Shown one piece after another: positions 1-64,000 of a stretch of DNA of 64,000 nucleotides. The stretch is from NCBI RefSeq assembly GCF_000187245.1, contig NC_027866.1, positions 550,411 to 614,410 on the forward strand, in the 5' to 3' direction. How positions within the stretch are numbered: position 1 is the stretch's first letter; each line of letters opens with the position of its first letter. The stretch is from Ogataea parapolymorpha DL-1. Taxonomy: Eukaryota > Ascomycota > Pichiomycetes > Pichiales > Pichiaceae. The translations under genes and the position numbers were made by a program. The notes beneath the pieces were generated by a model. That model was not told the DNA's origin, did no database searches, and worked only from the letters and a program-made list of their open reading frames with translations.

Positions 1-960
1 CGACAACCGGATGTCGTAGAGCGAGTTCGGAAGATACATCACCAGGTCGGCTACCCGCTGCTTATGCACACTGGCCATCCGTCTCTTAGTCTTGACATCC
101 ACAGAGACACGGCCCGTCGACGGTTTCTCGTTGCGCTTTCTTTCGTGGGCAATCAGGTCCACGCAGTGCGAATTTTCCACCACAAACCGGTTGCCTCTGT
201 TATGGTTCTTTTCCTGTGCAAGCTTGGCAATGTACGCTTTGAGGTCGTGGAATTGCTGGGCCGGCACGCCAGAACGGAAAAAACACTCATTCTGGAAAAA
301 GTCCACGTTCAAAATCGTCTCGCAGTTCACGGGCAATCGTAGTCGCTTGTCCTTCACTTTGTCCCAAATATGGCCCATTTTCAGTTCCAGCTCAAGATAT
401 TTGTCCACCGGCCCCAGTGCAGCGTACTCGTGGCGCACGCCCTCCACGTTCGCCCATATCCACTCGGTGACGACCTTGTTGAAGTCGTTTCTCGGAATAG
501 ACCCCGTGATCGACGCGACGCTGAGCTTAGTGGCCACAGTCGTGAGCACAGGCTTGCGGACGCTCTTTCGCACCGTGGGCACATAATCCTTGGCCCAAAC
601 AGGCTTCTCTGCATACCGCCTTGGCTTTCTGGTCCCGCCAGTCGCCTTTGGCTCTTTGTTTTCTTTTAGCTCCTCCAGTGGTTTTACGTGGTCCTGAAAC
701 GACGAATTGCGGCTTCTCGTGGACGATGCATCGGCGTCGCTCGACGTTGCGGACGACATTCTGCGCGACCGAGTCATCGTTTTGTTGCCGTTCATGTCGA
801 CGTCCAGGTCGTTTGTCAGGTTTGTGATGCTGGTTCTTTGGCGAATGCCGCCGTCGTCGGAGTTCATCAGGTCATGGATAGACATTCGCTGCTGCGAATT
901 GGTGCGCGACATGTTCGGTGCCGACTTCTCGTCGTTGGAAATTAGGTTTTTCAAGTCCAT
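1..960 (-). CDS. CET1: mRNA 5'-triphosphatase (capping enzyme beta subunit), C-terminus cut by the window edge
   Basis: This enzyme removes the gamma phosphate from nascent pre-mRNA 5' ends, the first step of nuclear capping, and works with the guanylyltransferase Ceg1. The visible 320 residues start at an ATG at 960 and run off the left edge. Residues 119-129 (VWAKDYVPTVR) resemble the WAQKW-type peptide by which Cet1 binds Ceg1. Residues 188-196 (YLELELKMG) are motif A of the fungal metal-dependent triphosphatase tunnel, with the ExE glutamates that bind metal. Residues 300-320, with PNSLYDIRLS, match the strand after the RNA triphosphatase core. The first 110 residues are Ser/Arg rich and look disordered, as is usual for this family. 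The identification is from motifs and overall order; motif C lies outside the window. Confidence 0.9.
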   Translation of the reverse strand, partial: MDLKNLISNDEKSAPNMSRTNSQQRMSIHDLMNSDDGGIRQRTSITNLTNDLDVDMNGNKTMTRSRRMSSATSSDADASSTRSRNSSFQDHVKPLEELKENKEPKATGGTRKPRRYAEKPVWAKDYVPTVRKSVRKPVLTTVATKLSVASITGSIPRNDFNKVVTEWIWANVEGVRHEYAALGPVDKYLELELKMGHIWDKVKDKRLRLPVNCETILNVDFFQNECFFRSGVPAQQFHDLKAYIAKLAQEKNHNRGNRFVVENSHCVDLIAHERKRNEKPSTGRVSVDVKTKRRMASVHKQRVADLVMYLPNSLYDIRLS

Positions 961-1045
961 TGGTCACAAGTCGTCAAAATTGCACGATTATAATTTTTCT
1001 TTTTTGGACTGGCCCCAACCATTTTCGGCGCGTCGATCGACCGCC

Positions 1046-2434
1046 CTAGATATCATGAAGATGCTTCTCCATACGACACCCAATCGCCAGGTGCACATCG
1101 TGAACTTCGGCCACAACACCGAGCCCTGAGCTCTCCACCACCGTGCCCGTCTCGTCGAGAATGCTCACACCGTCACCGTGTGTCTCCTCTTTGAAACACA
1201 TTGCTATTTTCTGAAAATAATCGCTCGCAAAAACTTCTTTCATGCTCATTCGCGTGGCAGCCACCGGATCACACAGTCTCCAAAAAAGACGCGTCAACTG
1301 TCCGTGGGGCAACTCGTGTGCGAGCGGGCCTCTGTTGGGAACTTTGCGCGCGTCGTTGTGCACAAATGACGGGTTGAGATCCTTGTACCAGCGCGACTCG
1401 TGCTCATAATCGGCGTAGTCTTTGTCAAGACGCTGGGCCTCTTTGAACGGGACTCGGCCCTTCACAATCGAGAACAACATCATCCCCAACGACCAGCAAT
1501 CGGCCTTGAACGGGTCGTAGTGGCCCTTCGCATTGCGCAGCATCGTGACCTCCGGACTCTGGAACGGAGGCGTGCCCAGTATCTTATCGCACATCCGTAC
1601 ACCAGATTCGAACCTGCCCGGACTAACATGGCCGTAGTCGCCACAGCCAAAGTCTGTGATCTTGAGCACGCCGTGTTCCAAGAGGATGTTGCCCGGCTTC
1701 AGGTCCAGATGCACGATGTCGTGCAAATGCAAATGGTAGAGCCCAAACACGAGCTGTTTGAAGTAGCACAGTTTTTCGCCAAGACTTATGGCCTGCCAGT
1801 GCGGCTGGCGCAAAACATTGTACAGATCGTGCGGATAGTACTCCATAACCATCCCCCAATTTCGGGACAGAATCGTGGGCAATCGAACAAGTTCGTACAC
1901 CGTGATTACGTGAACATGTGCTAAGCTTTTGGTGATGATGTACTCGTGAGCAACCCTGCGGTAGTACGAGCCGGGGGCCTCGTCTTTGAACACGTTAAAG
2001 ACTTTGAGAGCCACTACTTTCTTGTCGGTCCTTCGCTGCACCTTGCGAATGGTCGAGGAGCCTCCTGACCCGAGGAAACTGCCTGAATCGGCGATCTCAT
2101 ACATCTGGTCCAGGTCTTCTATTTCGTTCTGGAAAGGTTGCGGAACGTGGTCTTTCGGCGAGTCTATTGGATACGGTAGCGTGATGGGGCTGTCGGAAGT
2201 GCCGTCGGCAGCCGGGGAGGCGAGCTGCACCGAGTAGGAGTGACGATTGTTGATCCCGTACGGATTGTAGATGGGGAACTTGGAGATTATCTGAGACGCA
2301 TTCGGTGGGTGTTGACGGCTGGCCTGGAGCGAATCCAGCGCCGAAAACGAGCGGCTGTGCCTGCTGCTTGCCTGGAGCGAGTGTTTGATTTTCGAGAACA
2401 GGTTCTTGTTCTGCTTTGTGTCCTGGACCGTCAT
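1046..2434 (-). CDS. Ser/Thr protein kinase of the HAL5/NPR1-like yeast subfamily
   Basis: A 462-residue protein with a disordered, Ser-rich N-terminus (about 1-110) and one kinase domain (about 117-440). Visible elements are the glycine loop GSGGSS (122-127), the lysine of VALK (144), Glu164, the catalytic loop HLDLKPGN (242-249), DFG (261-263), SPE in place of APE (293-295) and DCWSLG in subdomain IX. The hinge MEYYPHDLYN and the EYIITKSLAH helix resemble the fungal HAL4/HAL5/NPR1 kinases, which control ion and nutrient transporters at the plasma membrane. The catalytic HRD arginine is Leu, which is unusual for that group, although HLD loops occur in active Wee1-type kinases. In-frame sequence extends to 2443 only with a TTG codon, so the ATG at 2434 is used. 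The subfamily is inferred; the kinase call is secure. Confidence 0.8.
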   Translation of the reverse strand: MTVQDTKQNKNLFSKIKHSLQASSRHSRSFSALDSLQASRQHPPNASQIISKFPIYNPYGINNRHSYSVQLASPAADGTSDSPITLPYPIDSPKDHVPQPFQNEIEDLDQMYEIADSGSFLGSGGSSTIRKVQRRTDKKVVALKVFNVFKDEAPGSYYRRVAHEYIITKSLAHVHVITVYELVRLPTILSRNWGMVMEYYPHDLYNVLRQPHWQAISLGEKLCYFKQLVFGLYHLHLHDIVHLDLKPGNILLEHGVLKITDFGCGDYGHVSPGRFESGVRMCDKILGTPPFQSPEVTMLRNAKGHYDPFKADCWSLGMMLFSIVKGRVPFKEAQRLDKDYADYEHESRWYKDLNPSFVHNDARKVPNRGPLAHELPHGQLTRLFWRLCDPVAATRMSMKEVFASDYFQKIAMCFKEETHGDGVSILDETGTVVESSGLGVVAEVHDVHLAIGCRMEKHLHDI

Positions 2435-2538
2435 TGATTGCAAGGTTAAAAAGATTCTGTCAGTGGTATGACGTATGGGAGTGGTGCCCCATAAGGTGCG
2501 AGCACTTGGGGACTGGTGGCCACCTTTTGTAATTATTA

Positions 2539-2610
2539 AGCACCGTGGCGCAGTGGAAGCGCGCAGGGCTCATAACCCTGATGTCGTTGGATCGAAACCA
2601 ACCGGTGCTA
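2539..2610 (+). tRNA. Initiator tRNA-Met (CAT anticodon)
   Basis: This 72-nt gene folds as a cloverleaf with acceptor stem AGCACCG/CGGTGCT plus discriminator A, and CAT in the anticodon loop. Initiator features are an A1:T72 acceptor pair, a GGG/CCC anticodon stem beside the loop (GGGCTCATAACCC), and ATCG in place of TTCG in the T-loop (GGATCGAAACC). There is no intron and no encoded CCA. A six-T run at 2614-2619 forms the Pol III terminator. The gene ends exactly one base before the SEN54 stop codon on the other strand. Confidence 0.95.
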
Positions 2611-3573
2611 TTATTTTTTACCTATAAGTAGACGACGAGCCAGCGACCAGAGCGTGCGGTTGTACCCCCAGGAGTCCTTCCATGCGATTCCCAGCCGGTT
2701 AAAGTCCATCTGCGCGAGGTTATAGAAATTCACGATGCCGTTGTCAACAACTGCCACCAGCAAAGACGGCGACTCGTGCAGATGCTGTTTGAGAGTCTCA
2801 ATTTCTGGCATTTGATCCGTTGCAGACACAATGACGACCTGGAAATGCGGGACGGGCGGCTTGCTTTTTTTGAAGCCCTTGAATGGCTTCCAGACGTCAT
2901 AGACTGGCTGCCAATTGGGGTTTGGGCTCGGGTGGAATTTTTTGGGAGCTATGAGCGAGTGTAGGTAGTTGAAAATTGAGCGAAAAGGGAGGAATTTGAG
3001 GCCAAAAAACGATACCACAAAGTTCAAGAACATCGAGCCGTAGCGGAATCTAGTTGGGTTATGGCATTCCGCAGCGTGTTGCGTTGCTCGCAGGACTATG
3101 TATCCGTTTCTCTTAAGCAGCGAGTATACAAGTAGCTGATCGTACTGTTCCGAATTGGTAATAAGGCTGCCGTAGACTTCTTGCAATGATAAAATACGTT
3201 CAGAGTCCTCCTTCTTTGCCACGCAGGTTCCTCTCTCCACCAGATACAGTGCCTCCTCGAAGTTGAGATGACATCTTCCAGACCGGTCTATTCTCCCCAT
3301 CGTCTCCAAATACTTGCCTCTGGGTTGATCAATATATGCTCCTATTCCCAATCTAATGGTGGAGGAAATGAGCTTCTCTGGCTGGGAGAGGAACCCTCGC
3401 GGTTGGCACAAAGCATGGTACATGATGCTCCGCTGTTTCTCGAGGGCGTCGACGTCGTACTGTGAAAGTAGGCTACCATCGTAGACCGGCTCAAAGCTCT
3501 TGTCACCGCGCTTCACGGCGAGCTCTGCGAACAAACTCCAGTCCTGCACTTCTTCTTGGTCCAAATATGACAT
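2611..3573 (-). CDS. SEN54: tRNA-splicing endonuclease subunit Sen54
   Basis: This is a structural subunit of the heterotetrameric Sen2-Sen15-Sen34-Sen54 endonuclease that excises introns from pre-tRNAs; Sen54 pairs with the catalytic subunit Sen2. The 320-residue product carries the family's N-terminal signature RGKYLETMGRIDRSGRCHLN followed by EEALYLVERGT (about residues 85-115). The C-terminal part ends in LVAVVDNGIVNFYNL and a basic tail RRLLIGKK. It lacks a catalytic Tyr/His/Lys triad, as expected for Sen54. The ATG at 3573 is 74 bp from the divergent SGF11 start. The gene is convergent with, and directly abuts, the initiator tRNA gene, so its 3' UTR must run antisense through that tRNA. 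Confidence 0.92.
   Translation of the reverse strand: MSYLDQEEVQDWSLFAELAVKRGDKSFEPVYDGSLLSQYDVDALEKQRSIMYHALCQPRGFLSQPEKLISSTIRLGIGAYIDQPRGKYLETMGRIDRSGRCHLNFEEALYLVERGTCVAKKEDSERILSLQEVYGSLITNSEQYDQLLVYSLLKRNGYIVLRATQHAAECHNPTRFRYGSMFLNFVVSFFGLKFLPFRSIFNYLHSLIAPKKFHPSPNPNWQPVYDVWKPFKGFKKSKPPVPHFQVVIVSATDQMPEIETLKQHLHESPSLLVAVVDNGIVNFYNLAQMDFNRLGIAWKDSWGYNRTLWSLARRLLIGKK
2614..2619 (+). terminator. Pol III T-run terminator of the initiator tRNA
   Basis: Six consecutive T residues begin four bases after the tRNA. On the opposite strand the same bases are the two lysine codons before the SEN54 stop, so the terminator lies inside a coding region. Confidence 0.8.
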
Positions 3574-3647
3574 GGATTAATTTTATAATTATTTTCGAGG
3601 CATCCTTGCACCCATTGAAGATAATTTTTCTCAAATTAGATCAAACC

Positions 3648-4079
3648 ATGACGGTGACCTATTCGTCGGTATCTATTTCGATTCTGGAGGACATGCTGCT
3701 GGAGATTGCGAGCGAGATCATCAGCAGGTCGATTCTGGATGAGAAGCTGCTACGACAGGAGTACGGAATGGCCCAGCCGGGCCTGGTAGACGAGGGGGAC
3801 ACCGCTGCAGGGCTGGTAAAGAAAGTGCGACAAAATATTGGCAACTCGGCCAGTGGGTCGAGCCAATCATCAGCAGCGGCGACACCGCAGTCCGGAGAAA
3901 ACGGATCTATCCCAGATATCGGCAGAATAGGCTTTCTACAGAACGGCAGAGAGATATTCCCTAGAAGCACCAACAGCTCAGATGCCTACTTCCAGTGTCT
4001 CAACTGCGAGAGAAAGATTGCCGGTGGGCGTTTTGCTGCCCACATCGACAAATGTCTGGGAGGAAGGGTGCGGAAGTGA
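3648..4079 (+). CDS. SGF11: SAGA deubiquitinase-module subunit Sgf11
   Basis: Sgf11 anchors the deubiquitinase module (Ubp8, Sus1, Sgf73) of the SAGA coactivator, which removes ubiquitin from histone H2B. The 143-residue protein has the expected two parts: an N-terminal amphipathic helix (SISILEDMLLEIASEIISRS, about residues 8-27) that binds Sus1/Ubp8, and a C-terminal zinc finger CLNCERKIAGGRFAAHIDKC with CxxC...H...C ligands, followed by a basic tail GGRVRK. Between them lies a Ser/Gly/Gln-rich linker. The frame is open upstream, but the ATG at 3648 gives the family's usual length and clears the SEN54 promoter. Length, order and zinc ligands all agree with Sgf11. Confidence 0.9.
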   Translation: MTVTYSSVSISILEDMLLEIASEIISRSILDEKLLRQEYGMAQPGLVDEGDTAAGLVKKVRQNIGNSASGSSQSSAAATPQSGENGSIPDIGRIGFLQNGREIFPRSTNSSDAYFQCLNCERKIAGGRFAAHIDKCLGGRVRK

Positions 4080-4872
4080 AAAAGAAAGAGGATGCTACAA
4101 TAGTGAAACAATCGTTTCAACGGTATTATCGTATGGCTCAATAGGGAAGGAAGCAGATGGAGCAGATTACGTACAGACTGCCTTGTTTGGGCCATCAGAG
4201 GATTCGTCATTGCACAGACGACAGGCTGAACGGTGCTCAACAATAGTATCTTGCGCAAATTATGTGCATGAGGGCAATAAAACTTACTCGATACAATAAA
4301 ACTTCAACTCGCATCTGGCTGGCCCGTGCAAAATCAGTGCATGAACCAGATAGAGGCTGCATGTTCTGGGGACCCACGAAAAATTTTAGTCTCGTTTTCG
4401 GCAACCAGGATGATTTGGGCTGCTCGGACAATAGAAAAAGGAAAGAGCAGATGGTCAGTACCAGGAATCTAGACTAGCGACAGTTGGGAGCGGGACCAGA
4501 CAATCAGCGACAGAATCGCACACTTCTGAGAGATGGCTGAGCAGCCGCTCCAATTTGGGGCATCTTGGCTGCATCTTTTGCTAGACACGGTGCACGGGTG
4601 TGAGGCTGAGCACGCTGAAACGCGGTACAGTTTCAACGTGTTTGGAAGTTTCCAAATCCAGCCTCCTCCAAACTGAAAAAAAACCCATTCTCATGCAGAA
4701 ATCTCGAGCCGCGCACGACCCGTGCTTGGCCATCCCTTCTAAGAAACAAGTCTGAAGCTTGGACGAATGCTTTGCACTTGTTAAAATAAACTGCGCTTTC
4801 CGTGAGAATCGACTAAAAAGTGTTTTCACTGTGAACCTTGTCTGGTATTCATTCCTTTAATATCTCCAGACC
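4080..4872. other. Intergenic region, 793 bp, upstream of the TOS1-like gene
   Basis: No convincing ORF is present; the longest minus-strand frame (4581-4829) begins only at GTG and shows no recognisable sequence. No tRNA-like fold was seen. The stretch carries a CACGAAAA element (4375-4382) and a near-repeat of CAATAAAACTT around 4273-4305. It most likely holds the long promoter of the cell-wall gene at 4873 and the SGF11 3' region. Confidence 0.5.
4375..4382 (+). promoter_or_regulatory. SCB-like element (CACGAAAA)
   Basis: This matches the Swi4/Swi6 (SBF) consensus CRCGAAA and lies about 490 bp before the TOS1-like ATG. Budding-yeast TOS1 is named as a target of SBF, which makes the match suggestive; a single 7-8 bp match can occur by chance. 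Confidence 0.35.
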
Positions 4873-6249
4873 ATGTTATTCAACAAAGCTACGCTCCTTA
4901 CCGTGTTTTCAGCCATCTGGGCCACTGCCCATGCCGGATGCTCGTACGAGGACGGCAACTACTACTGTTCCCAGACAAATGCCATCGTCTACGAAGGCAT
5001 CGGTTACTCTGGCTCCTATTCTGATGTCACCGACATCGACGAGTCCTCGTGCCAGTGTTCTTCGCAGACCAAGTCGTTCTCTGGCACGCTGTCTCCTTTG
5101 GACGAGGAACTTTCTGTGCACTTCAGAGGTCCTTTGAAGTTGCTGCAATTTGGTGTCTACTATCCATCTTCCTCTTCTTCGAAGATGAAGAGAGACGAGG
5201 AGGACGAGGAGGACGAGGAATGCCAAACCACTGTCCATGCTCATCATCACCACAGAAGAGCTATTGACTACGTTTCTGTCACCGCGACCGTGTACGTCGA
5301 CCAGAACGGCAACACGATCAGCGGTACCACCAGTGCATCCACTGCAGAGATGAAGGTCATCACCAGTGAGAGTGCTGCTTCTTCGACTGCCGAAGCAGTT
5401 CCTACTTCTTACGGAAACGATGAGACCACTTCCAAGACTACCTCGAAGAGTAGCTCTTCCAGCTCGTCGTCTTCCTCTTCGGCCGCTTCCACCTCCAGCT
5501 CGTCGTCTTCTTCTTCTGGATCCGGATGGAGCAGATCTTCCTACTTCACTCCAGGCTCCAAAAGCAATGTCACTTTCCTCAATCACAAGGGTGGTTCTGG
5601 ATCCGGCACTTTCTCCTACTGTTTCGGTAACTCGATCTCCTACTGCGGTTCCGACGGTAAGTCCGCCTCTTCTTCCAGCGTCGCTCTTGACGAGGTCACC
5701 ATCGACTCGAACGTCGAGTTCCTTATCATGTCTGGCGTGGACTGTGACGACTCTTCTGCTGGAGACTGTGGCTACTACAGATCGGGCATCCCAGCCTACC
5801 ACGGTTTCGCCGGTGCTACCAAGATGTTTGTGTTCGAGTTCCAAATGCCTACTGCCACCGACTCTGCCACCACCAACTACGACATGCCAGCTATCTGGCT
5901 GCTCAACGCCAAGATTCCAAGAACTCTTCAATACGGCAGTGCAGACTGCTCTTGTTGGTCTACTGGTTGTGGAGAGCTAGATCTGTTTGAGATTCTTTCT
6001 TCTGGATCCAGCAAGCTGATCTCCCACCTCCACGACGGCCAGGGCGACAACGGCTCTTCCTCTGGCGGAGGAGGAACGCAGGACTACTTCAAGAGACCTA
6101 CTGACTCCTCCATGAAGGCTGCTGCCATTTTCTACGACGGAGAGGTCCACATTGTTGTGCTTGACGACGACGTCGACTTCAGCGACTCTCTCGACACCGA
6201 CACTGTGTCTGGGTGGCTGAACAAGTCTGGCTCTACTGCCAGCATTTGA
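4873..6249 (+). CDS. TOS1: Secreted cell-wall protein of the Tos1/YJL171C family
   Basis: A 458-residue secretory protein. Residues 1-21 are a typical signal peptide ending in TAHA. The N-terminal cysteine-rich domain (GCSYEDGNYYCSQTNAIVYE, then SSCQCSS) matches the Tos1 N-terminal module (DUF2403). It is followed by KR before an acidic run (DEEDEEDEE) and an HHHHRR stretch, both possible Kex2 processing sites, and then a Ser/Thr-rich linker with long serine runs. The C-terminal half (about 220-440) resembles the glucanase-like DUF2401 domain, with PAIWLLNAKIPR and a cysteine cluster in DCSCWSTGCGELDLFE. No GPI-attachment tail is visible, so soluble or covalent wall association is expected. 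The family is linked to beta-1,3-glucan binding; catalytic activity is not established. Confidence 0.85.
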   Translation: MLFNKATLLTVFSAIWATAHAGCSYEDGNYYCSQTNAIVYEGIGYSGSYSDVTDIDESSCQCSSQTKSFSGTLSPLDEELSVHFRGPLKLLQFGVYYPSSSSSKMKRDEEDEEDEECQTTVHAHHHHRRAIDYVSVTATVYVDQNGNTISGTTSASTAEMKVITSESAASSTAEAVPTSYGNDETTSKTTSKSSSSSSSSSSSAASTSSSSSSSSGSGWSRSSYFTPGSKSNVTFLNHKGGSGSGTFSYCFGNSISYCGSDGKSASSSSVALDEVTIDSNVEFLIMSGVDCDDSSAGDCGYYRSGIPAYHGFAGATKMFVFEFQMPTATDSATTNYDMPAIWLLNAKIPRTLQYGSADCSCWSTGCGELDLFEILSSGSSKLISHLHDGQGDNGSSSGGGGTQDYFKRPTDSSMKAAAIFYDGEVHIVVLDDDVDFSDSLDTDTVSGWLNKSGSTASI

Positions 6250-6367
6250 TAACCAATTATACAATAACGCTTGATTTTCGCAGCTACCGTAGATTTGTAG
6301 TAATTTTCCTGTTTTTTTTTAATGGGCACATTTTAGGGATTAGTTTTTAGGTTATCTTTTATCAGCC

Positions 6368-7582
6368 ATGGCCAGTTTTCTGCAAGATTCGTCGCTGTTT
6401 CGGTCGAAACTGGCCACATTCAAGTTGGATAAGTCGGAAAAAGAGATTGGTGATGTCTCGGAGACAACACTGTGCAACGACTCAGGGATTGTAGAAGAGG
6501 GAGAAAGGAATGTTTTTGTTGACCATGCTCCCCAAAAAACAAGATTTGCTCCAGAAATGCCCTCTAAGCCACACAAAAGAAGGAAGCACGCCGAAACACA
6601 GGCTTCCATCGATTACCTACTCTCCACGATATCTCATCTGAACACCACAACAGAGAAAAACGGCTCAGAGCTCAGACAGACTGAGGCCAAATTAGCGGAG
6701 GCAAACGGAAGACTGGCAGTGTATAAGCGGCTGGCTACTTCGTTTAAGGAGAGGCTCAAGTTGCTGGAGTCAGACTTGTGTGTTTCGCGGAAAGAGCTGC
6801 TACAGGGAAAAAAGAAATGCACGGATTTGAGCAGGACTACGTTCGAGGTGCTAAAGGAGTCCAGAGAGCTCAAGAGGACTGCTCAGGACACCAAGGAACA
6901 ATTACAGTTGCACATGAAAAGGTTTGAATGGCTCAAGGCCAGACATATCGACACACAAGGTAGGGCCACAAAACAGGAGATAGAGATGACGTCTTTGCGA
7001 ATGAGGCTTGACGACGCTCTTTCGAGACTGGAGGAAGAGCGGGCCAGAAACGCGGAACTTATGAAGATGATTGGAAATAAGGAAAATACGGTCGTCTCGA
7101 CAGACAAGCTAGAAAAAGATGTTCACCAAATATATACAATTGGAGCCAAATTCGAGCAAGGTTTGGTAGCCGTGTCACGAAAAATGTCTGAGCAGATGCG
7201 TCGGTTGGCAGAGAGATCTGAAAAGATCCCTGGAAAACTCGAGGATATTGAGAAGACGCTAAATTCTGTCCACGAAGCGCAGCAGCTTTCTGGAGACCAG
7301 GCTCTGCTCGACTTTAAGCAGGCCAAGCGAGAGGTGGAGTATCAGTCACTGATGCAGGAGTATAACCGCTTGAATGCAGAGCATGCAGATTTTGAGAAGC
7401 GACACAACGACAAGTTACAGGAGATCGAGACCTTGAAGCAGACCGTGGCGTCCCAAGCCGAGAAGCTGGCATCTCTAGGGATGGAAATAACCACTTCGGA
7501 TGCAAAGGAGGAGTTGGAAAAACCAAAGGCTCCCCGCAAAAGAAAGCGCGGCAGACCAAAGGCGTCACATCTCCTCAACTAA
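6368..7582 (+). CDS. Coiled-coil protein with C-terminal AT-hook, unrecognised family
   Basis: A 404-residue protein. Residues 1-80 are polar with a KPHKRRKH basic patch (possible nuclear signal). From about 85 to 370 the sequence is almost continuous heptad-like coiled coil rich in Lys, Glu, Leu and Gln. The end is strongly basic and contains KRKRGRPKA, a canonical AT-hook core (RGRP) that would bind the minor groove of AT-rich DNA. The arrangement suggests a nuclear, chromosome-associated structural protein; a kinetochore, cohesin-related or meiotic-axis role is possible, but no family was recognised. Its last 18 bp overlap the convergent gene at 7565-7903. Confidence 0.75.
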   Translation: MASFLQDSSLFRSKLATFKLDKSEKEIGDVSETTLCNDSGIVEEGERNVFVDHAPQKTRFAPEMPSKPHKRRKHAETQASIDYLLSTISHLNTTTEKNGSELRQTEAKLAEANGRLAVYKRLATSFKERLKLLESDLCVSRKELLQGKKKCTDLSRTTFEVLKESRELKRTAQDTKEQLQLHMKRFEWLKARHIDTQGRATKQEIEMTSLRMRLDDALSRLEEERARNAELMKMIGNKENTVVSTDKLEKDVHQIYTIGAKFEQGLVAVSRKMSEQMRRLAERSEKIPGKLEDIEKTLNSVHEAQQLSGDQALLDFKQAKREVEYQSLMQEYNRLNAEHADFEKRHNDKLQEIETLKQTVASQAEKLASLGMEITTSDAKEELEKPKAPRKRKRGRPKASHLLN

Positions 7583-7903
7583 TTCCTCTTTGATTTCCTC
7601 TGGGTTGAATCTGTGCATGAACTTGACAGTCTTGTAGCCCTGGCGGTGGATGTGCAAAACAGGAATGTCATATCTATAACAGTCGAACCATTGCTCGTTT
7701 CCCTTGGCGGTGATGTCTATATCATTCAGTTGAATGCGTGAAGATATCGGAGCAACTTCCTTGCTATCCAGAGCCAACTTGAGGGCGCTTTTGGCCTCAT
7801 CGCAAAGTCCACAGTTGCTTTTCCCAAAAAATGTCAGATTTATCGTGCTTACCGATCTTACGAGTCCCGGTCGATTGAAAGCTACAATGTTGCGAAGAAT
7901 CAT
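7565..7903 (-). CDS. Glutaredoxin-like thiol protein (YDR286C type), probably mitochondrial
   Basis: A 112-residue protein with a short Arg/Ser-containing N-terminal presequence and a thioredoxin-like fold. Strand one, NLTFFGKSNCGLCDEAKSAL, holds the CxxC pair (CGLC). The cis-proline region is YRYDIPVLHI, and the chain ends in an acidic helix. This is the pattern of the small glutaredoxin-like DUF836 family, represented in Saccharomyces by uncharacterised YDR286C. The substrate is unknown. It is convergent with the coiled-coil gene and overlaps its last 18 bp. Its start is 15 bp from the stop of BBC1 on the same strand. Confidence 0.8.
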   Translation of the reverse strand: MILRNIVAFNRPGLVRSVSTINLTFFGKSNCGLCDEAKSALKLALDSKEVAPISSRIQLNDIDITAKGNEQWFDCYRYDIPVLHIHRQGYKTVKFMHRFNPEEIKEELVEEM

Positions 7904-7917
7904 AATTATTTTTTATT

Positions 7918-10659
7918 TTACCATCCAAAATAATTTCTACCCACGATCCTGAAGATTCTTATCTTGCCAGACTTGAAGTCTCCCAATTTGTACGCGCCTG
8001 ACTGCACCCCCTTAGCAGTTTGCTCAATCACCTTGATCTTGCCCTTGGACGGGTCGAAGCCGGCCAGAATTGCTGTGTATGGCTTGCCACTGAATCCCAG
8101 CTCGGCAGTCTTGCTCTTGTGGAACGGACCCGAAGAATGACCCTCGAACCGTCCTTTCAGAACAACAAGCACGTCGCCGGGACGGATCTCGTCAAGCTGG
8201 TTGATCTCGACGTTGTTTGTGTTTCTGTAGATAGTGGCACCGAATGTTTTGGATCCGACAGCAGGCATCACGTCGCGCGGCAGTTGTTTGAACACCCATG
8301 AGACCAGATCTTCTTGAATTTTGGAACTGCCAACGGCCGACGATGAGAGCTGGAATGCCACTGCACCGTACTTTCTTGATGCTTCAAGAAGGTAAGTAGG
8401 GTTGGTTGCCGGTTTTTCTCGCACCGTCTCGACAAAGGTTGCCAATTTGTCTGGGTTTGCAGCGTCGTACGACAGCTCCCATATTTTTGTCGAATAGTCC
8501 TGGTTGACAATGTAGTAGTCCAAGTAGACGACCGTTTTGCCGTTTCTCTTCTTTATTTCATGACTGTCAACCTCGTAGTATACATCTTTGCCAGACAGTT
8601 CTGCCGGAAGACTCTTAGTCAGCCACCACTTGGACGACGACCCATAGTCGCTAATTTCCAGACTCGACCGGAAGCCGGAGTGCATGGTAGAACCGGTGTT
8701 GTCTGTTTGCACAGGAGCGGCGACTGGTGGTGGAGGTGGCGGTGCATGAGACGTGGTTGTCTTGCTACCAGACACTCTGCGCTCCTTTGACTGGACGGAT
8801 GACGAACTAACTGCACGAGTACCTGTCTGTGTTAGTGGTGATGTAGGAATTGGCGGTGGTGGACGAGCAGCAGGAACAGCAGGGGACGTTTTTGGCGGCA
8901 GAGGCGCGGTTGGAGCCTTGGTGATAGGAGGAGGAGGAGCAACGGCGTGGGCTGGCCTCACTGGCGAGTCCACCGGCTTTTCGGCCTGTGCAATGTCTGT
9001 ATCGTCGTCAGCTTCGTAACCGGTCACAACCTCTTCGCTGGAGTCCGACATTGGTGGTGGAACAGGCGGCACAGGTGGCACTGGCGGAAGAGGGGGAGCT
9101 GTCGAGGTTGGAGCTCTAGGAACCTCTGCAACGGCCGGTGCTGGCGGTGACGTTGGAACAGGCGCAGGTATTGGCGGAACAGGAGCCACGGGCCGCGAGG
9201 CAGGAAGCGTTGGAGACGCTGACGAGGCCGACTTGTACTCGTCGTCTGACTCCGACTCTGTGTCCTGTGGCGGTGGTGGCTGTGCAGGTTCTGCCGCGTA
9301 GAACGAGGCCGGCAGCGCGGTGACTGTAGGCGGCAGGGGCACGGCTGGCGAGGTGGGAATTGGCGGTGGAGACGACCGTGCTGGGTTGGCCGCAGATGGG
9401 AGCTGTTTCGGTTCCTCGAGCTCGGTTGGCAGATCCTCCTCGTCGCCGACGTCTGGCTGTTTGGTAAGGTCGACAGACTCATGGTCGTTGGACTCCTCGG
9501 ACTCTTCGCCAGCGCTTTCTGGAGCTGCAGTCGCAGGGTCTTGTGGTTCCGGCTTAATAGGCAGAACAGGGACCGGGCCCGGAACAGGAGCAGCAGCCTC
9601 GTCGTCGGTCCTCTTGGATTCCTTGACTTTCTTCTCTTTTGTGGGCATAGGAGCACCGAATCCCATCATTCCAATCATGCCCATTCCGCCAGAAAGCTTG
9701 GCCATTCTCTCACGAAGCTGGCGTCGTTTCGCCTCCTCCTCGTCCTCCTCGTCTTCCTCGTCTTCTGTCGCCGTCTCCTTCTCCGTGTCCTCTTTGTGCT
9801 CTTCCTCCTCCGTCTCCTCGTTTTCCTCAGCCGGGTCCTCCTTTAGCATCTCCTTCTTCTTCTTCTTCTCCTCTCTACGCTTCATCAACGCTTCTGCAGC
9901 AGCCTGTTCCTCTCGCTGTCTCTCCTCCAGCAGCCGTAGCCGTTCCTTTAATGTCAAGCGCGGAGCGTCTTCCTCTGCGCTTGTAGGCTCGTCGGCGGTA
10001 GATTGCGCTGGCAGCGGTGGAAGAGGCAGGGTGGCCGAGCCCGACGAAACACGCCGCTCGTCGCTCCTGCTCTCGCGTCTCTCAACGGGAGAAACGTACG
10101 TGGAGTGGGGACTGGCGGCGACAAAGGGCTTTTTTGCAAAATTGGGATCGGCAATGACCTGGCCCGGCATCGGAGGAGCAGAGCTGACGTTGAAGCTCTG
10201 CAGCTTATGCTTGAAGTCGGACGTGCCGTGCTCAATGGTCGACTGAATTGGCTCTGTTGACTCTCTTTTGAGCGAAGACGGATCAGGAATGGATTGGACA
10301 ACCGATTGGGGCACAGGATCGGGCGCAGAATTCGACACTGGATCGGACACGGAAGGCTGTGCGACGGGCGGTTCCACCTTCGGTTCCGCTGGAGTTTGTG
10401 TTTCATCAGGAGCATGTGGCGGGATCTCCGCCCTCTCCGCCAACTCTGGCTCGTCCTCGGCCTGCCTCTCCACAAAATTCCTGGGGAAGTACCCGGACAC
10501 CAGCTCGCCACCTGTCTTGGTGGTCCCAAACAGCCAGTCAGCGTCGACCTCCTCGGTGACGGTTATGAGCTGGCCGGCATTGAACGCGAGGTCATCAGAG
10601 GCGTTCTCAGCCGATGGGGTGTACGGGTATTTGGCAATCACAGTATACGGCACAGACAT
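7918..10659 (-). CDS. BBC1: Actin-patch SH3 protein Bbc1 (Mti1)
   Basis: Bbc1 acts at cortical actin patches during endocytosis, where it binds type I myosin tails and Las17 and restrains Arp2/3 activation. The 913-residue product begins with an SH3 domain (residues about 4-66: ALYDY-like KYPYTP, DWLFG, GYFPRNFVE). The middle (70-680) is low complexity, with acidic and lysine-rich runs (ETEEEEHKEDTEKE, EDEEDEEDEE) and many polyproline tracts that should bind SH3 or profilin partners. The C-terminal 230 residues (from SSKWWLTKSLP) form the conserved globular domain of Bbc1, containing YEVDSHEIKKRNGKTVVYLD and the terminal RIVGRNYFGW. The order and ends match Bbc1; the length is somewhat shorter than in Saccharomyces. 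Confidence 0.9.
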   Translation of the reverse strand: MSVPYTVIAKYPYTPSAENASDDLAFNAGQLITVTEEVDADWLFGTTKTGGELVSGYFPRNFVERQAEDEPELAERAEIPPHAPDETQTPAEPKVEPPVAQPSVSDPVSNSAPDPVPQSVVQSIPDPSSLKRESTEPIQSTIEHGTSDFKHKLQSFNVSSAPPMPGQVIADPNFAKKPFVAASPHSTYVSPVERRESRSDERRVSSGSATLPLPPLPAQSTADEPTSAEEDAPRLTLKERLRLLEERQREEQAAAEALMKRREEKKKKKEMLKEDPAEENEETEEEEHKEDTEKETATEDEEDEEDEEEAKRRQLRERMAKLSGGMGMIGMMGFGAPMPTKEKKVKESKRTDDEAAAPVPGPVPVLPIKPEPQDPATAAPESAGEESEESNDHESVDLTKQPDVGDEEDLPTELEEPKQLPSAANPARSSPPPIPTSPAVPLPPTVTALPASFYAAEPAQPPPPQDTESESDDEYKSASSASPTLPASRPVAPVPPIPAPVPTSPPAPAVAEVPRAPTSTAPPLPPVPPVPPVPPPMSDSSEEVVTGYEADDDTDIAQAEKPVDSPVRPAHAVAPPPPITKAPTAPLPPKTSPAVPAARPPPPIPTSPLTQTGTRAVSSSSVQSKERRVSGSKTTTSHAPPPPPPVAAPVQTDNTGSTMHSGFRSSLEISDYGSSSKWWLTKSLPAELSGKDVYYEVDSHEIKKRNGKTVVYLDYYIVNQDYSTKIWELSYDAANPDKLATFVETVREKPATNPTYLLEASRKYGAVAFQLSSSAVGSSKIQEDLVSWVFKQLPRDVMPAVGSKTFGATIYRNTNNVEINQLDEIRPGDVLVVLKGRFEGHSSGPFHKSKTAELGFSGKPYTAILAGFDPSKGKIKVIEQTAKGVQSGAYKLGDFKSGKIRIFRIVGRNYFGW

Positions 10660-10793
10660 AGTTGAGAAGCTTGTGTAAAAACAAATATCTCAGGAGCAGC
10701 CGGGGGAGGAGGCATCTGACCTGTGGCACGTGACACTATTCTTTTTTCTCTTCGCTGCAAAAAATACGCGTGCTGTGTATTATTTTTGATCCA

Positions 10794-13700
10794 ATGTCTG
10801 GCTCGCCACAGAGACGCACAAAGCGAATAAAGGCCGACTGCGACCGCGAGAATCGCTGCGTTTTGGACACGCTTGGGTTCACAGAGCCGCTGGCGCGCGG
10901 CAAGCCCGCTCGCCCGTCCAAGCCTGCGTCTGAGGCCGTCCCTTTACAGCGCAAGGATCCCAATGTCCGCACTTTGTCGACTCAGGAGTCACAATTGAAC
11001 GTCAAGACTCCGGATAAAAACGCATCACGTGCCAACAGCGAGCTGCACCACCCGAGCAGCGACGACAACATTTTCTGGGCCCTGACCCCGAGCATCAAGA
11101 AGAACAAGGATAATTCTGCCACCACGTCGGGCTGCGACAGCATCGACCAGCGCGACGTTCTGTCGTCGCCGATCGACGAGTCGCTGAACGGTGTGCAGCT
11201 GCTGGACCCGAACCTGAAGAGTCTGTTGGACAAGTACGACAATTCTGGTGACGGACACCGGACGCCTAGTATCTCGCGGTCTGTGTCTGATCCGCACACG
11301 CTGGTGCACCGGAGCTTTACGGCAATCGGAGAGACGCCGATTATTGCGACGAAACAGACTTTGAGCGAGAGCATGCAGAAGAGCATTAACAAGCTGAAGG
11401 CGTCTAAACGGCTGTTGAATAGCAGTGTTTTTGGATCGCCCGCAGAGACGCCCACGCAGAGCGTTTCGCAGCTTCTGACGTTGATTGGGAAGACGATTCG
11501 CGAAGAGGCGGGCGAGATACTGGGCGAATTGAACGAATTGGACGATATGGACGATATGGACGATCTGAGCGACGTCGACATGGCCGAGCTGGACCGGCTG
11601 ACAACGCTGCGGAGGACGCAGCGCGAAAAGAGCGTTTCTGCAGAGCCGCCAGTAGAGCCCATTTTGTCAGCCTCGACGCCCGCAGAGATGTCTGACGGCC
11701 TGTCAGACGAGTTCAGCGACAACGGCGACGAAATCTTCGCAGCGCCCAGCACAGTATCGCTGCCGCAGTTCAAGGACATGAAACTCGAAAATGAGAACGC
11801 CATCGTCTTTGAAACAGTGGAAAACACTGTGCATTCGCAGATCCAGAAACGAAACTGCCACCGCTACCAAATATCGAAAATCGTCCGCTCCAAGTACAAA
11901 GGTGGGCTGCAGTTGGTTCTCAAGTGCGTCGGCGAGGACGACAGAACAAAAAACATTGTTGTGCGCGATCTGTGGACCGAGCTGGAGTACCGAGAGGGCG
12001 ACATCGTGCACGTGATTGTCGACAGCGCAAACGCGCAGCTCGTCGACAAGAGCAGCAACCTGCTGATCTGGGGCCCGGATATTCTGGTTTCGGCGACGAT
12101 GGCAGCGACTGCGGTGGACTGCAAACGACGCGCGGTGCTAAGCAGCAAGATCCAGGGCATTGGCGAGCACGCAGTGCCATTGGTGCTGGGGAATATTGTC
12201 CACCAGCTGTTCCAGGCGTGCTTGAAGGAAAACGACGTTTCCGACGCATTTTTCGACGAGTATCTCGAAGAGCTGCTTGATGCCAACCAGATCGCGCTCT
12301 ATAGCATTGGTGCAAGCCGGCATGAGCTGAAAGCTACCGTTCTGGAGCATGTCGATTACATAAAGGAGTGGGTGGCCACGTACACGCGCGACCCGCAATT
12401 TTCGAGCACTGCACAGTTCCAAGCTTCCAAGGTGTTGGATATCGAAGAAAATATTTGGTCGCCAATGTATGGGTTGCGCGGGCTGATCGATGTGGTGATT
12501 GAGGCCTCGCTGCGCGACGGCAGCAAGGTAGTGGTGCCCATGGAAATCAAAACGGGCAGGGACTACATAGCCAACCGCGCACAGGCTACGCTGTATACAC
12601 TGCTGGTGAAGCAGCGCTACGACGTGGAGGCGCGCTCGCTCGCGCTTGTGTACACCAAGATGCGCCAGAGCTACTACGAGGCAATCAATGCGAACGACCT
12701 GCGCATGCTGGTGAACATTCGCAACCACATCTCGCAGTATTTGAGCTACGGGGCCAGCGAGCTCCCGCCGATCAAGAACCAGCCCAGCTGCGAGCGCTGT
12801 TTTGTGCTGAACGAGTGCATGACATATAACAAGCTCGCGGAGCACGGAACGGCCGAAAAAAGTGGGCTTGACGATGGATTGTACGATACTTTGACAGGAC
12901 ATTTGAACAAACCGCAATATCCAGAATTTTTCAACCACTGGAACGGCCTGCTGTCCAAGGAGGAGAGTTTTGTCAATAGCTTCAAAAAGGATCTGTGGTG
13001 CTATTCTGCTGCAGAACGAGAGCTCAAAGGCGGCAAGGCCGTTGGCGGATTGCATCTTACACAATGTCAGGAGGCGGAGTACGCGAGCGGCCGCGCCAAA
13101 CGGTTTTTGTACACTTTTGAGCGCGACGACACAGTACACCAGCCAATGAGCAACACGCAGCTGGCAAAGCACGATCGGATCATCGTTTCCGACGAAAGCG
13201 GCCAGTTTGGACTTGCGTTTGGGTTCGTCGAGACGCTGCGGTCGAATGTGGTTGTCGTCAGCACCGACCGTCGTTTTGAGAACTCGACCGTCAAAATGAG
13301 CAATTTCGACGCAGCACACAACCAGGTCTTTGAAAGCGTGCTCAGTGGGAGCAGTGCGGCCAGTGTGGGCGCCAAAAAGAAGACGTATCGCATTGACAAG
13401 GACGAGATGTTCCACGGTCTGGCTCTTGCACGGTTCAACCTACTAAACCTGTTTCTTCCCGACGGAGACGAAAAAACACGACGGCTCGTGGTAGACCTTG
13501 AGCCGCCCCAGTTTGCGGGAAAACCGCTGCTTCACAGCCAATTCGACAAGTCCAGGTTTAACGCAGATCAGCTCAGAGCATTCGACCGCGTGCTGCGCGC
13601 ACAGGATTACTGTCTGATCCTGGGCATGCCAGGAACGGGAAAGACCACCGTCACGGCCAGTTTAATCAAATGTCTGGTGGAAAACGGCCAGACAGTGCTG

Positions 13701-14978
13701 ATTGCATCCTACACGCACTCCGCCGTCGACAACATCCTCGAAAAAGTGATCGATATCGTCGACAACCCGAAAATCCTGAGAGTTGGTGCACCGAAAAAAA
13801 TCACTGAAAAAGTGCGCAAGTACTCGCTGTATTCTACAGACACAATTTATCCAATGGAGTCCGCCGAGGACTTCCGCCACGCATTCCTGGAAACCAACAT
13901 CGTCGCCACCACGTGTCTCGGCATCCAGGACACCGCGTTCATCCACAGACAGCATTTCGACTACTGCATCATCGATGAGGCATCGCAAGTGTCCATGCCA
14001 GTGTGTTTGGGCCCGCTGCGGTTTGCCGACAAGTTTGTGCTGGTTGGCGACCACTATCAGTTGCCGCCTCTCGTGAGAAGCGCCGAGGCCCGCGCAGGCG
14101 GCATGGACAAGTCGCTGTTCCGGATTCTGAGCGAAAAGTATCCACAGAGCGTCGTGGAACTGACACACCAGTACCGTATGAGCGCTGACGTGATGATGCT
14201 GTCGAACTGTCTGATCTACGACGGCCGGCTGAAATGCGGCACGCCTCAAGTGGCCTACCAGACGCTCCAGGTCCCGTTCCCTGAAAGATTGCAAGAAAAG
14301 TGTATTCAGATTCCTAAGCCGTTCAGATGGATGGACCATGTGTTTGACCCGAAAAACCGCGTCCTGTTCCTCAACCACGACGGCGTCCCTGCGCAGGAGG
14401 TGGCCAACGGTGAGAAAATCGAAAACCCTGTCGAGGCAGACCTGATTCTGCAGATCATCAAATGTTTGGTTTCGTGTGGAGTCTCTGCCTCGTCCATCGG
14501 CGTTATGTCTTTCTACCGTGCACAGCTGCGGTATTTCTATCGCGGACTCAGAAACCACCCAGACATTGAGGTGCTCACGGCAGACCAGTTCCAGGGCAGA
14601 GACAAGGACTGTATTATCATTTCGTTGGTGCGGTCGAACGAAAAAAACGTCGCCGGAGAGCTGCTGCGCGAGTGGCGCCGTGTGAACGTGGCCATGACGC
14701 GCGCAAAGTCCAAGCTCATCATTTTGGGCAGCGAGAAGCTGATGAAGACAATTCCCCAATTTGAAGGGTTCATGAGTCTGGTTTCAAGCCACAACTGGGT
14801 ATACCAGCTACCACGCGACGCCAGCAACGTATATCGCGACATCTTCCACGAGTTCGACCCCTCACAGACAGAGTCGGCACAGCCGTCTTCCGGCAAGACG
14901 GTGCGGATCGGCACTCAATCCAAGATGGTGCAGAAAACCATGGTGGTTAGAAATGTGGTCCAGGAGTTTGCGTCCTGA
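10794..14978 (+). CDS. DNA2: DNA replication helicase/nuclease Dna2
   Basis: Dna2 trims long 5' flaps in Okazaki-fragment maturation and resects double-strand breaks. The ATG at 10794 gives 1394 residues; upstream sequence is open only from GTG. The N-terminal 330 residues are disordered with acidic repeats. The nuclease domain has the first Fe-S cysteine in TAVDCKRRAVL, the catalytic LRGLIDVV and PMEIKTGRD motifs (Asp and ExK), and the remaining cluster cysteines in SCERCFVLNEC. The superfamily 1 helicase follows: Walker A GMPGTGKTTV, Walker B IIDEASQ, motif III GDHYQLPP, motif V TADQFQGRDKD and motif VI NVAMTRAKSKL. All catalytic residues appear intact. The last 32 bp overlap the convergent EKI1 coding region. 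Confidence 0.97.
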   Translation: MSGSPQRRTKRIKADCDRENRCVLDTLGFTEPLARGKPARPSKPASEAVPLQRKDPNVRTLSTQESQLNVKTPDKNASRANSELHHPSSDDNIFWALTPSIKKNKDNSATTSGCDSIDQRDVLSSPIDESLNGVQLLDPNLKSLLDKYDNSGDGHRTPSISRSVSDPHTLVHRSFTAIGETPIIATKQTLSESMQKSINKLKASKRLLNSSVFGSPAETPTQSVSQLLTLIGKTIREEAGEILGELNELDDMDDMDDLSDVDMAELDRLTTLRRTQREKSVSAEPPVEPILSASTPAEMSDGLSDEFSDNGDEIFAAPSTVSLPQFKDMKLENENAIVFETVENTVHSQIQKRNCHRYQISKIVRSKYKGGLQLVLKCVGEDDRTKNIVVRDLWTELEYREGDIVHVIVDSANAQLVDKSSNLLIWGPDILVSATMAATAVDCKRRAVLSSKIQGIGEHAVPLVLGNIVHQLFQACLKENDVSDAFFDEYLEELLDANQIALYSIGASRHELKATVLEHVDYIKEWVATYTRDPQFSSTAQFQASKVLDIEENIWSPMYGLRGLIDVVIEASLRDGSKVVVPMEIKTGRDYIANRAQATLYTLLVKQRYDVEARSLALVYTKMRQSYYEAINANDLRMLVNIRNHISQYLSYGASELPPIKNQPSCERCFVLNECMTYNKLAEHGTAEKSGLDDGLYDTLTGHLNKPQYPEFFNHWNGLLSKEESFVNSFKKDLWCYSAAERELKGGKAVGGLHLTQCQEAEYASGRAKRFLYTFERDDTVHQPMSNTQLAKHDRIIVSDESGQFGLAFGFVETLRSNVVVVSTDRRFENSTVKMSNFDAAHNQVFESVLSGSSAASVGAKKKTYRIDKDEMFHGLALARFNLLNLFLPDGDEKTRRLVVDLEPPQFAGKPLLHSQFDKSRFNADQLRAFDRVLRAQDYCLILGMPGTGKTTVTASLIKCLVENGQTVLIASYTHSAVDNILEKVIDIVDNPKILRVGAPKKITEKVRKYSLYSTDTIYPMESAEDFRHAFLETNIVATTCLGIQDTAFIHRQHFDYCIIDEASQVSMPVCLGPLRFADKFVLVGDHYQLPPLVRSAEARAGGMDKSLFRILSEKYPQSVVELTHQYRMSADVMMLSNCLIYDGRLKCGTPQVAYQTLQVPFPERLQEKCIQIPKPFRWMDHVFDPKNRVLFLNHDGVPAQEVANGEKIENPVEADLILQIIKCLVSCGVSASSIGVMSFYRAQLRYFYRGLRNHPDIEVLTADQFQGRDKDCIIISLVRSNEKNVAGELLREWRRVNVAMTRAKSKLIILGSEKLMKTIPQFEGFMSLVSSHNWVYQLPRDASNVYRDIFHEFDPSQTESAQPSSGKTVRIGTQSKMVQKTMVVRNVVQEFAS

Positions 14979-16413
14979 AACTGCGTTTCCAGTCCCAGTA
15001 TTCTTGGATTCTCTCTCCAGCATATCGACTATAGTCGAAGTCGATCAGCGAAATGCCGCTCTGGATGCCAGACCATATTCCCCAGTAAAATCCAGGAAGT
15101 CCATAATGTAGCGATATTTCTGATATAAGATCATCAATAGCATTTTTATCATCATCTGCATCGCGCACTCCCAAGTACGCAGCACACCATTCCCTCAATA
15201 AACGGTTGGATTTCTCTGCCTTGGGGATTCTGTGTCGCTCGCAGTTGAATCCCTGCCATTCCATGAAATGATTCGAGATGTCAAAGGCCCGCGGTGCCTT
15301 CACCATGTACTCGTAGTCTATAAACGATATTGGGTTGTGTTGCATGTAATATTCCATGTCAGACGCCGAAAGGCCAGTTTCGAGTTTCTGCGACAAGTCT
15401 TCCGAAATGATAACGTTCCCGCTCAACAGGTCACAATGACTAGCCACCGAAGGCGACTTGGAGTTCAGTTGGCTGCGCAGCCAGGCCAGTTCGGCCCTCA
15501 GAACGTCCACCAGCGACGCCTGTGGGTCCTGGACTTCCCGGATGTCGATGTTCTGCGCACAGCTGCTGGTGATTCCCTCGATCTCAGGAAGTAGCTGGAT
15601 CCAATTCGATATCACAGACCAAAGATCAGAAGCGTTCGATTCCGGCTTCGATCCCCGGAACTCCCGGCGCAGCTTCGCCAAACACTCTTCTATCGCGTCC
15701 ACCTGGACTTGCTGGTGCCACTGTCCCAGTTTCGCGGCTATCAATGGATACAGATGTTCATCGGCGAGCTCTGTGAATTCCAGCGAGCGTCCCTCTATAA
15801 AGCCGTAAACCAGCCCGTTCCCAAACCGGGCATGGATGGGCGGTGCCAGGTTGACCGAGTTGATCACCAGATGCGACACAAACTCTCTATCGCGGTCAAT
15901 AATCATGCCCGTGCCGCGGCCATAAGTTCTAACCAGAACTTTTTCATGTGATTCTGTGTTTTGGTGGTACATCGTGCACTCCAGCAGCATGTTGGTTATG
16001 CCTCCTGTGAACTGTTTCACGCTGATTTGTGACTCGTCGTTCCAGTGAGGGAAGATAGTGCACAGCATTTTCTTGGTCTCTTCGTGGTTACCTGTGTTGG
16101 ACGGCTCGATGTAAATGTTGGGGAGATACAACGCATGTGTAGCGTAGCGGTTTAAAAGAGCAGACGTTTGGAGACTATGGGTACCCGGAACCCCGTCGCA
16201 CAGTGATGAGGATCCAGAGGCACTCTGTGACTCCATATCGGAACCTGAGTTAGGCTGGGAGGCCGTGGCACTGGCCGCGAGCGAAGACATCGTCTTGCTG
16301 GCTAGAAAGGAGTGGTATGGCAGACCCCCCGCGCGAGAAACATCCTGGTATGGTAGAAAATGCAAGTCGCCGTCTGAGATCAGACAGTAGGTGGAGTTTC
16401 TGGGTGAGTCCAT
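14947..16413 (-). CDS. EKI1: Ethanolamine (or choline) kinase
   Basis: This enzyme phosphorylates ethanolamine with ATP, the entry step of the Kennedy pathway to phosphatidylethanolamine. The 488-residue protein has an extended Ser-rich N-terminus (1-95). The kinase fold follows, with QFTGGITNMLL (134-144, nucleotide loop), ATP lysine region EKVLVRTYG, the Brenner motif SHCDLLSGN (325-333, catalytic Asp328 and Asn333), the metal-binding FIDYEY (364-369) and the FDISNHFMEW signature. These features are shared by choline and ethanolamine kinases; ethanolamine is favoured by overall resemblance, and choline activity is possible. The ATG at 16413 is the first of several in-frame ATGs, and a shorter start at 16290 (MSSLAAS) is not excluded. 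The C-terminal coding region overlaps DNA2 by 32 bp. Confidence 0.85.
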   Translation of the reverse strand: MDSPRNSTYCLISDGDLHFLPYQDVSRAGGLPYHSFLASKTMSSLAASATASQPNSGSDMESQSASGSSSLCDGVPGTHSLQTSALLNRYATHALYLPNIYIEPSNTGNHEETKKMLCTIFPHWNDESQISVKQFTGGITNMLLECTMYHQNTESHEKVLVRTYGRGTGMIIDRDREFVSHLVINSVNLAPPIHARFGNGLVYGFIEGRSLEFTELADEHLYPLIAAKLGQWHQQVQVDAIEECLAKLRREFRGSKPESNASDLWSVISNWIQLLPEIEGITSSCAQNIDIREVQDPQASLVDVLRAELAWLRSQLNSKSPSVASHCDLLSGNVIISEDLSQKLETGLSASDMEYYMQHNPISFIDYEYMVKAPRAFDISNHFMEWQGFNCERHRIPKAEKSNRLLREWCAAYLGVRDADDDKNAIDDLISEISLHYGLPGFYWGIWSGIQSGISLIDFDYSRYAGERIQEYWDWKRSFRTQTPGPHF

Positions 16414-16514
16414 GGTTAAACAAGATATTTTTGGATCCGTTTTTTATCTGTTCGCGTAGGACCTGTGACAAGACAGTTACCCGGCCGATGATAACTGGGA
16501 TAATATATTCTACT

Positions 16515-17429
16515 TTACACAGCGGAGCGGATCTCAGAGTTGGCGTCGTCGGGGTGGGACGTGAGCGGGTAAGTCTCGTCACCGAGTCTGGCGTAGCTGG
16601 GCTCGGACTCCGTCAGCGCGTGCGGCAGGTGGCTTTCGGGACTGGTCACGGCGGGGAAGACTCTTCTATAGGACCACCAGGCCAGCAACGAGCCGAGCAC
16701 AGAGCCAAGTAGCACGTCGACGAAATGATGGCGGTAGTCCTGTGTGCGGGACATAGCCACGTAGAAAGCATACAATGAGGGCAACATGGCAACCACAGAC
16801 CGCCATGCTCCGACTTCGGTTCTGGTAGCCTGCAGCTGGCCCAGGAGCCAGAGCGAGGTGTAGCCCAATGCAGAGAAGCTCATACTGGAGTGGCCCGACG
16901 GGGTGGTACGGAAGCCGTCCAGGAGCTTTTGTTTGTGTTTGGTGGTGCAAATCTCTTTTGCGAAGTAGAGAGTGTCCTTGAGCGCTGTCGGATCTGGCTG
17001 GCATCTGTCGAGGAAATCAGGCCGACACCGGCCGATCCAGTTCTTTAACACGTCTGTTACAAAGACGCAGGTTCCGAGGGCAACAAAGTGTCCTAATATG
17101 CTCACATAGAGAACATAGAATTTGTGCTGTTTAGGAGTGAGCAACAGAACGAAGAAAATGATAATCAGTGGAGGAACAACGGTGACGACCCACAGCAGCT
17201 TCTCGGCGCTCACACGCTCCACAGGCGCAAACGGATGGCTGATTGTTAGGTCGTTCACAGTGAACTGTCTCTGGTACGGCTCAATTCGCTCAAAAATCAG
17301 CCCGTCCAGAAGAATCACCAGCACCACATATACGGCATCCGAGAACCTCCAATGAACCATTGTCGAATGAAACGGGAGCCATCCCAGGCCCAGCGTTTCG
17401 CGATCAAGACTCCAGGTGTAAAGAGACAT
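16515..17429 (-). CDS. DPP1: PAP2-type diacylglycerol pyrophosphate/phosphatidate phosphatase
   Basis: A vacuolar or Golgi membrane phosphatase that dephosphorylates diacylglycerol pyrophosphate, phosphatidate and related lipids without Mg2+. The 304-residue protein has about six hydrophobic segments and the three lipid-phosphatase motifs: KNWIGRCRP (KxxxxxxRP), TTPSGHSSM (PSGH with the acid-base histidine) and SRTQDYRHHFVDVLLG (SRxxxxxHxxxD with the nucleophilic histidine). The C-terminal tail is hydrophilic. The same family includes LPP1; DPP1 is preferred on overall similarity. The ATG at 17429 is used because the longer frame starts at TTG; a start at codon 24 (MVHWRF) is also possible. 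It lies next to another phospholipid gene, EKI1, on the same strand. Confidence 0.87.
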   Translation of the reverse strand: MSLYTWSLDRETLGLGWLPFHSTMVHWRFSDAVYVVLVILLDGLIFERIEPYQRQFTVNDLTISHPFAPVERVSAEKLLWVVTVVPPLIIIFFVLLLTPKQHKFYVLYVSILGHFVALGTCVFVTDVLKNWIGRCRPDFLDRCQPDPTALKDTLYFAKEICTTKHKQKLLDGFRTTPSGHSSMSFSALGYTSLWLLGQLQATRTEVGAWRSVVAMLPSLYAFYVAMSRTQDYRHHFVDVLLGSVLGSLLAWWSYRRVFPAVTSPESHLPHALTESEPSYARLGDETYPLTSHPDDANSEIRSAV

Positions 17430-17511
17430 GTGGAGAGAAAATAAATTAATCTTGATCAATTAATGTACATGTCTGCCATCGTAAATCACGGTTCGTTAAC
17501 GCTACATAAAG

Positions 17512-18066
17512 TCATTTCTTCTCCTGCTCAAAGCTGTCAAACAGCTCCTTATTATGCAACAGCAGGTCCAGCGTAAACAGATGGCCGCCGTTGAGCCGCA
17601 GCGTAATGGCCAGGTCGTTGATAAAGCGATCAAACTTGACAACAGCCAGCTGGTCCATATCCTGCAACACCTCTGTGTCGGGCACCGTGCGCGTGTTCCG
17701 GGACCCGAATTTCGGCTTGAACTTGCTCAGCTCGCGGAACAGCTCGCTAGCACTGCCAAATTCGCCAAAGGACTTGCCCAGCTTCTCTCTGTAGTGTCTG
17801 AGCTCGTCGTAGTGTTTCTCGATAAACTGCGAGTCGTCCGGTAGCTGCTTGTATTCGGCGTGTTCAAAGAAGTTTTGTGCCTGGAGACTGTCAAAGTAGC
17901 GGGCCGCGTCGATGGCTGAATTGCTTGTGGCGAGGTTTTTGTTTGGGAGCGTATTGGAGTTCATGTTTTGGACGATCGAGTTGGCAATTGCGCGCGCGCT
18001 CTTGGCCGACGAGTCGACCTTAGCACATCTGCAGATGGCCGTACTAAAGTGTCTGATCAGCATCAT
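17512..18066 (-). CDS. Small protein with mitochondrial presequence, unrecognised
   Basis: A 184-residue protein starting with tandem ATG codons. The first 25 residues (MMLIRHFSTAICRCAKVDSS) are basic, hydroxylated and free of acidic residues, which is a good mitochondrial targeting peptide. The remainder is soluble and mixed alpha, with RHYREKLGKSFGEFGSASEL, a basic central FKPKFGSRNTR and a leucine-rich end DLAITLRLNGGHLFTLDLLL. No membrane segment, metal motif or nucleotide motif was seen. Size and composition would suit a mitochondrial ribosomal or respiratory-assembly factor, but no family was recognised. It sits 48 bp downstream of the next gene on the same strand. Confidence 0.7.
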   Translation of the reverse strand: MMLIRHFSTAICRCAKVDSSAKSARAIANSIVQNMNSNTLPNKNLATSNSAIDAARYFDSLQAQNFFEHAEYKQLPDDSQFIEKHYDELRHYREKLGKSFGEFGSASELFRELSKFKPKFGSRNTRTVPDTEVLQDMDQLAVVKFDRFINDLAITLRLNGGHLFTLDLLLHNKELFDSFEQEKK

Positions 18067-18114
18067 CTGGGTATAATTTTTTGTGTCAAGTTGTTGGTGC
18101 AGATTGCGGCCGTG

Positions 18115-19047
18115 TTATCTGTCCCGGGGCACACCTCGCACCTTGCCAAGCACGACGGACTCAGGATCGACTGGTGTATTGTGGACAAGTTTGGGGTTTT
18201 TGTGGCTGGGCGGGAAGAACGGCGATGGGGGTGAGTGTGCGACGGAAACGACGCGGCGTTTTGACGAGCTGGCCTTGGGCTCGTCGTCGGGGCGTCGTTT
18301 CACGCGGGGGGTCTGGACGGCGGGCTGTGGCGGCTGCGGCGTCATATCGGACACCGTAGAGGCGGCCGAGTTCGAGCGGGAGCGCAGCACGGGTCGCTGG
18401 TTCCACAGTTCGTTTGCCTTGTTGATAATTTCGAATTTTTTCAGGTTGTCCTGGTTGAGCTTGGAGGGTCTTGCCAGCAAGGCTGTGGTTAATCGGGACG
18501 ACAATACGCGTGGTTCGTCCTTAAGGGCAGACGTGACCAGCGACTCGTGCTGGATCTCTGTGTCGAGCGGCGAGAACTCGTTTTCCAGGTCGATTACCAC
18601 CCGTTTGAATGATTTCGCTTTGGGCACCATTCTCTTCTTTGAGACGAGCTTTTTGAAAACCAAATTGGGCGATGGCATACCAGACAGGTCTAGCTGGTCG
18701 TCCGGATGCAGTTTGGGGCTGTGAGAGTCTTGTGCCGGCGTGGCATTAGGGGAAGGGGGCACAGAATTAGACTCGAGACTGAGCAGTTCCGGTATGCTGG
18801 GCCGCTTGATATTAGTGTTGAACGAGTTGCGACGGCTCGACACCTCTGATGACGAGGAGTAGACCCGCTTGGGGATGGCAGACGGCCCGTACTCGCCGTT
18901 GTCTGCATCCTCGGTAGATGTTTCCCAGTCGGAGCCCGAGCCGGTGTCTGTTCCCAGCAGAGACTCCGAGACCGCCCTTGACACACGAAGCGGCCTGCGT
19001 CGCTGTCGTCCGCTCCAGTGCGGGGTGAGCGAATCGGACAAGGACAT
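18115..19047 (-). CDS. Disordered Ser/Pro-rich protein, unrecognised
   Basis: A 310-residue protein using the ATG at 19047, because upstream frame begins only at TTG. It is rich in Ser, Pro and Arg, with many SP/TP sites (SPNATPAQDSHSP, DMTPQPPQPAVQTP) that could be CDK or MAPK targets. It has a KKRMVPKAKSFKR basic segment and RVKRRPDDEPKASSSKRR, a likely bipartite nuclear signal. One segment, VLSSRLTTALLARPSKLN with the following amphipathic helix NLKKFEIINKANELWNQR, is the only part that looks ordered. A cell-cycle repressor of the Whi5/Nrm1 sort came to mind, but its signature could not be shown. The function is unknown. Confidence 0.65.
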   Translation of the reverse strand: MSLSDSLTPHWSGRQRRRPLRVSRAVSESLLGTDTGSGSDWETSTEDADNGEYGPSAIPKRVYSSSSEVSSRRNSFNTNIKRPSIPELLSLESNSVPPSPNATPAQDSHSPKLHPDDQLDLSGMPSPNLVFKKLVSKKRMVPKAKSFKRVVIDLENEFSPLDTEIQHESLVTSALKDEPRVLSSRLTTALLARPSKLNQDNLKKFEIINKANELWNQRPVLRSRSNSAASTVSDMTPQPPQPAVQTPRVKRRPDDEPKASSSKRRVVSVAHSPPSPFFPPSHKNPKLVHNTPVDPESVVLGKVRGVPRDR

Positions 19048-19160
19048 TGCAACAGATCTAGGGAACAAAAATAACTATATTTTTTTCTCCCGATCGACGC
19101 GACTGGCCTCGCGCATTTTTTCTCTTATTGCTCCCCTCCAAAGTTGCTTTTAGAACTGAA

Positions 19161-20288
19161 ATGTTTAGAGTGCCATTTGCTTTTCAACAAATGTCGAGAT
19201 CATTTAGCTCCTCTGCTGTTGCCAATTCCATCAGGGCTAAGGTCATGCTCTATTCGCAATACGGCCAGCCTGACCAAGTTCTCAGATGCGTGTCTCACGA
19301 ACTACCTTCCTCACCAAAGGGCAAGGAGGTTCTGTTGCAGACCATTGCTTGTCCAATCAACCCTTCGGACATCAACCAGATCCAGGGCGTCTATCCATCG
19401 AGACCAGAGCTAAAGGTGCAATACGGCCAGTCTGAGCCTGTCGCAGTTGGAGGAAACGAGGGCCTGTTTAAGGTGTTGGCCGTGGGAGACCAGGTGTCAG
19501 GCCTCAAGGAGGGCGATTGGGTCATTCCAAGCAACGTAAACTTCGGCACCTGGAGATCTCACGTTTTGTCCGAGGAATCTGCCCTCATGAAGATGGAAAA
19601 GACCATCTCGGCAAACCAGGCCGCCACCATTGCCGTTAATCCGTCAAGCGCATATCAGATGCTGACGCTGTTCGAGGAGCTCAAGCCGGGTGACTGGTTC
19701 ATTCAAAACGGAGGCAACTCGCAGGTTGGCCGCTCTGCGATCCAGATCGGAAAGAAGCTCGGCCTCAACTCCATCTCCATCGTCAGAAACAGAGACAACC
19801 TCAAGGAGTTGGTCGATGAGCTCACCGCCTTGGGAGCAACCAAGGTCATCACCGAGGAGGAAAACGCTTCCAAAGAGTTTGGCAAGACCATTGCTGAGTG
19901 GACCAACGGCAAGCCAATCAAACTGGCTCTCAACTGTGTTGGAGGTGATAACTGCACCAACATGGTGAGAAAACTCGGCCAGGACGGTACTCTCGTCACC
20001 TACGGAGGCATGTCCATGAAACCAGTCACAATTCCAACCACTCTGTTCATCTTTAAGAACATCACTGCCAAAGGATTCTGGGTCTCTGCCAACATCAAGC
20101 GCATTCCAGGCTCTAGAGAGAATACTATTAAGGCTGTCCAGAAAATGATGGAGGACGGCGACCTCGTGGACGTGAAAATGTACGAGAACCCAGTCTCAGC
20201 TGACGCATCTGAGGAAGAGGTGTATCAGGCCTTCCAGAAGGCCCTGGCCAACTCCAACAAGGGCAAACAGCTGGTTGTGTTCTCATAG
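19161..20288 (+). CDS. ETR1: Mitochondrial 2-enoyl thioester reductase
   Basis: Etr1 performs the last NADPH-dependent reduction (trans-2-enoyl to acyl thioester) of mitochondrial type II fatty acid synthesis, which supplies octanoyl for lipoate. The 375-residue protein begins with a basic presequence (MFRVPFAFQQMSRSFSSSA). The medium-chain reductase fold lacks the zinc sites of alcohol dehydrogenases and has PINPSDINQIQGVYPSRP with the catalytic tyrosine, the VGGNEG loop, NGGNSQVGRSAIQIGKKLGL in the Rossmann fold and LNCVGG. The ATG at 19161 removes a TTG-initiated extension. Lipoate made through this pathway is needed by the KGD complex, whose E1 gene lies 4 kb downstream. Confidence 0.93.
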   Translation: MFRVPFAFQQMSRSFSSSAVANSIRAKVMLYSQYGQPDQVLRCVSHELPSSPKGKEVLLQTIACPINPSDINQIQGVYPSRPELKVQYGQSEPVAVGGNEGLFKVLAVGDQVSGLKEGDWVIPSNVNFGTWRSHVLSEESALMKMEKTISANQAATIAVNPSSAYQMLTLFEELKPGDWFIQNGGNSQVGRSAIQIGKKLGLNSISIVRNRDNLKELVDELTALGATKVITEEENASKEFGKTIAEWTNGKPIKLALNCVGGDNCTNMVRKLGQDGTLVTYGGMSMKPVTIPTTLFIFKNITAKGFWVSANIKRIPGSRENTIKAVQKMMEDGDLVDVKMYENPVSADASEEEVYQAFQKALANSNKGKQLVVFS

Positions 20289-20384
20289 CTTCCCCTGCTT
20301 ACATAAGCAATTACAACAATGCACATTTTTCTGGAATTTTTTTTTATTAATTGTAATCCTACGATTGGTATAAACAGACATAGC

Positions 20385-20783
20385 ATGTCTCTCGCAAAAC
20401 AGGCTCTCAGCGCATACCGCGGCGCGCTGCGTGCTACATCGATCGCATTTAACAGCGATGTGGCCATGCTCCAGGCTGCCCGCGCACAGATAAAGACGAA
20501 GATGGCTCTTGAAGTCGACCCAGACATGCCAGACAAGAGTGTTGAGGAACGGATCAAGCACCTGAACGACGTGTCGCTGTTTTTGAGACGTAACATTGTG
20601 CAGGGAAGAAAGGAGGAGGACGAGGAGAACAAGTATTTCCTGAATATTCACAAGGATACCGAGCTGGGAGACAATGATGATATTAAGAAGAAAAAAGGCA
20701 AGAAGAACCCATTTGGCGGCGAGATGGCCAGTGGCGGGTGCTGTGGAGGCGGCGAGATCAAGATGAACGAGAGACGGGGGTGA
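20385..20783 (+). CDS. MZM1: Complex III assembly factor Mzm1 (LYR family)
   Basis: Mzm1 is a matrix chaperone that stabilises the Rieske protein before its insertion into the cytochrome bc1 complex. The 132-residue product shows the family block KQALSAYRGALRATSIAFN, with LYR-like AYR and basic partners, then VEERIKHLNDVSLFLRRNIV and NIHKDTELGDN, which is almost invariant in yeast Mzm1. An in-frame ATG at 20319 would add 22 hydrophobic residues, but the conserved N-terminus starts at 20385. The C-terminus is unusual, with a lysine run followed by a Gly/Cys-rich stretch (ASGGCCGGGE) not typical of the family; a metal-binding role for the two cysteines is conceivable. Confidence 0.92.
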   Translation: MSLAKQALSAYRGALRATSIAFNSDVAMLQAARAQIKTKMALEVDPDMPDKSVEERIKHLNDVSLFLRRNIVQGRKEEDEENKYFLNIHKDTELGDNDDIKKKKGKKNPFGGEMASGGCCGGGEIKMNERRG

Positions 20784-21045
20784 CGGTATGTATATAAACG
20801 GATTAGGAAACGATTTGCAACGTTAGATAGCGTAGCTTAATCTACATGTAGCCTCCCAAATATTCCGAGCCGAGGAATTGATTGCCTCGTAGGGATGTAA
20901 ATTACGGCTGTGCAAGGGCGAATTAAATGTGGCTAAAGTGGAACAATAAAAATTTTCAGGATTACTAAGATAGATAGGCGGAAACTAGTTTGTGGTTGTT
21001 TCGATAGGAGGAATAAAACGTCGTTAACACGCTTTCTTTCCACTG

Positions 21046-22089
21046 ATGCCATCCATACTACTTCTTATCCATCCCACGGTCGTCACGGAGCCTGAACAGG
21101 TCGAGCAGACCAAAAGACACCTGATAGCATCAAACCCCGAGGCAGACCTGGTCCAGCATGTGGTAGACCGCGTGGCTCTTGGCCAACAGACGTTGGATGC
21201 CAACACTTACAAGCTGATTCATTATCTTGCGCCAGAAGAGGCCAAACGGAACAAGTTCACGTCAAGTTTAATTGCTCAGTTGTACGACTCGCTTATACCA
21301 GGGGGCCAGTTCACGGGTTTGATTCCGGCAGATTGTGCTCTGGAGGCCATCATGGCGGGCTTTGTGATTGCCGACGACGAGAAGAGCTGGCAGAAACCAC
21401 AATCGACAAAGCCTGTGCCTGTTGCCGTGCCTCTCAAATCGCGGGGACGGAATAAATCGCCTACGAGAAGATTGCCGCTGTTCAAGAAACTTGCGTCGCC
21501 TCCTACGCTCACGGATTCGTCCGAGTTTGATGAGGACGACAGCGATGGCGTGGAGCAAAGCAAACTGAAGGAGACGAAGCTGGTGTTCTTCGAGGACTCG
21601 GAGTCTGAGACTGAGGTTGGCGACTCATACATCGACGAGAACGAGCTGCTGAAAAGCGCAGATCTTGGTTTGAGCGAGAACCTGGTGACGCCTGTGCAGT
21701 GCACCACGACGGGCAAAAAGAGACGGAAGGCCTGCAAAGACTGCACGTGTGGTCTCAGAGAGAAAGAGGAGGAGGAGGAGCGCAACCAGCGGTCTGTGCA
21801 GGACAGCATTCTGAGCAAAATGGCGCGCTCGGCAACGGACGAGGCCATTCAGATCGAAAAACGGCTGCAGGCCAAGCGCGACGAGGCCAGACGCCAGCTG
21901 GGCGAGAAAATCAAGTTTTCGGACACAGACATGACAGAGGTCGATTTCACGATCGAGGGAAAGACCGGCGGGTGCAACTCGTGCGCTCTGGGCGATGCGT
22001 TCAGATGCGACGGATGCCCGTTCCTGGGCCTTCCTGCGTTCAAGCCCGGCCAAGTGGTGACGCTCGACTCGTTTGGCGAGGACATTTAA
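21046..22089 (+). CDS. DRE2: Cytosolic Fe-S assembly factor Dre2 (anamorsin)
   Basis: Dre2 receives electrons from the diflavin reductase Tah18 and supports cytosolic iron-sulfur cluster assembly. The 347-residue protein has a degenerate methyltransferase-like N-terminal domain (about 1-110), an acidic and Ser-rich linker and the C-terminal CIAPIN1 domain. The domain holds two cysteine groups: CKDCTC with an upstream cysteine in TPVQC (the [2Fe-2S] site), and [15 protein letters not shown], a CxxC-x7-CxxC pattern for the second cluster. The conserved end [18 protein letters not shown] is present. Upstream, 262 bp of non-coding DNA separate it from MZM1 with no evident feature. Confidence 0.95.
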
Positions 22090-22166
22090 TTATTTATTAC
22101 GATACATGTGACTGGTGTATAAAAAAGGTATTCAGGAGATTATTAGCATGGCGTAGAATGGGTCAT

Positions 22167-23756
22167 TCAAGAGTTGGTTCGCATGGCGTCGAGAAAGTCG
22201 ACGATTTCCGTGTAGCTGAGCTTTTTCGTGTTTGCGATCTCAGGCGACCGCCGTTTTGGCGTAGGGTCGCGGCTGAGCTGCGGCACGGGCCACTTATTTT
22301 TGTAGCACAAATGGCCGAGTTTGGAGAAGTTCATGATGGCGTGATTGGGCGCAACAGACGCCTGGTGGTCGAGCAGCTTGTTGTAGAACACTCTGGCCGC
22401 GTCCGTCTCGCCAATTCTGTCCAGGTTGCACACGAAGCTGTAAAACACACGCGCATCGAAGCTGATGATATTTTTCAGCCGATTGGCCAGTTCGATGGCT
22501 CGTGAGACGTCGAGTGAGGCCAGACGCGACAGAATAGCGTTGACGGCGGTAGAGTGGATTTTTGCCGCTTTGGAAAAGCCTCCTTTTTCGAGGAACGACT
22601 CCAGCAACCGCGCAGCAAATATTGGCCGATGGTGCACCCTGTCCATGTACGACAGAAACATGTCCAGCACGACGGTCGATGACGGAAGGCTATTGTCTAT
22701 AAAGTCCAGATAGTGCGCGAAAAGCACCTTGGTTTGCAGTTTCGACGGCCGCGTCGAAAATAGCAACGAGCGATATACTATTGCCAGCACGTCCAGAGGC
22801 GGCATTCTATCGCCGCAAATTAGCTCATCACGGATATTTGGCTTCAGCAGCAGCTCTGTTCGCTTGAAAACGGGGCCACACCGGTTTTCGTAGATCATGC
22901 TCAGCAGTCCAACCTGTTCTAGAATACTGTAGCTTTTAGGATACATCGTGAGCACGTAGCTCACAACGACCTGTGGAGTAGCGGCAGGAGTAGCACTCAA
23001 GCACTTGAGAAATGCGAGGTTGATGTCATCAATCCTGTTTGGCGAGAGTTTGGTATCGGTAGCTTCAAAATAGCGGTTCATGATCTTGAGGCCCTTTTCG
23101 AGGTCGCGTTCGACGACAAAATAGTGCCTTAAAATTAGGTCGATGCTCGAATGGATCGTCGCCGGGCTCAGCACGGGATGGCGCCCGTGCCGCAACATCA
23201 GGTCGTTCCACAGCCGGTAGTACTGCGGCCATCGCTTACTTTCTGGTGTAAGGGTGGATTTGTAAAGTCCAAGGAACAGCAGAGCTTCGTGTGTGTAGGT
23301 CTTTTCGTTGAGCCGTTTGATAGTGGTCACGCGCATGTCATCCGAATACTGGCTCAAAAACGGGTTCTGCGGGTATTGGCAGGTTTTCAGCAAGAACGTC
23401 GCTCGCTCGGCAACGGTCCCTGAACACAGACGAGTCAGCAGCCGTTTGGCCTGGGAGCCGGCCGAAAAAATGTGTCCTGACACAAGGAGCCGCTCGAAAA
23501 ATTCCCGGTACAGCCTGGGAGGCAGACGCTCCAGTACCCGGTCTAAAGTAGCCGTGCCAATGGATTCTCGCGGATGCTCTTTGAAGTAGCGAAGGAGCTG
23601 CTCGGAAGCGACGTTTTGGTCGAGCGCGCGGTTGATTTTGTACTCAAGACAGAGATTCAGAGGCGCACATGGGCCCTCCGCAAACGGCCCCGGGTCGCGG
23701 AAACAGTGTATTCGTCTCAGACCAGCCAGGACCCGCTGGTGATGGATGCCCGTCAT
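22167..23756 (-). CDS. Putative mitochondrial helical-repeat (PPR-like) protein
   Basis: A 529-residue protein starting at the ATG at 23756; extension to 23819 would require TTG. The N-terminus (MTGIHHQRVLAGLRRIHCFR) is basic and could be a mitochondrial presequence. The body consists of alternating amphipathic helices about 35 residues apart, such as AARLLESFLEKGGFSKAAKI, VSRAIELANRLKNI and ETDAARVFYNKLLDHQASVA, typical of PPR or related alpha-solenoid RNA-binding proteins. Such yeast proteins usually stabilise or activate translation of single mitochondrial mRNAs. No specific ortholog was recognised. It is divergent from KGD1, with a shared 354-bp intergenic region. Confidence 0.6.
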   Translation of the reverse strand: MTGIHHQRVLAGLRRIHCFRDPGPFAEGPCAPLNLCLEYKINRALDQNVASEQLLRYFKEHPRESIGTATLDRVLERLPPRLYREFFERLLVSGHIFSAGSQAKRLLTRLCSGTVAERATFLLKTCQYPQNPFLSQYSDDMRVTTIKRLNEKTYTHEALLFLGLYKSTLTPESKRWPQYYRLWNDLMLRHGRHPVLSPATIHSSIDLILRHYFVVERDLEKGLKIMNRYFEATDTKLSPNRIDDINLAFLKCLSATPAATPQVVVSYVLTMYPKSYSILEQVGLLSMIYENRCGPVFKRTELLLKPNIRDELICGDRMPPLDVLAIVYRSLLFSTRPSKLQTKVLFAHYLDFIDNSLPSSTVVLDMFLSYMDRVHHRPIFAARLLESFLEKGGFSKAAKIHSTAVNAILSRLASLDVSRAIELANRLKNIISFDARVFYSFVCNLDRIGETDAARVFYNKLLDHQASVAPNHAIMNFSKLGHLCYKNKWPVPQLSRDPTPKRRSPEIANTKKLSYTEIVDFLDAMRTNS

Positions 23757-24110
23757 GGTGAAAAATATGAAAAAAAGCTCAAAAAGGTCGATCGGCCGGC
23801 GTCGCGACGCGGAGAACAAAAAAAAAACAGAGGTCGATCGACTCCATCCCGGAGGGTCGACCCCGACTCGGATTCCTTGCAGAATCTACGTCCCCGGAAA
23901 CCGAAGACAAAATCCTGCAGCCAATCACAGCCCGGCATTTGTTAATGACACAGCTCTGGGGCATTTTTCCTGCCCGGAGAATTACGTCAGCAACCCTTGC
24001 TAGAGCCAACACTGTGGGTATAAAAAAGAAAATGGCTAAAAACATAAAGTACCTGGGATAAGACGGAAAATTGTCTTGTTCATACACCTTGCAACTTTTC
24101 CAAACTCAAC
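23757..24110. promoter_or_regulatory. Divergent promoter region of the PPR-like gene and KGD1
   Basis: These 354 bp contain a CCAAT box at 23921-23925 (about 190 bp before the KGD1 ATG), a CRE/bZIP-type TTACGTCA at 23982-23989 and a TATAAAAAA at 24019-24027, all oriented toward KGD1. CCAAT elements bound by the Hap2/3/4/5 complex drive respiratory genes, including KGD1, in Saccharomyces. The sequence matches are direct; function is inferred. Confidence 0.5.
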
Positions 24111-27098
24111 ATGCTTAGATTCGTTGCCAAAAACGGTCTTCGTTCCCGCGTGCGGTCGCTGATCCCGGCCAGAACGTTGGCCACTGGGTTTGACAGCTTT
24201 CTACAGACCAATAACGCCAATTACATCGACGAGATGTATGAGGCATGGAGCAAAGATCCCAAGAGCGTGCATGTCTCGTGGGACGCATACTTCCGCAACA
24301 TGAACGGCAACAAGCCGGCTTCCACTGCCTTTGTTGCCCCTCCCACTCTGATTCCCCAGCCTGAGGGAGGCATTCCTCATCTTGTGCCCTCTGCCTCTGG
24401 AAATGTCAGCGAGGGCATTCTGGTGCACCTGAAAGCTCAGCTGCTTGTGAGGGCGTACCAGGTGCGTGGCCACCAGAGAGCCCACATCGATCCGTTGGGA
24501 ATTTCCTTTGGCGACGACAAAAACACCCCGCCACCAAGAGAGTTGACTCTTGACTACTACGGCTTCACCGAGGCCGACCTGGACAAAGACATCACGCTTG
24601 GTCCGGGTATTCTGCCATACTTCATCAAGGACGGCGTTACGTCTATGAAGCTCAGGGATGTGATCAAGACGTGCGAGAAGATATACTGCTCGTCGTACGG
24701 TGTTGAGTACGTCCACATCCCATCGAAGCAGAAGTGCGACTGGCTTCGTGAGAGAATAGAGATCCCCACGCCGTTCAAGTTCACTCCAGATCAAAAAAGA
24801 CAGATTCTTGATAGACTGATGTGGTCCTGTGAATTTGAGAACTTCCTATCCACCAAGTTCCCTAACGACAAGAGATTTGGTCTTGAGGGTGCCGAATCTG
24901 TTGTGCCGGGTCTGAAGGCCTTGATCGACACTGCTGTGGACCTTGGAGTCGAGGATGTTGTCATTGGTATGCCTCACAGAGGTAGACTCAACATGTTGGC
25001 CAACGTGGTTCGTAAGCCAGCCGAAGCCATTTTCTCCGAGTTTACGGGTTCGAAGGAGTTTGATGAAGGTTCCGGCGACGTGAAGTACCATCTGGGTATG
25101 AACTACGTCAGACCAACTACTTCGGGAAAAACTGTGAATTTGTCCATTGTCGCCAACCCGTCCCACTTGGAGGCCGAGGACCCAGTCGTTTTGGGAAGAA
25201 CTAGAGCCATTCAGCATTACAAGAATGACGTCGGAGAGTTCAAGAAGGCACTGGCTGTGCTATTGCACGGTGACGCTGCGTTTGCCGGCCAGGGTGTCGT
25301 CTATGAAACCATGGGCTTTACTGCTTTGCCTGCCTACGCTACCGGAGGAACTGTTCACGTGATCGTGAATAACCAGATCGGTTTCACCACAGATCCTAGA
25401 TTTGCCAGATCTACCCCTTACCCGTCCGACATTGCCAAGTCTATTAACGCGCCAATTTTCCACGTGAACGCTGACGATGTCGAGTCTGTTGTTTACATGT
25501 TCAATCTGGCTGCCGAGTGGAGAGCTGCTTTCAACTCGGACGTCATTTTGGACGTTGTTGGATACAGAAAGCACGGCCACAACGAGACCGATCAGCCTTC
25601 CTTCACGCAACCACTGATGTACGAGAGAATTGCACACAAGAAACAGGTGTTAGACATGTATATCGACAAGCTTTTGAAGGAGGGCACGTTTACAGAAGAG
25701 GACATCAACGAGCACAAACAATGGGTGTGGAACACATTGGAGGAATCTTTTGGCAAGTCGAAAGACTACAAGCCAGACTCAAGAGAGTGGTTGACTACGC
25801 CTTGGGAAGGATTCAAGTCGCCTAAGGAACTGGCTACAGAGGTTTTGCCTCATTTGCCTACCGCCATCTCTGAGGAGAAGGTTAAGCACATCGGAAAGGT
25901 TGTTTCGACCGTTCCTGAAAAGTTCAACTTGCATAGAAACCTCAAAAGAATTTTAGGAAACAGACTCAAGTCCATTGAGAGCGGCCAAGGTATCGACTGG
26001 TCCACTGGTGAAGCGCTGGCCTTTGGTTCTCTGGCTATGGAAGGATACCACGTTCGTGTGTCTGGACAGGATGTGGAAAGAGGTACTTTCTCTCAGAGAC
26101 ACGCTGTTTTGCACGACCAAAAGAACGAAGAGACCTACATTCCATTGAAACACCTTGACGAAAACCAAGGAGACTTCGTGATCAGCAACTCGTCTCTTTC
26201 TGAGTACGGTGTGATGGGATTCGAATACGGATACTCCTTGACTTCGCCAGACGCACTTGTTGTTTGGGAGGCCCAATTCGGTGATTTTGCCAACACTGCA
26301 CAGGTCATTATTGACCAGTTCATTGCTGCTGGTGAGTCCAAGTGGAAACAGAGATCCGGTGTTGTCCTCTCTCTGCCTCACGGTTACGATGGACAGGGAC
26401 CAGAGCATTCTTCGGGAAGACTCGAGAGATACTTGCAGCTTTGTAATGAGGACCCTCGTTACTTCCCTACCCCAGAAAAGCTTGAGAGACAGCACCAAGA
26501 CTGCAACATGCAGGTTGCGTACCCATCGACGCCAGCATCGTTGTTCCACATTCTGAGAAGACAGATGCACCGTCAGTTCAGAAAACCACTGATTCTGTTC
26601 TTCTCCAAGAGTCTGTTGAGACACCCATTGGCCAGATCGAGTATTGAAGAGTTCACAGGTGACTCTCACTTCCAATGGTTAATTGAGGACGTGGAGCTTG
26701 GAAAGAGCATAAATGATAAGGCCGGTATCAAGAGAGTTGTTTTGTGCAGCGGCCAAGTTTACACTGCTCTCCACAAGAGAAGACAGAATTTGGGAGACAA
26801 GGAGACCGCCTTCATCAAAGTGGAACAGCTGCATCCATTCCCATTTGCCCAGCTCAGAGACGCTCTGCTGTCGTACCCTGCTCTTGAGGACCTCGTGTGG
26901 TGTCAAGAGGAGCCATTCAACATGGGAGCCTACTCTTATGTTACTCCGAGAATCGAGACCGTGTTAAGAGAGGCCGGTCTTGAGAAGTTGGGTCTGAGAT
27001 ACGCAGGAAGAGACCCTTCGGCCTCTGTTGCAGCAGGATCCAAGGCCATGCACACTGCCGAGGAGGAGGCCCTGCTTGACCAGGTGTTTAACAATTAA
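24111..27098 (+). CDS. KGD1: 2-oxoglutarate dehydrogenase E1 component, mitochondrial
   Basis: Kgd1 is the thiamine-diphosphate-dependent E1 of the oxoglutarate dehydrogenase complex, converting 2-oxoglutarate to a succinyl group carried to E2 (Kgd2) in the TCA cycle. The 995-residue protein has a presequence ([20 protein letters not shown]), the E1 N-terminal motif [17 protein letters not shown], the TPP-binding half with [18 protein letters not shown] and the [13 protein letters not shown] loop (TPP/Mg region). The second half has [27 protein letters not shown] and [19 protein letters not shown]. Length and motif order equal those of yeast Kgd1, and no break is present. CTG encodes leucine in the LPHGYDG block. 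LSC1, the next enzyme in the cycle, lies 1.2 kb downstream. Confidence 0.98.
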
Positions 27099-27134
27099 GT
27101 AAATTCAGTTTGTATTCGAAAATACCGTCGATTT

Positions 27135-27767
27135 CTATAGCACAATCAGTAACACTAAAATAATTACAAGCACAGCGACAAGCACAGCAATACAGCAATT
27201 GCCGCCCCGTTCGTTTGTTTCGAGGAACCTGTTGATTCTTTTGATGCCATGGTTCACCATCTTGAAGTTAAGTCTGTCAATATCCTGTTCCACGTCCTCC
27301 AGCAGTTCCTGGTGGTAGTCGAGCTCATTTCCAATAGTGAGAGCCTGCTGATGCAAATTCTGGATAGATTTCGTGAGGTCTTTTGAGATTATGTCGTCCT
27401 GCTCTTGCAAAAGCTGCTGGGTATACTGTTGATCGATTGGAGGCGGGTCTTCGAACGGGTTGTCTGAGTAGTGGCCGGGCAGATTGACGGATTTGAGCAC
27501 GTCGCTGAATTGCGACTTGAGGTCCTGCAATTTGGCCTCGCGCGAGTGCAGTTCTGCAGCGTCTATGTGGGCGAAAGTGTCGTTTCCGTTGCCTGTTTTG
27601 GCCCGGTTCTTAGACTGCTGTATCACCTCCAGGGCGTTTGTGAGGTCGCCGATAGTTTCTATGAGCTCTGTTTTAATGTTGTTGAAATCCAACGAGTTTG
27701 GTGACGTGGACCTGAGCCGCTCCAATTGGACAAGGCCGTCGTTGTAGACGTCATAAAAGGGATCCAT
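27135..27767 (-). CDS. TLG1: Endosomal/TGN t-SNARE Tlg1 (syntaxin 6 type)
   Basis: Tlg1 is a Qc SNARE for fusion of endosome-derived vesicles with the late Golgi. The 210-residue protein has an N-terminal Habc-like helical domain (DPFYDVYNDGLVQLERL onward), an NPFEDPPP linker, a SNARE motif (about 120-180; LLQEQDDIISKDLTKSIQNL with ELLEDVEQDIDRLN) and a C-terminal tail anchor of about 20 hydrophobic residues beginning NCCIAVLVAVLVIIL. The cysteines before the anchor are a likely palmitoylation site, as in yeast Tlg1. Its 3' end faces KGD1 across only 36 bp. Confidence 0.88.
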   Translation of the reverse strand: MDPFYDVYNDGLVQLERLRSTSPNSLDFNNIKTELIETIGDLTNALEVIQQSKNRAKTGNGNDTFAHIDAAELHSREAKLQDLKSQFSDVLKSVNLPGHYSDNPFEDPPPIDQQYTQQLLQEQDDIISKDLTKSIQNLHQQALTIGNELDYHQELLEDVEQDIDRLNFKMVNHGIKRINRFLETNERGGNCCIAVLVAVLVIILVLLIVL

Positions 27768-27828
27768 GATAAATAAATATTAATCTGATTATTTTATTTT
27801 CTAAAATTAATATCTTTTTTGCTATTCA

Positions 27829-28308
27829 ATGGCTCCCCACACATACCGTTTAGCAGGCGAGCAAAAAGGTGGACACTGCGCCGTGCTGCGACTGAGCGAT
27901 CAACAGGCGGCAGAGCTGGCAAGCGCGCGCGACGGGCTCAAAGTCGTGATACGCAAGGGGCAGATCACAGAAATCAAGGCGGGCGGCCGACGGCTCGAGC
28001 TCTCGAGTCTGCCCGAGTATGCGACAGAGGTGTACGGCGTGCGAAGAGACAACACGGCCGCGCATCTCGGGCGGGTCAGAAAACGGATGATTGTGCGCAA
28101 CTGGCGGGGTGAACAGGGCAGACTTGCTAGTCCGCACAAAAAGCGGCCGGACGTGGCAAACGATATTCGCCGGTTCCAGCAGACGTACAGAGAGTATTTC
28201 CGGTTATACAAGGAGTTGGAGCAGGAGATGAACAGCGAGAAATTGGAGCGTGTGGCTGTTTTGAACAATGAGCTGCTGAGCCTGAAAGAACGGCTCAGCA
28301 AGGTGTGA
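27829..28308 (+). CDS. Small basic protein, possible ELL-type elongation factor
   Basis: A 159-residue basic protein without a signal peptide or membrane segment. The first 90 residues look beta-rich (CAVLRLSDQQAAELASARDG, VVIRKGQITEIKAGGRRLEL, YGVRRDN, LGRVRKRMIVR). This order recalls the N-terminal domain of ELL elongation factors: an LRL-S strand, a small glycine-containing strand, then a leucine-rich strand and a closing LG-V-strand. The C-terminal 45 residues (YREYFRLYKELEQEMNSEKL) form a long coiled helix resembling a minimal occludin/ELL segment. The similarity is weak and by eye only. The start is 61 bp from the divergent TLG1 ATG. Confidence 0.35.
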   Translation: MAPHTYRLAGEQKGGHCAVLRLSDQQAAELASARDGLKVVIRKGQITEIKAGGRRLELSSLPEYATEVYGVRRDNTAAHLGRVRKRMIVRNWRGEQGRLASPHKKRPDVANDIRRFQQTYREYFRLYKELEQEMNSEKLERVAVLNNELLSLKERLSKV

Positions 28309-28344
28309 AAAGAGCTTGAATCGATTATATCAGCTATTTACTGT

Positions 28345-29304
28345 CTAGAGCAACTTCTTCTCGACGAACTGGTCGTAGAGAGCCTTACCGAGTCTGCCTG
28401 GAGAAGGCACAACCACGGCCTCGGCAGCAGTCAAAGCCTCGATCTTGGACTTGGCAGTACCCTTGCCGCCCGAGATCAGAGCACCGGCGTGGCCCATTCT
28501 TCTTCCTGGAGGAGCAGTAACACCGGCAATGAAGGAGACAACCGGCTTTGGAACGTCTCTGGTGAGGTTATACTGTTTGAGGTACTCAGCGGCCTCTTCC
28601 TCGGCCTCTCCACCGATTTCACCGATCAAAATGATACCCTCTGTTTCTGGGTCGTTCAGGAACAGTGTCAGGGCGTCGATGAAATTGGTACCTGGACATG
28701 GGTCACCTCCCATTCCGATGACCAGCGACTGGCCCAGACCGACCTTGGTGGTCTGGTTGACGGCCTCGTACGTGAGGGTTCCGGATCTCGAAACAATGCC
28801 GATTCTGCCCTTCTTGTGGATGTTCTGGGGCATGATTCCGATCTTGCACTGTTCTGGAGCAATGATTCCCGGACAGTTAGGTCCGACCAATCTGGTCTTA
28901 GACTGGGTTCTGAGCAGCTGCGACACTCTCAGCATGTCTGCCTGTGGGATTCCCTCGGTGATGGCGACCACCAGCGGGATCTCAGCAGCAACAGCCTCCT
29001 CAATGGCACTGGCCGCGATCGGAGGAGGAACAAAGATACCGCTGGCGGTAGCTCCTGTCTCCTTGATGGCGTCCGCAACACTGGCGAAAACGGGCTTGCC
29101 CAGGTGGGTCTGGCCGGCTTTCTTTGGGTTGGTTCCACCGACAATTTTGGTACCATATGCCAAGGCTTGCTCAGCATGGAAGGTGGCCTGTCTTCCCGTG
29201 AAACCCTGGTAGATCACCTTGGTGTCCTTGTTGATCTTGAGGTTCTTGATCGTGTCCGAGTAGTTTCTGGCTGCTCTGGTGGTTGAGAAGGCTCTTCTTA
29301 ACAT
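28345..29304 (-). CDS. LSC1: Succinyl-CoA ligase alpha subunit, mitochondrial
   Basis: Lsc1 with Lsc2 converts succinyl-CoA to succinate with substrate-level phosphorylation in the TCA cycle. The 319-residue product starts at the ATG at 29304 (upstream in-frame codons begin only at GTG) with a presequence [14 protein letters not shown]. The CoA-binding Rossmann domain has [14 protein letters not shown] and [10 protein letters not shown]; the ligase domain has [35 protein letters not shown], and [17 protein letters not shown] with the phosphorylated histidine. All active-site elements are present. Upstream, a CCAAT box on the coding strand (29433-29437) lies about 130 bp from the ATG. The preceding TCA enzyme gene, KGD1, is 1.2 kb away in convergent orientation. 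Confidence 0.97.
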
Positions 29305-29465
29305 TTTCGGTGAGAGAAATAAACAGTGAGGTGGTTTTTGGTGGAAAGCGTTTTGTTTTGCGAGCACCGCCAGCCCGACCGGGTGAAAGCGCGGCGAGGT
29401 GTGAGGTGGAGACCAAAAAAAACTGAAAAAAAATTGGGAAAAAATAGCATTTGCTAATCGCGTTT

Positions 29466-31739
29466 CTAGTAGTTAAACAGCGTCGTGTAGCTTAGCGCGC
29501 GGCCGCCAAAAATGTCCCAGTACTTCTCGCCAATCCACATTTCCTCCACGATCTTCAACCGCGCAAACACAGACGCGCCTTTCCAGACCAGCATCGACGG
29601 GTCCAGGTTTTCGTCGTTCGCAATGATCTCGATCGTCGTCACACCCCCGGATGCAACCGTATTGTTTATCTCCTGAACATGCTGCTCGCTCAATTCTTTC
29701 TCCTTTTCTTTCCATTGTTGCACCTGCTTCGTGATTTCGGCCAATTTGTTGGACGCAAGAAGCGGCACACGGTTCAAATGTAGTCTGTCCACCAAAATCG
29801 TGTCTAAACCCTCGATCTTGGACCCGCCTCCAACAATCAGGATGTTCTGGTAGAGCTTCTCGAGCCGCTGCTGGTCGCCACTGGCCGCGTACGTGATCGA
29901 CTCGATGATGGCCTTGTCCAATGGAGTCATGTTTACCCGGAAGTCATTCGTCTGCGTCACTTTTTCATCCGTTTCACCGTCGGCTGCTTCCGTTTCCTCT
30001 CCCGCGCTGCTGACCAGCTGGTCCATCAGGTCTTTGGTGTCCATTTCGGAGATGAGCTTCCGCTCCGTTTCGTTCTTGTGTGTCGCGCTTTTCGCAACTC
30101 TGCTACCCATCAAGCCCCGGGTCAGTTTTTTATTGGGCGACCATTTGCCGAGGATCGTGCTCTCCTCGCGCGCGTCGCCGTCCTCCAAAAACAGCTCCGG
30201 GTAAAACAGCCCCATCGGCGTCACCATCACGTCGTCGAATGACTTGAACTCGTATTTTTCACTCAGCTGGCCCGGCCGCCTGTTCACAAACTTGAATATC
30301 TGCACAGCCACGTTGGCGTCGTTAAAAGTAACGATATTCTCCTTGAGCTGCGTCGCAAGCGTCCAGTCGCGGAGCTCGTTCAGGTTGATCTTTCTGTACG
30401 GGAACTGCTGGCCAATCAGGCTTTTGATCAATGCCCGTGTGATGTCGTTCGAGCCGTACGACAATTCCACCACCGAGTCCGGGAAAATGTAGCCTTCCTC
30501 GATGCAGCACACCTTGGTCGACGTGGCGCCGATGTCCACGACGCACGCCGAGCTCACGCCGGACCCAAACGTCGCTGCCAGGCCTTCCTGGAACACGGCC
30601 ACCTGGCCGAATCCGAGGTTGAACAAAAACCCAACCATTTTCTCACAGTACACCTTGTCGTACAGGTTGGGGATGACCAGCACGCAGTTGTACGTGTTGA
30701 GCGTCTTTCTGTTAAATATGTTGAACCGTTTAAGCGCGTCGTTCAGAATCAGCTTGATGTCGCCGAGAAGATCCTGCTCGGACTTGTACGCGATATCCTT
30801 GTCGTTGAACCTGCCGTTGAGGAACGGGCTTCTGACCTGCCAGTTTTCGAGATCTTTGATTTTCAGCACGTCCGCGCCGGTCACGTAGTTTTCCCGCACC
30901 TTGTCGAAATAGTCCAATTTGTGCACGTCGTCGAGCTCGGGGATTGTCTCTGGCTGCACCCGTTTGTTGTAATTGTAGCACTGCTCGTTGGAGTTGGGCA
31001 AGATGCGCCTTTTGTAGAACTTCATCCGCTCCTTGAAGTTCGAGGTGACCGTGCGCTTCGCATTGACAAACTGCTCGTCCACAATGCTCATGTCGCCGTT
31101 CTCGTCCTCGCGCCGCAGCGGGTCCACGCTGGTTTTGGGAGCAGGCCGTCTGTGAGCCACCATGTTGGGGATCACCAACGGGTCGACGTCACTGGACAGA
31201 CCAATACGAATATTGGCAGAGCCCGGGTGCAGAACTATGATTTTCGAGCCCATCTTGCCGTTGTCGTCGTCCTCGTCCTCGTCCTCGTTGTCGTCGAAGT
31301 CGAAGCCGTGGGTGCTGATCTTGTTGATCATGTTCTGCGACTCCTGCTTGCGCTCGAGCTCGGCCTGTTTTTTCGCGAGCCGCGCCTCCAGCAGCCGCTG
31401 CCGCATCTCGCGTATCATCATGATCTGGTCGTCCTTCTTGAGGTAGTCGGTGTAGTAATTTTTCTGGTTGATGGCCTGGACAAGCGGGATGGAGCTGAAC
31501 TTCAGCGCGTTCTCCTGGTCCACACGCTTGATGCCCAGCTCGTCGAGCCGGTTCTGCAGTTTCTCCATCGCCCTCAGACGGCCCTCTCGTCTTTTCTGTA
31601 AAACGTGTGCTGGCACCTTGGACGAGCCGCCATTGACGGTGGTGGCGGCGGGGTCCGGCGTCGCACGTTTGGACGGAGTCTCCGAAACGGGCGTCGGCGT
31701 GGACTCCGGCTCTAATTGGTCGAACGGTCTTTTGTCCAT
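29466..31739 (-). CDS. ARP8: Actin-related protein Arp8 of the INO80 complex
   Basis: Arp8 is a nuclear actin-related protein that, with actin and Arp4, binds the HSA helix of Ino80 and extranucleosomal DNA. The 757-residue protein has a disordered N-terminus with an acidic tract ([14 protein letters not shown]), a long charged helix ([20 protein letters not shown]) and an expanded actin fold. Recognisable parts are [20 protein letters not shown] (phosphate loop 1), [20 protein letters not shown] (phosphate loop 2) and [18 protein letters not shown] (adenosine region). Large insertions between these, including [20 protein letters not shown], are typical of Arp8. The ATG at 31739 is preferred to a TTG-initiated extension. 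Confidence 0.92.
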
Positions 31740-31782
31740 GGAAATAATCAAATTGGAAAAAAATAATAGCGAATTATTTCTT

Positions 31783-32454
31783 CTATATACACCCCTCGCC
31801 GTCCGTAATTATCCCCATCACCAGCTTCTCGATGCTCTGCCACCGTTTGCCCAGCGACCACGTCAGACACAGGATCAGAAACGCAAACGACGTCACCATG
31901 AACATCGAGAACAGGATCGTGTAGACGTAGAACACCACCAGCGTGAGCACAATGAGCACGTTGTTGCTCAGCCCAGGAAACTCCGCCATGAGGATCTGGC
32001 CAAACTTCATCAGCAGCGAGCTGTTCTCGCGCGCAGGCTCCGCGCCCTGCACGTATTCAATGTAGTCGAACGTGTCCTGCACAACATCGATCGAGAAGGA
32101 GGACACACTGAGCAGGTTCTTGACGATGCGGATGAAGATGATGGGGAATAGCGTGATTGTGACGGAGTCGACTACTTTCATCCACAGCGGGCGGTCGTCC
32201 AGCCGGCGCGGCGTGCCGTTGGCCGCGCGCCGCTCGTGCTCCAGGATGATGTCGCGCGCAAGCTCGATGTTTCTGGGGCGCACACGGATCCCGGCGCGGG
32301 TGCCGTTGCCGTTGCGCATGAGCTCGTTGGCCAGATCGACCATCTCGTCGATGTCGACCTGCGGGATCTCCTCGTCGTGCGACTCCTCCGCGTAGTCCTC
32401 CGGAAGCTCGCCGAAATTGCTGCGCAGCCGTCTAGCACTGCGAAGAAGAGGCAT
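31783..32454 (-). CDS. Predicted multi-pass membrane protein, unrecognised
   Basis: A 223-residue protein from the ATG at 32454. The N-terminal 105 residues are hydrophilic and acidic (LPEDYAEESHDEEIPQVDID) with a basic RGIRVRPRN-like segment. Hydrophobic stretches follow at about 112-135 (SVTITLFPIIFIRIVKNLL) and as a double span at about 178-212 (NVLIVLTLVVFYVYTILFSM, then FLILCLTWSLG), which suggests three membrane segments with a cytosolic N-terminus. The C-terminus is short. There is no signal peptide and no known motif; ER or nuclear-envelope location would be a guess. The start is 81 bp from the divergent NUZM start. Confidence 0.65.
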   Translation of the reverse strand: MPLLRSARRLRSNFGELPEDYAEESHDEEIPQVDIDEMVDLANELMRNGNGTRAGIRVRPRNIELARDIILEHERRAANGTPRRLDDRPLWMKVVDSVTITLFPIIFIRIVKNLLSVSSFSIDVVQDTFDYIEYVQGAEPARENSSLLMKFGQILMAEFPGLSNNVLIVLTLVVFYVYTILFSMFMVTSFAFLILCLTWSLGKRWQSIEKLVMGIITDGEGCI

Positions 32455-32535
32455 AATTGGTGATAAAGAAAAAGTGGCGTTACCCGGAAATTTAGTGTGG
32501 AGAAGAAAGACTCCATCCAAAATATATTTCTCCCC

Positions 32536-33087
32536 ATGAGTGCTGGAGGTCCTGTTCCTGTCTGGAAGAAATACACTACTGGGTCCAAGGGCATCTGGGA
32601 ATTGATCCGGTCGGTGCTGGTTCTGGTGCCTAACCGGTCGTCCGGAAACCCTTACGTTCCCTACTACCGTGTCCCGTCGCCGTCCTCAAACAAGCAGGTC
32701 TACAAGGACCCGCGCACCATTCCGGCCGCAGACATCGTCCAGAACGACTACTATAAAAGAGACAAGCGCAGAGCGTATCCGCGGGCGTCTGTGTTCACAC
32801 AGCCGCAGATAGGCGCGTTGTTGCAGATCGGCAACGCTAAACGGAGCAGACTGCCAAAGGGCGAGGAAGGCGTGAAGCAGCTGGCGCTCGTGTCCAGTGG
32901 TCAGGTGGACCTGCCGCAGGTGCTGCGGACCGCCGACAGCGCGATTCTGAACGGCGAGCTGCTGGGACCACGCGGAGAGCCCGTTGTGGCTCCGAATCTG
33001 AACAAGAAGCTCAGCATGAAAATTCTAGAGGAACCCGAGCACGGCATGTACACGGACGAGTATCCTGTGCGGATGTTCAAGCTGTAG
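32536..33087 (+). CDS. NUZM: NADH:ubiquinone oxidoreductase (complex I) 21.3-kDa accessory subunit
   Basis: An accessory subunit of mitochondrial complex I, known from Neurospora (21.3 kDa) and Yarrowia (NUZM). The 183-residue protein starts MSAGGPVPVWKKYTTGSKGI, followed by LVLVPNRSSGNPYVPYYRVP and YYKRDKRRAYPR, all of which are strongly conserved in that family. No cleavable presequence is seen, in agreement with NUZM. Its presence shows that the organism has a proton-pumping complex I, unlike Saccharomyces cerevisiae. An upstream in-frame extension to 32497 starts at GTG and is not used. Confidence 0.9.
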   Translation: MSAGGPVPVWKKYTTGSKGIWELIRSVLVLVPNRSSGNPYVPYYRVPSPSSNKQVYKDPRTIPAADIVQNDYYKRDKRRAYPRASVFTQPQIGALLQIGNAKRSRLPKGEEGVKQLALVSSGQVDLPQVLRTADSAILNGELLGPRGEPVVAPNLNKKLSMKILEEPEHGMYTDEYPVRMFKL

Positions 33088-33125
33088 ACGGCATATTTAT
33101 TTATCGTATTTATTGGTCTTATCTT

Positions 33126-33148
33126 ATCACCGGAACCAGTCCGGTGAT
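33126..33148. repeat. Perfect inverted repeat (9-bp arms, 5-nt loop) before HPT1
   Basis: The arms ATCACCGGA and TCCGGTGAT flank ACCAG. The centre reads CGG-N7-CCG, which could be a zinc-cluster factor site, or an RNA hairpin ending NUZM transcripts. It lies 39 bp after the NUZM stop and 65 bp before the HPT1 ATG. Confidence 0.7.
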
Positions 33149-33179
33149 TTATTTGGAAATGCAAAATAAAATAAAAAAA

Positions 33180-33188
33180 TATATAAAA
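33180..33188 (+). promoter_or_regulatory. TATA box of HPT1
   Basis: TATATAAAA starts 33 bp before the conserved HPT1 ATG at 33213. Its position supports that ATG over the in-frame ATG at 33159, which lies upstream of the TATA box. Confidence 0.6.
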
Positions 33189-33212
33189 CCTCCAGCTCTT
33201 CTGCCCTCCTGC

Positions 33213-33821
33213 ATGGATAAAAGGTACATCTCGTACAACAATGTGCACCAGCTGTGCCAGCGTGCGGCAGAGACGTTGAAGCCGCTGGACTTGGACTTGA
33301 TGATTGCAATCGGGGGCGGTGGGTTTATCCCAGCACGGATCCTGCGCACGTTTCTCAAGCAGCAGAACCAGCCAAATTTGCGGATTTTTGCCATTGTGCT
33401 GTCGCTGTACGAGGACCTTAACACGGTGTCCACGCAGGAGGAGCAGGCGGGCGCCGAGGTCAAGCGGATCCAGTGGATCAACTACAAGGAGAGCGGCGTC
33501 GATCTTTGCAACAAGAAGATTCTGATTGTCGACGAGGTCGACGACACACGCACCACACTGCACTATGCGCTGCGGGAGCTGCAGAAGGATGCCGCGCGAC
33601 AGGCTCGCGAGAAAGGTTTGGAGGACCCCAACACGCAGTTTTTCGTGTTTGTGCTGCATAACAAGGACAAGCCCAAGAGAGCACAGCTGCCGGCCGAGCT
33701 GATGCGCAGCAACTACGTGGTGGGGGAACAGTTCCCGGACTGCTGGATCGCGTATCCGTGGGAGAGCACCGACATTGTGCACCACCAACAGATGGCTGTG
33801 CAGCAGGGCTACGATATATAG
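33213..33821 (+). CDS. HPT1: Hypoxanthine-guanine phosphoribosyltransferase
   Basis: Hpt1 salvages hypoxanthine and guanine to IMP and GMP using PRPP in the cytosol. The 202-residue protein closely follows yeast Hpt1: YISYNNVHQLCQ at the N-terminus, IAIGGGGFIPARILRTFLK, the PRPP-binding motif ILIVDEVDDTRTTLHYAL and the terminal YPWESTDIV. The catalytic Asp pair of the PRPP loop is intact. An in-frame ATG at 33159 exists, but the protein start MDKRYISYNN at 33213 aligns with the known N-terminus and follows a TATA box. It is convergent with the MCH-like carrier gene, with 19 bp between stops. Confidence 0.95.
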   Translation: MDKRYISYNNVHQLCQRAAETLKPLDLDLMIAIGGGGFIPARILRTFLKQQNQPNLRIFAIVLSLYEDLNTVSTQEEQAGAEVKRIQWINYKESGVDLCNKKILIVDEVDDTRTTLHYALRELQKDAARQAREKGLEDPNTQFFVFVLHNKDKPKRAQLPAELMRSNYVVGEQFPDCWIAYPWESTDIVHHQQMAVQQGYDI

Positions 33822-33840
33822 CTGAAGATAGCTGAATAGA

Positions 33841-35238
33841 TTACAGTTTGTGGAATCTGCACGAGAACGTGCAGCGCACAGCGCTTTTGATGGGCACGCG
33901 CGCGTGCCAGAGCTGTTCGTCGGTGTGTCCCGGCGTGATCTCCTGTCTGGCGATGAGCCAGCCGCGCAGGATGACGAGCATGACGCCTGCGGCGAAGTAG
34001 CACACGCCGACGAAAATGGCCGCGTTTTGGTACTGTTCTGGCCGCTGCGGGCCGTCTTTTTTCAGTGCTATGCCCAGGATCGGGCTCAGGAACCCAAACA
34101 CGCCGGTAGCCACCCAAGAGAGCGACAGGGCAATGCCCATCTTGCGCAGCCCGATAATGTGCGCCGCCATCGACGGCTGCGTGATCCAGATGGTGCCCAT
34201 GAGGGAGCCCTCGAACAGCGCGAAAATCAGCGCTGTAGGGAAATTGCGGCACGGGATCCACATGGCCAGAGCAAACAGCGCCACAACCCAGCTTGCAAAG
34301 ATGGTCATATTGACCGGGCCGAGAAAGTCGCACAGCTGGCCCATTGTTGGTCGGCCGTAGATGATGCCGATGGATGTCATGGTGGCCACCAAGGACGCCT
34401 TGTTGGCGTTGTAGCCGAGCGACCGTGTAAAGTCGGCCAGATTATACATTAGCGTCACGTAGCCAAACAGCGTGAACATGATCCACGCCAGAAGACACCA
34501 GACGCCAAAGTTCGACCACACAACCTTGTCGTACACTTTGTAGATGGGCTTGATATGTTTGTTGCGCGACTGGATCAACAAGACGGCGACGACGTTGAGA
34601 AAAGCACAGATTATGGCCTGTGTGCGCATCGACCACTGGTAGCCGTACCTGGTGAGCAGGGGCTCCATGCCAATGTTGTACAAAATTCCACCGAGCCCGG
34701 AGCCCGCCGCAGAGAAGCCCAGCGCGAGATTACGCTTGCCACCCTTGCCACTCGAGAACCACTGCGGGATCACGACAACGCTGGGAATCGCAATCAGCGC
34801 AAGCGCAACGCCCTGCCAGACGCCCTGTGTAAGCGCCAGCTGCCAGTACTTGGTGCAGAAGGACGCCAGCAGCATCGACGCGAGCTGGAACGCGATCCCG
34901 ATCGAGATGGTGGGCTTGAGCCCCAGCGTGCCCACGAGATAGTTGATGAGCGGGCCAAAAGTGAGTCCGGCGCCAAACGTGAGCCCGCCCACAACACCGT
35001 ACTCGTACTTGGTGGTGCCGGGAAATACGTCCGAATTGAGGTATTCCTGGTAGTAAAGTGAATAGGCCGAGTTGGCACCCCAGGTATTGAACGAGAATAG
35101 TATGCAACCTACCACGGACGCCAGCCCGCGGCCCTTGAACTTGTTGGGTATGTCGTTGGAAATTTGGGGAGCCCGAATGGGCGTCTCAGACACCTCTAGC
35201 GGGCATTTCGAATCGGTCTGCTCCTCTGTGTCGGCCAT
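33841..35238 (-). CDS. MFS transporter of the monocarboxylate-porter (MCH) family
   Basis: A 465-residue integral membrane protein with twelve predicted membrane segments. The N-terminal cytosolic tail is acidic (MADTEEQTDSKCPLEVSE). Family features include FNTWGANSAYSLYYQEYL in the first span, FTYGPLINYLVG-like FGPLINYLVGTLGL, WFSSGKGGKRNLALGFSAAG between spans 4 and 5 (the RxxAxG element of MCH/MCT carriers) and GRPTMGQLCDFLG. Fungal MCH proteins carry various substrates (riboflavin, carboxylates, others), so the substrate is unknown. The ATG at 35238 is used; upstream codons start at TTG. It shares a 97-bp divergent promoter with the GH76-like gene, suggesting co-regulation in the putative carbon cluster. 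Confidence 0.85.
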   Translation of the reverse strand: MADTEEQTDSKCPLEVSETPIRAPQISNDIPNKFKGRGLASVVGCILFSFNTWGANSAYSLYYQEYLNSDVFPGTTKYEYGVVGGLTFGAGLTFGPLINYLVGTLGLKPTISIGIAFQLASMLLASFCTKYWQLALTQGVWQGVALALIAIPSVVVIPQWFSSGKGGKRNLALGFSAAGSGLGGILYNIGMEPLLTRYGYQWSMRTQAIICAFLNVVAVLLIQSRNKHIKPIYKVYDKVVWSNFGVWCLLAWIMFTLFGYVTLMYNLADFTRSLGYNANKASLVATMTSIGIIYGRPTMGQLCDFLGPVNMTIFASWVVALFALAMWIPCRNFPTALIFALFEGSLMGTIWITQPSMAAHIIGLRKMGIALSLSWVATGVFGFLSPILGIALKKDGPQRPEQYQNAAIFVGVCYFAAGVMLVILRGWLIARQEITPGHTDEQLWHARVPIKSAVRCTFSCRFHKL

Positions 35239-35335
35239 CGGGATTCTTGGCTGAAAAAAAAAAAAATAATATTCTTGGCCGGCTATAACAAAAGCCGAGT
35301 ATGCAGGAGAAATAATTTGGTATTTTTTTATTGCT

Positions 35336-36574
35336 ATGTCCTTTGACAATAATTTGGAAGGCTACAACATCGTCAAGACGTTCTGGCAAACATACTGGAA
35401 CCCCAGCATTGGCAACTTCTCGACCCGCGTGCCATGCAAAGAGTCGCGCGAGGGCCGGTTCTCGTGCTGGACCATGGGCGTCGTGCTCCACGCCGTGGCC
35501 GAGTGCTGCGCCGCGTACAAGGATCTCACGCTGCCGATCGTCGCGCCCACGGTGTCTGCGCTGACGTGCTACCGCAATCCCAAGTACGGCGCGTACTCGG
35601 TGATGTACCACGGCGCACAAAACTCGGGCGACGACGATATTAACTACGACGACTGCGCCCACCTGCTGCGTGGCATGATTGCTCTGTACGAGGCCACGGG
35701 CAACCAGGAATATTTGGACCTATCACGCGAGCTGGCGCGGTTTCTGATGACGGGCGTGGTCGAGCACCAGAAGTTCCACGTGCCGGGGCTCAAGTGGCAC
35801 ATCTCGCGCAAGTACATGGCCACCATCTCGAACTGCGTGGCTGCGACGGGCGCCATGCGGATGATCAAATACTCGTCGCCGGAGGAGCAGAAACAGCTGT
35901 ACAACTTCGCCAAGCTGTGCATCAACTTCATTGAGCAGATCCTCTGGGACAAATCCGACAATGTCGTGATGGACGGTGTGGCGTACGATTCGGACGTGAT
36001 CGACAAAACCAAGTGGTCTTACAACACGGGCAACACGCTCTCGGCAATCTGCATGCTGTACCAGTACGATAGAGACCCGCAATGGGTCGACAAGGCCCGC
36101 AAACTCGCCGAGGCCGCTACCGACCGCGGCCGCACGCTGTTCGACAGAGACTACGACGACTGGAACAAACGGTTCTGGCATGGGCCTTCCTACTTCATCC
36201 AGCTGCTCGTCGAGGGCCTTGTGGACTACCTGGTGACCTTTGGGAACGATGCCCCGGAAAGCACGCGCCGCTGCTGCGAGAACGAGATCCTGCGCCACGT
36301 GTCGTACTTCAGAAAATACATGTACGACCCGAGCGACGGGCTGTATTTCTGCTCGTTCGACATCTACCGGCTGGACGACCGCACGTACGAGCGGTACCGC
36401 ACGGAATTTGGCGGACACAAGACGTTCCAGCCCAATGAGGACGACCGCGTGCAGGCTGGAGGAGACCCGAAAAAACGGCCTGTGTGCAAGAGCCTCATGG
36501 CTTCCGCTGCTGCCGCACGCATCTTCTTCCAGGCCGCTCGTATTTTCCCGAAAATGGACCCAGTTCCTGTATAG
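35336..36574 (+). CDS. GH76-like six-hairpin glycosidase without a signal peptide
   Basis: A 412-residue protein with the repeated helical-hairpin pattern of (alpha/alpha)6 glycosidases. The segment GDDDINYDDCAHLLRGMIAL (about residues 97-116) has the adjacent aspartates expected at the GH76 active site. It is followed by LYEATGNQEYLDLSRELARF, ATISNCVAATGAMRMI, WSYNTGNTLSAICMLYQ and FWHGPSYFIQLLVEGLVDY. GH76 enzymes (alpha-1,6-mannanases, Dfg5/Dcw1) are normally secreted; this one has no signal peptide, membrane segment or GPI tail, so it should be cytosolic and act on imported or internal sugar derivatives. The family assignment is by eye; another six-hairpin family (for example unsaturated-uronyl hydrolases) is possible. 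Confidence 0.55.
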   Translation: MSFDNNLEGYNIVKTFWQTYWNPSIGNFSTRVPCKESREGRFSCWTMGVVLHAVAECCAAYKDLTLPIVAPTVSALTCYRNPKYGAYSVMYHGAQNSGDDDINYDDCAHLLRGMIALYEATGNQEYLDLSRELARFLMTGVVEHQKFHVPGLKWHISRKYMATISNCVAATGAMRMIKYSSPEEQKQLYNFAKLCINFIEQILWDKSDNVVMDGVAYDSDVIDKTKWSYNTGNTLSAICMLYQYDRDPQWVDKARKLAEAATDRGRTLFDRDYDDWNKRFWHGPSYFIQLLVEGLVDYLVTFGNDAPESTRRCCENEILRHVSYFRKYMYDPSDGLYFCSFDIYRLDDRTYERYRTEFGGHKTFQPNEDDRVQAGGDPKKRPVCKSLMASAAAARIFFQAARIFPKMDPVPV

Positions 36575-36615
36575 CAATGGACAATTCTTACCAATGGACA
36601 TTTTCTCACCAATGG
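36575..36615. repeat. Three tandem near-repeats around CAATGG (two full CCAAT boxes)
   Basis: CAATGG begins at 36575, 36592 and 36610, in units of 17-18 bp with similar TTCT/TTTT spacers. The second and third copies are preceded by C, giving CCAAT boxes. They follow the stop of the GH76-like gene directly and lie in the promoter of the regulator gene at 36761. Confidence 0.7.
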
Positions 36616-36660
36616 GCTTTTGTTAGTGTAGTAGGTACACCATGTCGGCGTTGCTACCAT

Positions 36661-36690
36661 CTCCGTCCCCCTGTGTACGGGTGTGCGGAG
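36661..36690. promoter_or_regulatory. CTCCG/CGGAG inverted repeat upstream of the regulator gene
   Basis: CTCCG (36661-36665) and CGGAG (36686-36690) form an everted CCG-N20-CGG pair. A second pair, CCCCG (36701-36705) and CGGGG (36722-36726), lies downstream. Such paired CGG triplets are typical targets of Zn2Cys6 dimers, so autoregulation by the gene at 36761 is possible. Function is inferred. Confidence 0.3.
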
Positions 36691-36760
36691 TCGGCCAGTT
36701 CCCCGTGCATGAAAAAAAAGTCGGGGTACAGATTTATCTTTTTTTAATTCTATTTCGTCA

Positions 36761-38485
36761 ATGTTCCCCAAAGATCCTCTTCTCCTGCCAGAGCCCCGGC
36801 GCCGCGTTAAGACGGGCTGTCTGACCTGCCGCCGCAAACATAAAAAATGCGACGAGGCAAAGCCCGTGTGCGGGTTCTGCACGCGCCGCCGCTTTGAGTG
36901 CGTATGGCCGTCGCGCGCAAGCACTTTCCATCTGATGGTCCCTGGCGACGAGCGTCCGACAAAAGTCCCCGCCACGCCGGACCTCCAGCCGATCGAGGCC
37001 AAGCCGGTTGCCAAGCCGGCGGTCAGCAGCAGTTTCTGCGACCTCAAGTCGCTGTTGAACGAGGTCAAGCCGGTCGCGGTGCCCATCACGCCCTCATCGG
37101 ACGAGAGCGTGCGGGATCGGCCGTGGGCGTTTGAACGCAACGAAGTGTCGGGCGTGAGCCCTGACTACGCCAACTTGCGCGAGACCTTGCGCGACTACAT
37201 GTTTCTCAACGCCATGACCACGAGCCCGTCCACGCCGGCGAATTTGTCGGGCAACATTTTCGAAAACGACCTGTCCCTCGACGACCAGCTGCTCAACCTC
37301 ACAAAGGGAATCAACGCGTTCCACGATGGGCTGGAGTTTGGCCACGGCCCCGCCGACAACGATATCCTTTCGCCCGAGGAAAATCTGCTGTTGCTGACGC
37401 GCTACGTCAACGATATCGGCCCCTGGCTCGACATGTTCGACCACAGGAGCTGTTTCACCGCGCTGCTCTCAAAAACGGCCAAAGACGACCCGCTTATGTG
37501 TGCGATTCTGACTATTTCCAGCCGTCAGCGCGACAAGCTCCAGCACGACAGGCCTGTCTCGGAAACCACGTACCGGCTGTACGAGCGGTCGCTCACATAC
37601 CTAATTCCGAAAGTAAAAAAAGTGCCCGACACTAGCGTGATGGCATCGTGCGTGATACTGTGCTGCTTCGAGATGATGTCATCGGACCCGAGCGAAACGT
37701 GGACGAAGCATCTAAAGGGCTGTGCCGCGCTGTTCAGAGTGGCAGACTTGCACGGATTTTCGGGGGGCCTGCGGCAGGCGGTGTTCTGGTGTTTTATTCG
37801 CATGGACGTGATGCACGCCATTTCGCACAAGACGGCGACGCTGATCCCGTGCGAGAACTGGTTGCCGCGCAACTGCACGGTGCAGCACGCGCGCGCGCTG
37901 TTTTTGGACTCCAAGTTCGACGGCAACGAGTCGCGCGACATGTACGCCAACTACATGGTCTTTCTGCTTGCCCGCGTGTGTCGGCTCGTTTACTCGGGCA
38001 ACCTCAAGCAGGACGACTTCGAGTCCGAGTGGATCGAGCTGTACACGGAGCTTGACCGCTGGTGGCAGGACCGCCCCTCTGAGATGCATCCCGTCGTGAG
38101 CGTGTTTAAAGACGGCACGCCGTTCCCGAGCATCCTGTTCTGCGTGGCCCCGGCCATCTCGGGCACGCAGATGTTCCACACCGCCATGATCCTGCTTATG
38201 AAGTACAAGACGCGCATCCTGCGCCCGCTGCCCACGCTCGCCGTGGACCCCGTCATGCGCAAGAGCCTCATCTGGCACGCCAAGTGCGTCGTCGGCATCA
38301 GCCTGTCCAACTCGGACCACGGCTGTCTCAACAACGCGCTGCAACCGCTCTGGGTAGCGGGCAAGCTCATGAGCAGCAAGGAGGAGCAGCACATCATCGT
38401 CCAGCTGCTGCGCGACATCGAAAATACCACTGGCTGGTCCACCAGCTGGCGTATCCGCGACCTACAGGAACATTGGAGTTATTAG
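36761..38485 (+). CDS. Zn2Cys6 transcription factor, candidate cluster regulator
   Basis: A 574-residue fungal zinc-cluster protein. Residues 20-47 form the binuclear cluster, with cysteines at 20, 23, 30, 37, 40 and 47 (GCLTCRRKHKKCDEAKPVCG), preceded by the basic PRRRVKTG. The remainder (about 190-560) resembles the fungal transcription-factor domain, with LTRYVNDIGPWLDMFDHRSC, LTISSRQRDKL and CCFEMMSSDPSETWTKHLKG typical of this architecture. No dimerising coiled coil is obvious after the cluster. The gene lies between the GH76-like and transketolase-like genes, and CGG inverted repeats occur in nearby promoters, so a pathway-specific activator role is proposed. Its stop is 20 bp from that of the convergent transketolase-like gene. 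Confidence 0.85.
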   Translation: MFPKDPLLLPEPRRRVKTGCLTCRRKHKKCDEAKPVCGFCTRRRFECVWPSRASTFHLMVPGDERPTKVPATPDLQPIEAKPVAKPAVSSSFCDLKSLLNEVKPVAVPITPSSDESVRDRPWAFERNEVSGVSPDYANLRETLRDYMFLNAMTTSPSTPANLSGNIFENDLSLDDQLLNLTKGINAFHDGLEFGHGPADNDILSPEENLLLLTRYVNDIGPWLDMFDHRSCFTALLSKTAKDDPLMCAILTISSRQRDKLQHDRPVSETTYRLYERSLTYLIPKVKKVPDTSVMASCVILCCFEMMSSDPSETWTKHLKGCAALFRVADLHGFSGGLRQAVFWCFIRMDVMHAISHKTATLIPCENWLPRNCTVQHARALFLDSKFDGNESRDMYANYMVFLLARVCRLVYSGNLKQDDFESEWIELYTELDRWWQDRPSEMHPVVSVFKDGTPFPSILFCVAPAISGTQMFHTAMILLMKYKTRILRPLPTLAVDPVMRKSLIWHAKCVVGISLSNSDHGCLNNALQPLWVAGKLMSSKEEQHIIVQLLRDIENTTGWSTSWRIRDLQEHWSY

Positions 38486-38505
38486 CACCAATTAATTTCA
38501 GCTAT

Positions 38506-40575
38506 TTAGTTCAAATCCTCGAAATACCATAATTTTTCTGGAGTTGCCGAACGGAAATACTTCTCCACCCGGTCTGCCACCCGGTGCGGCGAGAACCCAA
38601 AGTACTCGTACGCAGCCTGGCCGGGCAGCGACTTGCCAAACGTGCGCATGCTGTAGCCCGCCGTCGCGTACCGCTCCCAGCCGTTCACAGCGTAGCTTTC
38701 CACCACCACGGACGGAATCTTGCCGCGCAGCAGCACGCTCTGCTTGTACTCGGCGCTCTGCCGCTCAAACAGCTGTGTGCACGGGAAGCTGACCACTCTG
38801 GTCCGGATACCGCGTCCGGCCAATTCCTCGGCCGCTTTCAGGGCCAATTGCAGGTCAGAGCCCGTTGCCAGTAGCTGCAACTGTGGCTCGGCCTCCGGCT
38901 TCACCACGTAGGCCCCCAGGGCAACCTTGTCACGGGCAGTGACGCCCAGCTGCGGCAGAGCCTGACGTGACAGCGAGATGAGGCTCGGTCCATGCTTAAA
39001 GTCCATGGCAGCTTCCCAAGCACCGGCGGTCTCCTCAGAATCTGCCGGCCGCAAAAACAACGAGTTCGGCAGCGCACGGTAAAATGCCGGCAGCGCGATC
39101 GGCTGGTGAGTTGGCCCGTCCTCGCCCGTACCGATCGAGTCGTGTGTGGCGACGTGGATTGTCTGTAGCTCCTGCAGAGCGCCCATCCGCACGGCGGGAG
39201 CAGCGTACAGGTAGAACATCAGGAAAGTGGACGTGACCGGAACAAACGTGCCTCTGTTGTAGGCGGCAAGCCCGTTGGCAATCGCTGCCATCGCGTGCTC
39301 ACGGATACCGTAGTGGATGTAGCGGCCCGAATAGTCGCCGCCCAAACCGCACTTGGTCTGCAGCTGGGGTTTTTGGAAGTCGCGAGCGCCAGGCCAGCTC
39401 ACGTGCACAGACGGCGTCAAATCGGCCGTGCCGGCGATAATGGAGTCGATGGCTTTGGCGAGCGGCGCAAAAACGAGACCGCTGCTCTTTCTAGTTGGTG
39501 TTGGACCGGAAGGGAATTCTGTTGGAATGTGTTTTTTCCAGTCGGCGGGCAGCTTGCCCGCCACGCGGCGCGCAAATTCGGCCGCCAGCTCAGGATACTG
39601 CTCCGTGTACTTGGCCACCTTTTCTTCCCACAGCCGCTCGCTGTGCTGGCCGCGCGGAACGCAGTCGCTGAAGAACTCGTACACCTCTTGCGGGACGTGG
39701 AAGCGCAGGTCTGGGTCCAGGCCGTTCTTCAGCTTGAGCTGTCTCACGTTTTCCTCTCCGAGCGCTGCGCCGTGCGCTGATGCCTCGCCCTGGTTGAGCG
39801 CGCCGTAGCCGATGACGGTATGGACGTTGATCAACACAGGCCGGTCGGTGATCTGCTTGGCGCGGTCGATGGCGCCCACAATGGCCTCGACGTCCTCAGA
39901 GCCGTTGGCCACGTCGAGCACTGCCCACTGGCACGCCCGAAATTTGGCCGCCACGTCCTCCGTGTTAGCCACGTCGGCGCTGCCGTCGCACGTGACCTGA
40001 TTATTGTCGTAGAGCACGATCAAGTTGCCGAGACCAAGATGGCCTGCGAGCGAAATGGCCTCGAGCCCAACGCCTTCCTGCAGGCACGCATCGCCGACAA
40101 TACAGAAGATGGAGTTGTCCACCACGTCGTAGCCCGGTCTGTTGTACAAAGCGGCGAGATTTTTCGACGCAATGGAGAGGCCGACAGCGTTGGCAATGCC
40201 CTGGCCGAGCGGACCAGTTGTGACTTCAATGCCTGGGTGCTCAATCTCGGGATGGCCCGGACAGTATGAGTCTGGGCGGTCCGAGTGGTACGTTTTCAGC
40301 TGCTCCATGGTCATGTGCTTGTAGCCCGACAGGTGCAGGAACACGTATTGGAACAAGCACGTGTGGCCGTTGGAGAGCACGAAACGGTCTCTATTGAAGA
40401 AATCTGGGTTGCTTGGAGAGTAGTTCATGGTGTATTTCCACAAAGCCACACCCATAGCGGCCATGCCCATGGCGCCGCCGGGATGGCCGCCCCCATAGTG
40501 CTGGACGAGGTCTGCAATGAGGCAGCGGAAACTGCTGAGCACGAGCTGGTGTGTCTGAGAGTTGTCGGTCGTCAT
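38506..40575 (-). CDS. Transketolase of dihydroxyacetone-synthase type, without PTS1
   Basis: A 689-residue thiamine-diphosphate enzyme. It follows peroxisomal dihydroxyacetone synthase (DAS) more closely than Tkl1: QHYGGGHPGGAMGMAAMGVA, FNRDRFVLSNGHTCLFQY, GPLGQGIANAVGLSIASKNL, the TPP loop IVGDACLQEG, YDNNQVTCDG (transketolases usually read YDDN), YSGRYIHYGIREHAM with the catalytic Glu, and HDSIGTGEDGPTHQPIA. DAS transfers the two-carbon unit of xylulose 5-phosphate to formaldehyde. Known DAS proteins end in an NKL/DKL-type peroxisomal signal; this one ends FEDLN, so it should be cytosolic. Either a DAS paralog retargeted to the cytosol or a sugar-specialised transketolase is plausible; acceptor specificity cannot be read from the sequence. 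Confidence 0.85.
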   Translation of the reverse strand: MTTDNSQTHQLVLSSFRCLIADLVQHYGGGHPGGAMGMAAMGVALWKYTMNYSPSNPDFFNRDRFVLSNGHTCLFQYVFLHLSGYKHMTMEQLKTYHSDRPDSYCPGHPEIEHPGIEVTTGPLGQGIANAVGLSIASKNLAALYNRPGYDVVDNSIFCIVGDACLQEGVGLEAISLAGHLGLGNLIVLYDNNQVTCDGSADVANTEDVAAKFRACQWAVLDVANGSEDVEAIVGAIDRAKQITDRPVLINVHTVIGYGALNQGEASAHGAALGEENVRQLKLKNGLDPDLRFHVPQEVYEFFSDCVPRGQHSERLWEEKVAKYTEQYPELAAEFARRVAGKLPADWKKHIPTEFPSGPTPTRKSSGLVFAPLAKAIDSIIAGTADLTPSVHVSWPGARDFQKPQLQTKCGLGGDYSGRYIHYGIREHAMAAIANGLAAYNRGTFVPVTSTFLMFYLYAAPAVRMGALQELQTIHVATHDSIGTGEDGPTHQPIALPAFYRALPNSLFLRPADSEETAGAWEAAMDFKHGPSLISLSRQALPQLGVTARDKVALGAYVVKPEAEPQLQLLATGSDLQLALKAAEELAGRGIRTRVVSFPCTQLFERQSAEYKQSVLLRGKIPSVVVESYAVNGWERYATAGYSMRTFGKSLPGQAAYEYFGFSPHRVADRVEKYFRSATPEKLWYFEDLN

Positions 40576-40697
40576 TGGCGTTCCAGCAGGCCAGATCGGT
40601 GCTATTTATCTGGGGTCCTCGTTGCGCTCGAAATTTCCCAATCTGGAAAGCTACGCGAGTTTTAAAAAAATTGCGGCAGATATTGCTAAGCTTAAAC

Positions 40698-42224
40698 TTA
40701 CACACCTGACTCCACCATCTCGACCTCCGCTTTCTCGGCGGCCTTGTCGGCAACAAGCGCAAAGTCGTCTTCGAGCGCGTCGTTCCAGAACAAGTGGACC
40801 TTCTCCCCCACAAACATGCGGTCGATTTTCTCGAGCGGGAGGTTTTTCGTTTCTGGGTAGAAGAAATAAATCATCGGCACAAAGCAGAAATTGAACACGC
40901 AGAAGTAGATGTACGTCTTGTAACCGATGTTGGAGACGCTCGACGGCGTGATCTCAACGACCAAAAACGTGAAAATCCAGTTGCTGGCAGAGCCCAGCGC
41001 CGCAGCCTTCGTACGGATCGCCAAAGGCGCGTACTCTGCTGGGAGCAGCCAAGGAATAGCAAGCAGACCAACGGCGAAAAAGAAGTTGAACATAAACAGC
41101 ATAATCGTGGCGACTATTCCGGACGCCGTGTTGCCGTTCGAGACCGTGCCGGCCAGAATCGCCATACACGAGCCCTGTCCGATCACGGCAAAAAGCATCA
41201 GCTTGCGGCGGCCGATTCTATCGAGCAACCAAATCGGGAGCAGCGACGAGAAAAAGTACGCAATTCCGTTGAACCCTGACATCAGCAGCGCCAAGTTGTG
41301 GTCCATACCAACGGACTCCTCAAAGATGCTCGTGGCGTAGTACGTAATCAGGTTGATTCCCGACAGCTGCTGCATGAATTGCGAAAACATGCCCAAAAAG
41401 GTACGCCAGAAAAAGCGCTGCGGTCCGTTGGTGAAGACGGCGGCGAAGCCGACATTCGCAGACTGGCGTTCTTCGGCAAGTGCCTCGTTGATCAGCTCGA
41501 TTTCGTGCACCACACTTGGGTCGTCGTCGGTTATCTGCTCAGCGTTATGCATCGTCAGATGGATCACCTGTTTGGCCTCTGCATGGCGGTCGTGGGCAAT
41601 CAGCCACCGTGGCGACTCCGGCAAGAACATCACTCCTGCGAGCGTGAAGAGCGCAAACACAATCTGCAACGAGATCGGGAACCGGAACTGGGCCTCGCTG
41701 TCGACATAACTCATGCCGTAGTCAACCCAGTATGACGTCATAACTCCAAAAATGTTGATCGCCAGCTCGATCGACAGCTCGCGGCCTCTGTTGTGGGCTT
41801 TACAGATTTCCGAGTGCCAGACAGGAATCGTGGCCGTGTTCATGCCGTTTCCCAGCCCGGCGACAATCCGTCCCACAATCAATTGTGCAACGCCGTACGC
41901 AGAGGTTTGGATTGCGGCTCCCACAGACAGGGTCAGGCACCCGATCATGATACTCCAGCGTCTTCCAAGCCGCTCTCCAAACGCGAAGCTAAACAGTGCG
42001 CCAAAGAAACAGCCAATCTCGTAGATGGCCACCACGGTGCCCTGCAGCGATGAGCTGCCGTGGCCTGTGGCCGTCGTGTCAATCGCCGGGAACTGGTGCG
42101 TGAACGCGGCACCCGTCAGCAGGCCCGACATCACGCCCTGATCAAATCCAAAGAGCAGGAATCCTGCACCAGAGGCAATGGTGACTCCCCATTGCAAGTT
42201 GCGGCCTTTCAATCCAAGATACAT
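40698..42224 (-). CDS. MFS sugar/polyol transporter, STL1-like
   Basis: A 508-residue sugar-porter family protein with twelve membrane spans. The start MYLGLKGRNLQWGVTIASGA and GFLLFGFDQGVMSGLL match the STL1-like glycerol/sugar proton symporters. Other sugar-porter signatures are GERLGRRWSIMIG (GRR between spans 2 and 3), FLPESPRWLIAHDRHAEA (PESPRWL), FSQFMQQLSGINLITYYATS and FFYPETKNLPLEKIDRMF (PETKxxxLE). The substrate may be a polyol, pentose or hexose. The ATG at 42224 is used, since the longer frame starts at TTG. It is divergent from the SDR gene across 195 bp containing CGG repeats, and 122 bp downstream lies the transketolase-like gene on the same strand. Confidence 0.88.
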   Translation of the reverse strand: MYLGLKGRNLQWGVTIASGAGFLLFGFDQGVMSGLLTGAAFTHQFPAIDTTATGHGSSSLQGTVVAIYEIGCFFGALFSFAFGERLGRRWSIMIGCLTLSVGAAIQTSAYGVAQLIVGRIVAGLGNGMNTATIPVWHSEICKAHNRGRELSIELAINIFGVMTSYWVDYGMSYVDSEAQFRFPISLQIVFALFTLAGVMFLPESPRWLIAHDRHAEAKQVIHLTMHNAEQITDDDPSVVHEIELINEALAEERQSANVGFAAVFTNGPQRFFWRTFLGMFSQFMQQLSGINLITYYATSIFEESVGMDHNLALLMSGFNGIAYFFSSLLPIWLLDRIGRRKLMLFAVIGQGSCMAILAGTVSNGNTASGIVATIMLFMFNFFFAVGLLAIPWLLPAEYAPLAIRTKAAALGSASNWIFTFLVVEITPSSVSNIGYKTYIYFCVFNFCFVPMIYFFYPETKNLPLEKIDRMFVGEKVHLFWNDALEDDFALVADKAAEKAEVEMVESGV

Positions 42225-42340
42225 TCTTGGAAGCAACAGGGCTTTCAGCCGTCCATTTATACCAAGACTGCGTGTAATGCGGGGTGCATGCGTTAGATTT
42301 ACGGCTATTGTTTGATTTGGAAAAATTAGGCGGCCCCACA

Positions 42341-42355
42341 ATGCGGCCCCCGCAT
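42341..42355. promoter_or_regulatory. CGG-N3-CCG palindrome in the transporter/SDR divergent promoter
   Basis: ATGCGG-CCC-CCGCAT is a perfect inverted repeat of CGG triplets. GCGGCCCC also occurs as a direct repeat at 42330-42337 and 42343-42350, and ATGCGGGG (42277-42284) is the inverse of CCCCGCAT (42348-42355). The arrangement suits binding by a Zn2Cys6 dimer, possibly the product at 36761-38485; this is inference. Confidence 0.45.
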
Positions 42356-42382
42356 CGATTACCGCTATTGTAAATTGGGGCT

Positions 42383-42390
42383 TATAAATA
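42383..42390 (+). promoter_or_regulatory. TATA box of the SDR gene
   Basis: TATAAATA starts 37 bp before the SDR ATG at 42420 and follows the CGG repeat block, a standard arrangement for a regulated promoter. Confidence 0.5.
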
Positions 42391-42419
42391 CAGCACTAGC
42401 TTGCTCTTGGTGCAGCACC

Positions 42420-43286
42420 ATGACGTACAAGTCCTATAATCCTCTCGCCACTATCACCGATCCTGCTCCCGCCTCGCCGTCCTCCATTAAAGCGGGCCTG
42501 GATCTGAAAAACAGGACCTACTTTGTCACCGGCGGCGCCCGTGGCCTCGGCTTGAGCCTTATCACTGCCATTTTAGAGGCCGGCGGCAGCGCAGTGGCTC
42601 TGGACCTGCTGCCAGAGCCCCTCACCGAAGAGTGGGCCGCTGCACAGGCGCTCGCCAAGGAAAACGGCGGGTCTCTCTCGTTCAACACGCTCGACGTCAC
42701 CAGTGAGCCGGCCGTGGAGTTGCTGCTACCCCGGCTCGCTCAGGAGGCCGCCCAAGCAGGCAGACCGGTTCACGGCCTGGTGAACTGCGCCGGCATCAAC
42801 CAGAAGCTGCCAGCTATCGACTACCCCGTCGAGCTGTACCGGAAAATCGTTGATATCAACTTTGTGGGCTCGTTCATCATGGCCAAGCACACGGCCAAGA
42901 TTCTTGTAGCAGAACGGACGCCAGGCTCGATCGTCCTGATTGGGTCGATGTCCGGCATTATCGCGAACCGTGGGCTTGAAAATACGGCGTACAACACGTC
43001 CAAGGCCGCCGTGCTGCAGCTCGCGCGGTCATTGTGCCAGGAATGGGGCCAGTACGGTATCCGTATCAACACCATCTCGCCGGGTTATATTATAACTGCC
43101 ATGACCCAGGAGCTGCTGGACGTGGAACCCGAGCTGTACGAGACGTGGATGCGCGGTGCAATGCTTAACCGCCTGGGCGCTCCCGACGACTTCAAGACGG
43201 CCGCCGTGTTTCTGCTCGGCGACGGGTCGCGGTTCATGACCGGCTCTGACCTTAGAATTGACGGCGGCCACTGTGCTGGTGCATAA
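42420..43286 (+). CDS. Short-chain dehydrogenase, polyol/ketose (arabinitol 2-dehydrogenase or SOU1) type
   Basis: A 288-residue classical SDR that should interconvert a polyol and a ketose with NAD(P)H. Visible motifs are the cofactor loop TGGARGLGLS, an aspartate at the end of strand 2 (VALDLLPE), which favours NAD, NCAGIN, the catalytic serine in IGSMSG, the YNTSK catalytic pair and the C-terminal GSDLRIDGGHCAG. The N-terminal extension MTYKSYNPLATITDPAPASP resembles that of yeast D-arabinitol 2-dehydrogenase and sorbose reductases. The ATG at 42420 follows a TATA box; the open frame upstream starts at TTG. Divergent arrangement with the STL1-like transporter supports uptake and oxidation of the same sugar alcohol. 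Confidence 0.82.
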   Translation: MTYKSYNPLATITDPAPASPSSIKAGLDLKNRTYFVTGGARGLGLSLITAILEAGGSAVALDLLPEPLTEEWAAAQALAKENGGSLSFNTLDVTSEPAVELLLPRLAQEAAQAGRPVHGLVNCAGINQKLPAIDYPVELYRKIVDINFVGSFIMAKHTAKILVAERTPGSIVLIGSMSGIIANRGLENTAYNTSKAAVLQLARSLCQEWGQYGIRINTISPGYIITAMTQELLDVEPELYETWMRGAMLNRLGAPDDFKTAAVFLLGDGSRFMTGSDLRIDGGHCAGA

Positions 43287-43346
43287 AGTTATAATTTCTA
43301 TAATTACATGGCTGTGCAACTTAATTATCGGTAATTATTTATTTCC

Positions 43347-44357
43347 ATGTCTTGGCTCGATGTCCACCTCGAGCTGGTCTTCTGGTCGATTCTCGGCTTC
43401 ATGGCCCGGGAAGGACTCACCAAACTTACTTTCTACTCAAATTCCTACATCAACCCGAACTACAAGCTGTCGGGCTCGTGCATCTGGTCGAATTTCACCG
43501 CCTGTCTGTTGATCGCTCTAGTTAACCAGTACGACCAGGGCTGGCAAACGCTTCTCCCGGACGAGAAAACACAGACAAAAAAAGCGCTCGTGGTCTACAC
43601 AGCCCTCACCACAGGCTTTATTGGCAGTTTCTCAAGTTTCTCGGCCCTGGTCATGGAAATACTCGCCAAAACACTGGATATTCTCAACGTACACAACAAG
43701 TTGCCCAACCACGGCTACGGAGTTATGGAGTTTTTCTCCGTTATTTTCACTCAAATGGGTGTCTCCATGATTGGCTACCATTTGGGCTCTGATCTCGCTT
43801 CTTTCCTCACCAGGTTCGGCGACTCATGGGGACTTGGCCATAAAAAGTTTATCAAAGTGGTGCATAATTTTGAGCTGCTGACCATGGTGCTCGGAGTTAT
43901 TGTGTGGATCGTCAACCTCGTGCTCTGCTGCACTTTGCACAACCACCATTTCTGGAAGAAATCGTGGTCGTTCGGCATCGTCTTCGCCCCCTTCGGCTGC
44001 TTCGGCCGCTACCATCTCGCAAAACTCAACGCTCGCTCCTGGTTCCCCATCGGCACCTTTATTACCAACGTCACTGCATCTATTCTCCTCGCAATAATTT
44101 ATGTTCTAATACACGGACAAACAAGCACGGGGGCGCCTCTGGTCACCGACCAACTACAGCTTGACGTGCTAGTTGCCCTGGGAACAGGTTTCTGCGGTGT
44201 GTACAGCACGCTGAGCACGTTTGTCAACGAGATCGTGGCACTTAAAAACGAAATTCGCCGCGCTGTATACTACACCGCCAGTCTTGTGGTTTCATTCCTC
44301 ACCATGATGCTCATCCTGGGCTGCTACAGCTGGACAAAAGGGATCTCCGCCAATTAG
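43347..44357 (+). CDS. FEX1: Plasma-membrane fluoride export protein
   Basis: Fex proteins are constitutive fluoride channels that keep cytosolic fluoride low. The 336-residue membrane protein is a fused duplicate of two CrcB/Fluc domains, as in other fungi: repeat one has FMAREGLTKLTFYSNSYINP and TALTTGFIGSFSSFSALVME, and repeat two has FAPFGCFGRYHLAKLNAR and LGTGFCGVYSTLSTFVNE. The conserved Asn, Phe and Ser/Thr residues of the fluoride pathway are in these segments. The gene lies at the right end of the sugar cluster but is a general defence gene. Its stop codon overlaps that of the convergent D-amino-acid oxidase gene by 4 bp. Confidence 0.92.
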   Translation: MSWLDVHLELVFWSILGFMAREGLTKLTFYSNSYINPNYKLSGSCIWSNFTACLLIALVNQYDQGWQTLLPDEKTQTKKALVVYTALTTGFIGSFSSFSALVMEILAKTLDILNVHNKLPNHGYGVMEFFSVIFTQMGVSMIGYHLGSDLASFLTRFGDSWGLGHKKFIKVVHNFELLTMVLGVIVWIVNLVLCCTLHNHHFWKKSWSFGIVFAPFGCFGRYHLAKLNARSWFPIGTFITNVTASILLAIIYVLIHGQTSTGAPLVTDQLQLDVLVALGTGFCGVYSTLSTFVNEIVALKNEIRRAVYYTASLVVSFLTMMLILGCYSWTKGISAN

Positions 44358-45408
44358 AGCTTGTGCTCGCGCAAAAACGACTCCACTAGCATAACCGTCT
44401 TCATGGCCATTCCGTGCGAATTCTGGTATCCAGCACCTGCGGCGCCGTAGTTGTGCACCACGCGGCCAACGCCAGGAATAACCTCCTTCTCAATTCGCGG
44501 CCCGCCTTTTCTGCCCGGTCTCAGGCCACAGTGCACCTTGACGACGTCCAAGTCGCCGTGCTCAAAAAGTTCCGGACAGTACTGGCGTGCACGGGCCACA
44601 GTCCGCTCAAATAGACCTTCATCCACGTCCGGCGTCCAGTCGTTCACGCGGAAACAACCGCCAATGATCGTGCCGCCTTCTTTCCTTGGGAAAATGTACA
44701 ATAATTCGTCCTTGCTGGCACCAGGAATGTTCTTGACGGAAAGCATGTACGGACAGCTATTCCGCGCATGGATCACCTGGCCCTTAATCGGGAACACGTC
44801 CTGGTCCATCACGCCTCCCAGCTTGCTGGAGAGCAGGCCAGAGCAATTCACAGTCACATCAACTTTGCCGTCGGTGAAATAGCTGGCGGCGTCTTTGATG
44901 TGGTGTAAATGTGCTCTGTGCAACTTAACACCCAGACTTAATAACTTCTGCAATAGATAGTGCAAATAGATTGGCACCGTGATTGCCACGGTGGTGTACT
45001 CGTGGCCGTATTCGACTCCGTCCGGTAGCTCCTCTTTGGAAAGAAGCCGGAAATCCTGCACAAAGTCTTTGAACCACGGCAGCCGTTTGGAGTTGAGAAT
45101 CCGCTCCGTGCGTCTCACCACACTTGAGCCGGGAACGTTCTCGGCCAGGTCCATAAACCGGTAATAACCAAGTTTGTCCCATTCCTTCATCTCATAGTCC
45201 CCGTCCTGCGCGAAGCTTGACCAATTGGCGCCTGCAAAAGGACTGGTATACTCGACGTCGACGTCGCCCGGCAGATGACGAGCCACAATCTGGACATTGT
45301 GGCCTCTTTGTGCGAGTTCCAAGGCTGTGGTCATTCCAACCACGCCGCAACTGGCTGGTTAGCTGGGCCCAACAGTGGTACGTACCCTATAACTATGATT
45401 TTCGCCAT
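44354..45408 (-). CDS. D-amino-acid oxidase, spliced (two exons)
   Basis: A FAD enzyme that oxidises D-amino acids to 2-oxo acids, ammonia and H2O2, normally in peroxisomes. Exon 1 is 45386-45408 and exon 2 is 44354-45350. Joining them restores the FAD Rossmann motif VIGCGVVGMTTAL; the unspliced frame stops. Further features are GANWSSFAQDGD, WFKDFVQDFR, VNCSGLLSSKLGG, PIKGQVIHARN and the C-terminal signature VVHNYGAAGAGYQNSHGMA. The 339-residue product ends EHKL; HKL is a weak PTS1 variant and would direct it to peroxisomes. The gene is divergent from a secreted ureohydrolase, with GATA sites between, which suggests control by nitrogen supply. Confidence 0.9.
45351..45385 (-). other. 35-nt intron of the D-amino-acid oxidase gene
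   Basis: The intron starts GTACGT and ends GCTAACCAGCCAG, giving 8 nt from the branch A to the acceptor. Use of the nearer CAG would break the frame. Its removal creates the conserved GxGxxG motif. Confidence 0.85.
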
Positions 45409-45687
45409 GTTGGGAAAAAGCGATTTTTCGAATTTTCTTATCTGACTCAATTAAAATAGCCAGCCACTCATGACACGGGCCCAATTCCAATATGAGCTGC
45501 TCCTGAGTCCATTTTCCATCTGACAGCTAACAAGCGCGGTTAACCCTTTGCCTACTGCCGTTGGCAACCTCCGTCGTCTCCCTTTCTGACTTCGACCGAA
45601 CTCGAGCGAACCCCGTCGGAAATCCTTTATCGCTTCCTATTTTGGCAGTTCTCCGCGATAAAAACCTCATCCGTTCCAATTTCAACT
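45409..45687. promoter_or_regulatory. Divergent promoter with GATA elements
   Basis: These 279 bp separate the D-amino-acid oxidase and ureohydrolase starts. They contain CTTATC (GATAAG on the minus strand) at 45437-45442, TTATC at about 45628-45632 and GATAA at about 45657-45661. Such sites bind Gln3/Gat1-type factors in nitrogen catabolite repression. The matches are short, so function is inferred from the gene pair. Confidence 0.4.
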
Positions 45688-46980
45688 ATGCTTTTCTCTC
45701 TTTTCCTGAGCGTCCATGCGCTTGCGGCACATGTGAGACTGGACCAGATTCCCGTCCAAGGCTCTATAGATGTGCCTTCTGCCCTCGTTAAAAAATACGA
45801 GGACACCAAAATCAAGTTTCTCGAGGACTACTATAAAGTAGACCAGGAAAACGCTCTCGTTTTTTCCTCCGACGTCCAACTTCCTGACGACCTGGCCTAT
45901 ATTGCGTCTCAGCAGATCAAGTACAGAGATCCCGATGACACGTCCGACCTGTATCCCGGCAAAAGCGACAGATACAACGGCATTTCGCAGGCAGGATACC
46001 TGACCTACGGACATCTTCCAATGGAGCAGCACTGTTTTGATCCAGAAAAGCTGGCCGACTTGGAGCTCGACATTGTTGTTCTTGGCGCTCCTTTTGACAC
46101 CGGAATCTCGTACAAGCCGGGCTCGCGGTTTGGACCAGACGCTATTAGACAGGGTACGAGAAAGTTTGCTCCGGCATATTCTCCATACAGAGAAGGATTA
46201 AACGTGTGGAATAACTGGGCCAAAATAGTGGACTGCGGCAACGTTCCGATGACGCCCTTGGACAACAGAGTTGCTCTTGACCAGTTATACCGGTCCGAAA
46301 GAGCTATTCTCAACCATTCGACCACAAAAGCCAATCCTGGAAAATATCCCCGGTTTCTGGCTCTGGGAGGCGACCATACCATCAGTTACTCGGGAATTCG
46401 TGCTGCTCACGAGAAATTCGGCAAAGTCAGCGTTCTGCATTTCGATGCTCATCTTGACACCGTCAATCCGTACTACATGAACCCAAATGTCACCGAGTAT
46501 GCTGCGCTGAACCATGGCACGTATTTATACTGGGCTCACAGAAAAGGCTGGACTGCTGACAACAATATCCACGCCGGACTGAGAGGATGGTACGAGGACA
46601 GAGGAGACCCTAGCCGCGATTACTCGGAGTCGAAGTTCGCCAAGATCATGGCCCGGGACGTGGACAAAATAGGTGTCCAGGGAATAATTGACAAAATTAA
46701 GGAAAGACTGGGCAACTCGCCAGTGTACATTAGCTTTGACATTGATGTTCTAGATCCTCCGTCTGCCCCGGGCACGGGATCTCTTGAGCCAGGCGGATGG
46801 TCTTCCAGAGAGCTACTCGAGATTATTGACGGTTTGGCGGGCCTTTACGTTGTTGGTGCCGACGTGACGGAAGTTTCTCCATGGGGCGATTCTACGAACG
46901 ACGTTACCTCCATCATGGCCGGAGAGGTTGCCCGGTCGATTCTGGGACTGATGGTTCTAACCCCGGAATTGAAGGAGTAA
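45688..46980 (+). CDS. Secreted ureohydrolase of the agmatinase/guanidinobutyrase type
   Basis: A 430-residue protein of the arginase superfamily, which hydrolyses a guanidino compound to urea and an amine using two Mn2+ ions. All metal ligand motifs are present: LALGGDHTISYSG (His), LHFDAHLDT (Asp-His-Asp) and YISFDIDVLDPPSAPGTG (Asp-Asp). SLEPGGWSSRELLEIIDGL and VVGADVTEVSPWGD also fit agmatinases. Residues 1-14 (MLFSLFLSVHALAA) form a short but convincing signal peptide, so secretion or vacuolar delivery is expected; several N-glycosylation sequons occur. Substrates could be agmatine or 4-guanidinobutyrate. Divergence from D-amino-acid oxidase suggests a nitrogen-scavenging pair. Confidence 0.85.
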   Translation: MLFSLFLSVHALAAHVRLDQIPVQGSIDVPSALVKKYEDTKIKFLEDYYKVDQENALVFSSDVQLPDDLAYIASQQIKYRDPDDTSDLYPGKSDRYNGISQAGYLTYGHLPMEQHCFDPEKLADLELDIVVLGAPFDTGISYKPGSRFGPDAIRQGTRKFAPAYSPYREGLNVWNNWAKIVDCGNVPMTPLDNRVALDQLYRSERAILNHSTTKANPGKYPRFLALGGDHTISYSGIRAAHEKFGKVSVLHFDAHLDTVNPYYMNPNVTEYAALNHGTYLYWAHRKGWTADNNIHAGLRGWYEDRGDPSRDYSESKFAKIMARDVDKIGVQGIIDKIKERLGNSPVYISFDIDVLDPPSAPGTGSLEPGGWSSRELLEIIDGLAGLYVVGADVTEVSPWGDSTNDVTSIMAGEVARSILGLMVLTPELKE

Positions 46981-47316
46981 ATAGATCCTGGTATAGCTGG
47001 GACACGAAGATGTTGCTCGTTCTGTTATATAGACCAAGAACCTAGATTGATCTTAAGATGAGATTGTGGAGTTGGTTGCAATGGGGTAAAAAGCACCTTT
47101 TGAAATACAACTAAATCGTGCGAATTGTCATACTTGTAGCACAGTACTTGTTAAATTATGTTAGAATCGAGATCTTACGAGGCTAGATAATTTAAACTAA
47201 GGTTGCTTTCACGTTCCAATCCAGTGCAGAAAAATGGCTGTTACAATCTCACTCAAGAAAAGCAGTTCACTTCCTTTGCAAGAACGCCCGTCAACTCACG
47301 TAGCCAAGAGTTTCTG

Positions 47317-47326
47317 GTCACGTGAC
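47317..47326. promoter_or_regulatory. Cbf1/E-box palindrome GTCACGTGAC
   Basis: A perfect 10-bp palindrome around CACGTG, the optimal site for Cbf1-type bHLH proteins. It lies 185 bp before a TATA element, but no gene is evident downstream on the plus strand. Confidence 0.45.
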
Positions 47327-47414
47327 ATGGACGAACGATTCGTGCTCTGGAAACTGCGTGCTGAAGGAGGCTGTATGTTGGGATAGTCGTGTCAGCTCTG
47401 TGTTTTGTAGAGGA

Positions 47415-47501
47415 TACAATGTGTTGGAAATCAGCAGGAAGGTCCCGAAAGAGTCGGATTCTTGCGATGAAATTAAAAATGGTTATAGTTTAAAATTCTG
47501 G
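47415..47501 (+). pseudogene. Possible J-domain relic
   Basis: The plus-strand translation contains YNVLEISRK, a short insertion, then DEIKNGYSLKFW. It resembles helix I-II of a J-domain and specifically the start of the J-protein 1.6 kb downstream ([23 protein letters not shown]). No HPD follows, and the surrounding frame (start only at GTG) has no other J-protein sequence. It may be a decayed tandem duplicate or a chance resemblance. Confidence 0.3.
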
Positions 47502-47790
47502 ACCGTTACTTATATAAGGGTTGAACAAATTGACCAGTATGGGTTACAAAATAAATGATGCCATTTATTAGTCGCTACACAAGAAGGCAGCAGAAGAGGG
47601 CATTGGAATGCTCATAACCAGAGCTAAACTGGGTGCGAACGGTGTGAACTGTATGAAGACTGATGTTGAATCGGTAAATCAACTTCTATTTGACTTCTAT
47701 ATTATCCTGAATATGTCTGCAGCGGTAGACTGACCGATCGATGAAAAGTTTGTACCAGAAATGTCAGCCTAAACTTTCCATGTGCTCGGT

Positions 47791-48324
47791 TCATAGTACT
47801 TTGTCGGAATGGAGGGCCTCACGGGATTTGATGAACTCACTTAGCTCCTCCCTCAACCAATGGGCTTCCTTTTCCATCACTTCCATAGATCTTGGTTTGC
47901 GGTCCTCGTCCCTGGCGACCTGCATTTTCTTCAGGGCAATCTGGAAGAAGCTATTGAGATCCTGTTCGTGCGACTCCAACAGTTCATAAATTCCATCTCC
48001 GTAACCATCGTTCAAATACCGTGGAATTATGTGGGTGTGCACATGGGGCACGGACTGTCCCGCTGCAACGCCGTCTTGCATGGCCAGATTCAGGGAGTCG
48101 GCCTTGTACACTTTCTCAATAAAGCTATGGATCAGCTGCACAGTCATGATATAGTCCACGCTTTCTTCAGGCGAGAGATCTTTGAGTCGTGGAACCACTC
48201 TCAGAGGAACGACCAGCACATGTCCAGGGACAATGGGTTTGAGGTTGACCAAGGCATAGGTGAATTTGGATTTGTAGAACACTTGGCTTGTGACGGGGAA
48301 TTTATAGAAGAAGATCTTCGACAT
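47791..48324 (-). CDS. HNT2: HIT-family diadenosine polyphosphate hydrolase (Ap3A hydrolase type)
   Basis: This Fhit-type enzyme cleaves Ap3A and related dinucleotides. The 177-residue protein has the expected fold: FPVTSQVFYKSKFTYALVNL, PIVPGHVLVVPLRVV, NLAMQDGVAAGQSVPHVHTH and the histidine triad HVHTHII, with the nucleophilic central histidine. The C-terminal part (RKPRSMEVMEKEAHWLREEL) matches the extension seen in yeast Hnt2. The ATG at 48324 aligns with the family start. The genes on both sides are separated from it by gene-poor DNA. Confidence 0.9.
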   Translation of the reverse strand: MSKIFFYKFPVTSQVFYKSKFTYALVNLKPIVPGHVLVVPLRVVPRLKDLSPEESVDYIMTVQLIHSFIEKVYKADSLNLAMQDGVAAGQSVPHVHTHIIPRYLNDGYGDGIYELLESHEQDLNSFFQIALKKMQVARDEDRKPRSMEVMEKEAHWLREELSEFIKSREALHSDKVL

Positions 48325-49093
48325 CTAGCAGGATGTACTGTGCTAAAAGGAACTTAATCAATAGATAAAATTATTTGGAGCTACTCAATTAATTATTTAA
48401 ATGTCAAAAAAGATCAGGAACCATGGTCGAGCACGACATTACGTAAGTGATTGGCCTCCTACACCGCTGTACTATTTTTCAACTGAGAGTCTTTGGCAAG
48501 CAGGTCAAGTGGTTTGGAGTCATATATGGCAGTGACAAAGGTTCAGTGACACGAAATAGTGGGACTACTCTCCGCTTTGCAGCAAATGACTACTAATGAA
48601 AGCAGAGCCAAAGGAGCACTAACTCAAGCATGCAAGGGTAGCTAGGATTATGTCGTGCTCTGTCTGAGTTGCTGCTGCAGATCAGTGGACTGGCGATGTT
48701 TTAGACTCGTTTCGTAGATCAGTGAATTTCTCTTATCGCATGAGTAGCAGATTTGATATAGTATCCTTCTTTTCAGAAGCATGGATTTTCTCAGAAAGGA
48801 GCGCACTCATTCGGGCTCATTCCAATGATTCGTTTGTTCTCTTCGTCTGCTTAAATACCGAACCACAAATCTTATAATCAGGAAAGGATCACCTTAATAT
48901 TCTACACTCCATCTAATTGCTGCCCTAATTCCTTTTGATCTAGACTAAGCTGCACCTGGTCTTAGTGGCAAATGACTTAGATACAGGTGAATAAAGCGAT
49001 CACATTACGTAGTAAACTATCCAAAAAAATCTCCTATCGTCACCCCCAATATTTTTCTCTAAAATAAATGCAAAATAAATTATTCTATGTTGC
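48325..49093. other. Gene-poor region, 769 bp, between HNT2 and the J-protein gene
   Basis: No intact gene was recognised. An ATG at 48401 opens a 44-codon frame whose first 14 codons are basic (MSKKIRNHGRARHY) and are followed at once by GTAAGT at 48443. A second ATG at 48423 in another frame also runs into that site. A CACTAACTCAAG sequence lies about 180 bp downstream, but no coding exon follows it. No tRNA or snRNA fold was seen. Confidence 0.45.
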
Positions 49094-50506
49094 ATGAGTA
49101 TAAACCATTACGAGGTGCTGGAGATTTCCAGAAATGCAACCGATGCTGAGATCAAAAAATCCTACCGACGGCTGGCGCTGAAGTACCATCCAGACAAGAA
49201 CAAAAGTGCCTCGGCGGAGGAAAAATTCAAGCAGATAAACGATAGCTATGGCGTTCTGTCAGATCCCGTCAAGAAAGCCGAGTTTGATAAAACTTATACG
49301 CCACGAACCACGCACAGCTACTCGTTTACTCCAAAGGCCTCGAAACAACCGTCAGCGTACGACGAGTACGAGCGAGCAAGACGACAGTTTGAAGAGTTCA
49401 AGAAGAGACAACAGCAGGAGCGGAAGGCACGTGAGGAGGCCCATAGAAAACAGGCGGACGACTGGGCCAACAAGTGGAATTACACAGATAGTTTTTACCA
49501 TTACAGTAGATATTCGTCCGACCGTCATGAAACACACAGAAAATATACTCAGGAAAGCCATTCCACGAACGGTTCCAGCGGGTGGCGGAAAACCAGCTCG
49601 TCCTATTCGTTCACTCCCGGAGAGAAGACGTACCCCGGATCGATGCCAAAGACCGAAAAGCCAAGCAAATGGACGGACAAGGAGCAAAAACCGCGAATGA
49701 GCACAGATTTTGCGGATATTCTTAAAGATTTCAGTACTCCCGAGTTTAAATTCGAAGACAGCACCGGTCCCAAAACTGCCTCGTTTAATGGAACTCCCGA
49801 AGACCCCATAATACTCGACAGTGGGACGAAAGAAGATCCCATTGTGGTGGACGATCCACCTTCGCGTACACATAGCCCCAAAAAGCCCAAGCAGCGATTT
49901 TGGAAGCCTGGCTCGCATCAACGATTCACAAATAGAACAGCTATGGAGGAGGAGGGAGAACAGAGAGCGCATAAGGCACAGATGGAAGACCCCGACGACG
50001 AGAAGTTCAAAATACATGTCGACAATGTTCCTCCTTTCACTCAGACAAACGGCAATTTCAACATGTCAGCCATGGGAGAAAGTCTTGGGGTGGACGCTGA
50101 CATGAGTGTGGACGAGGAAAAGGACATGCAGTCCGAGGAACCTGATGCAAATGTGCCTTCTATTACATTATCAGATCTCCAGTGCAACGAAGCAGATATA
50201 GTCCACATTTCTCCGCCACCTTTCCCCGAATTCGGGCTGGCCACACGCGAGCAACTACAACACCGCATGCAAGAATACTTGATTCAGGTTTTCAATTACC
50301 AGCATTTAATGGCCAAATACCACCAGGCACGACAGGAAGCCAACGCTAAGTGTCTGGACCGAATAGTGGCAAACAAGGCCAATTTCCAGACGTATTTGCA
50401 AAGTTTCCGCTTTGATGAGGTGCTAAACACTGCGCACACGCAGTTTCTGCTAGGACACGCAGAGGTGTTGCAACGCTACGAGCTCGAACTGTCCAAGTAC
50501 GCCTGA
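49094..50506 (+). CDS. J-domain co-chaperone with SUMO-interacting-like motifs
   Basis: A 470-residue class C J-protein. The J-domain occupies residues 4-70 ([31 protein letters not shown] with HPD at 32-34, [19 protein letters not shown]), so it should stimulate Hsp70 ATPase. A Tyr/Ser/Lys-rich middle region follows, with no zinc-finger or G/F-rich domain. Around residues 236-253 two similar segments, EDPIILDS and EDPIVVDD, have the hydrophobic-core-plus-acid form of SUMO-interacting motifs. The C-terminal 95 residues ([20 protein letters not shown] onward) are helical and probably a dimerising or client-binding domain. A nuclear, SUMO-linked chaperone role is suggested. No exact ortholog was recognised. 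Confidence 0.85.
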
Positions 50507-50568
50507 CCCGGTGTACGGGTGTGTATAATAATTAATTTTGTACAAAAAACAAGTTCAAACATTACACG

Positions 50569-51042
50569 ATGAACAGCGGAGCAGGGAACGAGGAGGTTCC
50601 TCGCGATGTGCGTCTGTTGCACCTGATTTTTGCCACTCAGGGAATTCAGTCGTACCAGGACCATGTGCCTCTCCAGTTGATGGATTTCGCGTACAGATAC
50701 ACCTGTGGAATTCTACAAGATGCGGTGTTGTACAACGACCATGCGTACGCGAGCGCCAATGGAGGTGCCTCTGCCGGGATGTCGAATGCGCCGCTCTCAA
50801 ATGAGGATATCAGATTGGCTATTGCTGCTCGCACAAACTACCAATTCAAGCCTGTTCCTCCGAAGAAGCTTTTGTTGAAACTGGCTGCCGAAAGAAACGA
50901 GAAGCCCTTGCCGCCAGTTATGCCTGCGTGGGGTGTGCGCTTACCTCCGGAGAAGTACTGTCTGACGGCCAAGGACTGGGAGTTGGACGAGGAGGAGGAT
51001 GAGGGGCCCGAAGGAGAGTCCAAGCGACAGAGGACGCAATGA
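50569..51042 (+). CDS. TAF9: TFIID/SAGA subunit Taf9
   Basis: Taf9 is an H3-like histone-fold subunit shared by TFIID and SAGA and pairs with Taf6. The 157-residue protein shows the family start PRDVRLLHLIFATQGIQSYQ, followed by the histone fold (VPLQLMDFAYRYTCGILQDA, NDHAYASA, LSNEDIRLAIAART) up to about residue 90 and then the conserved YQFKPVPPKKLLLKLAAERN. The C-terminus is acidic. The gene begins 62 bp after the J-protein stop on the same strand. The ATG at 50569 aligns with the family N-terminus. Confidence 0.93.
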   Translation: MNSGAGNEEVPRDVRLLHLIFATQGIQSYQDHVPLQLMDFAYRYTCGILQDAVLYNDHAYASANGGASAGMSNAPLSNEDIRLAIAARTNYQFKPVPPKKLLLKLAAERNEKPLPPVMPAWGVRLPPEKYCLTAKDWELDEEEDEGPEGESKRQRTQ

Positions 51043-51181
51043 ATACCCTTACAACCTTGTGGCAGGACACACAGCAGAGATTCTGGTTCCGCGACTGCTA
51101 CAAATTCGTTTGTCAGGGACGGCATAAATCGAGGTGTCCATAATTAAATATTTTTATTTGTACATTACAAGTGTTATTTTT

Positions 51182-53158
51182 ATGACTTTTGTTACGCAGG
51201 GCTCAATCCCAGAGTAAGTAGATAAATGGCTTCTGTCTAACTCCAGGGTCGTCGAAAAGACCATTGGCGAGAGCCTGGACGAGAGAACGTCCATTCTCGA
51301 GAATATCAGCGATCTGGGTCCCCCAGATATGGTGCATCTGAAGAAACACAACAGCTCTTCCGGTTCAAAACATCCATATTTGGGCACGTTTCTGTACTAC
51401 ACGGGGGCCGACGTGTCGAATTCTGCCACCATTGCGGCTCTTTTGAACTCGCTGAGCAACATCATTGGCGAAGAGCCCCAAATCTGGTTCGGGAAAGAAA
51501 AACACTGGAAAGTGACCGAGGCAACCTACTGTACCTACAACGTGTTCAGCAAAGTTGATGTCCGGGTCACTTGCAAGTTCCCGGGCCAAGTGGAATCGTA
51601 CATGATTGACGGGCTGGGGAACAAAGTGAACGAAACCGATCGACTGTGGACTGAGACATTTGTCAGTGCGGTTGTGCGTGCTTTGATTAGTGCCGACGCC
51701 GACGTGGACGATTTCACGTCTGTGGTGGAGATTCGCAAGATCAATCCATTTCTCAATAAGGAGTGCGCGTCTTTGTTTGTGAAGGGGTTCGAGGAACTGT
51801 ATAACGAGGGCCCTAAACTCGGGTGTTCTGAAGATCTCCAGGTGCCAACCAGATGCAACAATTATTTGGTGGACGCTTTTGTCAAGTGTATTCAGTTGAC
51901 AGGTATGTGGGAGGAAGGAATTGCAATTCTCAACAGAATCACACAGGAAGACCACACGGCTTCGTATTTGATTGCCAAACTGTACCTGCTCAACAACCAA
52001 GAAATAAAAGCCGTCAAGGTGATGTACGATACTATCAAGCTTAACCCGCTGGATGGCGAGATGCTCACTCTGCAGGCCCAATACTGCCTGAACAAGAAAA
52101 AGCTGGATCTGGCTCTTCCAATTGCCATTAAGGCGGTCAACAGCACTCCATCGTACTTCAAGCCGTGGTCTGTCCTGGTGGAGGCATACATTCAAAAAGG
52201 AGACTATGAAAAGGCGCTTCTCACACTGAACTCGTGCCCCATGGTTACTCATAAAGACAAATTTGTGCTGAAAAGAGTCAACAATCCGCAGCCTGAGGAT
52301 CTGCATCTTCCTCTTCCAATGGATGTCACGCTTCCCAATGTGACCAGTCTGAGCTCGCTGGACATTGCTGCAGAGCACGAGAAGGTCGACCACAATCTGC
52401 TGAATCTGGCTGCGGCCAATTTGAAGTCGACTTTCGCCAAAGCGTACAAGCTGCTGACAGACATAGTTTTGGAGACCGGCTGGGAGTCACTTCTGAAATA
52501 CCGTACCAAAGTGTTTGTGATGGAGGACGAGTTCAAGAAGGAAAATGCACAGCCAAGCCTGGACAGCAGCTCTGGCTCGTCAGAAGCCGCGAACGGGTCT
52601 GCTGGGTCCCAGTTCAAAAAGAAGCGTCTTTGCGAAAGATGGCTCGACAATCTATTCATGCTTCTGTACGAGGACTTGAGGACTTACACGATGTATCGTG
52701 CGCAGGTGATGCATTTTGAAGCCCAGCAGCTGGATCTCGAGAAAACGACGTTGGAATGGGAGCTTCTGGGACTTGTCTCGGAGCGGCTGGGCCACCAGAG
52801 AGAGGCTGCCCAATGCTACGAGAAGGGCCTTGGCCTGCGGTTTGCTGTGCGCAGCTCCAAAAAATTACTAGACTATTACACCGAACAGAAGAAGAGGACG
52901 GCAAGCTTGGAGGCACTCAACAAGCTGAATGATCAGATTCTGGATCTGGTGGTCAATCTGACCGTGTGGTTCCACAGATGGTACTGCTCGTTCTCGCCGA
53001 AGATGATTCTTGCCCTGTCGGGTCTGATCAACGAAGTTGGGCGCACTAAGGTGGAGAACGAGATCAAGGTCAAATACAAGAACAACCGTGGCGTCTACGA
53101 TCTTGTCCGCGACAATATTCTGTATTTGGAGGAGTACGGGCTGATTGAGAACGATTGA
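51182..53158 (+). CDS. BUD7: Exomer cargo-adaptor (ChAP) subunit of the Bud7/Bch1 family, spliced
   Basis: ChAPs bind Chs5 and Arf1 at the trans-Golgi network to form exomer, which exports selected plasma-membrane proteins such as chitin synthase III. Exon 1 is 51182-51213 and exon 2 is 51247-53158. The spliced start MTFVTQGSIPEVVEKTIGES leads into SDLGPPDMVHLKKHN, which matches the Bud7/Bch1 N-terminus. Tetratricopeptide-like repeats follow (about 200-330: GMWEEGIAILNRITQEDHTA, EIKAVKVMYDTIKLNPLDGE, KLDLALPIAIKAVNSTPSYF, KGDYEKALLTLNSCP). The C-terminal WFHRWYCSFSPKMILALSGL block is also family-typical. The 647-residue product is shorter than Saccharomyces Bud7. Bch1 and Bud7 cannot be separated here. 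Confidence 0.88.
51214..51246 (+). other. 33-nt intron of BUD7/BCH1
   Basis: The intron starts GTAAGT and ends GTCTAACTCCAG, 6 nt from the branch A to the acceptor. It interrupts a glutamate codon, and splicing joins an otherwise isolated 10-codon first exon to the conserved frame. Confidence 0.85.
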
Positions 53159-53225
53159 AAATTGGCCACCTCACACCAAAGGGTGAAAATAAATGTTTGT
53201 TGTTATATTTAATAAATAGACACAA

Positions 53226-54137
53226 ATGGTGAGTAAATCATTTTCCAAGTGCTAACTCCAGGTGACAATTGGCAACGCGCATGACGATCTGATTCACGAC
53301 GCCGTGTTAGACTACTACGGGAAAAGACTGGCGACGTGCTCGTCGGACAAGACGATCAAGATCTTTGAAGTCGACGGCGAGAACCACAAGCTAGTGGAGA
53401 CGCTGAAGGGCCACGACGGGCCTGTTTGGCAGGTCGCGTGGGCCCATCCGAAATTTGGCGTGATACTCGCCTCTTGTTCGTACGACGGTAAGGCTCTCAT
53501 CTGGAAAGAAGAGAACGGAGTGTGGTCGAACATTGCAGAGCACGGTGTGCACCAAGCCTCGGTGAACAGCGTTTCGTGGGCACCAAGCGAGTACGGTGCA
53601 GTGCTTCTGTGCACATCTAGTGACGGCAAGGCCTCTGTGGTGGAGTTCATGGAAGACGGGTCACAAAAGACAATGGTGTTCCAGGCACATGCCATCGGAG
53701 CTAACGCGGGTTCGTGGGCGCCACCACACAAGGACAACATCAAGGAAAGACGATTCGTGACCGGCGGATGCGACAACCTGGTCAAAATATGGAAATTCGA
53801 CCCGCAAGTCAATAATTATGTCGAGGAGGCCGTGCTCGCCGGCCACACAGATTGGGTCAGAGACGTGGCCTGGTCGTCGTCCCTGCTCTCAAAGTCATAT
53901 ATTGCATCTGCGTCACAAGATAGAACTGTTCTGATATGGACCAACGACACGGTTGGCGGCACGTCGCCATGGAAGAAACAGCTCCTGACCGAGGAAAAAT
54001 TCCCTGACGTGTGCTGGAGAGCCAGCTGGTCGCTCAGCGGCAACGTGCTTGCCATCAGTGGTGGAGACAACAAGGTGACGCTATGGAAGGAGAACCTGTC
54101 AGGAAAATGGGAATCTGCCGGTGAAGTCGACCAGTAA
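53226..54137 (+). CDS. SEC13: COPII coat and nucleoporin Sec13, spliced after the ATG
   Basis: Sec13 forms the outer COPII cage with Sec31 and is also part of the Nup84 complex and SEA complex. Exon 1 is only the start codon (53226-53228); exon 2 is 53262-54137. The 292-residue WD40 protein follows yeast Sec13 nearly throughout: [103 protein letters not shown] and [20 protein letters not shown]. Without splicing, exon 2 would start at GTG. The stop is 21 bp from that of the convergent HRD3, a partner process in ER quality control. Confidence 0.96.
53229..53261 (+). other. 33-nt intron directly after the SEC13 start codon
   Basis: The intron starts GTGAGT and ends TGCTAACTCCAG, 6 nt from branch A to acceptor. 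The retained form would put an in-frame stop (TAA) soon after the ATG, so splicing decides whether Sec13 is made. Confidence 0.9.
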
Positions 54138-54158
54138 TCTTACATACTAATTAACATG

Positions 54159-56477
54159 CTATAAAAGTATTACCCGGAACCTCACGTTTGGCTCGTCTTC
54201 AGGCTCGTCGTCGGGCTCTCCCGGCCGGCGCTGGCGCAGAAGCCGCCACCGATTCAGCATGACTAGCAGGAAGATCGATGCAAACGCGATTAAGAAAAAG
54301 ATGTCTGCGTTGCCGTTCTCGAAAGTGCTCTCGAAAATAAAGTTCGAGTCTGGCCCGGCTCTGTTGGGTGCGTTAGCCAGCTGCTCCTGCGCAGAGGTTT
54401 CGCGTCTCTCATTTCTGAGTCTCGTGTACATCTGCACCCAATCGTCCCACGTTCTGCTCGTAGGCTGTTGAACGTCCGAATCTTCAGCGGTTTTCTCGCC
54501 ATACCACCAGATCTTCAGCCAGAGACGCAGAAGAGACAGCTGAGCAGCTAAAGAAGGTTTCTGGTTTATCTCGAACATCTGGTCATAGTACCTTTTGGCC
54601 AGATGGAAGTCCTGGCTCAGCCCAATACCCATTTCGTACATGTAGCCGAGATTGAATCTGGCCTGTAGACTGCCCTTTGCTGCTGCCGAAAGGTAGTACG
54701 AAAAAGCCGTGTTGTAATCTGGCTCGACAGCATACTCTCCCTTTTCTGACGACTTTCCGATCTGTGAGTTTTTGAGCCCGTTATAGTAGATATCTCCAAG
54801 AAAAACTCCCGCGTCCAAATTTTGTTGCTGGTGTGCACGTCTGTAGTAATTTAGCGAGCTTTGGAACCGCTCGAACGGTACTCTAGGAGGCTCCTCAAGA
54901 TATCCGACAGGCGAATAAAGAAGAAATGCCGTGGATGACTGTGCGGGCTCAAATCCTTGCTCTGCAGCCATGGCGTATCCAATAAGAGCCTGTTCATGGT
55001 TTCTGTTCAGCAGCTGGTGGAAGGCCCACTGCAAATCGCAAACAACCGGTTCCATGTGCTCCACAAAGGCCTTGTAGAACACTAGGATTCCTTCTTCTTT
55101 GCCTGGCTCGTATTGGAGCTCCTTCATCTGTGCAGCCTGGTATTTTGCCTCGGGAACGTTCCTGTATGCTGCTGTAATGAGCTGGCCCAGTCCGGCCTCA
55201 AAGTCGCTTCTTATGAGGATCTTAGCTCGATGGTACAGAGCTCTAGCAGACGCATAACTTGCAGAGTTGTAGAGCTCAAACGCTTGCGCGCGGTGATCTT
55301 CGTCATCCATCAATTCGTAGAGAAGTCCGAGATCTACGCTGGCTTCCGCCGAGTTGGCTAATTTCACGCCCCTCTCCAGCCAAACTCTGGCAGCCTCCAG
55401 GTCGATTTCCGTGCCTTCGCCTCTGAGGTACATGTGGCCCAGATCCGAACAGCACTGGCCAACACTCTGGATGAGAGTCCGCGAAACCGATAATTTGCGG
55501 TCGATTCTATCGTCCAGCACGTCCTGGACAGGCCTCAGCTGGATTCCGCGAGTTGCGCATTCTTGGGCAATCTCAAAGGCTGTGTTGTAGTCGCGCGGTC
55601 TCCAGTAGTTGCCGTCGTAGTAGTGTCGGACGGAGCGTGCTTTGTCTTTGTAGGAAGAGGACTGGAAATCAACGTCTGTGAAGTCCTCATACTCAACCAC
55701 CTCTTTAAATGTGGAAGGAACAATGGGTGTTGTTTCGCTCGCTCCTGAGCCATACAAGCCCCCCTGAAGGTCGTAAATGCGGAAGTTGAAGTGATCGATG
55801 TTGGGTCCGCCGATTGGCCCGTTCTTGATAAACTCAAAGCATTCGTGCGCAACCATGCCGTAATAGTACAGAGCCAGCATCAGGTTCTGTTCCACAGAGA
55901 TGCCCTTGTAATATCTATATGCCAATGCCATAGCTGCACGGATCTCACCCTGGTCGGCGGCAATCTGGTAGTGGAGCAGCGCTCTGCCTTGGTCCATGTC
56001 CAGCTTGCCAAAAAGTCCGGTTGCGTAGATGAAGCCCAGCAGGTAGTTTGAGGTCGAGTTGGGCGCCAGCTGGACCATTTTTTGATGGTAATGTAATGTC
56101 TGTGTTGCGTTCGTCGGCAGCGAGTAGTTGCCAAATAGGTTGATCTGGGCCAGGAGATAGGTAGCGTCGGTGTCATTGTGTTCGTCGGCCAGACGGTGCA
56201 AGGAATCGAGGGCATGCAATTGGCGTTCTGAGAGCTTCGAGTTCCAGTATTTTTTCTTTATGTTGTCTGCCTCATCGTAGTAGTCCACGTCTAGAGCCAA
56301 GTGGACTTGGTCGTCTGGTGCAGGTTTATAATCAGTAAGAAACCATAGGCTTTCTCGAAGCGCCGGCTCTTCCTCTTTGAAGATGGCTATGCTTTCTTCG
56401 ACTGAAAGCAGCTGCTCGCTGGTGCTGGCTATGTGGGAAAAAAGCCAGCCTGCTAAAGCGAAACGAAGCCAGTTCAT
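54159..56477 (-). CDS. HRD3: ER-associated degradation factor Hrd3 (SEL1)
   Basis: Hrd3 is the ER-membrane partner of the Hrd1 ubiquitin ligase and selects misfolded lumenal substrates. The 772-residue protein starts at the ATG at 56477 with a signal peptide (MNWLRFALAGWLFSHIASTS). Most of the chain is lumenal Sel1-type repeats, including SNYLLGFIYATGLFGKLDMD, GEIRAAMALAYRYYKGISVE, LGHMYLRGEGTEIDLEAARV, and SLQARFNLGYMYEMGIGLSQ. A single C-terminal membrane anchor (DIFFLIAFASIFLLVMLNRW) is followed by a short cytosolic tail rich in Asp, Glu and Pro. Several N-glycosylation sequons occur in the N-terminal third. Architecture and length agree with Hrd3. Confidence 0.93.
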   Translation of the reverse strand: MNWLRFALAGWLFSHIASTSEQLLSVEESIAIFKEEEPALRESLWFLTDYKPAPDDQVHLALDVDYYDEADNIKKKYWNSKLSERQLHALDSLHRLADEHNDTDATYLLAQINLFGNYSLPTNATQTLHYHQKMVQLAPNSTSNYLLGFIYATGLFGKLDMDQGRALLHYQIAADQGEIRAAMALAYRYYKGISVEQNLMLALYYYGMVAHECFEFIKNGPIGGPNIDHFNFRIYDLQGGLYGSGASETTPIVPSTFKEVVEYEDFTDVDFQSSSYKDKARSVRHYYDGNYWRPRDYNTAFEIAQECATRGIQLRPVQDVLDDRIDRKLSVSRTLIQSVGQCCSDLGHMYLRGEGTEIDLEAARVWLERGVKLANSAEASVDLGLLYELMDDEDHRAQAFELYNSASYASARALYHRAKILIRSDFEAGLGQLITAAYRNVPEAKYQAAQMKELQYEPGKEEGILVFYKAFVEHMEPVVCDLQWAFHQLLNRNHEQALIGYAMAAEQGFEPAQSSTAFLLYSPVGYLEEPPRVPFERFQSSLNYYRRAHQQQNLDAGVFLGDIYYNGLKNSQIGKSSEKGEYAVEPDYNTAFSYYLSAAAKGSLQARFNLGYMYEMGIGLSQDFHLAKRYYDQMFEINQKPSLAAQLSLLRLWLKIWWYGEKTAEDSDVQQPTSRTWDDWVQMYTRLRNERRETSAQEQLANAPNRAGPDSNFIFESTFENGNADIFFLIAFASIFLLVMLNRWRLLRQRRPGEPDDEPEDEPNVRFRVILL

Positions 56478-56546
56478 TAACAAAGGCAATAATATTTGAA
56501 CGAAAAATAAAGCACGATTTTTATTTTGGTTCCCGGGCGCAAATTT

Positions 56547-57620
56547 ATGGGGTCTGTATTTTGTCCGTGTTGCGAGCCTCCCGGCTCCGTCGACAAGGTC
56601 CCGCTAACCCTGCATGATCCCAGCCTACGACACCCCATAGAAGACCTCTATTTCTGCAATACCTGCCGCAGCATCAAATGCTACCGTTGTGTTGATCTGG
56701 AACACGAATCCAAGTATTGTCCGTCTTGCTGGCGATGTTTTGACCGTGAATCGCGGTATTGCCAACGCCACTGCTTTAGGTGTCCGTCATGCCGCTCAAG
56801 ACTTCGCGTAAAGGCAGACAGCAACAACGAGGACACGAAAACCAGCAAGAATTTTCGATTCAATTGTCCCAACTGTAAATGGACCTACACTACAGGGAGT
56901 CTCACGAAGCCGCAACCGTTGTACGAAATCATCAGAGAGAAAAGGAATTCTGCGCTGGACCGCCGATTTAGCGAACTGAAGACGCACTATGAGAACCTAT
57001 ACGAGACCCTTCACATCAGCGAAGCACGACACCGAAAGCGTTTGATCGGGAAGTATTCGTCGCTGGAACTTGCACATGTAGTGGAGCATCGCAAGTTGCC
57101 TGAAATTGGGGTGATAAGAGAACAGAAGGTCGAAGAGCACGAGCTCCCGCTGTTTCAGGAGCTGTGCTGTAAAACTAGCGTGCGGTGCAAGAGCTGTCGC
57201 GAGATTCTGGTGCAACCGAGTTCCGAACCCTCGTCGAGCTCTTTTGAGACGCTTTCTATGGCAATAAGCAAATTGCCGGTTCTTGAGTGCATTGGTTCGA
57301 CTTTGGTGATAACAAATCCGAGCAAGGAGTCCATGGAAATTCAGCTACGTTTGATAGATAGCGGGAATTTGACATTACACGAAACAGAGTTGTATTTGGG
57401 CGCGCGTCCAGAGTGCAAAACACCCGAGGAGTATGCGAAATTAATACCGACGCCGAAACTCGCCAACTCGCGAGCAGAAGCTCTATTGCACATAAAAGAA
57501 GGACCTAACTGGAAGATCATCAAGGCAGACTTCTCCAAAACTCAGGAAACGCCAATATTGCTGACTGCAAAAACAGGCACAGCCAGTTTTTCGTGGTGGC
57601 AGTTTCTTAAAATTTCTTAA
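56547..57620 (+). CDS. Dynactin p62 (DCTN4)-like zinc-binding protein
   Basis: A 357-residue protein whose N-terminal third holds many cysteine pairs: VFCPCCEPPG, LYFCNTCRSIKCYRCVDLEH, KYCPSCWRCF, YCQRHCFRCPSCRSRL and FNCPNCKWTY. The sequence order (FC..C..IKC.RC, YCP.C, CF.CP.C) is that of the dynactin p62 subunit, which forms part of the pointed-end complex that links dynein to cargo and membranes. Saccharomyces dynactin lacks p62, so its presence here is notable. The C-terminal half (SMAISKLPVLECIGSTLVIT, MEIQLRLID) resembles the beta-sandwich-like part of p62. The ATG at 56547 is used. Its last 14 bp overlap the convergent MCH carrier gene. Confidence 0.75.
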   Translation: MGSVFCPCCEPPGSVDKVPLTLHDPSLRHPIEDLYFCNTCRSIKCYRCVDLEHESKYCPSCWRCFDRESRYCQRHCFRCPSCRSRLRVKADSNNEDTKTSKNFRFNCPNCKWTYTTGSLTKPQPLYEIIREKRNSALDRRFSELKTHYENLYETLHISEARHRKRLIGKYSSLELAHVVEHRKLPEIGVIREQKVEEHELPLFQELCCKTSVRCKSCREILVQPSSEPSSSSFETLSMAISKLPVLECIGSTLVITNPSKESMEIQLRLIDSGNLTLHETELYLGARPECKTPEEYAKLIPTPKLANSRAEALLHIKEGPNWKIIKADFSKTQETPILLTAKTGTASFSWWQFLKIS

Positions 57621-58938
57621 GCTTGGCTCCCACGCATAAGACACGCGTCAGACTGATACAGACAGCCCCTAACAGGCTCAAAGCGGAGGCGTATGCGATG
57701 AAACCGTTTGTGCGTTTGTTGCTGGTGCCATTACCAACAATGGCTGCAGCAGCAGGGTTCAGACCCAGCAGAGAAAGTCCGGTGATGGCATACATGGTGG
57801 CATAGTTGGCTCCAAACTCTTCCTTCTTGACGATCATTGAGCAACATGTGGGAATCAGGGAGTAGATGCCACCATAGAAGGTGCCATAAAGAATACTGTA
57901 GGTGTACATGGCGCCAGTGCTGCTTTTGAACGGCATCCAAACGACAAAATTGAAAACTGCAGTGATGACCAAGAGGAAGATAATAATGTTATAGCTGCCG
58001 AAAAGGACATCTGCAAGAAGGCCGCTCAGAAGTCTGCCCACGACTGCTCCAATGTTGATCACAGTGACAAACAAATATGCCTGACTCGAGGAGAACCCGT
58101 TTTTAATGCACACGAACGAAAACAGCGACGATGTCACCAGAACCGTGCCTTCTGCAAAGACACAGCCCAGAACGCAAAACAGGAACTTGCGGTCGTCTCT
58201 CAACGCCTTGAAGTTGAAAGACTTGGTGAGATAGAAAATCACAGTGTCCTTTCTGGACATTTCTTCCGCCTCCACAACTCTTCTTTCCTTGACCAGGAAA
58301 ATCGAGATCAAAAGACACACAAACGTGATCAGAGCCAGCAGTCTCATGGACCAAGCGAATCCAAGACTGACATATGTCTTTCTCAGCATGGTGGGGATTA
58401 TAAGGCCGCCCACACAGCCGCCGTTGCCGGCGAGAGCCATGGCGGTGGCTCTTTTCCTGGCTGGAAAGTACTGCGAAACAGCACCCATCAGGGGCGAGGA
58501 GAGAATTCCCGAGGCAATTCCGACACCAGAGAACGAAAGAATGCTCTGGTACACTTTTGTGCTGTTGGCGAATCCGAGCAGCGAGCCGGTCATCATGAAG
58601 GTGCCGACGATAAGCGGCAACCGAGTCCCGTGTCTGTCGAAATATGTGCCGCTAAAAATCATGCAAATTTGCAAAAGAGCGGTGTAGATGGAGAAGATCC
58701 ACGAGACAGTGGTAGTGGACACGCCCGAGAGTTCGTACTCGAGCAATTGGGTCTGGATCACACCGATCGAGTTGGCAAGCCCCCAGACGGGTAGCAGCCC
58801 GAAGAAAGAGCCCAATACGACAAGCCAGCTGCGTTTTTTGTTGTTTTCATAGTACACCTCGTCAGGGTCACTGGCCTCTAGGAGGCCTTCCTCGCTGTGG
58901 CGGCTGTTTTGCGTTTCTAATTCGACCTCTGTGGTCAT
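57607..58938 (-). CDS. MFS carrier of the monocarboxylate-porter (MCH) family
   Basis: A 443-residue membrane protein with twelve predicted spans. The N-terminal tail is acidic (MTTEVELETQNSRHSEEGLL). Family elements are SWLVVLGSFFGLLPVWGLAN in span 1, FSIYTALLQICMIFSGTYFD, SQYFPARKRATAMALAGNGG (with the conserved RxxA..G segment after span 4) and GRLLSGLLADVLFGSYNII. Fungal members include MCH5 (riboflavin) and ESBP6; the substrate cannot be assigned. The ATG at 58938 is used because the upstream extension starts at TTG. It is a second, distinct MCH-type gene in the window; the other is at 33841-35238. Its stop codon region overlaps the p62-like gene by 14 bp. Confidence 0.86.
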   Translation of the reverse strand: MTTEVELETQNSRHSEEGLLEASDPDEVYYENNKKRSWLVVLGSFFGLLPVWGLANSIGVIQTQLLEYELSGVSTTTVSWIFSIYTALLQICMIFSGTYFDRHGTRLPLIVGTFMMTGSLLGFANSTKVYQSILSFSGVGIASGILSSPLMGAVSQYFPARKRATAMALAGNGGCVGGLIIPTMLRKTYVSLGFAWSMRLLALITFVCLLISIFLVKERRVVEAEEMSRKDTVIFYLTKSFNFKALRDDRKFLFCVLGCVFAEGTVLVTSSLFSFVCIKNGFSSSQAYLFVTVINIGAVVGRLLSGLLADVLFGSYNIIIFLLVITAVFNFVVWMPFKSSTGAMYTYSILYGTFYGGIYSLIPTCCSMIVKKEEFGANYATMYAITGLSLLGLNPAAAAIVGNGTSNKRTNGFIAYASALSLLGAVCISLTRVLCVGAKLKKF

Positions 58939-59034
58939 TGCACTTTCCCTAATCGAACGGTGGAAAAATTGGCCCAAAATATAATTTAAATATTATTTAT
59001 TGCTTATTAATCTCGTGCAAGACGTACATTACAA

Positions 59035-59337
59035 ATGGAGAACCAAGCCAATCACATCGACGCTACCACAATTGCACGACTGTTTCACACGGTTGCATTC
59101 GATGACAAATCCATCAAGATCTCACACAAGACGCTGCTGCTGGTGTCCGAATACATCAAACTGTTCACCTCCGAGGCGATCGTGAGATCGAACGTGGAAC
59201 GTTTAGAAGAGGGAAAGCGCGATAAAGAGCGCTACAGGGTCGATGTAGACGAACATTTGGATGAGAAACAGCAGGACGCCGTGCTGGACACGCGTCATTT
59301 GGAGGCGGTGGCCGGACTACTCACGTTGGACTTCTAA
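59035..59337 (+). CDS. MHF2: Histone-fold protein Mhf2 (CENP-X)
   Basis: Mhf2 pairs with Mhf1 (CENP-S) and acts with the Mph1/FANCM helicase at stalled forks and at kinetochores. The 100-residue protein shows the CENP-X pattern: IARLFHTVAFDDKSIKISHK, TLLLVSEYIKLFTSEAIVRS and the closing LEAVAGLLTLDF, where the terminal LDF is characteristic. A charged insertion (LEEGKRDKERYRVDVDEHLD) lies between helices two and three. The start codon and full fold are present. It lies between divergent MCH carrier and convergent DLD1 genes, with only 15 bp to the DLD1 stop. Confidence 0.85.
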   Translation: MENQANHIDATTIARLFHTVAFDDKSIKISHKTLLLVSEYIKLFTSEAIVRSNVERLEEGKRDKERYRVDVDEHLDEKQQDAVLDTRHLEAVAGLLTLDF

Positions 59338-59352
59338 TGCATCTATTACATT

Positions 59353-61047
59353 TTAATGGCCGCCCACGTCGTTGGGGTCGATCCGGAATATTTTGTCTGG
59401 ATTGAGGATCCGGTTTGGGTCCAGTGCCATCTTGATCTTCCGCATCAGATCGACAGCGTCCTCGCCGGCCTCCTCTATCAGATAGTCTCTTTTACCATAG
59501 CCAACACCGTGCTCGCCGGTGACAGTGCCTTCAGCGAGCAAGGCACGGTCGATCATGCCCTGGACAAGCTTCTTGGTCAGCTCGTACTGGTCTTTTTTGA
59601 ATAGTATGACGGCATGGTAGTTGCCGTCGCCAACGTGTCCGACGATCGACGCGTTTAGTCCGGCCTTGGAAATCTCGTCCTTGGTCTCCTGCAGCGACTG
59701 GCACAGCCGCGAGATCGGCACGGCCACGTCGGTCGTCCAGACCTGGATGTCCTCGTCGATAGTCTGTTTACCGTAATTGATCGTGGACCACAACGCCACT
59801 TTTCTCGCATTCCACAGCTCAAACTTCTCCTCGTCGCTCTCAGCAAACCGGAACGACTTGCGGTTGTGCTGCTTGCAGATCTGCTCCACGGCGCGGGTCA
59901 CGTGCTGCGTCGATTCCTTGGAGTCGCCGCCCAGCTTGAGCATCAGCGTCGGCAATTCGTCGTACTTGGAGCTGGTCTCCCCCGAGAAGTTGACGTAGTG
60001 CATCATGTTCTCGTCCAGCAGTTCGATCGCGTTTGCCGGGATTGCCCGTTGCACCATCTCTGCCACAGTGTTGGCGGCATCCACCAAACTAGGGAATGCA
60101 ACCACCAAAACATTTTCGTAACGGGGTTTCACGTGCAATTTTAATGTGGCTTCAGTCACGATACCCAAAGTTCCCTCGCTGCCGATGAAAAGGCCGGTCA
60201 AGTTGTAGCCCGCAGACGACTTCTTTGGCCGCTTCTTGGTCTTGACAATCGTCCCGTCTGCAAGAACAACAGTCACGCCAACAACGTTCTCTTTCATGGT
60301 GCCGTATCTGGCCGCATTAGTACCTGAACACGACGTTCCGATCATACCACCTATACACGCTCCCGGGCCCGGATCAGGCCCAAACATCAGGTTGTAGTCC
60401 TGCAGATAGTCTCTGAGGTCCTCCCAGCCAACGGCCGGCTGCACCACGACGTCCAGATCGTCCTTGTGCAGTTCTAAAATTTTGTTCATCTTTCCCAGAT
60501 CGATGCAGATGCCCTTCCTAGTAGGAATAAACTGGCCCTCCAGCGACGTTCCGCCCGAAAATGGAACCACGGGCACCTTGTGCTTGTGGCACACCTTCAA
60601 TATAGCAGACACCTCCTCGGTGTTTTCCGGATACACGACGGCCACGGGTCTTTGATCCGGCTCCGCGTGGTGGGTGGAAAAAAAAGTGTCACTGTGGTCG
60701 TCCAGAGTGGTCTTTGTTCTGCTCACTTTGGACGGTCCCAGCACATCTGTTAGCTCCTTGAGGGCGTCCTCTGCATCCCCGTAGGCTGGAGCAAGCATAT
60801 CCCGGAGCTTGCTCGTCGAAGACTGCGGAAACATAAATTCCGGCACATTGCCCCCAACTTTCACAGAAACGTACGCGGCCCCGAGGATAGATCCGAGCAG
60901 AAACAAGCCGCCCGACCTGAGGAAGCTGGACCTGTCTTTCTTGGGCCCAGGAATGGGGCTGGGCGTCTGGGACGAGGAATTGAACCGTTTGAAGGTTTTC
61001 GTAACAGCCCGCAGACGCTGTGGACCTCTCTGTCGGAATAAATTCAT
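59353..61047 (-). CDS. DLD1: Mitochondrial D-lactate dehydrogenase (cytochrome c)
   Basis: Dld1 oxidises D-lactate to pyruvate at the inner mitochondrial membrane and passes electrons to cytochrome c. The 564-residue protein starts with a basic presequence (MNLFRQRGPQRLRAVTKTFK) and a single membrane span (SGGLFLLGSILGAAYVSVKV), which fits an intermembrane-space enzyme. The FAD domain has VYPENTEEVSAILKVCHKHK, VVPFSGGTSLEGQF, GPDPGPGACIGGMIGTSCSG and NLTGLFIGSEGTLGIVTEAT. The C-terminal oxidase domain has GHVGDGNYHAVI (metal/substrate histidines) and GTVTGEHGVGYGKR. The ATG at 61047 is chosen over a TTG extension. Confidence 0.94.
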   Translation of the reverse strand: MNLFRQRGPQRLRAVTKTFKRFNSSSQTPSPIPGPKKDRSSFLRSGGLFLLGSILGAAYVSVKVGGNVPEFMFPQSSTSKLRDMLAPAYGDAEDALKELTDVLGPSKVSRTKTTLDDHSDTFFSTHHAEPDQRPVAVVYPENTEEVSAILKVCHKHKVPVVPFSGGTSLEGQFIPTRKGICIDLGKMNKILELHKDDLDVVVQPAVGWEDLRDYLQDYNLMFGPDPGPGACIGGMIGTSCSGTNAARYGTMKENVVGVTVVLADGTIVKTKKRPKKSSAGYNLTGLFIGSEGTLGIVTEATLKLHVKPRYENVLVVAFPSLVDAANTVAEMVQRAIPANAIELLDENMMHYVNFSGETSSKYDELPTLMLKLGGDSKESTQHVTRAVEQICKQHNRKSFRFAESDEEKFELWNARKVALWSTINYGKQTIDEDIQVWTTDVAVPISRLCQSLQETKDEISKAGLNASIVGHVGDGNYHAVILFKKDQYELTKKLVQGMIDRALLAEGTVTGEHGVGYGKRDYLIEEAGEDAVDLMRKIKMALDPNRILNPDKIFRIDPNDVGGH

Positions 61048-61154
61048 ATTGATATTTTTTTCAGGCAACTATGGCTTTTATATATAGCAGCGGGATTAAT
61101 TCAGGACGGGTGCACGTAGCTGCAGATACAGGTTGCATTATATTAATTATGTAA

Positions 61155-61991
61155 CTACATAAAGTCGTCGTCGCCGAGATCGTCATCAGGCAGGAAGTCG
61201 TCATAGTTGTCCTTCTTGAACGAGGACCCGATGTTGACCTGGCCCTTGGCTTTCTTCTTGCCCGCACCTCCCGTCGAGGTGCCTCCCGTCTTGGCGAGCC
61301 GCGCCTGTCTTTCCTCCTTCACTTTCTGTGTGATCATGGCGTTGAGCGTGCTCACCACCTTTCTGGTGTTCTCGACACTCATTGGCCCACACAGGTCTCT
61401 GATAAGGTCGATCGCCAGAGACGTGGAGTAATGCAGCTGAGACTTCTTGGCCAGGTCGGTGAGGGCCGGAGAAATTGCCTTTCTGAGTCTCTCGAAATCC
61501 TGCTTGGTCTCGACCTCAAATAATGGATGCGCACTGATGGGAGTATTCTTGTCCAACTTCGGGGTAGAAGCCTTGGAGGCCTGTTCGGCAGCAAGCGCCT
61601 TGGCGCGCGGATGCTCGTTGGCAACGCCTAGACCGCCAAAAAGGTCTGCAGCGTTGTTCAAATCAGAGTTCAGCTCTGCTTCCTTCAACATCTCCTTCTT
61701 TGTCTTCTCGTCAACCAGGTCAATATCAAGCAGTTTCTTGTCTGCGGTCTTCTTCTTGCCAGCCTTTACCGGCTTCGCAGCCTTCGGAGCAGCCTTTGGA
61801 GCAGGCTTTTTCTCCTGCTTGGCCTTCTCATCGTCTGAGTCCATGTCCCAGGAGTCTAAGACGGGCTCGTCGTCCTCGAGCTGGTCTTCCCACGATTCTG
61901 AAACTTGGGCGTTGGAAGCGGTGGGATATTCAAAGTCTTCGTCGTCTAGCTGTTAGTCTCGAAACCTCCATTGGCACTTACCCCAAGACAT
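61155..61991 (-). CDS. HCR1: Translation initiation factor eIF3j (Hcr1), spliced
   Basis: Hcr1 is a loosely bound eIF3 subunit that promotes 40S binding, ribosome recycling and 20S rRNA maturation. Exon 1 is 61982-61991 and exon 2 is 61155-61945. Splicing yields [12 protein letters not shown], the invariant eIF3j N-terminus, followed by [19 protein letters not shown]. The 266-residue protein has a lysine/alanine-rich helical section ([20 protein letters not shown]), the central [20 protein letters not shown] and LFGGLG, and a C-terminal basic region with [15 protein letters not shown]. An apparent start at the internal ATG (61844) would lose the conserved acidic N-terminus that binds eIF3b. 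Confidence 0.94.
61946..61981 (-). other. 36-nt intron of HCR1
   Basis: The intron starts GTAAGT and ends GACTAACAGCTAG, 7 nt from branch A to acceptor; an earlier CAG 3 nt after the branch A would shift the frame. Splicing splits an aspartate codon after MSW. Confidence 0.9.
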
Positions 61992-62126
61992 GTCTGTTAA
62001 TTAGTACGGAAAATTCTTTTTTTCGTCAATCCAGGAATATATCGGTCTGCGTCGATCGTCGCCCGCCTAGTGGCAAAAAAAGTATTCCAAATACACTTGA
62101 ACATTTATTTATACACAGTGTCTCTA

Positions 62127-62647
62127 ATGGTAAGTGATTGCGCTGAACTATGTGCTCTAACACTCAGTCCAATCCGCTAAGATTAATACCTGGCGAAGCG
62201 CACAGTTCTCGCGTCAGCGTGACCGCCTTTGGCGAGCCTGCGCCCTCCGCCCCAGGACTCCACGATACCTTGAGATCAGGCGAGGGACCTCTTTCTGTCT
62301 CGTCCAAAATCAACAACAGACACCCATTGGAGAGCAGAGTGCAGAATTGGGACGCTACGCAGAGAGAACACCAGCTCGAAGCCTACAGACGTATATTTGG
62401 AGCAGCAGACCCAATAAAGAGAGAGATGGAGCTGAAGCTCGTGCAGGACACTGATTTCAGGCCAGCCGTGCTTGGCGGGTCTTCGAACCTCCACAGAGAC
62501 ATCCTGCTGAACAAAGAGACCAGCATTGACTGGGAGGATATTTATTCAGGTAAGTTTGAGCAGATTACGTGTACTAACATCTCCGCAGCCTCAGACAGAC
62601 CTCCAATGGACTTCCATACCGAGATGGAAAAGAGGTTTGGTATTTGA
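62127..62647 (+). CDS. UMP1: Proteasome maturation factor Ump1, three exons
   Basis: Ump1 is an assembly chaperone of the 20S proteasome that is degraded when half-proteasomes join. Exons are 62127-62129 (only ATG), 62168-62549 and 62589-62647, giving 147 residues. Conserved blocks are NNRHPLESRVQNWDATQREH, YRRIFGAADPIKREMELKLV, DFRPAVLGG, NLHRDILLNKETSIDWEDIY and the end MEKRFGI. The N-terminus has no conserved sequence, as is usual. The second intron is a multiple of three without stops, so its retention would add 13 residues between DIYS and SDRPP. The first intron must be removed for the conserved frame to join the ATG. Confidence 0.95.
62130..62167 (+). other. 38-nt first intron of UMP1, directly after the start codon
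   Basis: The intron starts GTAAGT and ends GCTCTAACACTCAG, 7 nt from branch A to acceptor. As in SEC13, the first exon is the ATG alone. Confidence 0.9.
62550..62588 (+). other. 39-nt second intron of UMP1, in frame and stop-free
   Basis: The intron starts GTAAGT and ends GTACTAACATCTCCGCAG, 11 nt from branch A to acceptor. Its branch sequence TACTAAC is the full yeast consensus. Unspliced RNA stays open through the intron. Confidence 0.85.
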
Positions 62648-62799
62648 TTAGTGGTCAGGTACCGCGAGTCTTGCCCCCGTCGTGTGCTTGCAAGGCTCGA
62701 TTGAAAAAATTCGTCACGGAAAATTTTTTCGACCACCTATGGAGACGGTATCTTATAGAGACGTCAAATACACCCATTACGAGTAACTAGAGAATCAAG

Positions 62800-64000
62800 A
62801 TGTCGCATTCGATGTATGGAAATTGGTGAGTGAAGAGCTTTTGCAGTAGTCGTGGACGATCCACTAACATGTAGGAACAACCCAAACGCATATTCCAAGG
62901 AAAACACAGAACATGTTTACAACATTAATGGTCTGTCAAATTCCAATATTTTGGCTCCTTCCCCAGGCCAGGATGCATTTTCACCGTTGGCCTACAACCT
63001 GCTGTCGGGAGATCAATCCCAGTCGCGGCCAAATGCCCCAATTGAGCACCAGATGGCCGCTCTGACTGTCGACGACAGCCATTTGAAAACGCAGGATTTT
63101 CTGCACCCCTTCGTCGGCCAGCAGCAATCTCCCACAGCGGCTCTCAATGCTTTGAAAGCGCAGTTCCAGCTCCCCAAGGTGGATCCTTCTAATATCAAAT
63201 GGTACTACTTGGACGCATCCAATAATGAGCAGGGTCCGTTTGATTCGTCCTTGATGCAGCAATGGTATTCTCTTCGATACTTCGACTACGGCCTGAAAAT
63301 CCGCCGTGAAGAACAGCAGACGTATATGACTCTTGCAGAATTTATTCAGTCCATAGGAGAGTATCTTGTGCCGTTTTCCGTTCCCTTGGCTCCAGTGGTC
63401 AACCAGCCTGCTACGGCTCCGGTTTTCTCTTCGTTCCAGGAGAGAAATCACTGGACAGCTCCCAACGAGCAGAGTCAGTCGGCGTCAGTGACCCAATCGC
63501 TGCCAGAGCCTGCCAAGACAGAGGAAGCTGCAGTGCCGAAGGTGGACGCCAGCGACATTGAGAGAATTGTGCGCAAGGCGTCCAGTCTGTCTGTGTCAAC
63601 AAAACAGGAGACTCGGGAACCAGAGCCGATTGCGGCTCCTGTGGCCGTTCCTGCGGCTGCCCCAGTAGAGCTAGCAGAGCCAGCTCCCAAGTCTGAGGGA
63701 TTGCCTGCGCCAGAAAAGGCGCCAGAAAAAGCTGCAGAGCCCGTCAAGTCCAAGCCACAGTCTCCAACCACGTGGGCCCCATGGGCTTCCAAGAGCCCTG
63801 TGAAGCCAACCAAGACCTTGGCCGAGATCCAGTCAGAAGAGGCTGAGAGACGCAAAAGGGAGCAAAAGGAGGCGGAGGCTGCCAAGTCTTTGGCTGCCAC
63901 GCTGGCTCCAAAGCAGGAGACTCCAAAGCCGGCCGTGGCCCTTCCTTCTGCTGCCACTTGGGCCAGTGCTGGAACTGTTTCGCAGGCTATCCCTACAATG
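62800..64000 (+). CDS. SMY2: GYF-domain protein of the Smy2/Syh1 (GIGYF) type, spliced, C-terminus beyond the window
   Basis: GYF proteins bind proline-rich ligands and act in translational repression and in COPII-linked traffic. Exon 1 is 62800-62825 and exon 2 starts at 62875 and is open to the window end, so 384 residues are visible. The GYF domain (about residues 113-170) contains IKWYYLDASNNEQGPFDSSL, MQQWYSLRYFDYGLKIRR and TYMTLAEFI. A Pro/Ala-rich region follows, then TWAPWASKSPVKPTKTLAEI and a charged helix QSEEAERRKREQKEAEAA, which agrees with the conserved middle segment of Smy2/Syh1. The ATG at 62800 and splice sites are required to join MSHSMYGNW to the rest. Confidence 0.9.
62826..62874 (+). 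other. 49-nt intron of the SMY2-like gene
   Basis: The intron starts GTGAGT and ends CCACTAACATGTAG, 7 nt from branch A to acceptor. It splits a tryptophan codon and carries an in-frame stop if retained. It is the longest intron found in the window. Confidence 0.88.

What the first reader, a model, noticed from the sequence alone, without database searches (positions are those of the whole stretch)
33841..43286. Candidate carbon-utilisation gene cluster with its own zinc-cluster regulator
Six adjacent genes encode two MFS carriers (MCH type and STL1 type), a GH76-like glycosidase, a Zn2Cys6 factor, a DAS-like transketolase and a polyol-dehydrogenase-like SDR. Two pairs are divergent over short promoters (97 and 195 bp), and CGG inverted repeats occur in promoters. 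Together they could import a sugar, sugar alcohol or glycoside, oxidise it to a ketose and feed it to a transketolase. No sugar kinase is in the cluster, so a trans-acting one would be needed. I do not know this set as a described yeast cluster.
Basis: inference. Interest (0 to 1): 0.8.

Follow-up and report, generated by a model that had tools for sequence, protein, structure and literature searches.

The report
Carbon-use cluster akin to methanol module
Six neighbouring genes in a methanol-eating yeast look like a small nutrient-use cluster, and two of them, the regulator and a transketolase, are relatives of the neighbouring pair that controls and performs a key step of methanol use, which hints at where that pair came from.

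Summary
The six genes are real and at the stated coordinates. Linkage is kept in Ogataea philodendri by locus tags of three of the six genes; two of these lie on different contigs in Kuraishia. MPP1 sits 524 bp from DAS1 here, so 'regulator plus Das-type enzyme' occurs twice. The third factor of this clade lies among a sugar porter, an SDR, an arabinitol/sorbitol-type dehydrogenase and a dihydroxyacetone kinase. The window transketolase lacks a peroxisomal tag and keeps Asp477, Asn in DAS1. The glycosidase has a GH76 fold and the catalytic Asp pair but no signal peptide. Best reading: an NAD-linked sugar-alcohol/ketose cluster, sister to MPP1-DAS1. Substrate unknown; expression not testable here.

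The parts
33841..35238 (-). MFS carrier, monocarboxylate-porter-like (MCH label recalled), 465 aa
   Evidence: ORF; PF07690 85.7 bits; four paralogs at 27-31% in the genome over most of the length
35239..35335 (.). 97-bp divergent promoter with CGGCT-N8-AGCCG at 35280
   Evidence: p 0.13; 13 genomic sites against 14 reversed control
35336..36574 (+). GH76-fold protein, 412 aa, no signal peptide, D105/D106 kept
36761..38485 (+). Mpp1-family Zn2Cys6 / Fungal_trans_2 regulator, 574 aa
38506..40575 (-). Das-family transketolase, 689 aa, no PTS1, Asp477 kept
40698..42224 (-). Sugar-porter MFS (STL1 label recalled), 508 aa
42225..42419 (.). 195-bp divergent promoter STL/SDR
   Evidence: 2 CGG/CCG pairs, shuffle mean 1.5
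42420..43286 (+). SDR, 288 aa, Asp after beta-2 (NAD-type by recalled rule), Ser-Tyr-Lys present; relatives named D-arabinitol 2-dehydrogenase

Best explanation
The six genes form a small catabolic cluster for a sugar alcohol or related ketose or aldonate. The sugar-porter MFS brings it in; the NAD-type SDR oxidises it to a ketose; an unlinked kinase phosphorylates the ketose; and the cytosolic Das-family transketolase, behaving as an ordinary transketolase on sugar phosphates, moves it into the pentose-phosphate pathway. The GH76-fold protein would release the sugar or polyol from an imported alpha-glycoside, and the MCH-like carrier would move an acidic by-product. The Mpp1-family Zn2Cys6 factor is the pathway switch. 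The TF-transketolase pair is paralogous to the MPP1-DAS1 pair of methanol assimilation, so both probably descend from one 'regulator plus Das-type transketolase' linkage. SHOWN: gene identities, adjacency, TF clade, TK kinship, intact catalytic residues, lack of PTS1 and of a hydrophobic N-terminus on the GH76 protein. INFERRED: regulation by the TF, direction of flux, substrate class, roles of GH76 and MCH, order of the duplication events.
For: TF: the window TF has only two paralogs in the genome that match beyond the zinc-cluster region; the three form a clade at 98/98 and 100/100 after correcting one comparison frame, among 25 Fungal_trans_2 factors. One lies 524 bp from DAS1 (L012) and fits Mpp1 (684 aa; zinc finger aa 29-73 and homology up to aa 683 in PMC4813576, passages); PMC12054124 (passages) says MPP1 lies 3.4 kb downstream of DAS1 in C. 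boidinii, similar to O. polymorpha. The other lies at C2:28-42k with GH3, dihydroxyacetone kinase, sugar porter, SDR and an L-arabinitol/sorbitol-dehydrogenase-like enzyme. TK: 55% to DAS1, 45% to TKL1. Linkage in O. philodendri by tag numbers. Chance that a TF paralog lands beside another TK gene: about 8 in 5,300 (2 TF paralogs x 2 other TKs x 2 sides; gene number from '4652 genes ... more than 87%' in PMC3866509); a post hoc estimate of mine. SDR relatives named D-arabinitol 2-dehydrogenase, with solved polyol, gluconate and galactitol dehydrogenases as the three best PDB matches.
Against: The window STL and SDR are not the specific sisters of those in the C2 module, so the modules are not simple whole-cluster copies. 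TF and TK are convergent here but tandem at MPP1-DAS1. Promoters share no demonstrable site. GH76 and TK lie on different contigs in Kuraishia. DAS1's place relative to this TK clade is unresolved (p-AU 0.2 for DAS1 grouping with TKL1 outside it). GH76-like proteins occur in yeasts where no linkage is known, so the gene may not belong to the pathway. No expression data could be read (reading of supplements was capped at zero).
Confidence: 0.45

Rival explanations
1. Loose neighbourhood: genes with separate jobs that happen to lie together, or a partial cluster (TF-TK-STL-SDR) beside unrelated GH76 and MCH genes.
For: Promoter spacing and CGG pairs mostly ordinary; GH76 and TK unlinked in Kuraishia; SDR near sugar-porter genes recurs in this genome (for example C1:262.7-266.3k and C1:904.9-908.8k), so such pairs are not rare.
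Against: Conserved order in O. philodendri over 73-82% identity; TF paralogs beside DAS1 and beside polyol genes.
Confidence: 0.2
2. Accessory methanol module: the Mpp1-like factor and Das-type transketolase act during growth on methanol, for example regenerating xylulose 5-phosphate in the cytosol.
For: TF is a paralog of Mpp1 with 28 of 37 zinc-cluster residues identical; TK nearest to DAS1 of the two other TKs; [quoted passage not shown]
Against: Relatives of this transketolase are widespread in Pezizomycotina and other yeasts, most of which are not methylotrophs (recalled); no PTS1; SDR, GH76 and carriers have no place in methanol use.
Confidence: 0.15
3. Alpha-mannoside (or other alpha-glycoside) scavenging: the GH76 protein is the key enzyme and cleaves an imported small mannoside in the cytosol; SDR and TK handle the aglycone or sugar.
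For: GH76 fold and DD pair intact in 34 of 34 aligned proteins, nearest to alpha-1,6-mannanases; no hydrophobic N-terminus.
Against: Sugar porters of this class mostly carry monomers or polyols (recalled); GH76-like genes occur in species without the SDR among the hits listed.
Confidence: 0.15

Closest known systems
MPP1-DAS1 locus of methylotrophic yeasts (Mpp1/Mit1 regulator beside dihydroxyacetone synthase)
   Same: Zn2Cys6 regulator of one clade (100/100) beside a transketolase of the Das family; zinc cluster 28 of 37 residues identical.
   Different: Window TK has no PTS1 and keeps Asp477; genes convergent, not tandem; extra GH76, SDR and two carriers; no known methanol role.
C2:28-42k module in the same genome (GH3, DAK, sugar-porter MFS, Mpp1-family TF, SDR, arabinitol/sorbitol-DH-like enzyme, MFS)
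   Same: Mpp1-family TF, the nearest sister of the window TF (97/85), with a sugar-porter MFS and an SDR as neighbours.
   Different: No transketolase; its MFS and SDR are not the specific sisters of those in the window; has DAK and a zinc-type polyol dehydrogenase.
Ogataea MAL cluster
   Same: Non-telomeric carbon-use cluster with permease, hydrolase and putative activators (PMC6070925, start of abstract in search listing).
   Different: Different enzymes; regulator families not compared here.
GH76 subfamilies Dfg5 and Fungi/Bacteria-mixed (CtGH76)
   Same: (alpha/alpha)6 fold and DD motif (PMC12295086, section 5 and passages).
   Different: No signal peptide or anchor seen; [quoted passage not shown] The paper's Asco2 subfamily was not compared.

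Membership tests
Glycoside hydrolase family 76 | Pfam GH76 model above curated cut-off | tested here: met
   93.7 bits against 25.9
Glycoside hydrolase family 76 | (alpha/alpha)6 barrel nearest to GH76 structures | tested here: met
Glycoside hydrolase family 76 | adjacent catalytic Asp-Asp | tested here: met
   D105/D106 invariant in 34 of 34 aligned (window plus 33 of 36 hits; P0024, P0025, P0036 left out); motif role per PMC12295086
Glycoside hydrolase family 76 | alpha-mannan hydrolysis or transglycosylation | not testable with these tools
   needs an assay
Dfg5 / Fungi-Bacteria-mixed GH76 subfamilies | signal peptide, with anchor (Dfg5) or for secretion (F/B-mixed) | tested here: not met
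   Best N-terminal 15-residue hydropathy -0.15 against 1.88 and 1.77 for the genome's two Dfg5-type proteins; 33 of 36 hits are also at or under 1.6 (a simple hydropathy scan, not a dedicated predictor)
Dihydroxyacetone synthase (Das) | sequence closer to Das1 than to Tkl1 | tested here: met
   55% against 45%
Dihydroxyacetone synthase (Das) | peroxisomal targeting signal type 1 | tested here: not met
   ends DLN; DAS1 ends NKL
Dihydroxyacetone synthase (Das) | formaldehyde as acceptor | not testable with these tools
   Asp477 kept, Asn in DAS1: suggestive only
Transketolase | cofactor- and substrate-binding residues (yeast numbering H30, H69, H103, H263, R359, D382, S386, E418, H469, D477, H481, R528; roles recalled) | tested here: met
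   all 12 present; R94 is His, as in DAS1
Mpp1/Mit1 regulators | Zn2Cys6 plus Fungal_trans_2 and one clade with Mpp1 | tested here: met
   the tree holds own-genome factors only
Mpp1/Mit1 regulators | methanol-induced activator of methanol genes | not testable with these tools
   expression tables are in supplements that could not be read
Yeast carbon-utilisation gene cluster | linkage conserved in related genomes | tested here: inconclusive
   kept in O. philodendri by tags of three of six genes; two of them on different contigs in Kuraishia
Yeast carbon-utilisation gene cluster | co-regulation by the local factor | not testable with these tools
   motif scan mostly at background; no expression data

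The most novel reading that the evidence does not exclude
This cluster is a surviving sister of the unit from which yeast methanol assimilation was built. An ancestral sugar/polyol regulon of 'Mpp1-type factor + Das-type transketolase (with DAK, polyol dehydrogenases and permease in its circle)' duplicated; one copy became MPP1-DAS1 by gaining a PTS1, changing Asp477 to Asn and switching to methanol induction, while this copy kept the cytosolic transketolase and its original substrate.
Probability: 0.3. Interest if true: 0.75.

Novelty: new variant of a known kind. Interest (0 to 1): 0.5.

Why it matters
How yeasts acquired methanol growth is an open question; DAS is held to have arisen from transketolase (PMC8709784, passage). 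A linked, non-peroxisomal paralog of both the enzyme and its regulator in the same genome gives a direct comparison: same regulator family, same enzyme family, different compartment, different active-site residue, presumably different inducer. It also offers a candidate inducible cluster in an industrial host, and a signal-less GH76 group in yeasts.

Tried and rejected
Shared promoter motif: no word of 7 or 8 bases other than A/T runs occurs in three or more of the four intergenic regions, and CGGCT-N8-AGCCG is not enriched. Epimerase (AGE) identity for the GH76-like gene: lower structural scores than GH76 mannanases and the GH76 Asp pair is invariant; not excluded by Dfg5, which scores in the same range as epimerases. 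Horizontal transfer of the SDR from Pezizomycotina: of the 120 listed hits (530 passed the threshold) two named rows are other Ogataea and one is Dipodascopsis, nearly all the rest of the named ones filamentous fungi, but in trees the Ogataea SDRs sit on a long branch of unresolved position: inconclusive. Whole-cluster duplication with the C2 module: rejected for STL and SDR. DAS1 arising inside the window-TK clade: not decided (p-AU 0.2). Direct cleavage of an unphosphorylated ketose by the transketolase, which would explain the missing kinase: disfavoured because R359, S386, H469 and R528 are kept (phosphate-binding role recalled). Expression: the 2013 genome paper's tables S4, S9 and S10 would help but supplements were not readable.

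Errors of mine corrected: in the TF tree one comparison row (L032) was a wrong reading frame; rebuilt it and the clade rose from 98/98 to 100/100. In one search one SDR row (C1_263k_a) was not an SDR; rebuilt the tree without it, but there my filter also dropped C1_882k and one of the two C1_263k proteins.
Full report
What is there. The window lies at C1:550411-614410 of an 8.87-Mb, seven-contig genome. Its proteins are 96-99% identical to Ogataea angusta and O. polymorpha records, and the genome resembles the 9-Mbp H. polymorpha DL1 (PMC3866509, start of abstract and passages). Flanks: a gene with no Pfam hit at 33159-33821, and CrcB-like, DAO-like and arginase-like genes downstream.

What is ordinary. 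Both divergent gaps fall inside the range of the 10 divergent gaps of this window, and CGG/CCG inverted pairs exceed shuffles in one of four intergenic regions only, upstream of the regulator. The transketolase promoter has none. A perfect CGGCT-N8-AGCCG lies between the MCH and GH76 genes, but that pattern is not enriched in the genome.

Linkage elsewhere. In O. philodendri, GH76, TK and SDR carry tags 001381, 001378 and 001375 on a contig of 349,763 bases, at 81%, 73% and 82% identity: the span of seven tags fits the same block with up to two more genes. In Kuraishia capsulata, GH76 (50%) and TK (67%) are on contigs of different length. Only three of six genes were searched, and the listings give no positions, so this is linkage by tag number, not mapped synteny.

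Regulator. The window TF matches only two other places in the genome beyond its zinc-cluster region: C2:36-38k and C2:131-133k (reciprocal with the latter as query). Among the 25 Fungal_trans_2 factors found, the three form one clade at 98/98 and 100/100 after a frame correction; the window TF is nearest to the C2:36k factor (97/85). The factor at C2:130884-132938 is 684 aa, lies 524 bp from the DAS1 ORF, and fits published Mpp1 in zinc-finger position and length (PMC4813576 passages). Published gene order agrees: MPP1 lies downstream of DAS1 in C. boidinii, similar to O. polymorpha (PMC12054124 passages). Mpp1 is induced 40-fold on methanol in DL1 (PMC3866509 section 15). Calling this ORF MPP1 is therefore inference, but strong.

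Transketolase. The genome has three. The window enzyme is 55% identical to DAS1 and 45% to TKL1. Sixteen active-site positions were read by alignment (yeast numbering): the window enzyme equals TKL1 in 15, with His instead of Arg at 94 as in DAS1; DAS1 differs from TKL1 also at 473, 477 and 529. All 120 listed relatives of the window enzyme keep Asp477; this list holds the nearest relatives only and no annotated peroxisomal DAS was among those I examined, so the contrast rests on one DAS sequence. The window enzyme ends DLN, DAS1 ends NKL. The relatives span Ogataea, Kuraishia, C. boidinii, Lipomyces, Trichomonascus and many Pezizomycotina, many of them named dihydroxyacetone synthase by automatic annotation. 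Where DAS1 attaches is unresolved.

Third relative. C2:28294-41946 holds GH3, dihydroxyacetone kinase, sugar-porter MFS, the Mpp1-family TF, SDR, an enzyme nearest to L-arabinitol 4-dehydrogenase and sorbitol dehydrogenase, and another MFS. The kinase is one of two in the genome. This neighbourhood is what makes sugar alcohols the leading guess. But its MFS pairs with C7:1.9k and its SDR with C3:7k rather than with the window genes, so only TF (three loci) and TK/DAS (two loci) are shared by descent.

SDR. Best solved relatives: a putative polyol dehydrogenase, a gluconate 5-dehydrogenase and a galactitol dehydrogenase. Outside Ogataea its listed relatives are almost wholly filamentous fungi, several named D-arabinitol 2-dehydrogenase by annotation. 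An Asp follows beta-2 (ALDLLP), which by recalled rule favours NAD and fits oxidation.

GH76. The protein is a divergent member: 93.5 bits against 510 and 496 for the genome's two others. Of its 36 hits, the top 31 (32-96% identity) include named budding yeasts and unnamed environmental sequences; the last five are remote (21-31%). The model (pLDDT 96.2) matches GH76 mannanases best. D105/D106 are invariant in 34 aligned rows. No hydrophobic N-terminus. A 2025 survey says yeasts lack the secreted F/B-mixed subfamily (PMC12295086 section 5), so a signal-less GH76 group in Pichiales-type yeasts looks undescribed there; its Asco2 subfamily was not compared.

Mechanism and confidence. Import, NAD-linked oxidation, kinase in trans, transketolase entry to the pentose-phosphate pathway, under an Mpp1-family switch: 0.45 as a whole. 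That the TF is a Mpp1 paralog and the TK a DAS-family enzyme I hold at about 0.95; that the two neighbour pairs share descent as a linkage, about 0.6. Literature: no paper found describes this cluster or a linked Mpp1/DAS paralog pair (open-access library only, mostly listings).

Noticed in passing
44354-45408 (-): The D-amino-acid-oxidase-like ORF (44354-45334) probably begins at 45408 with a short first exon and one small intron, restoring a GxGxxG motif; it ends HKL, a possible peroxisomal tag.
   Followed up: partly
G000:C2:28294-41946 (L007, L011): Polyol-type module with a dihydroxyacetone kinase and a paralog of the window regulator.
   Followed up: partly
35336-36574 and proteins P0001-P0031: Signal-less GH76 group in budding yeasts, with two copies in [Candida] arabinofermentans (P0003, P0004).
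   Followed up: partly
33841-35238 (-): The MCH-like carrier ends in HKL, which reads like a PTS1 but is probably coincidence in a membrane carrier.
   Followed up: no
45688-46980 (+): Arginase-family (agmatinase-like) protein with a hydrophobic N-terminus suggesting secretion.
   Followed up: no
46981-49093: 2.1-kb stretch between two main ORFs, the longest gap between the main ORFs I picked in the window.
   Followed up: no
G000:C2:25221-28169 (L007:221-3169): Fused hydantoinase/oxoprolinase and S-Me-THD-like protein beside the C2 module.
   Followed up: no
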